Program-made: the position numbers and the translations under genes
DNA from: Geminocystis sp. M7585_C2015_104
Lineage (GTDB): Bacteria; Cyanobacteriota; Cyanobacteriia; Cyanobacteriales; Cyanobacteriaceae
DNA length: 33,535 nucleotides
Assembly: GCA_015295805.1 (NCBI GenBank)
Contig: DVEF01000071.1
Location: 1 to 33,535, forward strand
Reading direction: 5' to 3'
The notes under the pieces: model-generated
The model's database searches: none
Seen by the model: the letters and a program-made list of their open reading frames with translations, nothing else
Told to the model about the DNA's origin: nothing
In this document: positions 1 to 33,535 of the stretch, piece after piece
How the letters are laid out: each line of letters opens with the position of its first letter
How positions within the stretch are numbered: the first letter of the stretch is position 1

Positions 1-1
1 A

Positions 2-1465
2 CTGTACACCGTCCTTACCCACAAAAACGGCAACGAGGAAGGGGAATTACAACCCATTCTAGACGGTCGAATTTATATCCCGGACCCCACCGCCTTTAAC
101 CCCAACAAACGTTGGATTAGGACTGACCTCAAGTGGTCTAATCTCAGATTTGCAAAGGCTTTCTTACGCCATCTTGTACTCCACATTTCTGCTATTGCCG
201 TCGCCGAAAAGATTAGTGAAATTCACTGGTGTATCTCCTATCCCGCCGCTTTTTCCAAAACCGATAGAATGACCTTCCACCGCAGTTGGCAAGAAATCTG
301 TGATACCCTGAGTCCAAAAACTGGCTTGGAGTATTCAGTACCACAAATAGATGATGAACGTCGTTTTTGTACAGAAAGTGTGGCCCTAGCCCAGTATTTC
401 AACGACAAGGAAAAACACCCCCTGGTGCGTACCACCTGTATAGACATCGGCGGTGGCACATCTGATATATCCATATGGGAAAACAGGCGTATTGTGTACC
501 AGTGTTCCCTCTCGGTGGCGGGTAAGAGTATCTTCTCCGAAATCCTCGCCCATAACCCCCCCTATGCCCAACAGCTTATGGAGGAATTCATACCGGGTGG
601 GTGGCAAGAAGGTACTGACTTGTCCATAATGGCTAAAATAGATGTCGCCCTCCGTCACAAGGGAGAAGAATGGCTACATTCAAAACGGATTTATAAAAAC
701 AATGACCCCTACTTCCAACACCTAATGACTATTACTGCCATTGGCATAGCAGGTCTATACTACTATATAGGTCTGTGTCTTAAAGTACTACACGAACAGG
801 GAAAATATTCCACTCCCCAAGTCACCCCGGTATATGTCGGCGGCAATGGTAGCCGTTTCTTCCACTGGCTTTCCCCCACCGGCATCTATGACAAAAATGC
901 CGAACTCAACAGGCTACTCAGTTACATTTTGAGTAAAGCCTCGGGCTTTTCTGACACCCAAGAAAAAACCCAACTAAGTAGTCGCCCTAAACACGAGATA
1001 GCTGCCGGTTTAGTGGTTTCCCAAACCGAATTGGAAGGAATCACAGAGTATACCGACTTTGATGTCATCGCCGGGGAAGATTTCTATCTAGAATACCATG
1101 ATGATAAGCAAGAATATAGGCTGGAAAAGGACTGGAAGTCTCGTCTCCACCTGGAAGGAACTATTACCAAAATGGATATACCTCGTCTTACCAATCTCAA
1201 AAACTTCCTCTACGAATTCCATGAGGGTTTAAGAAACTTGGGCATAGAAAGTCTACAACCCCTCCCCAAACACGACTACAGACACCAAAGGGGAGAAGAT
1301 GCCAATGCCCAACTCTGGCGAGAAGTCTATCGCCATCTAGAGGACAAACTCCTAGACGTAAGAGGCGAAGCCAAAGATATCCGGGAGGCCACCCCCTTCA
1401 TTATGGGTTTGAAATCCCTCCTACACATCCTGGGCAAACGTTGGGCTGACGCTTGGAGAGGATAA
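2..1465 (+). CDS. Actin/Hsp70-superfamily ATPase-like protein, 5' end cut off
   Basis: The frame is open from base 2 to the stop at 1463-1465, so the gene starts left of the window; the ATG at 269 is internal. Visible hallmarks are a phosphate-2-like loop, CIDIGGGTSDISIW (about 436-477), and an adenosine-binding-like motif, VYVGGNGSRF (about 832-861), in the order seen in actin and Hsp70 folds. The segment ISYPAAFSKTDR before them matches the position of the Hsp70 'VPA' strand. The phosphate-1 loop would lie in the missing part. At least 487 residues are present. It is followed by a zinc-ribbon protein and a membrane coiled-coil protein on the same strand, suggesting an operon. The fold is inferred from motifs. 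It could be SrfB-like or another actin-like family; substrate and function are unknown. Confidence 0.7.
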   Translation: MYTVLTHKNGNEEGELQPILDGRIYIPDPTAFNPNKRWIRTDLKWSNLRFAKAFLRHLVLHISAIAVAEKISEIHWCISYPAAFSKTDRMTFHRSWQEICDTLSPKTGLEYSVPQIDDERRFCTESVALAQYFNDKEKHPLVRTTCIDIGGGTSDISIWENRRIVYQCSLSVAGKSIFSEILAHNPPYAQQLMEEFIPGGWQEGTDLSIMAKIDVALRHKGEEWLHSKRIYKNNDPYFQHLMTITAIGIAGLYYYIGLCLKVLHEQGKYSTPQVTPVYVGGNGSRFFHWLSPTGIYDKNAELNRLLSYILSKASGFSDTQEKTQLSSRPKHEIAAGLVVSQTELEGITEYTDFDVIAGEDFYLEYHDDKQEYRLEKDWKSRLHLEGTITKMDIPRLTNLKNFLYEFHEGLRNLGIESLQPLPKHDYRHQRGEDANAQLWREVYRHLEDKLLDVRGEAKDIREATPFIMGLKSLLHILGKRWADAWRG

Positions 1466-1500
1466 TCCTATTCACCGTATCACAAATTCCGGAAACTGAC

Positions 1501-2316
1501 ATGCTTCCATCTAAATGTCCAGTTTGTGGCAGTCTCTTAATACCCGGGAAAACAAAATGTACTGTATGCCACTGGGACTTGACTGCCTATTCCCTTTCTA
1601 AACCGAAGGATATACTTAGAAAAGCCGAAACATGGGCTAGAATCGCCCTTAGTAAGCTCAATAAATATAAACTGGAGATGAGGCAATTGAAACAAAAAAT
1701 GGCAGAATATAACCATGAATTACTCGAAAGAATTGCCCGCCTAGAAGACAGGGTGAAAAATCTGGAAGAAAGAATACAACTGCTAGAAAATGAAAAGGAA
1801 AATTCGGAGATAAAAACCCAGAATATATACCACTCCGAATTCATCGAGATAGAAACAGATACAGAGACCACTGAGGTAGTTGCAATCTCCTCACAATCCC
1901 CCCAAAAAAACAGTGCAGAATCCCGGGCAAAACCTGTTTCCATAAACCCCTATGAACAACAACTAATTGATTGTTACAACCAAAACCCCACCAGTCTCCA
2001 ACAATATTCTTGCTCAGTAAATCTCACCAAAAGTACCTTGGAAAATATATATCTCAACCCGGGGGCCGAAATTATCTTTGAGCCTTCTAAGTTTGAGGAG
2101 TATCTAGTAGTAGAATTACCCAATAGTGAGTTCCGCTTACTCCCCCACTGGGAGCTGAAAATTAATACCAATATGAAGGCCATTATGCACATATTCCATA
2201 TTCAAGGTGACCCCAAAAACAACAGGAAATTTAGAATAATAAAAACAGCAAAAGTAGTGCCGCATGAACAGGAAAAATGGCGCCTGGTTGAAAAAGGAAT
2301 TCTGCAATTTCAATAG
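1501..2316 (+). CDS. Zinc-ribbon coiled-coil protein with C-terminal WRLVE-type domain
   Basis: 271 residues from the ATG at 1501, which puts a zinc-binding pair at the very N terminus: C6-P-V-C9 and C20-T-V-C23. A TTG at 1453 overlapping the upstream stop would add 16 residues and is less likely. Residues about 45-103 are heptad-rich and charged (predicted coiled coil), followed by a low-complexity acidic linker and a C-terminal domain (about 150-271) ending in KWRLVEKGILQF. That domain is clearly related to the C terminus of the next gene. There is no signal peptide or membrane segment, so it is probably cytosolic. It lies 35 bp after the actin-like ATPase gene and 15 bp before its partner. 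I do not recognise a named family; an adaptor or scaffold role is inference. Confidence 0.75.
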   Translation: MLPSKCPVCGSLLIPGKTKCTVCHWDLTAYSLSKPKDILRKAETWARIALSKLNKYKLEMRQLKQKMAEYNHELLERIARLEDRVKNLEERIQLLENEKENSEIKTQNIYHSEFIEIETDTETTEVVAISSQSPQKNSAESRAKPVSINPYEQQLIDCYNQNPTSLQQYSCSVNLTKSTLENIYLNPGAEIIFEPSKFEEYLVVELPNSEFRLLPHWELKINTNMKAIMHIFHIQGDPKNNRKFRIIKTAKVVPHEQEKWRLVEKGILQFQ

Positions 2317-2331
2317 CCTCCGGAGGTATCT

Positions 2332-3336
2332 ATGAAAAACAAATTCCTCACCCTGACCATCATTGGTGTACTAACAACAACCCATCCCTCACTCCCCCCC
2401 CATTTCACCACTATTTATGCCCATAACACTACTTTTTCCTTCTCCTACCAACAACAAAATTACCCCCACCCTAATCCCGCTCCAAATAATACTATAATTC
2501 CCCTTATAAATCTGTTTCTAAATATCCTTATATTAGGGTGTTTACTTTACTTATTACTCCTTCTGGCAGACCCGAGAGGGCCCTTGAGTTCTTTGATCAA
2601 ATTAAACTTATTCAAGGGGGGAAGAATAAGCCGGGTATACTCCGAATTGTCTAAAGAAATAGGTCAGGTTGAGAGGAAAATAGAATTCCTGGCAGATAGG
2701 ACACAGAAATTAGAGGAGACTAATGAGAAAATCCACGCAGAATTCAACAAAAAAATTGCGGAGATTCAGCTCTCACTCTCAGAAATGAGCAGCAAGATTA
2801 TTCAGTTGAAAGAAGCAACAGATGTCGAACTGTCTTTGCTGCAGAGTGGCAATGAGGAGCTAAAAGGTACAACCAAAATACAATATGAATACAAAGAAAT
2901 TCAAACTCAGACACCGCAAATCAGTCCACAAGAAGAATCGGAATACTCATCACTGTTAAAAGCCTACAGAGAAAACCCTAATAGTCTCTTCCACAATGCA
3001 ATACAAGTGGCCCTCACTAAAGAAACAGTAGAGAAAATAATGACTGGCAGCTGGGGGGGAGTAGTAGAATTCCAGGAAGACCACCGCAGAGGAGACTATT
3101 ATGTTGTAGGGGATGACATGGGCTCATTTTATCTATTCTTAAATCCCGACACACTTTTCAATGTCCAAACCCTGACAGACATAATAAACAAATCAAAAAT
3201 ATTTCAATTCAGAGAAGGCCCTAATAAGAGTTATATGGGGAAAGATATTACAATCATAAAACCGGCTTTGGTGAAACAGGAAAATCAATACTGGCGCCTG
3301 GTGGAATCGGGAGAAATTGAATTCCCTGTCCACTAG
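2332..3336 (+). CDS. Membrane-anchored coiled-coil protein with C-terminal WRLVE-type domain
   Basis: 334 residues, with a GGAGG ribosome-binding site 6 bases before the ATG. The N terminus looks like a signal sequence or first membrane segment (about 1-30). A Pro/Asn/Thr-rich stretch follows, then a strong hydrophobic segment (about 55-79, rich in Leu and Ile), a basic patch and a long coiled coil (about 100-170). The C-terminal domain (about 205-334) ends in YWRLVESGEIEF. It matches the preceding protein in the motifs NP-SL, LTK-T-E-I, I-K-A-V and WRLVE-G-I-F. The pair therefore looks like a soluble and a membrane-bound version of one binding module, encoded after an actin-like ATPase. Family unknown; no function is assigned. 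Confidence 0.75.
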   Translation: MKNKFLTLTIIGVLTTTHPSLPPHFTTIYAHNTTFSFSYQQQNYPHPNPAPNNTIIPLINLFLNILILGCLLYLLLLLADPRGPLSSLIKLNLFKGGRISRVYSELSKEIGQVERKIEFLADRTQKLEETNEKIHAEFNKKIAEIQLSLSEMSSKIIQLKEATDVELSLLQSGNEELKGTTKIQYEYKEIQTQTPQISPQEESEYSSLLKAYRENPNSLFHNAIQVALTKETVEKIMTGSWGGVVEFQEDHRRGDYYVVGDDMGSFYLFLNPDTLFNVQTLTDIINKSKIFQFREGPNKSYMGKDITIIKPALVKQENQYWRLVESGEIEFPVH

Positions 3337-3375
3337 TCTCTGGTTTTAAAAGGTGGGTTGTAGAAGCTGTGGGTG

Positions 3376-3383
3376 TTTATAAT
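3376..3383 (+). promoter_or_regulatory. Possible -10 box upstream of ndhD
   Basis: A perfect TATAAT lies at 3378-3383 in the 273-bp gap between the coiled-coil gene and ndhD. No convincing -35 hexamer is found at 16-18 bp; TTGTAG at 3358-3363 is only 14 bp away. It would give ndhD a leader of about 220 nt that contains the inverted repeat at 3510-3547. Weak call. Confidence 0.25.
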
Positions 3384-3509
3384 TATAGACCCCTACTTGT
3401 GGCTCATATGGGGGGATGAGAATTGAAGTTAGCAATAACAAAACTTAACATTATGACAAGACTACTAGAGGGAAAATACTGTTACATTGTTGATATGTGT
3501 GTCTTACCC

Positions 3510-3547
3510 GGCGTCTATGACTCACAACAAGGGCAATCATAGACGTC
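3510..3547. repeat. Inverted repeat in the ndhD leader
   Basis: CGTCTATGA (3512-3520) and TCATAGACG (3537-3545) are perfect reverse complements with a 16-base spacer. A G-T and a G-C pair extend the stem to 11 pairs. It lies 63 bases before the ndhD start. No T-run follows on the plus strand, so it does not look like a simple terminator. It could be an operator or an mRNA hairpin. Confidence 0.5.
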
Positions 3548-3609
3548 AATGGCTACAAATTTTAACAAGAACGAACTAGTCAATAGGCAAAAAGTAGTAA
3601 GATTCTCCA

Positions 3610-5190
3610 ATGAGTTTAACTAATTTTCCCTGGCTGACGACTATCATCCTCTTCCCGGTAATCGCCGCACTATTTGTTTGGCTAATCCCGGATAAAGAGG
3701 GCAAAACTGTTAGATGGTATGCCCTAGTAGTGGCTCTACTCGACTTTTTCCTTATAGTTTATGCCTTCTACATAGGATACGATTTAGATAATCCGGGTTT
3801 ACAACTGGTAGAAAAATATACCTGGATCCCCGATTTAGACCTAAAATGGTCAGTGGCCGCCGATGGCCTGTCCATGCCTCTAATCCTCCTCACGGGATTC
3901 GTTACCACCTTAGCTATCATGGCGGCCTGGCCAGTCAGTTTCAAGCCAAAGCTATTCTACTTCCTCATGCTGGCCATGTACGGCGGACAAATTGCTGTCT
4001 TTGCCGTACAAGACATGTTACTCTTCTTCCTGGCATGGGAGTTGGAACTAGTCCCAGTATACCTGATCCTCTCCATCTGGGGGGGGCCTAAACGCCTCTA
4101 CGCCGCCACTAAATTCATCCTTTACACCGCAGGGGGTTCTTTGTTTATACTTGTGGCCGGCTTGACCATGGCCTTTTACGGCGATACCACCACCTTCGAC
4201 ATGACGGCCATCGCCCAAAAACACTACCCCCTGAATCTTCAAATACTCCTATATGCCGGCTTCCTCGTCGCCTACGGTGTCAAACTCCCTATCTTCCCCC
4301 TCCACACCTGGCTGCCAGACGCCCACGGTGAAGCTACTGCCCCCGCTCACATGTTGCTGGCTGGTATTCTCCTTAAAATGGGGGGCTACGCCCTAATACG
4401 TATGAATGCGGCAATGCTACCGGATGCCCATGTGATTTTCGCCCCAGTGTTGATAATTCTGGGAGTGGTAAACATCATATATGCCGCCTTTACCTCTTTT
4501 GCTCAACGCAACCTGAAACGCAAAATTGCCTACTCCTCCATTTCCCACATGGGGTTTGTCCTAATTGGCATTGCCTCCTACACCGAAATCGGTATGAGTG
4601 GAGCTATGTTACAAATGATCTCCCACGGGTTGATTGGGGCCAGTCTCTTCTTCATGGTGGGAGCCACCTACGATCGCACTCACACTCTCATGTTGGACGA
4701 AATGGGTGGAGTGGGCCAAAAGATGAAAAAAATCTTCGCCATGTGGACTGCCTGCTGTCTTGCCTCCCTCGCCCTACCCGGCATGAGTGGCTTTGTGGCG
4801 GAATTGATGGTCTTCATAGGCATGGCCACCAGTGATGCCTATAGTCTTACCTTCAAACTGGTAGTGATTCTCCTGGCGGCCGTCGGCGTCATCCTCACCC
4901 CCATCTACCTGTTATCCATGTTACGGGAAATGCTCTACGGCCCAGAAAATCCCGAGTTAGTAGCCCATACTCACCTCATTGATGCCGAACCCCGCGAGGT
5001 GTTCATTATCGCCTGTCTGCTAGTCCCAGTTATAGGTATTGGCTTGTATCCCAAGTCAGTTACAGCCATCTACGAGGCCACCACTGACCAGGTAACCGCC
5101 TTCATTCGCCAGGCAGTTCCCACCTTGAAATCAGCGGCCACTGCCTCCCTCTTCCCAAACACACCCCTCAAAGCACCTGCCATTAGGTAA
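3610..5190 (+). CDS. ndhD: NAD(P)H-quinone oxidoreductase subunit 4 (NdhD1 type)
   Basis: 526 residues, the usual length for NdhD, an antiporter-like proton-pumping membrane subunit of the thylakoid NDH-1 complex used in respiration and cyclic electron flow around photosystem I. The multi-spanning sequence has the family landmarks: [12 protein letters not shown] with the conserved membrane Glu, [20 protein letters not shown] with the conserved Lys, and [17 protein letters not shown]. The close match I recall to NdhD1, rather than the CO2-uptake NdhD3/D4 forms, supports the NDH-1L type. No ndhF lies beside it. There is no clear Shine-Dalgarno before the ATG. The leader holds an 11-pair inverted repeat. 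A porin gene converges on it from the right. Confidence 0.95.
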
Positions 5191-5194
5191 ACCC

Positions 5195-5224
5195 AAAAAA
5201 CTTCCCCGCCCGCTTGGGGTGGGG
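5195..5224 (-). terminator. Rho-independent terminator of the porin gene
   Basis: A G/C-rich hairpin (CCCCGCCC at 5204-5211 with GGGTGGGG at 5217-5224, one G-U pair, 5-base loop) lies between two convergent genes. Read on the minus strand it is followed by AAG and a run of six T (5195-5200), the usual intrinsic terminator layout. On the plus strand there is no T-run, so any effect on ndhD would be weaker. Confidence 0.75.
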
Positions 5225-5258
5225 ATAAGACAAGCCCGTGGGGTATAGCTTCCCCTAA

Positions 5259-6878
5259 TCAGAAGGAAAAAGTAGTCCTGATGGTTCCAATCACCAGGGG
5301 ATCATTCCTGTTGTCGTTTCCCGGCTTTGTGACTATTATCACTCCGGGAGTAATACTTATGTTGTCGTTTATAGGATACTGGTAGAAGGCCTCCACATGA
5401 ATAGAAGAATTCTCTCCCCCTAGTCTTTCCCCGTTTACTCTGATATTACTTTTTGTCTGCCAGGGGGGCATCCCCACAATAATACCCCCTAAACTTCCCT
5501 CTTTGAACAAGTCCGGAAACCCCAGTGTTACTGCCCAATACCAAAAATCAGAAGTACCCCTCCCTATTGTGATATTCCCATCGTCGTAGGAGGTAAGGGT
5601 TTTCACCTTGGAATACCCTCCCCATCCCCCTATCACAAAGTTGTCTGCCAACCGCCATGACATGGTGAGAGAGTAGCTGTTGTAGGAAGCCCTCAACGAG
5701 TCCTCGCTAGGGGCTAAAATATTACTGAATTTGCCACTGATTTTCGCTATTTCTGGTACGTTATACCCATGTCCATAGGTAAACGCAATGGCAAAATCCT
5801 CGTTGGGATAGTAACCTAACTGACCTGTAATCCCATATGGGCCATTAAATAAGCCCTCCCCCTTCCTGGGTGAAGCCGCCGAAAATGCTAGATACCCCAC
5901 ACTCAACTTCCACTTATCCCAGTTTCCCTTAAAGCCTATACCCGTGCCCGGGGGGTGATAGTAGATGTAATTGCGGGTGCCAAATTTAGACAAGGCCGCG
6001 CTAGCGCCATCCCCGTCTAAAAGGCTTATAGTTTCAGTAAAGTCTTCTACCGCACCCCCAGTCCCCTCCAGCCATACGCTCATATTATCAGTAACAGGAA
6101 ACCTGTAATATAAAACCTCCACCGCCACCTTGTTGTTATTTGGTTGGCTAAAGGCTAAAGTCGCCTGGCTAGTTTCTGCCGTCTCCGCCAAGTCGGGGAA
6201 ATTCCCTGTTGTCAAACGAGTATAGAGTAAATCCTTGCCAGTAAAGCTCGTATTCAATTCCAACCGGGTGCGATGCCCAAATACAGGCACCTTTTCAATG
6301 TTCTCACTTCCCCCACTCTTCTGCCCGTTGAGAATACTTGCCAGCCCAAATACAGCTTGTCCTGTTAGTTTGGTGGTGGTGGAAAACTGATTGCCCTCCA
6401 GAAAAGCTACCCTGCCTTCTAACTTGTCAACTTTTCCCTGTAAAGCTGCCAACTCTGCCTCAAACTCCCTCAACAGTCTCTTCAGTCTATCCAAATCATC
6501 TGCCGGCAGTGTGCCCCCTTGTGCTTGTAAACGCTCTATTGCTTGCATACATGCGTTCAAACCCGCCGCAAACTCATTGCGACTTATCGCCCTGTTGCCT
6601 CTGAAAGTCCTGTCCGGGTATCCTACAATACATCCATATCTCTCCACCAGATTCCTTAAGGCCTCAAAGGCCCAGTCTGTCGGCGACACATCCCTCAACT
6701 GCGACGCTGATGTTACCTGGGGTAGCTGTTGTTTATTCTGGTTGTATTCCTCCAACCTGTCTAATATTTCCAAAACTTCTGGACTACCCCATGCCACCCC
6801 ACCATTCAATAATACTGTATTCAGTAATACTGTTCCCACTCCTGCAAAACAGACCTTTATAATGCCACTACTTTTCAT
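5259..6878 (-). CDS. SLH-domain outer-membrane porin (OprB / iron-uptake porin family)
   Basis: 539 residues. The N terminus is a signal peptide (about 1-30, cleaved near AWG-SPE). An SLH-type segment follows at about 63-112 (DVSPTDWAFEALRNLVERYG, then GYPDRTFRGNRAISRNEFAAGL), which in cyanobacterial porins tethers the barrel to peptidoglycan. A coiled coil runs at about 125-162 (LKRLLREFEAELAALQGKV). The remainder alternates polar and hydrophobic residues like a beta barrel and ends in Phe, as outer-membrane proteins do. Family members pass inorganic ions or small solutes; the iron-uptake label is a family name, not shown here. The start is backed by GGAG 6 bases before the ATG. It has its own terminator. 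No clean promoter or Fur box was found upstream. Confidence 0.9.
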   Translation of the reverse strand: MKSSGIIKVCFAGVGTVLLNTVLLNGGVAWGSPEVLEILDRLEEYNQNKQQLPQVTSASQLRDVSPTDWAFEALRNLVERYGCIVGYPDRTFRGNRAISRNEFAAGLNACMQAIERLQAQGGTLPADDLDRLKRLLREFEAELAALQGKVDKLEGRVAFLEGNQFSTTTKLTGQAVFGLASILNGQKSGGSENIEKVPVFGHRTRLELNTSFTGKDLLYTRLTTGNFPDLAETAETSQATLAFSQPNNNKVAVEVLYYRFPVTDNMSVWLEGTGGAVEDFTETISLLDGDGASAALSKFGTRNYIYYHPPGTGIGFKGNWDKWKLSVGYLAFSAASPRKGEGLFNGPYGITGQLGYYPNEDFAIAFTYGHGYNVPEIAKISGKFSNILAPSEDSLRASYNSYSLTMSWRLADNFVIGGWGGYSKVKTLTSYDDGNITIGRGTSDFWYWAVTLGFPDLFKEGSLGGIIVGMPPWQTKSNIRVNGERLGGENSSIHVEAFYQYPINDNISITPGVIIVTKPGNDNRNDPLVIGTIRTTFSF

Positions 6879-7032
6879 ATTTGTCTCCGTTCCTCCTTCA
6901 CAAATTTTTCATTTCTTCCATTTAACCAATTTTTCGCCAGCCTCTACCAATTTTCCTGATTTTTTCCTTTTTGCCCCTGATTTCTTGTTCAAATATTCCC
7001 ACATTTGCGTTTTTTTTCGCTAGGATAATATC

Positions 7033-7059
7033 ATGGCGGCAGGCAAAAGGACTGCCAAA
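7033..7059 (+). repeat. Short repeat element, copy 1
   Basis: GCGGCAGGC (7036-7044), 6 variable bases, then ACTGCCAAA (7051-7059). The same 9+6+9 arrangement recurs at 8358-8381. GGCAG and CTGCC can pair as a 5-bp hairpin. The copy begins an open frame, MAAGKRTAK..., 38 codons at 7033-7149, in the same reading phase as copy 2. Confidence 0.5.
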
Positions 7060-7846
7060 ACACTCGTGTTGACAAAGATTTTATTGAAACTAAGAGTCAA
7101 CAACAGGGAAAAAGAGGAGCAGAGAGAGAGGAGAAAAAAGGAGATGTGAAATAAAGAAAGTTAAACAAGGAAAGCAGATGGGAAGGGCGCGGGGGGAAAA
7201 ATAAGAAAGAAGCCGAGAAAAGCAGGAATAAAAAATAAGGAGGAAAAAGATAAAAAAACTCCTACAGCCGGATTTGGAAACTAAAAAAATGAAGTTAAAA
7301 ATTAAATAAAATTTAAATAGGTTGGTCGCCAATTGAGGCCTACAGAATATAATAAAATAATAAAAGTGTATGAAAATATATCTCGAACATTGACAACATA
7401 CCTCGTTGAAAAAATTGTAAAATAATTGTTATAAGAACTTTTAGTGGAGTGTGATTAATACAACTCACCGAACTCTCAAGAAGCTCTGGATTACTATCAA
7501 ACTCGAAATACGGTTTCCAGGAGCATATAAATTAATCCAAAGACCAGTTGATGAAACAAGGCATGGGGCGCTGCCGTTAGACTTATTTAATAACACCTCA
7601 TGACTCGCCATGACAGGCTCAAAATAGATAAAATGTAATTTTTTCAAAAATAAATACGCTGGAACAACTTTCGAGAGGGAAACAAGGATATCATTTTTTT
7701 ATTTTGAAACGCTGTAAATAACTTTTAATTAAATAAATGTTCTGATTACAGAGAATAAACAAGTTTTTGAGTGGGAGGAAAAAGAGATAAATTCCAGAGT
7801 AAGGTTGAAGAATTCAAACGAATCAGCAATTTTACCTGGAGGTGGT

Positions 7847-8011
7847 ATGAGAATAAGTTTACCTGTTGTTAGAGGGTATAAAATGACTTATAGAGAGATA
7901 AGATTTGACCACAAAGGAGAGAAAAAAAGGAAATATAGCAGGTTTCTGGGAGAGAAAGTACTTGCGAACCTGCGAGAAGCAGATAAAGCTATAGGGATTT
8001 GCAACAATTAG
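7847..8011 (+). CDS. Possible small basic protein
   Basis: 54 codons from the ATG at 7847, with GGAGGT 3 bases before it. A TTG at 7805 would lengthen it in frame by 14 codons. The product is rich in Lys and Arg (MRISLPVVRGYKMTYREIRF..., KGEKKRKYSRF) and matches no family I know. It sits alone in an AT-rich region next to degenerate sequence, so it may be a chance ORF or a fragment. Confidence 0.25.
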   Translation: MRISLPVVRGYKMTYREIRFDHKGEKKRKYSRFLGEKVLANLREADKAIGICNN

Positions 8012-8045
8012 GAATTTAAAAAGTTTACTAACCCTAAACAAAAAA

Positions 8046-8180
8046 ATGAATAAGGACATGAAGAAGTGCTTTGATTTTGATGACCTATGCTAGCTGGATA
8101 TTGGGAGAGTGGATGAGAAAAAAGTATTTGTTATTTGTGATAAAGACGGGGGAATAAAAAGATGTTCAGGGGCATTTTGA
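8046..8180 (+). pseudogene. Possible remnant ORF with internal stop
   Basis: From the ATG at 8046 the frame reads MNKDMKKCFDFDDLC, then a TAG at 8091-8093, then LDIGRVDEKKVFVICDKDGG... to a TGA at 8178-8180. The composition on both sides of the stop looks protein-like, which suggests a broken small gene, but no family is recognised and chance cannot be excluded. Confidence 0.18.
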
Positions 8181-8275
8181 CTGTTAACAAGGAGTATAAG
8201 GGCAGATAAGAAGGGGGAAGAGCTTTTAGGGGGTAATAGGGGAGGTTTTTGAAATTGGCTATCAAGGAGGTTTTG

Positions 8276-8335
8276 ATGTCCGAAAAGTCCAAACTCCGGC
8301 TAAAGACCTTGACAAAAAGACATATTCTGGGATAG
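8276..8335 (+). CDS. Possible 19-residue micro-ORF
   Basis: An ideal AAGGAGG lies 5 bases before an ATG that opens a 19-codon frame, MSEKSKLRLKTLTKRHILG, with 7 Lys/Arg. The ribosome-binding site is among the best in the window, but length and lack of homology leave this tentative. Confidence 0.2.
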   Translation: MSEKSKLRLKTLTKRHILG

Positions 8336-8351
8336 AACTGGGGGAGGGTGT

Positions 8352-8381
8352 ATGACAGCGGCAGGCGAGGGTACTGCCAAA
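8352..8381 (+). repeat. Short repeat element, copy 2
   Basis: GCGGCAGGC (8358-8366), GAGGGT, then ACTGCCAAA (8373-8381): both 9-mers are identical to copy 1 at 7036-7059 and the spacing is the same. It starts an open frame MTAAGEGTAKVLGVKEK..., 25 codons, ending at 8429, that overlaps the 3' end of larC. Same orientation as copy 1, about 1.3 kb away. Confidence 0.5.
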
Positions 8382-8425
8382 GTGCTTGGCGTAAAAGAAA
8401 AAGCACATTTGCTAAAATACTGCAA

Positions 8426-9619
8426 CTAACTCGATAAAAGAGAAAGTCTAGCCTGGTACTCAGCTTCTAAGTGAATGAGATGGAGAGGAATTTGAAGAGA
8501 CTGGGATATGCGGAGACAGTCCTCGTACTCGGGCTGGACATTGAGAATTTCACCGTTATGATAGGCGATTTTTACACGGACATCGCCAAATTTAGTTTTA
8601 ACAGAAACAATTTGTCGCTCGAGGACAGCACGGGTTTGGATTTGACGACGAATGCCAAGGGTGGTAGTATGTCCAAATAAGAAATTCTCGCAGATGTTAA
8701 TCTTATCCAGCTCACAGATAACGGTAAGAAGAGTGCCAAGACGGTTTTTCTTCATGGCAACAGGCTGTTGGAATACATCCAAGGCCCCCAATCGCAACAA
8801 CTCCGTGGCTACATGGGCGAGAATTTGAGGATTACAGTCGTCAATCTGAGTTTCCAATACGGCAACTTCTTCAAGTAAGGGGGAAGTGGCCGTTTCCCCT
8901 AACCAAAGCCTTAAAATATTGGGAAGGGGTAAATCTAGACTGCCTGCGCCTAAACCAATTTTAGTAATTTTCATGGCAGGCGGCGGTCCAAAATCCACAG
9001 CCAGGGTGGTGACAATGGCAGCGCCAGTGGGGGTTACCAATTCTCTCTCAATGCCATTACTATATACTGGCACTTGACGGTCTTGAAACATCTGTAGTAC
9101 AGCTGGCACGGGCACAGGAAGGGTACCATGAGAAGTCACCACGGTGCCACCCCCAACGGGGAGAGGCGAACAGTATAGTCTTTCCACCCCCAGATAGTCT
9201 AACCCAATACAAGTACCCACTATGTCCACAATGGCATCGACAGCCCCTACCTCATGAAAGTGTACCTTCTCCACAGTGGTGCCATGGACTTTCGCCTCCG
9301 CCACCGCTAAATGCCTAAAAATCTCTATACTCTTCTCCTTGACGGCAGGGGGTAAACCACTGTTGTCAATAATTTCCGCTATGTCGGCAAAATGACGATG
9401 AGGACGCCTTTGACTGGAAAAAACCTCCACGTGAATTTTTGTGGCTAGTTGACCATTTTTTAACACCCCTTCTTGCCGTAACTCAAATTCATCCCTTATT
9501 GTCAACAGTGCCAGTTTATCACTTAGATACGCAAAAGGCACACCCGCCGACACCAACGCCCCCAAAAACATGTCCCCCGCCACCCCAGTGGCACACTGCA
9601 AATAGGCAATTCTACTCAT
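8426..9619 (-). CDS. larC: Nickel-pincer cofactor biosynthesis protein LarC
   Basis: 397 residues, a typical single-ORF LarC (DUF111) length. LarC inserts nickel into the pyridinium dithiocarboxylate precursor in a CTP-dependent step, giving the nickel-pincer cofactor first found in lactate racemase. Signatures are YLQCATGVAGDMFLGAL at the N terminus, the metal-binding-type segment VHFHEVGAVDAIVDIVG near residue 140, and the C-terminal region FGHTTTLGIRR. The start is the ATG at 9619, preceded by a GGAGGGAAGGA tract; an in-frame extension to 9718 adds 33 hydrophobic residues that the family lacks. No larB, larE or larA-like gene is adjacent, so the partner enzymes must be elsewhere. It is transcribed divergently from nrtA. 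Confidence 0.9.
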   Translation of the reverse strand: MSRIAYLQCATGVAGDMFLGALVSAGVPFAYLSDKLALLTIRDEFELRQEGVLKNGQLATKIHVEVFSSQRRPHRHFADIAEIIDNSGLPPAVKEKSIEIFRHLAVAEAKVHGTTVEKVHFHEVGAVDAIVDIVGTCIGLDYLGVERLYCSPLPVGGGTVVTSHGTLPVPVPAVLQMFQDRQVPVYSNGIERELVTPTGAAIVTTLAVDFGPPPAMKITKIGLGAGSLDLPLPNILRLWLGETATSPLLEEVAVLETQIDDCNPQILAHVATELLRLGALDVFQQPVAMKKNRLGTLLTVICELDKINICENFLFGHTTTLGIRRQIQTRAVLERQIVSVKTKFGDVRVKIAYHNGEILNVQPEYEDCLRISQSLQIPLHLIHLEAEYQARLSLLSS

Positions 9620-9739
9620 TTTCCTTCCCTCCAAACCATTCCACAGTCCTATATACCCCAATAACCCCACTATAGCTTCTACTCCCAGAACTATTTTAAA
9701 AACTAATACATCCCCCAAGATATTTATAACCCTATATTA

Positions 9740-9769
9740 TTGACATTCGCCGGACTCCCCACCTAAAAT
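9740..9769 (+). promoter_or_regulatory. Candidate sigma70-type promoter of nrtABCD
   Basis: TTGACA (9740-9745), 18-base spacer, TAAAAT (9764-9769). Transcription would begin near 9776, about 70 bases before nrtA. A second -10-like TAGAAT lies at 9775-9780. No perfect NtcA box (GTA-N8-TAC) is seen in 9620-9844, although nitrate-transport operons in cyanobacteria are usually NtcA-activated. Confidence 0.5.
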
Positions 9770-9805
9770 AGCCATAGAATAAAAATAATAATATAAGACA
9801 AAAAG

Positions 9806-9821
9806 ATAGACATAAGTCTAT
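9806..9821. repeat. Palindrome before nrtA
   Basis: ATAGAC (9806-9811), ATAA, GTCTAT (9816-9821): a perfect 6-bp inverted repeat just upstream of the ribosome-binding site. It could be an operator or a small mRNA hairpin; it may be chance in AT-rich DNA. Confidence 0.3.
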
Positions 9822-9844
9822 GATTATTGGTCAAAGGAGGTCAA

Positions 9845-11197
9845 ATGCCAAATTTTTCCCGTAGGAACTTCCTGAGGACTGCTGGTATAACCGCGGGTGC
9901 TGTTTTACTCAAGGGCTGTTTGGGAAATCCACCAGGGGAGAATCAGGCCAACACCAACAACCCCACTAACACTGCCGCCACTAATCCCAGTCCAGAAGTC
10001 CGTCCGGAAACCACCACCATCAGACTGGGCTATATTCCCATTGTGGAATCTGCCCCTCTAATCATAGCCAAGGAGAAGGGCTTCTTTGCCAAATATGGCA
10101 TGACGGACGTGGTATTATCCAAACAGGCCAACTGGGCCTCTGCCAGGGATAATGTCACTATCGGTTCAGAAGGCGGCGGCATAGACGGTGGACAATGGCA
10201 AATGCCTATGCCCCATCTCATCAGCGAGGGCATTATCACCAATGGGAATAAAGTGCCTATGTATGTTCTAGCACAACTTAGCACCCAGGGCAACGGCATT
10301 GCCATAGCTCGCACCCACTCAGGCAAAGGATTACATTTGAACTGCAAAAATGCCGCCGAGTATGTGAAAAATTTTGCAAAAACCAATGGACGTAAATTCA
10401 AGGCGGCCTATACCTTCCCCAATGCTAACCAAGACTTTTGGATTCGTTATTGGTTTGCCGCCGGTGGTGTCCACCCCGACAAGGATGTTGATCTGTTGGC
10501 CGTGCCCCCCGCTGAAACTGTACAGGGGATGCGCAACGGCACTATGGACGCCTTTAGTACGGGAGATCCCTGGCCCTATCGTATTATCACCGAAGATATT
10601 GGCCACATGGCTGCCCTCACCGCCCAAATCTGGCCCTACCACCCCGAAGAATATCTGGCCATCCGCGCCGATTGGGTAGATAAACATCCTAAGGCTACTA
10701 AGGCCATTCTCAAGGCCGTTATGGAAGCCCAGCAGTGGTGTGACAACCCCAACAACCGTGCCGAATTGATCAGTATCGTCAGTGGGCGCAACTATTTTAA
10801 TATTCCTGCTGATGTACTTACTCCCCCCTATCAGGGTAAGTACATTATGGGAGACGGCCAAACGGAAGTCAATGACTTTAAAAAAGGCCCCCTTTACTGG
10901 AAAGACGAACGAGGGAGTGTCTCCTATCCCTACAAAAGCCATGACTTGTGGTTTTTAACCGAAACTCTGCGTTGGGGGTTCCACAAGGGCAAAATCAACG
11001 ACTTCGACCAAATCAAAAAGATTATCGACAGAGTAAATAGGGAGGAGCTGTGGCGCGAAGCGGCGGCCGAGGCTGGTTTTACCGCTGACATCCCCCCCAC
11101 CACCTCTCGGGGCATAGAAACCTTTTTTGACGGCAAAGTGTTTGACCCCGAAAACCCCGAGGCCTATCTCAAGAGCCTAGAAATTAAAAATATCTAA
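9845..11197 (+). CDS. nrtA: Nitrate ABC transporter substrate-binding lipoprotein
   Basis: 450 residues from the ATG at 9845, chosen because AAAGGAGG lies just before it; a TTG at 9827 is in frame but would start upstream of that site. The N terminus has a twin-arginine motif (SRRNFL, residues 5-10) and a lipobox-like LLKGC with Cys25, then a Pro/Asn/Thr linker, as in cyanobacterial NrtA lipoproteins anchored on the periplasmic side. The binding domain has [50 protein letters not shown] and [20 protein letters not shown]. These resemble nitrate-binding NrtA more than the bicarbonate-binding CmpA I recall. It leads a four-gene transporter operon. Specificity for nitrate/nitrite is inferred by family resemblance. 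Confidence 0.93.
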
Positions 11198-11235
11198 GTC
11201 GCTGTTCTAGCTTTTTTTCCTTTCTTTGACTATTC

Positions 11236-11249
11236 AAAAAAAAAAAAAA
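11236..11249. repeat. Run of 14 A between nrtA and nrtB
   Basis: A homopolymer of 14 A directly precedes the AAGGAG ribosome-binding site of nrtB (11251-11256). It is outside coding sequence, so slippage would alter spacing rather than frame. Reverse-strand T14 is not next to a strong hairpin, so it is not called a terminator. Confidence 0.7.
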
Positions 11250-11262
11250 CAAGGAGAATGTT

Positions 11263-12102
11263 ATGGCCAATTACCTCAGAGTATCTAGTGGCAGAAACGG
11301 CAACAATATCATAATTAGTCTCTGGAAAAAATACAGGGACGACCTCCTCCCCCCACTGCTGGGCATTGCCTCCTTTCTTCTGTTGTGGGAAGTGGTCTCC
11401 AAGTTTCCAGGAATGCGTTTGCCCGGCCCTAGTAGCCTGTTTACAGATGAACGCACCAGAACACTATTATTGTACCCCTTTTACGACCGTGGGGGTCTGG
11501 ACAAGGGCTTATTCTGGCAAACCCTAGCCAGTCTGGGACGTGTAGCCCAGGGGTACTCACTGGCGGCGGTGGTGGGCATTAGCACAGGAATTCTCGTGGG
11601 CACCAACCCCTTCCTCGACAAGGCTCTTGATCCTATTTTCCAATTTCTCCGAATGGTCGCCCCTCTTGCCTGGGTGCCCATTGCCCTGGTTGCCCTACAG
11701 AAAAACCAACCTGCCGCCATCTTTGTCATATTCATCACTGCCGTCTGGCCCATCCTAATCAATACCAAGGAGGGGGTCAAACAAATTCCCCAAGACTACA
11801 TCAATGTTAAAAGGGTACTGCGACTGTCAAAACAAAAGTTCTTCCTAAAAATCCTCATCCCCTCCGCCCTACCCTACATCTTCACCGGTCTGAGAATAGG
11901 AATAGGACTGGCCTGGCTAGCAATCATCGCCGCTGAGATCGTAATGTCCGGAATTGTAGGAATCGGCTTCTTTATCTGGGATGCCTACCAGCAAAACTAC
12001 ATTAGTGAAATCATCTTGGCAGTAATCTACATCGGCGCAGTGGGTCTCCTTTTGGACAGAGGAATCGCCTTTCTGCAAAAACTCATTGCCCCCCAACAGT
12101 AA
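11263..12102 (+). CDS. nrtB: Nitrate ABC transporter permease
   Basis: 279 residues, the usual length for NrtB, the inner-membrane channel subunit of the nitrate importer. Several hydrophobic spans are visible (LLGIASFLLLWEVV, LAAVVGISTGILVG, AIFVIFITAVWPILI, WLAIIAAEIVMSGIVGIGFF, ILAVIYIGAVGLLL). The permease coupling-loop region that docks on the ATPase is around residues 180-225 (VLRLSKQKFFLKILIPSALPYIFTGLRIGIG). The start has AAGGAG 6 bases upstream. It lies between nrtA (65 bp, including the A14 run) and nrtC (23 bp). It would pair with NrtC and NrtD as the two ATP-binding subunits. Confidence 0.93.
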   Translation: MANYLRVSSGRNGNNIIISLWKKYRDDLLPPLLGIASFLLLWEVVSKFPGMRLPGPSSLFTDERTRTLLLYPFYDRGGLDKGLFWQTLASLGRVAQGYSLAAVVGISTGILVGTNPFLDKALDPIFQFLRMVAPLAWVPIALVALQKNQPAAIFVIFITAVWPILINTKEGVKQIPQDYINVKRVLRLSKQKFFLKILIPSALPYIFTGLRIGIGLAWLAIIAAEIVMSGIVGIGFFIWDAYQQNYISEIILAVIYIGAVGLLLDRGIAFLQKLIAPQQ

Positions 12103-12125
12103 CCCCACAACAGGAGGCAGGAACT

Positions 12126-14126
12126 ATGGCACTGTTCGTAGCTGTAGACAACGTAGAAAAAGTATTCCCCAGCACCGGCGGCGGAGAATATTTAGCCCTT
12201 AAGGGGATTAACTTAGAAATCAAAAAAGGTGAATTCATCTCCCTCATAGGACACTCCGGCTGCGGTAAGTCCACCCTTCTGAATATAATCGCTGGCTTGG
12301 AATTGCCAAGCAAAGGGGTTGTTACCCTCTCCGGGAAGCCAGTAAAAGAACCGGGCCCCGAAAGGATGGTAATATTCCAAAGTTACTGTCTCCTCCCATG
12401 GCTGACAGTGCGTCAAAACATCGCCCTGGCAGTAGACGAGGTGATGAAAGACTACTCGGCGGCAGAAAAAAGAGAAATAGTAGAAGAACATATCCGCCTT
12501 GTGGGCCTAAGTCATGCCAGTGACAAATACCCCGGCCAACTATCCGGGGGCATGAAACAAAGAGTGGCTATAGCCAGGGCTTTGGCCATTCGTCCACAAC
12601 TGCTACTGTTAGACGAGCCCTTTGGTGCCCTGGATGCCCTCACCCGCGGCAATCTTCAGGAACAGTTGATGAATCTTTGCACCCGTCATCAAATCACCGC
12701 CGTAATGGTAACCCATGACGTGGATGAGGCGGTTTTCCTGTCTGACCGCATTGTGATGTTAACCAATGGCCCCGGGGCTCAAATCGGTGGAATCCTCGAG
12801 GTGGAAATCCCTCGCCCCCGTCAGAGAATGGAACTAGTAAAACACCCCAGTTACTACAGTCTTAGAAGTGAAATCATCTACTTCCTTAACCGCCAAAAAC
12901 AAATTAAAAAACTACGAGCCCAAAAACACACCGTTATCAGTCGTCATGGCCTTGAAAAAATTAACCTTCAAATCGGTTTTGTGCCCCTGACGGCCTGTGC
13001 TCCCCTGGTTATTGCTAAGGAAAAAGGTTTTTTTGCTAAACATGGTCTGGAGGAGGTTACTCTTGTCAGGGAAAGTAGCTGGCGTGGCATTGTAGATGGC
13101 ATTGTGGGGGGTTATCTGGATGCGGCACAAATGCCCGCCGGAATGCCTGCCTGGCTGACCATTGGTGGCCACCAGGGGAAACCGACCCCTGTGGTGACTG
13201 CCCTCACCATGACTAGAAATGGCAATGCTATCACCCTAGGAAAAAGTTTTTATGAAAAGGGGATATTCGACGGCAAGGCATTGAAAAGATTTCTCCTAGA
13301 ATCGGCAGCCGCAACCCATACCTTTGGTATAGTACACCCGAGTTCCATGCACAATCTACTCTTGCGCTATTGGCTGGCCGCCCAGGGAATTGATCCAGAC
13401 TACCACGTTCGTCTCCAAACTATTCCCCCCGCCCAAATGGTAGCAGACTTAAAATCCGGAATAATTGACGGTTTCTGTGTGGGCGAACCCTGGAATCTTC
13501 GTGCCGCTCTTGAAGGCATTGGCTTTACCGTGGCCACCGACTTGGAACTGTGGGATGGACACCCCGGCAAGGTCCTAGGAGTCCGCGAAGACTGGGCCAA
13601 TGCCTACCCCAACACCCACATCGCACTGGTAAAGGCACTTCTTTCCGCCTGCCAATTCTGTGCCCAGCCGGAAAACCATGAGGAAATCCGAAAAATTCTG
13701 GCTCAGCGCCACTATCTGGCCACCAAAATAGAATACATCCAATTGGGAGACCCCCTTAACTATACCTGTAATCTTAATCCCCCCGTCCAGTATGCCCACC
13801 ACCTCTTTTTCGGCGATGGTGTTAACCGCCCCAGTCGCACCGAGTGTTTGTGGATGATTACACAAATGGCACGCTGGGGAGACATTCCCTTCCCCCGCAA
13901 CTGGATGGAAATTCTCGAACGTGTCTGTCGGGTGAGTGTATATAGCACCGCCTGTCGCGAACTGGGATTGAGTAATTTGAAATACCGCCGACAACCCATC
14001 TGTCTTATGGATGGTGTTTTCTTCGACGGAGAAGATCCCATCGCCTACCTCAACAGTTTGACCATAAAACGAAACATCACCATGGCAGAAATTCACCTGG
14101 ATAACACCGTTTCACTCGCTATGTAG
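12126..14126 (+). CDS. nrtC: Nitrate ABC transporter ATP-binding protein with NrtA-like regulatory domain
   Basis: 666 residues with the two-part architecture typical of cyanobacterial NrtC. Residues about 1-260 are an ABC ATPase: Walker [10 protein letters not shown] (42-50), signature [15 protein letters not shown], Walker [13 protein letters not shown], and the switch His in MVTHDVDEA. Residues about 280-660 resemble the solute-binding protein NrtA ([26 protein letters not shown] matches the NrtA N-terminal domain). In the characterised Synechococcus system this tail mediates inhibition of transport by ammonium; that role here is by analogy. CmpC of the bicarbonate transporter shares the layout, but the neighbouring NrtA resembles the nitrate type. 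AGGAGG precedes the start. nrtD begins 12 bp after the stop. Confidence 0.93.
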
Positions 14127-14138
14127 AGGGAGCAGATT

Positions 14139-14984
14139 ATGGAAACTTATAGAAGAAGGGAAATCGTTAAAAAGATGGAAAAACAACTACAGTTCGACTT
14201 TTTCTTGACCATTGATAACGTTTCCAAAGTTTATCCCACCCCCAAAGGCCCCCTGACCGTTTTAAAGGACGTTAACCTCATAGTCAATGAAGGCGAGTTT
14301 GTCTGCATCATCGGACACTCGGGGTGTGGCAAGTCTACACTCCTAAACATGGTTGCCGGATTCACAAGCCCCACTAAAGGCGCAGTATACTTGAAAGGTA
14401 AAAAAATTACAGAACCGGGGCCGGATAGAATGGTAGTATTTCAGAATTATGCCCTTTTGCCTTGGTTAACGGTATTTGAAAATGTATATCTAGCAGTAGA
14501 TGCCGTATACCCGGACAAGAGGGAGGCCGAAAAAAGAGCCATAGTCCGGGAACACTTGGCTCTGGTAGGACTGAGTGATGCCGCCAACAAGAAACCTCCC
14601 CAAATTTCCGGGGGTATGCGACAAAGAACCTCTATTGCCCGAGCCCTGGCTATCCGCCCCGAAGTGCTTATCCTCGACGAACCCTTTGGCGCTCTGGATC
14701 CTATCACCAAGGAAGAACTACAAGAAGAGCTACTCAATATCTGGCAAGAACACCGTTGTACTGTTTTAATGATTACCCATGATATTGATGAAGCCCTATT
14801 TCTGGCTGACCGTATAGTCATGATGACCAATGGGCCAGAGGCCACCATCGGCGAAATCGTTTCTGTGCCCTTTTCTCGCCCCAGAATCCGCGATATTATA
14901 ATGGAGGACCCCCAGTACTACGAATTGCGCAACTACGTCCTAGACTTCCTCTACAACCGCTATGCCCATGAGGATGTGGCCTAG
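14139..14984 (+). CDS. nrtD: Nitrate ABC transporter ATP-binding protein
   Basis: 281 residues: a single ABC ATPase without the extra domain of NrtC. Motifs are Walker [11 protein letters not shown]-loop QNYALLPWLT, signature ISGGMRQRTSIARAL, Walker [13 protein letters not shown] and switch MITHDIDEA. It forms the second nucleotide-binding subunit beside NrtC. A GAGGGAGCAG tract precedes the ATG at 14139; a later in-frame ATG at 14175 is possible but lacks a better site. It is the last gene of the transporter operon. No narB or nirA follows; instead apcA starts 260 bp downstream, and no terminator is visible in between. Confidence 0.93.
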   Translation: METYRRREIVKKMEKQLQFDFFLTIDNVSKVYPTPKGPLTVLKDVNLIVNEGEFVCIIGHSGCGKSTLLNMVAGFTSPTKGAVYLKGKKITEPGPDRMVVFQNYALLPWLTVFENVYLAVDAVYPDKREAEKRAIVREHLALVGLSDAANKKPPQISGGMRQRTSIARALAIRPEVLILDEPFGALDPITKEELQEELLNIWQEHRCTVLMITHDIDEALFLADRIVMMTNGPEATIGEIVSVPFSRPRIRDIIMEDPQYYELRNYVLDFLYNRYAHEDVA

Positions 14985-15244
14985 TAGCTTAGCAAAATGT
15001 TAAAAAGTATTAAGAAAATGAAGCACAGGGGGACTTAATATCGCAAAATAATCAGCGGAGAGATGTTAAGCCTCTCATTGTTAAAGCAAATCCTCAGAAA
15101 GGCCCTAAAGGCTGAGTATGAGAAACAAATATCCACACCTGACAAAAAATTCAGGAAATTTCTAATCCAACCAATACGGGCTTGACCAGTTTTCTGGTTT
15201 AATAAATAAGCAGTATTTAAAAACTTGTTTGGAGGAATCCCTAA
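14985..15244 (+). promoter_or_regulatory. Spacer and structured leader of apcA
   Basis: 260 bp without a gene. Small inverted repeats follow one another: GAGAG/CTCTC (about 15058-15077), CTCAG/CTGAG (about 15093-15116), CCTGA/TCAGG (about 15138-15156) and ACCAG-TTTT-CTGGT (15185-15198). TTGACC at 15182-15187 could be a -35 element, but no clear -10 is at the right distance. GGAGG lies 9 bases before the apcA start. No terminator for nrtD is seen. It probably holds the apc promoter and a long mRNA leader, as is usual for this operon. Confidence 0.35.
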
Positions 15245-15730
15245 ATGAGTATCGTCACGAAAGCTATCGTGAATGCGGACGCCGAGGCTCGTTATCTCAG
15301 CCCCGGTGAATTGGACAGAATCAAAGCTTTTGTAAACTCCGGCGAAGCCCGTCTCCGCATCGCCGAAACCCTCACTGGCGCCCGTGAGCGCATTGTTAAA
15401 GAGGCCGGCGATCGTCTCTTCCAAAAACGCCCTGACATCGTATCCCCTGGTGGCAATGCCTATGGCGAAGAAATGACCGCCACCTGCCTGCGGGATATGG
15501 ACTACTACTTACGTCTGATCACCTACGGGATCGTAGCGGGCGATGTAACCCCCATCGAAGAAATCGGCTTGATAGGGGTAAAAGAAATGTACAAGTCCCT
15601 GGGCACTGACATCGGCGCTGTGGCCCAAAGCGTACGCGAGATGAAAGAAGTGGCTATGTCCCTGCTCTCCCCCGAAGATGCCGCTGAGGCAGCAACTTAC
15701 TTCGACTATGTAATCGGGGCCATGCAGTAA
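15245..15730 (+). CDS. apcA: Allophycocyanin alpha subunit
   Basis: 161 residues, exactly the family length. With ApcB it forms the heterodimers and trimers of the phycobilisome core, which pass excitation energy to the photosystem reaction centres on the thylakoid surface. Cys81, in [10 protein letters not shown], is the attachment site for phycocyanobilin, and the globin-like phycobiliprotein sequence is intact ([20 protein letters not shown] at the start, FDYVIGAMQ at the end). It is first of apcA-apcB-apcC, with about 100 bp to apcB. The core linker gene apcE, which often precedes apcA, is not here; nrtD is. Codon use is strongly biased, as expected for a highly expressed gene. Confidence 0.98.
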
Positions 15731-15831
15731 GCCCAATTTTTAGCCCCATCTCTTGTTATCCTCTGAAAAAGTAACCCATAAAGCTATCACCCTCATCTTC
15801 TAAAGTCCACTAAGAAATTAAGGAAACAACA

Positions 15832-16317
15832 ATGCAAGACGCAATCACCGCCGTAATCAACTCTGCTGACGTTCAAGGCAAATACCTGGACGCTAACGCC
15901 ATCCAAAAACTGAAAAACTATTTCCAAAGCGGCGCCCTCCGTGTTCGTGCCGCCAGCATCATCAGCGCTAATGCCGCTAACATCGTAAAAGAGGCTGTAG
16001 CTAAGTCCCTGCTATACTCTGATGTAACTCGCCCCGGCGGCAACATGTACACCACCCGTCGCTATGCCGCCTGCATCCGCGACTTGGACTACTTCCTCCG
16101 CTATGCTACCTATGCCATGCTGGCTGGCGATCCCTCTATCCTCGATGAAAGAGTATTAAATGGCTTGAAGGAAACCTATAACTCCCTCGGCGTGCCCATC
16201 AGCTCCACCGTCCAAGCCATCCAAGCCATGAAAGAAGTCACCGCCAGTTTGGTAGGTGCCGAAGCCGGCAAGGAAATGGGTGTTTACTTCGACTACATCT
16301 GCTCCGGCTTGAGCTAA
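15832..16317 (+). CDS. apcB: Allophycocyanin beta subunit
   Basis: 161 residues, the family length. It is the partner of ApcA in the phycobilisome core. Cys81 ([11 protein letters not shown]) binds phycocyanobilin. Asn71 in RPGGNMY is at the position known to carry N-methylation in beta phycobiliproteins. The C terminus, FDYICSGLS, is characteristic. AAGGAA precedes the start. The spacer to apcC (216 bp) contains a long imperfect hairpin, consistent with a more abundant apcAB message and a lesser apcABC message, the pattern reported in other cyanobacteria. Confidence 0.98.
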
Positions 16318-16351
16318 TGGCTGTGTAGTCCAGTTGCAAGAGATTAGACTT

Positions 16352-16447
16352 TAACCGGTAGGGTTAGGATGGTCTGGAGTGAGTGCTATTTTGATCCGAC
16401 CTATGACGGGGCTGGCTCAATTTAGCATTGACTCTCGACTCCTAACC
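16352..16447 (+). promoter_or_regulatory. Long hairpin with alternative pairing between apcB and apcC
   Basis: GGTTAGGA (16362-16369) pairs perfectly with TCCTAACC (16440-16447). Inside, GAGTGAGTGCTA (16377-16388) pairs with TAGCATTGACTC (16423-16434) with one mismatch and one G-U. GGTTA (16362-16366) can instead pair with TAACC (16352-16356), so the two folds exclude each other. No T-run follows. It could attenuate transcription, set the 3' end of the apcAB message or protect it from decay. Confidence 0.45.
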
Positions 16448-16481
16448 GTTGTGTTTGCCAGTGCTACAGTTTGAAATGGGT

Positions 16482-16487
16482 TATAAT
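16482..16487 (+). promoter_or_regulatory. Possible -10 box of an apcC promoter
   Basis: A perfect TATAAT lies 46 bases before the apcC start and downstream of the apcB-apcC hairpin. No good -35 hexamer is found at 16-18 bp, the nearest being TTGCCA with a 21-bp spacer. It could allow apcC to be expressed separately from apcAB. Confidence 0.35.
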
Positions 16488-16533
16488 AAACAAAGAATAA
16501 TACATAGGGATTGCCGCTAAGGAGTGTGAGAGC

Positions 16534-16737
16534 ATGAGAATGTTCAAAATTACGGCCTGTGTGCCAAGTCAAACCAGGATTAGAACTCAAAGAGAACTGC
16601 AAAATACCTATTTCACCAAGTTAGTTCCCTACGATAACTGGTTTCAAGAGCAACAAAGAATCCAAAAAATGGGCGGCAAGATTCTTAAGGTTCAACTGGC
16701 CACTGGCCGTCCCGGAATCAATACTGGCTTATTATAA
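16534..16737 (+). CDS. apcC: Allophycocyanin-associated core linker, LC7.8
   Basis: 67 residues, the size of the small core linker that caps or stabilises allophycocyanin trimers in the phycobilisope core cylinders. The sequence is nearly diagnostic: MRMFKITACVPSQTRIRTQR at the start, YFTKLVPYDNWF in the middle and ATGRPGINTGLL at the end (CpcD-like fold). AAGGAG lies upstream of the ATG. It is the third gene of apcABC, separated from apcB by a structured 216-bp spacer, and is followed by a terminator-like hairpin that overlaps the 3' end of the convergent Ycf49-like gene. Confidence 0.97.
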   Translation: MRMFKITACVPSQTRIRTQRELQNTYFTKLVPYDNWFQEQQRIQKMGGKILKVQLATGRPGINTGLL

Positions 16738-16784
16738 TAATGGGATAATCTGGTCATTCCCCCCCATATTAGATTTTCTGTCTG

Positions 16785-16821
16785 AGGGCGTGGGCGTGTC
16801 ATCATGCGCCCTTTCTTGTTT
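16785..16821 (+). terminator. Probable terminator of apcABC
   Basis: GGGCG (16792-16796) pairs with CGCCC (16807-16811); AGGGCG (16785-16790) is an alternative left arm for CGCCCT. A T-rich tract, TTTCTTGTTT, follows on the plus strand. The hairpin runs into the end of the convergent Ycf49-like gene, so the two 3' ends share sequence. Confidence 0.5.
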
Positions 16822-17101
16822 GCCAAATTTTCCAACCCCCCACACACAGGGTGATATTACCGATAAGGGTTGTTAGGGCCTGAAGGGTAACTAGCCACTC
16901 CCAGGATGGACTATTGTCAAATAAATGCCAGGTTATGGCACACATGGCACTAACTAAGGCTGGCAGCATACCCAAGGCTAACCAGTACCAACTGGGATCT
17001 CTCGTAACTTCTCCGTAACGCCACACAAACCAAATTGCGGCTATCCACTCCACAACACTGCAAACATGAACTATCCAAGTGGGGAGAGAAAGTGCGTGCA
17101 T
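16802..17101 (-). CDS. Ycf49-like (DUF2499) membrane protein
   Basis: 99 residues from the ATG at 17101, chosen because AAGGAGG lies 6 bases before it; the longer in-frame reading adds 42 residues that look non-coding and overlap the iaaA promoter. The sequence (ALSLPTWIVHVCSVVEWIAA near the start, then RDPSWYWLALGMLPALVSAM, then LTTLIGNITLCVGGW) shows about three hydrophobic spans. It matches the small Ycf49-like proteins conserved in cyanobacteria and red-algal plastids. Function is not established. It converges on apcC and diverges from iaaA. Confidence 0.85.
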   Translation of the reverse strand: MHALSLPTWIVHVCSVVEWIAAIWFVWRYGEVTRDPSWYWLALGMLPALVSAMCAITWHLFDNSPSWEWLVTLQALTTLIGNITLCVGGWKIWQTRKGA

Positions 17102-17124
17102 TATACCTCCTTGGGGATGTGTTC

Positions 17125-17162
17125 TTGTCGAGGTTATAATATACAGGATGTTTAGTTGTCGA
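17125..17162. promoter_or_regulatory. Divergent promoter region of ycf49-like and iaaA
   Basis: On the minus strand TCGACA (17162-17157), 18 bases, TATAAC (17138-17133) would drive the Ycf49-like gene. On the plus strand a perfect TATAAT (17135-17140) overlaps it and could serve iaaA. TTGTCGAG occurs twice, at 17125 and 17156. If both are used, the two promoters would interfere. Confidence 0.35.
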
Positions 17163-17185
17163 GCCCAGCAGACTATAACATTATA

Positions 17186-18154
17186 ATGACGGGAACAAGA
17201 GAAGTCCAACCCAAGTTGATCATACATGGTGGTGCTGGCAGTGCCCTCAAAAGTAAGGGGGATTTAGCAGTAGTCCGTCAAGAGCTCCACCAAATTGTAC
17301 AACAGGTATATGATTTATTACTGGCAGGGGAATCCGCTACTGTGGCGGTGGTGCACGGTTGTAAGCTGTTGGAAGATAATCCCCGTTTCAATGCAGGCAC
17401 CGGCTCGGTACTACAAGCCGATGGACAAATACGCATGAGTGCTTCTCTGATGGACGGAGAAAAGCAGAGGTTTAGTGGTGTAATCAATGTCTCTAGGGTA
17501 AAAAACCCCATCGAGTTGGCTTATTTTCTCCAATCTGATGAAGATAGAGTCTTGTCTGACTACGGTAGTGCCCAGTTGGCAAGGGAATTACAATTGCCAG
17601 TATATGATCCCCTCACGGATTTGCGTTTACAGGAGTGGATAGAGGAGAGGAAGAATAATTTTGCCAAGAAAATGGCAGGGGTAATTGCGGAAACCCAAAA
17701 GACATCAGATGACAGAGATAACGCTAGAAGGGGCACTATTGGCGTGGTGGCTTTGGATAAACAAGGAAGAATAAGTGCAGGCACTTCCACTGGTGGCAAA
17801 GGTTTAGAGAGAATTGGCAGGGTAAGTGACTCGGCTATGCCTGCCGGCAATTACGCTAATCCCTTTGCCGGTGTAAGTTGTACTGGCATTGGCGAAGATA
17901 TTATTGACGAGTGCCTGGCAGCCAAGGTGGTAATCCGTGTCACTGACGGCCTATCCCTGTTTGAGGCAATGGAGAAATCCATGAAGGAGGCAAAGGCTAA
18001 TGGCAGAGACTTGGGCGCCATAGCCATAGACTACCGCGGTAGTATAGCTTTTGGCAAGACTAGTGATATCTTACTAGCAGCGTACCACGATGGGACAGCC
18101 ATAGGGGACAGTCTGCAATGGCCGGATGAGGGTAAACTAGTTTTCGGAGTCTGA
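17186..18154 (+). CDS. iaaA: Isoaspartyl peptidase / plant-type L-asparaginase
   Basis: 322 residues from the ATG at 17186, just before the conserved [10 protein letters not shown]; a TTG at 17156 is in frame but adds nothing conserved. It is an Ntn-hydrolase that cleaves itself into alpha and beta subunits at Gly183-Thr184 ([11 protein letters not shown]). Thr184 then becomes the nucleophile that hydrolyses isoaspartyl dipeptides and L-asparagine. The substrate-binding segments [13 protein letters not shown] (about residue 200) and GIGEDII are present. No clear ribosome-binding site is seen, so it may be translated from a short leader. Its last 18 bases overlap the end of mfd on the other strand. 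It may recycle nitrogen from damaged proteins or cyanophycin-derived peptides (inference). Confidence 0.92.
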
Positions 18155-21100
18155 CTGGAGGTAGTCAAACCAGAGATTTAATGTCTTCAGTTGTTCACTA
18201 GGTTTCAGGGCGCCCAATCCCTTAACTATCACCTTATTCTTGGCATAGACGAAACCACTGCGCAGGTGGGGGGGTAGTTTCTCTGATAGCTTTTGCCAAG
18301 CCGGCTCCTGCATTGGAGTTTCTAGTACTACATTTTGTTTTCCTTCTGGTTTGATTCTGGAAAAACCTAGGGATTTGGCCTTAAGTTTCAATTGTGCTAC
18401 TTCTAGTAGTTGTTGAGCCACATCGGGGATTGGCCCATATCTATCCCGCCACTCAGCTTCTATTTGTTTAATTTCTTTTTGTGAGGTAACAGAGGCAATT
18501 GCCCTGTAGGCAGACATTTTCTGTTCCAAGTCGGGGATATAGGAGTTGGGAATAAGGGCAGTGAGCTTCAAATCGATTTGGGTATCCTCCACCATGGGGA
18601 TTTCTTGCCCTTGCACTTCATTAATGGCCTCTCGTAACATTTCTGTGTACAGGTCAAAGCCTATTGCCTGCATATGCCCGGATTGTTCAGCGCCAAACAG
18701 ATTGCCCACCCCCCGGATTTCCATATCCCGCATGGCTAAATAATAGCCTGAGCCCAGTTGGGAAAACTCCTGCAGGGCAAAGATTCTCAGGCGGGCGGTG
18801 TCAGAGAGGGTTTCGTCATTGGGATACAGCAGCCAGGCATAGGCCTGAATCCCTGCACGTCCCACCCTCCCCCGTAACTGGTACAACTGGGCTAGGCCGA
18901 AACGATGTGCCGATTCTATAATTATGGTGTTCACTCGGGGAATATCCAAACCGGACTCGATAATAGTAGTACACAGTAGTAAATCGGCTTCCCCATTGTT
19001 AAAGGCTAACATAGTGGTTTCCAGTTGCCCCTCCTCCATTTGTCCATGGGCTATGGCTATTCTTAAACTGGGCAACATTTCTAGTAACATGGCTGCGGTT
19101 TTCTCTATCTCTTCGATGCGGGGCACCACATAAAATATCTGTCCTCCTCTGTCCAACTCGTTGCGAATGGCAGTGCGGATGACTTCTGGATGGAAGGGGA
19201 GAATTTGGGTTTTAATGGGTCGACGATTGGGTGGTGGGGTTAAGATCAAACTCATATCCCTCACCCCAGAGATAGACATATAAAGGGTGCGGGGAATAGG
19301 GGTGGCTGAGAGGGTTAACACATCCACTTCTGTTTTCATGGCCTTGATTTTCTCCTTATGATTAACCCCAAATCTTTGCTCTTCATCTACCACTAATAGC
19401 CCCAAATTCTTGAACTTAATTTTATCGCTCAACAACAGGTGTGTTCCCACTACAACATCCAATTCTCCTGTGGCTAATTTCTGGATTATTTCTTTCCTTT
19501 CTGCCGGGCTTCTAAAGCGATTTAACAGGCCCACATTAATGGGGTAAGGGGCAAATCTTTCTACTAAAGTCTGATAATGTTGTTGAGATAAAATCGTCGT
19601 CGGCGCCAGGAAAACCACTTGTTTGTTAGCCGCAGTTACCACCTTAAAAATTGCCCTAATTGCCACCTCGGTTTTGCCGAAACCCACATCCCCACAGATA
19701 AGTCTATCCATGGGGCGGTCACTTTCTAAATCTCTTTTTACCTCTTGAATTGCCTTCAATTGATCGGGAGTTGGTTGGTAGGGAAAAGACTCTTCTAATT
19801 CTATTTGCCAAGGAGTGTCTGGGGGACAAGGAGTCTTTCTCAATTGACTTCTGGTGCTGTACAATTTCACCAGGTCAAAAGCCAGTTTTTTAAGAGATTT
19901 TTTGACTTTGTTTTTAGTATTTTGCCATTCCCTCCCTGACATCTTATGCAATTGTGGCGGCTTGGTGTCGGGAGAGCGATAACGACTTATTAAATCTAGG
20001 CTGTCTGCCGGAACTCTTAACAGTCCATCCGCATATCTAATAACTAAATATTCCCTCCCTTCAAAGGTTTCTAGTCCTATAAATTGACCTATTCCATGGT
20101 ATTTGTGAACAACATAATCATTGGGTTTTAACTTGTCTAAGTCAACCTGTTTGGAAGCAGCCCTTCTCCTTTTCCGAATATAGGTGGGAGTAGCTAAACT
20201 ATGTTGTCCATAAATTTCCCTGTCCGTGATGACGGCAAGGCGAAAAGTAGGCAGGATAAATCCCTCTAATTCCGCTTGTCCAGAATATTTCAAAGCTACA
20301 CAAATGCCCTGTCTTTGCAGAGAATCAATAGTGCCAAAATCGAGGGGATTGGCCACAAACTGGGCGGGGCAATCGTGTTCTTTTATTAAGGAAACAGTTC
20401 GAGAAGGCTGGGCAGAGATTAACCACTTGTTGTATCTACTCAGATTTATGTTTTCGTCAATTTCTCTTTTTCCCCTTAAAAACTCCGCGGCTTTAGCAAT
20501 TTGGTGGGGAGAAACAGGAAAAGCCCTGGTGGATATATCAAAGATAGGGATTGAGGAAATAGGGGAATTTAAAGCCACCTCCGAAAGGAATATTTTTAGG
20601 TGTTTACTTTTGTCCAAACATTCGGAAAAGTTGCGATGAATTTTGGGAAGGGTCGTGTTTTTATCTGCTAATAAATCATTGGCTAATTGCCAGTCTTTTT
20701 CCGCCTGATTAAACCAAACACTACTATGAGCAACACAGTGTTCCAGTTCGTCAATGGCCAAAATGGTGTTGGAGGGCAAATAGTCCAGTATATCCGCCAC
20801 CCGCCCATCAAAGGCAACTTTTAAAAAGCGTGTCAGGGGAGCTTTTATAACATTTGTGTAATTTAAATTATCACAATTTACCAGCTTTTCCCACTCCTCG
20901 GCTGTCAAATAGGGTTTGAGGGCATCGGGGGGGGGAAGATGTTGAGCAATGATGGTATCCCAGTGTACGGGGGTAATGGTAAACTGTTTTATGGAATCTA
21001 GACTACGTTGAGAGGAAGGATCGAACTCTCTAATTTCTTCCAACTGGTCACCAAACCATTCTAAACGAAGAGGGAGTTCAGCAGAAACGGGGAAAATGTC

Positions 21101-21652
21101 CACTAGGTTGCCTCTGACGGCCCATTGCCCCTCTCTTTCCACCATTGTGGTACGCTCATAGCCCAGGGAAGTCAAAATCCGACCAATCTCTCCACCCTCA
21201 AAAGTCATGCCCTTTCCCAACTGGAGGCAATACTTCTTAAAGATTTCGGGGGGAGGCAGATGTGGTTGCAATCCCATTTCTGTGGTAACCATAGCCCAGG
21301 GGGTGGGGTTGGTTTCTGCCACTAGACTAGCCAGGGTTTGTAATTGCCCCCACACCATTTCCGACTCGGGGGTGAATGTCTCATAGAAGGTGGCAGAGGA
21401 GGTGGGGTAGAAGAATATCTGTTTCCAGCCCATCAATTCTAAACAGGCTGCCCAACGGGCTGCCTCTTCCAGGGTGGCGCATACTACCAGAAGATTATGA
21501 TTGAGTTTCTGTCCTAGGGCAGAGGTTATAAGACTCTTTGGGAGACGAGTTGCACCCTTTAAAGATAATCCTCCGGCGGCTTGTAACTTTTCCAGTAACT
21601 CTTCTGCTATAGGGGAGCGACTGATACTGCGAACTACAGATTGTAGGGACAT
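18137..21652 (-). CDS. mfd: Transcription-repair coupling factor
   Basis: 1171 residues, normal for Mfd. It is an ATP-driven DNA translocase that dislodges RNA polymerase stalled at lesions and recruits UvrA for strand-specific repair. The order is: UvrB-homology region (about 1-350), RNA-polymerase-interacting module (about 500-560, [20 protein letters not shown]), helicase core with Walker [12 protein letters not shown] (near 655), DEEQRFG (near 756), [10 protein letters not shown], and motif VI with RGRVGRAG, then the C-terminal domain D7 with the TRCF signature. No truncation or missing motif is visible. It stands alone, convergent with iaaA, with a 245-bp gap upstream that contains a strongly base-paired element. 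Confidence 0.96.
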
Positions 21653-21727
21653 TACCGCAAAAGGTGCTCTAACTTTGGGCTATGTGGGCTATGGTATCAC
21701 AGATGGGGGGTTAAACCAGAAAGAAAA

Positions 21728-21842
21728 CTAATGCCACCCATGACACGGGGGCGTCTGCCCGGTTCGCGTCATTGGCGGCCAGTCAGTGGACATCTACGCA
21801 CTCATGACAATGACAGAGGCGAACCATTAGAGGCTGGCACTA
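21728..21842. other. Strongly base-paired element between rpmE and mfd
   Basis: GGTTCGCGTCATTG (21761-21774) pairs along all 14 bases with CAATGAC (21808-21814) and GCGAACC (21819-21825), leaving a 4-base bulge. AGTG/CACT can form inside. Outside, CTAAT/ATTAG (21728-21732 / 21826-21830) or, alternatively, TAATGCCACCC with GGCTGGCACTA (21729-21739 / 21832-21842, 9 of 11 pairs) closes it. GGGC/GCCC (21749-21752 / 21757-21760) forms a side hairpin. It resembles no RNA family I can name. On the minus strand it would lie in the 3' region of the ribosomal operon or the mfd leader. Confidence 0.45.
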
Positions 21843-21884
21843 AACAAGGGTACGCTCCCTGTCATGGTTTATTGTTTGACAAAT

Positions 21885-21897
21885 AGGCCAATGGCCT
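21885..21897 (-). terminator. Possible weak terminator after rpmE
   Basis: AGGCC-AAT-GGCCT forms a short hairpin beginning directly after the rpmE stop. Read on the minus strand it is followed by ATTTGT, a poor T-run. It could end the ribosomal operon, alone or with the larger structure further downstream. Confidence 0.35.
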
Positions 21898-22143
21898 CTA
21901 TTCCTTCTTATCTTTCTCCTTGTCCTTATTGTCCTTACCGAGGATACCGTACTTGCGGAGGAAACGGTCAACTCTTCCCTCGGTGTCAATGATTTTCTGA
22001 GTGCCAGTGTAGAAGGGGTGGTTACCGGACCAAACCTCCACATGGATTTCCGGTTTGGTGGAACCGACACGCATTACTTCTTTACCTTCACAGAATACTC
22101 TAGCATCGGGATACCATTGGGGATGGATTCCTTCTTTAGGCAT
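21898..22143 (-). CDS. rpmE: 50S ribosomal protein L31
   Basis: 81 residues: MPKEGIHPQWYPDARVFCEG, then STKPEIHVEVWSGNHPFYTG, then GRVDRFLRKYG. It is a late-binding protein of the central protuberance that bridges the subunits. Only one Cys remains, so this is a zinc-free (C-minus) form, as is common in cyanobacteria. The tail is very hydrophilic (KDNKDKEKDKKE) and longer than in Escherichia coli. It is the last gene of the ribosomal operon, 36 bp after rpsI, with AAGGGAGG before the start. Confidence 0.95.
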   Translation of the reverse strand: MPKEGIHPQWYPDARVFCEGKEVMRVGSTKPEIHVEVWSGNHPFYTGTQKIIDTEGRVDRFLRKYGILGKDNKDKEKDKKE

Positions 22144-22179
22144 AACAACAACCTCCCTTTGGAAATAAAAACAAACCAG

Positions 22180-22578
22180 TTAACGTTTAGAGTATTGAGG
22201 AGCCTTACGAGCCTTCTTCAAACCGTATTTCTTACGCTCTTTGGCACGGGGATCACGGGTTAGGTAACCCTCTGCTTTTAGGGGTTGACGGTATTCTGGG
22301 TCTATTTGACAAAGGGCTCTGGCCACACCCAGTTTAACGGCATCGGCTTGCCCCGTCAAACCCCCGCCATGGGCCTTGACGATAATGTCATATTCGGATT
22401 CCAAGCCCAAGGTTTCGAGGGGGGCCTTTATATTTTGAACGTAACCGGGGATGTTTTGAAAATACTCCTCTGCCGGGCGATTATTGATGGTCACCTTGCC
22501 ATTCCCGGGCACCAGACGGACTCTGGCGACGGCAGTCTTGCGACGGCCAGTGCCCATGTACACTACCTCGTTAGACAT
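22180..22578 (-). CDS. rpsI: 30S ribosomal protein S9
   Basis: 132 residues with the family hallmarks [16 protein letters not shown] near the start, [15 protein letters not shown] in the middle, and the basic C terminus ending in YSKR, which reaches the P-site tRNA in the 30S subunit. It follows rplM by 2 bases, the conserved L13-S9 pair, suggesting translational coupling. Confidence 0.98.
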
Positions 22579-22580
22579 TG

Positions 22581-23033
22581 CTAATTACCTCCTGTGTTAG
22601 TATCAATCTTCAACACTTCTGGTTTTTGTGCCTGGTGGGGGTGGTTAGGTCCGGCATACACTTTAAGTTTTGTAAACAGTCTTCTGCCAAGTCTATTTTT
22701 GGGCAACATTCCCTTGACGGCCAATTCAATGATTCTTTCGGGGATGCGTTTTTGCAGGTGGGCAAAAGATTCCACCTTCATGCCACCAGGGCGTCCGGAG
22801 TGACGACGATATAGTTTTTGCTGGGGTTTTTTACCGGTGACTACTACTTTTTCCGCATTGACTACGATGACATAGTCACCAGTATCTAGGTGTGGGGTAT
22901 AAATAGGCTTATTCTTGCCCCTAAGGATTTTAGCAATCTCGGAGGCAAGTCTGCCAAGACGCATTCCGGCGGCGTCCACCACATACCATTTTTTTTCTAT
23001 ACTGTCTAGGGATGGAACTACAGTCTTATTCAT
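22581..23033 (-). CDS. rplM: 50S ribosomal protein L13
   Basis: 150 residues from the ATG at 23033 ([11 protein letters not shown]). A TTG at 23054 is in frame but overlaps the truA stop and is not conserved. Family motifs are [39 protein letters not shown] and [12 protein letters not shown]13 is an early-assembly 23S rRNA-binding protein. It sits between truA (17 bp) and rpsI (2 bp) in the usual cyanobacterial order. Confidence 0.96.
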
Positions 23034-23050
23034 TTTCCTGCTACCGTTGT

Positions 23051-23878
23051 TCAACTGAATGTAAAAAGACTATTAAAGGAAAGCAAGGCGTTGTCATAGG
23101 TTTGGTGAGAAAAGGGCATTTGTGGGTAACCTACTTTTAACAGACATAATCCCTTGGCGGGGGCGGAGTATTTGACCATATCCCGACGGCCGTTTTTCCA
23201 AATATCGTAAAATTCCGAGAGGGATTTTTTGCCCGCCCCCACTTCCACTAGCATCCCCACCATTAGTCTTACCATGCCATACAAAAAGCCACTGGCCTGA
23301 ATCTCGATGTTGATCAAGTCCTCCCCATATCTTTCACAGTGCACCTGTTGCACCTCCAGCATGGAGTGGGTGCGAGGGGAACCTGCCCTACGGAAGGCGG
23401 AGAAATCGTGGAGACCTAACATGGGCTCCAGTGCCTGCTGCATGAGGTGTTCATCCAGTGGCCTATAATAGTAGTGCCAGGTAAAGGGGTTTAGGAAAAT
23501 ATTAGGGAATTTGCCTGTGTATATAGTATAACGATAACGACGGTAGGAGGCGGAGAAACAGGCATGCCAGTGGGGGGGGACTTCTGCCGAGGCTAAGACG
23601 AGCACGTCATCTGGAAGATACTCTTTCAGCACCTTGGCCCAAGCCTCTGGGGGAATGCTAGAGGACACATCAAAATGGGCCACTTGGCCAGCGGCATGTA
23701 CTCCCGCATCGGTTCTTCCCGCGCCCACCAAGTTCACCGGATGGCCTACCACTTGGGCGATGGCCTTTTCCATTTCCTCCTGGACACATCTACACCCCGG
23801 TTGTTTTTGCCAACCGTGGAAGTGTGTTCCCAAGTACTGAATAAGGAGGGCTATTCTCTTTTGGGGGTTATCCCTCAT
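23051..23878 (-). CDS. truA: tRNA pseudouridine(38-40) synthase
   Basis: 275 residues, the family length. TruA converts uridines 38-40 of the tRNA anticodon arm to pseudouridine. The catalytic Asp57 lies in [11 protein letters not shown], preceded by [10 protein letters not shown], and the RRYRY and [11 protein letters not shown] motifs of the second half are present. It is placed between rplQ (9 bp) and rplM (17 bp), as in many cyanobacteria, so it is co-expressed with the ribosomal proteins. No clear Shine-Dalgarno is seen; coupling to rplQ is likely. Confidence 0.96.
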
Positions 23879-23887
23879 GAATGCCGT

Positions 23888-24238
23888 TTAAATCAGCTCA
23901 ATAATAGCCATTTCGGCATTATCACCTCTACGGTTCTTGGTGCGCAAAACCCGGGTATAGCCGCCGTTGCGGTCTCCATAACGTTCCTGTACTTTAGCAA
24001 AGACCTCATGAACCAAATGTTCATCATAGATGTAACCGAGGGCACGACGACGGGCGGCCAGGGTGCCCTCTTTGGCCAAGGTAATCATTTTTTCCACGGT
24101 GCTTCGTAGGGCCTTTGCCCGCGCCAGGGTAGTAACCAGACGTCCCTCTCGCAACAGCTGGGTGGTTAGGGCTCGGAGAAGGGCCTTGCGCTGGTCAGCC
24201 GGGCGGCCTAACTTTGGCACCTTACGACGGTGACGCAT
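23888..24238 (-). CDS. rplQ: 50S ribosomal protein L17
   Basis: 116 residues: [40 protein letters not shown] and [20 protein letters not shown] are all family hallmarks. L17 sits near the peptide exit tunnel. Its ribosome-binding site (GGGAGG) overlaps the first unit of a 14-bp tandem repeat that fills the gap to rpoA, so the repeat may influence translation of rplQ relative to rpoA. Confidence 0.97.
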
Positions 24239-24252
24239 ACAATAACAACCTC

Positions 24253-24314
24253 CCTAGTGAAAAGTAACTAGTGTAAAGGTACTAGTGGAAAATAACTAGT
24301 TGAAAATAACTAGA
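24253..24314. repeat. 14-bp tandem repeat between rpoA and rplQ
   Basis: Four head-to-tail 14-base units (24253-24266, 24267-24280, 24281-24294, 24295-24308) plus a partial fifth (24309-24314). On the plus strand each unit begins with ACTAGT or a one-base variant, followed by an A-rich half such as GGAAAATA. It occupies most of the 86-bp rpoA-rplQ gap and runs into the rplQ ribosome-binding site. Confidence 0.85.
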
Positions 24315-24324
24315 GCAATGGGGC

Positions 24325-25308
24325 TCAGGGGCTATTTACAGGCTCACTGTTTTTTATCAACTCCCCTGCCTCCTTTGACTTTCCCGAGCTGAGGGTAATA
24401 CCGAGGCGCTCTTTGAGGGCTTGGATTACTTCCTCGGCGGATTTCTGGCCGAAGTTTTTGATTTCTAACAGCTCCTCTTGGGTATATTCCAAAAGGTCGG
24501 CTACGGTGTTGATTTGAGCCCGTTTGAGACAATTGTAGGCTCGTACGGACAGATTGAGTTCTTCGATGGGTATTTGACTGGTAGGATCGGAAGGCTCTTC
24601 CACTTCTTCTTGTTTTCCGGTAATGCGGGAGGAGTCCGTAAGGGGGGCGAACAAGTTGACGAGGATTTCGGCCGCCTGTTGTAGGGCTTCTTCTGGTTTT
24701 ATACTGCCATTAGTCCAGATTTCGAGAATAAGGCGATCTGCCAGCCTGCCTTCATGACGGATTTCCTCAGTGGTAAAATTCACCTTAGTTACCGGCATGA
24801 AAACGGCATCAATTTGGAGAAAATCTAGAGAAGTGCTTTCATCTTTCCCTTTTTCGACGGCGCGATAACCCTTTCCCCTTTCGACGCGGAATTCCATTTC
24901 CAATTTGGCCCCCTTACTCAAGGTACAAATGTATTGAGTGGGGTCCACCACCTCAATTTCCGAGGGGAGGTCAAACTGTGCCGCCGTGACGGTGCAAGGC
25001 CCTGTCGCAACCAGACGGCCGATTTGGGGGGTTTTACTATAGCTTTTGAAAACCACGCTCTTCATGTTGAGCATGATTTCCATGACATCCTCTCTAACCC
25101 CTTCCAACACGGCAAACTCGTGATTTACCCCGGCGATTCTCACAGCGGTAACTGCCGCCCCTTCCAAATTGGACAGCAGTACCCTCCTCAGGGAGTTGCC
25201 CATGGTGATGCCCTGACCTCTTTCCAGAGGCTCGAGGACAAACTTGCCGTACAATCCCTGACCCTTTATGGACTTACTTGCTACGCAGTCTATTTGAAAC
25301 ACGGCCAC
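24325..25308 (-). CDS. rpoA: DNA-directed RNA polymerase alpha subunit
   Basis: 327 residues. The N-terminal dimerisation domain (about 1-235) has LEPLERGQGITMGNSLRRVL and LEIWTNGSIKPEEALQQAAEIL. A short acidic linker follows, then the C-terminal domain (about 250-315) with LNLSVRAYNCLKRAQINTVA and IKNFGQKSAEEV, the part that contacts activators and UP elements. It nucleates assembly of the polymerase core. It lies between rpsK (68 bp) and rplQ (86 bp of tandem repeats). rpsD, which precedes rpoA in many bacteria, is absent. Confidence 0.98.
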   Translation of the reverse strand: MAVFQIDCVASKSIKGQGLYGKFVLEPLERGQGITMGNSLRRVLLSNLEGAAVTAVRIAGVNHEFAVLEGVREDVMEIMLNMKSVVFKSYSKTPQIGRLVATGPCTVTAAQFDLPSEIEVVDPTQYICTLSKGAKLEMEFRVERGKGYRAVEKGKDESTSLDFLQIDAVFMPVTKVNFTTEEIRHEGRLADRLILEIWTNGSIKPEEALQQAAEILVNLFAPLTDSSRITGKQEEVEEPSDPTSQIPIEELNLSVRAYNCLKRAQINTVADLLEYTQEELLEIKNFGQKSAEEVIQALKERLGITLSSGKSKEAGELIKNSEPVNSP

Positions 25309-25376
25309 AGTGGTTATTTACTAGAATGAACAAGTCTTTGAGACAATAGTTCCCCACAACGGGAAAACATTACCCC

Positions 25377-25772
25377 CTATACTCTACGTCTTTTAGGAGG
25401 CCTACAACCATTGTGGGGTATTGGGGTGATATCCCTAATCAAGGTGATCTCCAGACCTGCTCCTTGTAAGGCTCTGATGGCGGTTTCCCTTCCCGCCCCA
25501 GGGCCACTTACCATCACTTGTACTTGTTTCATCCCATTCTCCATGGCTGCCCTAGCAGCCTTATCCGCAGCCATTTGGGCCGCAAAGGGGGTGCCTTTTT
25601 TTGCCCCCTTGAAGCCACTGGAGCCTGCTGTAGCCCAAGAGATTACATTTCCTTCTGGGTCTGTTATGGTTACAATGGTGTTGTTAAAGGTGGATTTGAT
25701 GTAGGCAATGCCACTTGGGACATTTTTCTTTTGTTTTTTCTGTCCTCCCCTTTTGCCTGCTTTTGTTGCCAT
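25377..25772 (-). CDS. rpsK: 30S ribosomal protein S11
   Basis: 131 residues: [58 protein letters not shown] and [17 protein letters not shown] are diagnostic. S11 lines the 30S platform near the E site. It follows rpsM after 74 bp and precedes rpoA. Confidence 0.98.
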
Positions 25773-25846
25773 TTCTTGACGACCTCAATCAATAATACAA
25801 AGCAAAAAAAAGATCCCCTGCTGCCGTTGGGTATAAACAGAGACAC

Positions 25847-26227
25847 CTACTTCTTGGGCGCCTTTTTCTTTCCGGCCACGGTTACTCTTCTACCCCTACG
25901 AGTCCTGGCATTAGTTCTAGTCCTTTGGCCCCGTACGGGCAAGCCCAGGCGGTGACGACGACCCCTGTAGGTGCCTATGTCGCAGAGGCGTTTTATATTC
26001 ATCGCCTCTATACGACGCAAATCTCCCTCAATTTGATAGTTTTGTTCTATATGGGTTCTTAGTTTACTTATTTCTTCCTCTGTCAGGTCTTTTACCCTGG
26101 TATCAGGATTTACCCCGGTGGCAGCTAGTATTTTTTTAGAGGTGGATAGGCCTATCCCATACAGATAGGTGAGGGCTATTTCCACCCTTTTGTCACGGGG
26201 CAAATCCACACCTGCTATTCTAGCCAT
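25847..26227 (-). CDS. rpsM: 30S ribosomal protein S13
   Basis: 126 residues: [54 protein letters not shown] and a basic tail ending KKKAPKK. S13 sits in the head of the 30S subunit and contacts the P-site tRNA and L5. It is 86 bp after rpmJ; that gap contains a GGCCTA/TAGGCC hairpin. Confidence 0.98.
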
Positions 26228-26273
26228 GTTCTTTTCCTTTTTATCTCCCTACTGTTGGCACAAGCTGGTTTTT

Positions 26274-26296
26274 GGCCTATAAATTTTTTTTAGGCC
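26274..26296. repeat. Hairpin between rpmJ and rpsM
   Basis: GGCCTA (26274-26279) and TAGGCC (26291-26296) form a perfect 6-bp stem with an 11-base A/T loop. No T-run follows outside the stem on the minus strand, so it is more likely a processing or stability element than a terminator. Confidence 0.35.
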
Positions 26297-26313
26297 TTGC
26301 GGGCACAGGTAGT

Positions 26314-26427
26314 TTAACCCTGACGCTGTTTATGTTTTGGATTAGAACAAATTACCATAACCCGTCCGCGACGACGGATCACACGGCACTTGTCACAAAT
26401 CCTTTTTACAGACGCTCTGACCTTCAT
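26314..26427 (-). CDS. rpmJ: 50S ribosomal protein L36
   Basis: A 37-residue ORF too short for most gene-length cut-offs. It reads [20 protein letters not shown], then [17 protein letters not shown]. The zinc-ribbon ligands C11, C14, C27 and H32 are intact, so this is the zinc-binding form. L36 packs against 23S rRNA late in assembly. It is the expected gene between infA and rpsM. No good Shine-Dalgarno precedes the ATG. A promoter-like pair lies about 30 bases upstream, so its message may have a leader of only about 20 nt. Confidence 0.96.
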
Positions 26428-26454
26428 GGTAGTAATATATACTGCAAGCTACCC

Positions 26455-26483
26455 ATTATAACAGGATTTGTGCCCCCTGTAAA
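26455..26483 (-). promoter_or_regulatory. Internal promoter before rpmJ
   Basis: On the minus strand TTTACA (26483-26478), exactly 17 bases, then a perfect TATAAT (26460-26455). It would start transcription of rpmJ-rpsM-rpsK-rpoA-rplQ and onward near 26448. The -35 box sits in the loop of a perfect palindrome, CCCCCT-GTAA-AGGGGG (26473-26488), which could be an operator or a hairpin in the upstream transcript. Confidence 0.65.
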
Positions 26484-26516
26484 GGGGGGTTTAGCCCTCC
26501 TTTGTGGACGGGGCCT

Positions 26517-26747
26517 CTATTGGTTTTTGCCTTTCAGCCGGTAGGTGATTCTCCCCTTAGTCAGGTCATAGGGGGTGAGTTCCACCTTGACTCGGTCTCC
26601 GGGGAGGATTTTAATGTAGTTGCGGCGAATTTTGCCAGCAATATGGGCTAATACATTAAAACCATTATCCAAGTCTACCCTAAACATAGCGTTAGGAAGA
26701 GACTCGGTGACCGTGCCTTCCATTTCAATAAGGTCTTTTTTAGACAT
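26517..26747 (-). CDS. infA: Translation initiation factor IF-1
   Basis: 76 residues from the ATG at 26747; an in-frame TTG two codons earlier is unlikely. The OB-fold sequence [40 protein letters not shown] and [20 protein letters not shown] is typical. IF-1 binds the 30S A site during initiation. A GAGGGG tract lies upstream. It lies between adk (95 bp, with an inverted repeat) and rpmJ (89 bp, with a promoter). Confidence 0.97.
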
Positions 26748-26793
26748 AAACAACCCCTCTGTCTCAGTCTTCTACAATAGCCGTCGTTGTCAA

Positions 26794-26829
26794 TGTTACC
26801 AAAATTTACATTGATTTGACACGGTAACA
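26794..26829. repeat. Inverted repeat between adk and infA
   Basis: TGTTACC (26794-26800) and GGTAACA (26823-26829) are perfect reverse complements 22 bases apart. On the minus strand TTGTTA, 16 bases, TAAATT overlaps them and could be a weak promoter for infA, with the repeat arms as an operator. Tentative. Confidence 0.35.
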
Positions 26830-26842
26830 ATTTGGACTGGGA

Positions 26843-27406
26843 CTAAGACTGAGCCGACTTGATGAGGGATTCAATTTCGTTGGTTATTTCTGCTGGTGGT
26901 CGATTCCCGTTTACAGTTTTCAAAAGGCCTACATTTTTATAATATTCGACAAGGGGGGCTGTTTGCTCTCTGTACACACCCAGACGGTGACGGATGGTCT
27001 GTTCCGTGTCGTCTTTTCTGCCACGGGCTAGTAGTCGTTGGAGGATGACCTCGTCGGGTACGTCCAGATTGATGACCAGGTGGCAGGGTTGCTGAATTTT
27101 GGCCAGCAACTGGGCCAGGAATTCCGCCTGGGCGACATTGCGGGGGAAGCCATCCAAGACCCATCCCTGTTTTGCTTTTTCCCCCTGCAAAGTCTCGGAT
27201 ATCAAGTCTAGGATTAGGTCATCTGGCACAAGATCCCCCTTGTCCACATAGGTTTTTGCCTTTAGTCCCAAAGGGGTTCCCTGGGCTATGGCATTTCTCA
27301 AAATGTCACCTGTTGAAATATGAAGTATTCCAAATCTCTCTGCTATCAGTTGCCCCTGGGTGCCCTTGCCAGCCCCGGGTGGGCCTAGAAAGATCACTCT
27401 TGCCAT
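26843..27406 (-). CDS. adk: Adenylate kinase, short-lid form
   Basis: 187 residues. It catalyses ATP + AMP to 2 ADP in the cytosol. The P-loop is GPPGAGKGTQ (residues 8-17), with the AMP-binding segment ISTGDILR and the DGFPRNVAQAE motif. The lid is very short (RGRKDDTEQTI after RLLA), lacking the zinc-finger lid of many Gram-positive enzymes, hence below the 210-220 residues of long-form enzymes. It is placed directly after secY (30 bp), the usual position in the spc operon. Confidence 0.97.
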   Translation of the reverse strand: MARVIFLGPPGAGKGTQGQLIAERFGILHISTGDILRNAIAQGTPLGLKAKTYVDKGDLVPDDLILDLISETLQGEKAKQGWVLDGFPRNVAQAEFLAQLLAKIQQPCHLVINLDVPDEVILQRLLARGRKDDTEQTIRHRLGVYREQTAPLVEYYKNVGLLKTVNGNRPPAEITNEIESLIKSAQS

Positions 27407-27436
27407 GATTTTCTCTATAGAGAGTTACATTAATAG

Positions 27437-28750
27437 TTACTGCTTAACCATGCCCTCATAACGTTGGGAGATGACGTAGGTTTGTACCTGTTTAGCAGTG
27501 TCAATGGCCACACCTACTAGGATGAGTAGGGAAGTAGCACCAAAACCCTGAAAAGTGGTCACACCAGTTGCTTTTTCCACAAAGGTGGGAACGGTAGCCA
27601 CCACAGTCAGGAAGATTGCCCCGAGGAAGGTAAGGCGATTCAATACCCCCTCCAGATAGGCTACAGTGGCCTTACCCGGACGTATTCCAGGAATACTGGC
27701 TCCTATTTTTTTCAGGTTGTCGGCAATGTCCTCCGGATTGGAGATGAGGGAGGCATAGAAATAACTGAAAAATAGGATCAAAAGGGAGTAGACCACCACA
27801 TACCAGATTGTACCGGGTCTGAGGGCGAAAGCAATCTGGTTGATAATATTATTAATGGCGGTTTCTTTGGTCAACCCGGCCAGGGAAGAGGGCAAAACCA
27901 ACACCGCTGAGGCGAATATGATGGGCATTACTCCGCCCTGGTTGAGTCTTAGGGGCAAATAACTAGTTTTTTCCCGATATAGTCTTCTGCCTACTTGACG
28001 ACGGGCTATAATGATGGGAATGCGACGAGTACCCTCTTGAACGAAGACTATACCCACAATCATCACCAGGAATACGGCCATGAGGATGATGACCTGGGCC
28101 ACGGCTTGACGTCCTCCAGTTTGGGCATAATCGATGGTGTTGGCTAGGGTGCGGGGCAGTACGGCTACAATGTTGACAAATATGAGCAGGGATGCCCCGT
28201 TACCGATTCCTCTGTCTGTGATCAGCTCAGAAATCCACATGACGAACATGGAACCGGCAGAGATGGCCAACACTGTTTCGATGACAAACCAGATACTGTA
28301 ATTGAGGGCGTAGGGGCGCAATAGTCCTACGGCAATGCCGGTGCCCTGTATCACCGCCCATCCCAAGGCGACATAGCGGGTTATTTGGGCGATTTTCCGT
28401 CGTCCTATCTCCCCTTCATTTTTTTGTAGCTCCTCCAGGGCGGGGATAGCCGAGGTCAGCAGTTGCATAATGATAGAGGCGTTGATATAGGGTAGGATCC
28501 CCAGGGCGAAAATGCCCACAGTCACTAGCCCTCCCCCGGTGAAGATGTCTAAAAAGCCGATAAAGGGGGAGTTGACAATAGCATTGGCAAAGGCCTCTCG
28601 ATCAATCCCCGGCACAGGAATATAAATCCCTAGCCGTGCCAAGATGAGTAGCCCAAGGGTGATGAGGACACGACGGCGCAACCCGGCCGCCTGGGCCATC
28701 TGCAGGAAGGTTTCTTGGGCCGTGGGAGTTCTTTCTCTGCTTACAACCAT
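27437..28750 (-). CDS. secY: Preprotein translocase subunit SecY
   Basis: 437 residues from the ATG at 28750 (MVVSRERTPTAQETF), which matches the cyanobacterial family start I recall. A GTG at 28798 would add 16 residues and neither has a clear ribosome-binding site, so the start is moderately sure. SecY is the channel of the Sec translocon, found in both plasma and thylakoid membranes. About ten membrane spans are visible, with the plug-region IYIPVPGIDREAF and cytosolic-loop motifs such as IIIARRQVGRRLY. It follows rplO and precedes adk, as is usual in the spc operon. Confidence 0.96.
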   Translation of the reverse strand: MVVSRERTPTAQETFLQMAQAAGLRRRVLITLGLLILARLGIYIPVPGIDREAFANAIVNSPFIGFLDIFTGGGLVTVGIFALGILPYINASIIMQLLTSAIPALEELQKNEGEIGRRKIAQITRYVALGWAVIQGTGIAVGLLRPYALNYSIWFVIETVLAISAGSMFVMWISELITDRGIGNGASLLIFVNIVAVLPRTLANTIDYAQTGGRQAVAQVIILMAVFLVMIVGIVFVQEGTRRIPIIIARRQVGRRLYREKTSYLPLRLNQGGVMPIIFASAVLVLPSSLAGLTKETAINNIINQIAFALRPGTIWYVVVYSLLILFFSYFYASLISNPEDIADNLKKIGASIPGIRPGKATVAYLEGVLNRLTFLGAIFLTVVATVPTFVEKATGVTTFQGFGATSLLILVGVAIDTAKQVQTYVISQRYEGMVKQ

Positions 28751-28877
28751 AGTTTTTGCTTGGTAAGGGACTTCGAATCGTGCCAAAAGACGGAACACCG
28801 TTTTAATTGATTTCTATCTTGACATTAATTGGTTAGTATTGGGGAAACCGGTGTCCGCTGGCGATTGATTTGGCGGT

Positions 28878-29321
28878 CTAGGGCTGAGAAATGGTCCCAC
28901 CAGCCGCCTCTATTTTGGCTTTAGCAGACTCACTCCAGGCGGCAGCCTTGATGTGGAGGGGGATATTTATCTCCCCTCGGCCAAGGACTTTCAGGGGGCC
29001 GTCATTGCTGGTGACAATTCCGGCGGACATGAGGGAGTCGAGGGTTACTTCGGAATTGGGGGGCAAATCTTTTAGCTGATCCAGGTTGACAATGGTGTAT
29101 TCTTTGCGGTTGACCACTGTGAAGTGTTTGAGTTTGGGAAGGCGACGATAAAGGGGCATTTGTCCGCCTTCAAAACCGGGTTTTATGCCGCTGCCGGAAC
29201 GGGATTTTTGCCCTCTCATCCCGAAACCACAACTGGCCCCCTGGCCGGCGGAAATGCCTCTTCCGACGCGACGACGACGTTTTTTGGATTTGGGGTTAGG
29301 AGCTAATTGATGGAGTCTCAT
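28878..29321 (-). CDS. rplO: 50S ribosomal protein L15
   Basis: 147 residues: [40 protein letters not shown] and [18 protein letters not shown] are diagnostic. L15 organises 23S rRNA early in assembly. It begins 10 bp after rpsE with no rpmD (L30) between them; cyanobacteria lack L30. Confidence 0.98.
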
Positions 29322-29331
29322 ACTGTTTTAC

Positions 29332-29874
29332 TCAAGAGAAAATGTGCTGTAGAGGGATGTCTCTTTCTTTAGACACTTGGGAGAAACTGCGGACTTGCTG
29401 GAGTGCCTTAATGGTCGCCCTGGCGTTGTTGAGGGGATTATTGGAGCCTAACTGTTTGGCCAGGATGTTTTTTATGCCAGCTAGTTCCAGGACTGTGCGT
29501 ACGGAGCCACCGGCAATTACACCAGTGCCAGGGGCTGCTGGTCTCATAAACACGGTGGCACTGCCGTAACTGGCTTGGGCAGCGTGGGGTATGGACTCGT
29601 CCTTGTTAATTTTGACAGAGATGATGTTTTTCTTACCGTCGGCTACTGCTTTACGTACGGCGTTTATGACATCACCGGCCTTGCCGACGCCCACACCCAC
29701 TTGTCCTCTTTCGTTGCCCACTACCACAATGGCACGGAAGCTAAGTTTTTTACCGCCCTGAACCACTTTGCTTACACGGCGGATTTGGACAACCCTTTCT
29801 AGCCATTGGGTTTCTTTTTTCTCCTTCCGTTTTTTTTGTTTAGTTTTACTGCGTTGTTCTTGTTCCTTTGCCAT
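29332..29874 (-). CDS. rpsE: 30S ribosomal protein S5
   Basis: 180 residues. A Lys/Gln-rich N-terminal extension (about 1-22) precedes the double-stranded-RNA-binding domain ([40 protein letters not shown]) and the C-terminal domain ([20 protein letters not shown]). S5 lies at the mRNA entry site and affects decoding accuracy. It sits between rplR and rplO. Confidence 0.98.
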
Positions 29875-29886
29875 AGTATTTTCCCC

Positions 29887-30249
29887 TTAGAAATTAAGAC
29901 CGGCTTCACGGGCACCTTCGGCTAGAGCTTTTACGCGCCCATGGTACAAAAAGCCCCCGCGATCGAACACCACCTTGTCAATGCCCTTAGCTAGAGCCCT
30001 TTGGGCGATCAACCTGCCCACTTCTCTTGCGGCGGCACAGTCAGAGGTGGAGGTCAATTTTCCCCTCAATTCCTTGTCAAGGGTGGAGGCTGCCACTAGG
30101 GTATGTTGAGCTACGTCGTCAATAATCTGGGCATATATATGGAGATTGGAACGATAAACAGCCAGGCGAGGGCGTTCAGGGGTGCCCTTAATTTTCTTGC
30201 GAATCCTTAGGTGACGACGTTTTATTAGTTCTCTACGACTGGTAACCAT
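29887..30249 (-). CDS. rplR: 50S ribosomal protein L18
   Basis: 120 residues with the 5S-rRNA-binding family features [34 protein letters not shown] and [20 protein letters not shown]. It starts 2 bases after rplF, so translation is probably coupled. Confidence 0.98.
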
Positions 30250-30251
30250 TT

Positions 30252-30800
30252 TTATTTCTTCCCTGACTTACCGGTTTTACCTACTTTTCGTCTCACGAAC
30301 TCGCCCACGTAGCGGATCCCCTTGCCCTTGTAAACTTCGGGGGGACGAACGGCACGGATGCGGGCGGCCACATTGCCCACCAGCTCCTTGTCTATTCCCG
30401 AGACAACCACCTCGGTGTTGTTGTTGACGGCTACGTTAATCTGGGGAGGCATTTCCATTTCTACGGGTTTACTATAACCCACATTGAGAATCAATTTTTT
30501 CCCTTGACAGGAGGCACGGTAGCCCACCCCTTGGATTTCCAGTTTTTTTTCAAACCCTTGTGTTACTCCTTGTATCATGTTGTACACAAGAGTCCGACAA
30601 AGACCGTGTCTCTCCCTCGCAGTACGGCTGTCGTTCTCTCGCTCTACTCTGAGCTCTTGACCTTCCACATGTACTTTGACCAGGGGTGGAAGGGTGCGGG
30701 AGAGGGTGCCTTTTGGCCCTTTAACCTCTACATATTGCCCCTCCACCTTTACTTGAACCTGTGGTGGGATAGCTATAGGACGTTTTCCAATACGAGACAT
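30252..30800 (-). CDS. rplF: 50S ribosomal protein L6
   Basis: 182 residues: [20 protein letters not shown], the duplicated beta-sheet domains ([33 protein letters not shown]) and [20 protein letters not shown] near the end. L6 binds near the sarcin-ricin loop and the factor-binding site. It lies between rpsH (30 bp) and rplR. Confidence 0.98.
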
Positions 30801-30830
30801 GGTTTGTTCTGTTTGATGGACAAAATACTA

Positions 30831-31229
30831 CTACCAGATATAGCAGAGGACTTCGCCTCCGATTCCCAGTTTTCTGGCTTTTCTGTCGGTCATAACCCCG
30901 CTAGAGGTAGAGAGGATGGCCACGCCAATCCCTCCCAAAACCCTAGGCAGGTCTTTTTTGGCATAAATGCGTAAACCGGGTTTGCTGACCCTACGGATGT
31001 GGTGGATTACTGGTTGGCGGTTTTTCCCCTTGTATTTGAGGGAAATAACAAGATTTTTCTTGACTCCTTCGCCTACTTCTTCATAGCCGCTGATGAATCC
31101 TTCTTCTTTGAGGACTTCGGCTATGTTCCGGGTCATCTTCGTGCTGGGCACTGTCACGGTGGGATGACGCACGGCACAGGCGTTGCGGATGCGGGTCAGC
31201 ATGTCGGAAATAGTGTCGTGTGCTGGCAT
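30831..31229 (-). CDS. rpsH: 30S ribosomal protein S8
   Basis: 132 residues: [20 protein letters not shown], the middle segment [12 protein letters not shown]-like ([20 protein letters not shown]) and the C-terminal [20 protein letters not shown]-type core ending [10 protein letters not shown]8 binds 16S rRNA helix 21 and, in Escherichia coli, represses the spc operon by binding its own message near rplE. It follows rplE directly, without rpsN (S14) between them, as in other cyanobacteria. Confidence 0.98.
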
Positions 31230-31268
31230 TCTTTTTTTTCCTTTTCTCGTTCCTCTATTACCTCAGGA

Positions 31269-31811
31269 TTATTTTTGACGGAAAGGCATTCCCATTTCTT
31301 TTAAGAGAGCCCTTGCCTCCTCATCCGTGTTAGCACTAGTGACGATGGTGATGTCAAAACCACGGATTTGGTCGATGGAATCGTAGTCTACTTCCGGGAA
31401 GATAAGTTGTTCTCGGATGCCGAGGGAGTAGTTCCCCCGTCCGTCGAAACTGTTGGGATCTAGGCCTCGGAAGTCGCGGATGCGAGGAAGGGCTAGGTTG
31501 ATGAGACGGTCTAGGAAGGAGTACATTTTTTCTCTTCTGAGGGTTACCATGAGGCCCACCGGCATTCCTTTGCGGATTTTGAAGCCGGCAATGGCCTTTT
31601 TGGCACGGGTAACCACTGGTCTTTGCCCTGTGATCATTGCGATTTCATTTATAGAGGACTCCAGGGCTTTGGCATTTTGAGATGCTTCCCCTAAACCCCT
31701 GTTCAGTACCACCTTGATGACCTTGGGTACTTGGTGGATGTTGGTGTAGCCGAACTGTTGGATGAGTTTAGGGACTATGGTTTCTTGATAATAGGTCTTA
31801 AGTCTGGACAT
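31269..31811 (-). CDS. rplE: 50S ribosomal protein L5
   Basis: 180 residues: [40 protein letters not shown], and the C-terminal [20 protein letters not shown] and [14 protein letters not shown]5 holds 5S rRNA in the central protuberance and contacts the P-site tRNA. It lies between rplX (60 bp) and rpsH (39 bp). Confidence 0.98.
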
Positions 31812-31871
31812 TACAACAAAAACTCCTTAGGAGTGGATAAAAGGAGGATTGGCAAGAGAGTTTGCTGCGAA

Positions 31872-32231
31872 CTAGTCGATGATCTCGCCGGTTTTCTTTA
31901 GTTTTCTTACTTTTCTGCCGTCTTCAGTGATGACGTAGTTGAAACGGCTAGCTACTTTAGCTTTTTCGGAGTACAACATCACCTTAGAGCTGTGGATGGG
32001 GGCTTCAAAGGTGATGATTTGGCCAGTTTCGCCTTCTCTACGGGGTTTTTGGTGCTTAGTACGAATGTTTACCCCCTTAACTATAACGGTGCTGTTTTTT
32101 GGGAAAGCTTTGAGGACTTCCCCCACTTTGCCCTTGTCTTTGCCAGATATGACCTGGACTAAATCGCCTTTTTTCACGTGCATTTTATAGCGGGTGGGGT
32201 GTTTTTTTTGTTTTCGTCTTGACGGTCTCAT
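31872..32231 (-). CDS. rplX: 50S ribosomal protein L24
   Basis: 119 residues from the ATG at 32231, backed by a GGAGG site inside the end of rplN; an internal start at MHVKKGD is possible but lacks such a site. The KOW motif is in [21 protein letters not shown]24 starts 50S assembly. A 15-residue basic N-terminal extension precedes the core domain. Confidence 0.97.
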
Positions 32232-32234
32232 GGT

Positions 32235-32603
32235 CTAGATTACCTCCGGTGCCAGAGAGATGATTTTGGTGAAGTTTTTGTCACGCAATTCCCGGGCTAC
32301 GGGGCCAAACACACGAGTCCCTCTGGGGTTGTTGTCTTTGTTGATAATGACTGCGGCATTATCGTCAAAACGGATACTCATGCCGCTGGGACGCTTTACA
32401 GTTTGTTTAGTTCTGACCACCACTGCCCTGACAATGTCGGATTTTTTGACGGGCATATTGGGGATGGCCTCTTTCACCACAGCCACTATTACATCCCCTA
32501 GGCTTGCATATCTGGCATTACCAGTGGACAGGACCCTGAGGCACATGATTTTCCGTGCCCCGGTGTTGTCGGCAACGTTGAGATAGGTCTGTTTCTGGAT
32601 CAT
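32235..32603 (-). CDS. rplN: 50S ribosomal protein L14
   Basis: 122 residues, the invariant family length: [40 protein letters not shown] and [21 protein letters not shown]14 lies at the subunit interface. It lies between rpsQ (32 bp) and rplX (3 bp). Confidence 0.98.
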
Positions 32604-32635
32604 ATTCGAATACAGTCAATATACGGTACTGTTAT

Positions 32636-32884
32636 TTAGACTACTTTGCGTTCGAGGATTTCTACCACAATCCAGCGTTTAGTTTTGCTGAGGGGACGGG
32701 TTTCGCGTATGAGGACTTTATCCCCTTCGCGACATTGGTTTTCTGGATCGTGGGCTTTATATTTTTTGGTTTTGACTACGATTTTTTTGTATTTTGGGTG
32801 GGGGGCACGGTTTTCCACCGCCACTACTGCGGTTTTATCCATTTTTGTGCTTACCACCACTCCTATTCTTTCCTTGACAGCCAT
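32636..32884 (-). CDS. rpsQ: 30S ribosomal protein S17
   Basis: 82 residues: an OB-fold protein with [40 protein letters not shown] and [20 protein letters not shown]. It binds 16S rRNA early in assembly. It lies between rpmC (16 bp) and rplN. Confidence 0.98.
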
Positions 32885-32900
32885 AGGTCACTTCCCGTGG

Positions 32901-33164
32901 TTACTCTTCGCCTTTTTGCTCGGTTTTTTGCTCGGTTTTTTGGTCAGTTTTTTTGCCGGTGCGTATTCCTTTCATCCGCTCAGTTTTGACAGTGAGTAGC
33001 TGGGCAATCCAACGTTTGGTGTGCCTGAATTCATGGGGCTTTTCCAAACGTCCTAGGGATTGCTGTAGGCGGAGTTGGAATAGTTTCTTCTTGGCATTGA
33101 GAATTTCCTGCTCCAACTCCTCGTCACTCAATTTTCTTGCTTCCTCTATTTTTCTGAAGGCCAT
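32901..33164 (-). CDS. rpmC: 50S ribosomal protein L29 with a repeat-built tail
   Basis: 87 residues; the core (MAFRKIEEARKLSDEELEQE, FQLRLQQSLGRLEKPHEF, RWIAQLLTVKTERM) is normal L29, a helical hairpin at the tunnel exit. The C terminus adds about 15 residues built of KTDQ-KTEQ-KTEQ-KGEE, coded by tandem 12-base units (about 32905-32955). The family is usually 60-75 residues, so the tail is an expansion. It lies between rplP and rpsQ. Confidence 0.96.
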   Translation of the reverse strand: MAFRKIEEARKLSDEELEQEILNAKKKLFQLRLQQSLGRLEKPHEFRHTKRWIAQLLTVKTERMKGIRTGKKTDQKTEQKTEQKGEE

Positions 33165-33170
33165 AGTAGT

Positions 33171-33535
33171 CTAGAATCCCTCCGTTCTGCTGACGAACTT
33201 GGTTTTAATGGGTAGTTTATCTGCTGCCAGCCGTAGGGCTTCTCTTGCGCTTTCCTCTGAAATACCTGCTACTTCAAATAGTATACGCCCTGGTTTAACC
33301 ACGGCCACCCAGTATTCGGGGTTGCCCTTTCCTGAGCCCATACGGGTTTCTGCTGGCCGCATGGTGACGGGTTTATCGGGGAAGATGCGAATCCAGAGTT
33401 TTCCGCCCCGACGGACATAACGGGTAATCACCCTTCTGGCCGCTTCTATTTGACGGGCGGTCATCCAACAGGGCTCAATGGCTTGGAGGCCATAATCGCC
33501 GAAGTTAATGGTATTGCCCCGGTAGGCGTCACCCT
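33171..33535 (-). CDS. rplP: 50S ribosomal protein L16, N terminus cut off
   Basis: The frame stays open to the right edge of the window: [20 protein letters not shown], then [39 protein letters not shown] and [21 protein letters not shown], the L16 signature. The ATG at 33464 is internal, since conserved L16 sequence precedes it; about 18 N-terminal residues are missing. L16 shapes the A site and peptidyl-transferase region. Upstream genes of the S10 part of the operon (rpsC and others) should lie beyond the window. Confidence 0.97.

Follow-up and report, generated by a model that had tools for sequence, protein, structure and literature searches.

What kind of system do the first three genes of contig DVEF01000071.1 belong to? 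The window, that is, the whole 33,535-nt stretch of Geminocystis sp. M7585_C2015_104 (GCA_015295805.1) that was analysed, opens inside a reading frame which is followed by two shorter genes (Table 1). An earlier note had described this frame as an actin/Hsp70-type ATPase with GGGTSD- and VGGNGSR-type motifs and the two downstream products as sharing a C-terminal domain, one carrying a CxxC ribbon and the other a membrane anchor; it assigned them to no named system. The frame and its motifs are as described (487 aa, open at the contig start), the three genes co-occur in other genomes, and we likewise found no named system for them. As a description of the cassette, however, the three genes are incomplete. 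The end of contig C17 encodes the N-terminal 607 residues of the actin-like protein (ACT), including the motif VGVDFGTSFT, and the window start continues the same protein. A tubulin-like protein (TUB) and a 4-TM protein are encoded upstream of ACT, on C17 here and also upstream in orthologs, and the gene for a vWA-like lipoprotein lies on contig C89. These partners had been missed because they lie off the window's contig. Of a cassette of six parts (vWA-like lipoprotein, 4-TM protein, TUB, ACT, soluble CTD-Zn and membrane-anchored CTD-TM), the window thus holds the 3′ half; the gene set is conserved in cyanobacteria and patchily inherited. Our search of the open-access literature found no paper describing it, and it appears to encode a membrane machine with two cytoskeletal components that has yet to be described.

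Table 1. Features of the cassette within the window (CTD, shared C-terminal domain).
Feature	Position	Strand	Basis or remark
ACT, predicted actin/Hsp70-superfamily protein of ~1,090 aa, C-terminal 487 residues	2..1465	+	frame open at contig start; 5′ part on C17
TESVALAQYF, presumed connect-1-like motif	371..400	+	sequence
CIDIGGGTSDISIW, presumed phosphate-2 motif	437..478	+	sequence; MreB and FtsA profiles match here
VYVGGNGSR, presumed adenosine-type motif	830..856	+	sequence
CTD-Zn, 271 aa: zinc ribbon (CPVC...CTVC), coiled coil (by eye), CTD	1501..2316	+	
CTD copy 1 (in CTD-Zn)	1954..2310	+	modelled alone, pLDDT 92.2
CTD-TM, 334 aa: leader (by eye), TM helix, coiled coil (by eye), CTD	2332..3336	+	
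Single TM helix (hydrophobic segment) of CTD-TM, ~aa 58-79	2503..2568	+	
CTD copy 2 (in CTD-TM)	2947..3324	+	

Among 386 Cyanobacteriota genomes, TUB is present in 25, ACT in 28 and the vWA-like gene in 28, and all 25 TUB genomes have both of the others; ACT occurs without TUB in G287 and G092. The order of the genes is also well kept. TUB precedes ACT in 63 of 69 named loci that leave space for it; L138 is a 64th such locus, left outside this count since its TUB-ACT overlap exceeds the cut used. The gap between the two genes has a median of 29 nt (77 pairs) and is at most 300 nt in 67 of the 77. In 35 loci with the four core genes, distances between ACT sequences follow those between TUB sequences (r 0.96; equally high in 0 of 999 permutations), a match that can arise from shared ancestry alone. 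Some cassette copies are split or contain in-frame stops. In the Syntrophomonadaceae MAG L160, TUB and ACT are fused in a single 1,660-aa frame.

ACT was found on five plasmid records, with the whole set on all three examined (plasmid copies occur in Picosynechococcus PCC 7003 and 73109), and the cassette is also carried by megabase-size contigs (G004, G007, G008, L095 and L140). No ACT match was found in phages. Outside cyanobacteria, full-length ACT was confined to the two seed genomes when the phylum of the Nitrospirae MAG L157 (198 genomes) and the class of L160 (63 genomes) were searched. In the former, 92 other genomes match the profile near phosphate-2 over fewer than 100 positions (frames of 343-458 aa), and in the latter nine do (frames of 412-425 or 690-721 aa). 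Locus L137 bears a Euryarchaeota title but probably represents a cyanobacterial contig binned in error. The cassette is an accessory gain-and-loss system, not part of housekeeping division.

Structure modelling supports the assignment of ACT to the actin/Hsp70 superfamily. The model of a full-length ortholog (pLDDT 90.3) contains an actin-type fold at residues ~534-950, of which residues 535-942 align with MreB (4czi) at Z 20.2 and rmsd 3.8 over 282 residues (target 316) and with FtsA (4a2b) at Z 18.6 over 261 residues (target 386); matches to FtsA, DnaK and actin lie at Z about 17-19. A profile search against the PDB returned a biotin ligase stretch (E 0.00032, profile 950-1047) and next MreB (E 0.003). 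The phosphate-1, phosphate-2 and adenosine motifs are all present in the ACT of G000, and regular expressions find them in 61, 55 and 41 of 62 homologs, respectively. Residue E727 of the ortholog, in the motif taken as connect-1-like, is conserved in at least 90% of the 62 sequences. The comparison with SrfB (PF07520) suggested in the earlier note was not supported. ACT, like SrfB, is large, and P0001 matches the SrfB profile weakly near GGGT; this match, however, covers 26 residues and reaches 11.2 bits where the cut-off is 27.1, and three full-length proteins gave no match to the profile at E ≤0.1.

TUB is a divergent member of the tubulin superfamily, with frames of 490-551 aa (26 places). 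The Pfam Tubulin_2 cut-off of 27 bits is passed by TUB of G001 (28.6), L157 (30.8) and several others, while several further cassette TUBs score below it or escape the model. Profile alignment with ten canonical FtsZl1 proteins by hhalign gave E 1.4e-8 (95.5%), and a T4-like motif is present in 30 of 35 sequences; a PDB profile search with TUB returned no match. The lipoprotein may be vWA-like, a weak assignment: hhalign to vWA gave E 0.0033 (9.7%), Pfam VWA matched one of 12 members at E 0.22, and DxSxS was found in 23 of 35 sequences in one set and 47 of 82 in another, some members having a D-x-S-x-S...TD pattern.

CTD-Zn follows ACT at tight spacing. TTG 1453 is the listed start of this gene, but ATG 1501 is the more probable one, since the first residues of the G001 ortholog are MLPPKCPVC. 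The products of CTD-Zn and CTD-TM match each other in BLASTP at E about 1e-6, so their common C-terminal domain is not due to chance, and the ribbon in one and the hydrophobic segment in the other agree with what had been noted. An iterated HMM scores the two window copies at 2e-34 and 2e-28, values that are not independent since both copies are HMM seeds. The domain was counted 57 times across 17 loci, the number of CTD genes varying between loci, and among 60 relatives it occurs in 17 of 17 genomes with ACT and is absent from 40 of the 43 others. In three ACT paralogs (L026, L027 and L113) it is N-terminal. WD40 matches were found in five of 84 scanned CTD proteins (among the matches listed, 25 of 67 families), and FGE-sulfatase fusions at two loci. 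Inspection by eye had suggested that CTD-TM proteins contain SPOR or other peptidoglycan-binding domains, but Pfam did not support this: SPOR matched one protein, at E 0.017, without reaching its cut-off. Fold searches with the CTD against the PDB gave no match; with a best Foldseek E of 0.35 and a best VIA Z of 3.0, a known fold is neither claimed nor excluded. The profile search gave a single weak match, to a topoisomerase (E 0.014). A binding role for this domain, which has no PDB match, is our guess from domain architecture.

Of the systems to which the cassette may be compared, FtsZ-FtsA is a tubulin-fold and actin-fold pair acting at the membrane, and in FtsA a 1C subdomain replaces 1B. 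The cassette shares such a pair, and ACT matches FtsA at the Z of 18.6 given above; however, ACT matches MreB best and possesses a large N-terminal half, and the cassette is accessory (25 of 386 genomes). The closest known kind is the FtsZl1/vWA operons of Makarova and Koonin, in which a tubulin-superfamily protein (Pfam Tubulin_2) with membrane and vWA-type partners forms a predicted membrane machine (PMC2875224). The cassette has a comparable set, with a lipoprotein that may be vWA-like, but in cyanobacteria canonical FtsZl1 frames mostly span about 1,050-1,150 aa, against 490-551 aa for TUB. Ten canonical FtsZl1 loci gave no match to the ACT, TUB, CTD, 4-TM and vWA-like profiles at E 1e-3, and the main text of the 2010 paper (PMC2875224) names no actin-like partner. 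In the literature searched we found no experimental study of Tubulin_2/vWA operons. GAP1-N2 GTPase-centric systems (Kaur et al. 2020, PMC7159879) resemble the cassette in having an NTPase core with a tubulin or HSP70 fold, and vWA, zinc-ribbon and TM parts; their description treats the tubulin and HSP70 themes as non-overlapping, whereas in the cassette tubulin and actin folds occur together.

What computation shows is the set of parts, the order they usually take and the fact that they are inherited together, along with the fold of ACT, the existence of the CTD and the natural TUB-ACT and CTD-ACT fusions. Co-inheritance, gene order, the distance correlation, the ACT fold, the TUB matches and the fusions are probably best explained by a membrane-anchored tubulin/actin NTPase assembly that recruits clients via the CTD. 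TUB (with GTP) and ACT (with ATP) would be obligate partners assembling beneath the cytoplasmic membrane, where the 4-TM and CTD-TM proteins would hold the assembly, and the lipoprotein could serve as a sensor or anchor on the far side. Nucleotide turnover would govern recruitment of CTD-tagged clients through CTD contacts, candidates being the zinc-ribbon coiled coils and the WD40 or FGE-sulfatase fusions. We infer, as the earlier note did, a membrane-linked, nucleotide-driven assembly. Counted against this explanation are the imperfectly kept ACT motifs, the weak vWA assignment, the TUB sequences lacking the T4-like motif, the genomes with ACT and no TUB, the damaged copies, and the TUB-ACT fusion being one frame in one MAG only. 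More tentatively, the cassette may represent a prokaryotic hybrid cytoskeleton in which a tubulin-superfamily GTPase and an actin-superfamily ATPase are obligate co-inherited subunits, joined in a single polypeptide in one lineage or more, and a new dedicated adaptor domain plugs interchangeable sensors or effectors into it at the membrane.

Rival roles differ chiefly over the purpose of the machine. It is possible, if doubtful, that it serves the envelope, in membrane remodelling, secretion or wall-linked work: the lipoprotein, 4-TM and TM parts fit such a role, as do the MotA/ExbB-like (E 6.4e-5) and OmpA (E 6.2e-10) genes after the L157 cassette and the membrane-remodelling proposal for FtsZl1 operons (PMC2875224). 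Most sampled genomes lack the cassette, however, so the function is dispensable, and Pfam gives no support for peptidoglycan-binding domains. Rather unlikely is a biological-conflict (defence) device, in which the tubulin/actin core would gate CTD-tagged effectors. Patchy presence, plasmid copies, variable CTD gene number and the WD40 and FGE-sulfatase architectures are consistent with it, and PMC7159879 describes systems pairing GTPases, tubulin or HSP70, and vWA; for such GTPase/tubulin/vWA systems, found in multicellular bacteria, a conflict role of this type is predicted. PADLOC also matches cassette neighbours (e.g. AbiLi 2.7e-58 and MzaA 4.2e-50; 45 families at E 1e-10 among 101 of 289 eligible neighbours), but no family occurs in more than two of the 101, and counts made without a control set do not bear on a defence island either way. 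Moreover, PADLOC 2023 gave nothing for five of eight proteins and weak matches for P0002, P0003 and one CTD protein (best E 2.7e-5), and no named toxic effector domain appears in the CTD proteins viewed one by one, the family listing for the scanned CTD proteins covering 25 of 67 families. DNA or plasmid partition, as by a ParM or TubZ analogue, is very improbable: tubulin and actin folds, plasmid copies and a zinc ribbon that could bind DNA would suit it, but megabase-size contigs also carry the cassette and partition needs no lipoprotein, 4-TM or CTD-TM parts.

To our knowledge, FtsZ-FtsA is the main known example of a fixed partnership between tubulin-fold and actin-fold proteins. A portable cassette in which the two are inherited together, and in one MAG are fused, would offer a compact and culturable model, for example in its plasmid copies in Picosynechococcus. 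It would allow tests of how two cytoskeletal NTPases are coupled at a membrane, and would open a way to study Tubulin_2/vWA operons more widely.

ACT, the actin-like protein whose gene is interrupted by the start of the window, belongs to a cassette that also encodes a vWA-like lipoprotein, a protein with four transmembrane segments (4-TM), a tubulin-superfamily protein (TUB) and proteins carrying a common domain (CTD). The window takes up the whole of its contig in a genome of 2.82 Mb, and holds the 3′ half of the cassette, with gaps of 35 nt between ACT and the gene for the zinc-ribbon protein (CTD-Zn) and 15 nt between the latter and the gene for the membrane-anchored protein (CTD-TM). The N-terminal 607 residues of ACT lie at the end of contig C17 of the same genome, the last codons of which adjoin the first codons of the window; a continuous ACT ortholog in the relative G001 spans this junction. 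ACT homologues in relatives are frames of 1,078-1,137 aa in 15 of 19 places. The upstream sequence asked for in the earlier note was obtained as far as the rest of ACT and the 4-TM (172 aa) and TUB (506 aa) genes, which run in the same direction on C17; this TUB is 85% identical to that of G001. At window positions 8426-16317, a gene resembling LarC, a set for an ABC transporter of the nitrate type and genes resembling allophycocyanin were recognised by eye, which we take to be ordinary cyanobacterial content.

Cassette genes located in the window
Feature	Position	Start	Context
ACT, C-terminal 487 residues	2-1465		
CTD-Zn, zinc-ribbon coiled coil	1501-2316	ATG (probable)	downstream of ACT
CTD-TM, membrane coiled coil	2332-3336		downstream of CTD-Zn

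The actin/Hsp70-type ATPase frame proposed in the earlier note is borne out at the level of the predicted fold. The AlphaFold2 model of ACT, based on 62 homologs (mean pLDDT 90.3, pTM 0.79), has DnaK, BeeR, Hsp70 Ssb, Mbl and MamK among its top Foldseek matches (E 1e-8 to 1e-6), and in VIA-align its residues 535-942 match MreB (4czi) with a Z-score of 20.2 (rmsd 3.8, 282 residues); Z-scores against FtsA, DnaK and actin are about 17-19. The sole match in single-sequence Pfam scans was a stretch around the phosphate-2 motif, below cut-offs. Kinship to SrfB, the family offered earlier for comparison, found no support in the Pfam profile scans, on which SrfB was dropped as the identity of ACT.

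TUB of G001 scores 28.6 bits against Pfam Tubulin_2 (cut-off 27), and profile-profile comparison of TUB with ten canonical FtsZl1 proteins, the Tubulin_2 members of FtsZl1/vWA operons known in outline (PMC2875224), gave 95.5% (E 1.4e-8) over 218 columns, inside the N-terminal 283 positions. Tubulin_2 is present in 75 of 386 Cyanobacteriota genomes. Canonical members, mostly about 1,050-1,150 aa, match it with E-values near 1e-110, whereas cassette TUBs either escape the model or match it at 1e-8 to 1e-3; the cassette TUB is a distinct branch. The neighbourhoods of the ten canonical genes (L181-L190, one frame of 754 aa) yielded no match to the five cassette profiles at E 1e-3, and these cyanobacterial genes constitute a separate system.

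A lipobox-like motif lies close to the start of 64 of the 82 vWA-like hits, D-x-S-x-S is present in 47 of them, and a TD motif is found in 34 of 35 proteins. These motifs suggest a vWA identity; the profile evidence is weak, hence the name vWA-like. Four hydrophobic segments were detected in 82 of 96 4-TM hits.

The matching C-terminal domain noticed earlier in both downstream genes recurs: an iterated CTD HMM, with both window copies among the seeds, found 57 copies in 46 proteins from the 17 loci of the first survey. The domain is about 120 aa long (model pLDDT 92.2); the model had no match in the PDB, and no Pfam family was hit in two or more of 52 members. CTD is C-terminal in zinc-ribbon and TM proteins, duplicated or triplicated in others, and N-terminal in the ACT paralogs found at L026, L027 and L113. 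WD40 was matched in five CTD proteins (longest 84 of 142 non-redundant scanned), with propeller fusions at L117:17563-19392 and L090:16914-18923. FGE-sulfatase domains, presumably the same family as FGS domains, are fused to CTD in two loci of two lineages (L030:15568-17388, L228:3355-5112). Our genome has two further CTD loci (C41 and C89), the C89 locus adjoining the vWA-like gene. Across 60 relatives CTD occurs in 20 genomes, namely all 17 with ACT, in agreement with the proposed co-occurrence of these genes, plus G002, G040 and G042 (completeness 67%, 75% and 99%). Since 17 of 20 CTD genomes carry ACT, CTD is nearly private to the cassette.

A single sample of 386 Cyanobacteriota genomes contained ACT in 28, vWA-like proteins likewise in 28 and TUB in 25, all 25 TUB genomes having both other proteins. 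ACT occurs without TUB in G287, G092 and G003 (a marginal match of 54 positions); the vWA-like extras are G133, G197 and G358 (the latter two marginal). Chance co-occurrence has a hypergeometric probability of 2.6e-37 (27 ACT genomes, G003 dropped), a figure that ignores relatedness. The TUB genomes are spread over eleven family groups; because each group also holds ACT-free genomes, the simple reading is that the cassette is gained or lost as a unit. The G133 gene (C23:150474-150938) is a relic with ten stops in a genome lacking ACT and TUB matches, a trace of loss. Split or stop-bearing ACT, or TUB and ACT several kb apart (L084, L093, L161; G351, G241, G095), represent decay or insertion in some hosts.

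Gene order was surveyed in the best 80 of 113 confirmed loci: TUB lies upstream of ACT in 63 and 4-TM in 61 of 69 loci with room, a vWA-like gene anywhere in 46 of 59, and CTD within 4 kb downstream in 54 of 66. For the 35 loci that hold the complete set of four core genes, distance matrices gave correlations of 0.86-0.96 (0/999 permutations as high), which points to joint inheritance and not to contact, since shared ancestry alone can produce such correlation. ACT is present on five plasmid records; all three examined carry vWA-like, 4-TM, TUB, ACT and CTD genes, TUB being annotated as 'tubulin-like' in one and hypothetical in two.

Beyond the cyanobacteria, vWA-like, 4-TM, TUB and ACT genes stand in that order in a Nitrospirae MAG (L157), followed by a protein whose tail is a CTD (hhalign 96.3%, E 1.8e-9) and, at 15149-18001, by a stator-like pair, one gene MotA/ExbB-like (E 6.4e-5) and the other OmpA (E 6.2e-10). 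In a Syntrophomonadaceae MAG (L160), a vWA-like protein (E 2.2e-7) and a 161-aa protein, membrane-bound in appearance with no match to the 4-TM model, accompany a single 1,660-aa frame (2442-7424) that matches TUB over residues 3-409 (E 2.9e-45) and ACT over residues 521-1654 (E 3.2e-72); Pfam Tubulin matched this frame below cut-off (E 0.0012). Two proteins downstream look by eye as if they had a common tail; one of them was compared with CTD and is only weakly similar to it (44.9%, E 2.2e-4). Wider sampling for full-length ACT returned the seeds themselves, 1/198 in the phylum of L157 and 1/63 in the class of L160, and no further case. A contig titled Euryarchaeota (L137) with a cyanobacterial-type cassette on it is likely misbinned.

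We found no description of the cassette in the open-access papers searched; the supplements of PMC2875224 may list ACT among unnamed families. The conflict systems predicted in PMC7159879 include GTPase systems in which vWA accompanies either tubulin or HSP70; the same paper gives FGS domains as the effectors in a conflict system predicted for cyanobacteria. The TUB-ACT pairing may work like that of FtsZ-FtsA, but on present evidence the cassette is no member of that module.

The computations show the parts, their usual order, the predicted ACT and CTD folds, co-inheritance and fusions. The 4-TM and CTD-TM proteins would anchor a TUB-ACT assembly beneath the membrane, the lipoprotein would watch this assembly from outside, and CTD-tagged clients would be loaded when the nucleotide state permits. 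PADLOC gave nothing convincing on cassette proteins; among their neighbours some defence models matched singly, no family in more than 2/101 (no control set), results that favour neither of two roles. Envelope work, favoured by the TM parts and the OmpA/MotA neighbours, and defence, favoured by the fusions and patchy distribution, are about equally likely as the role of the cassette.
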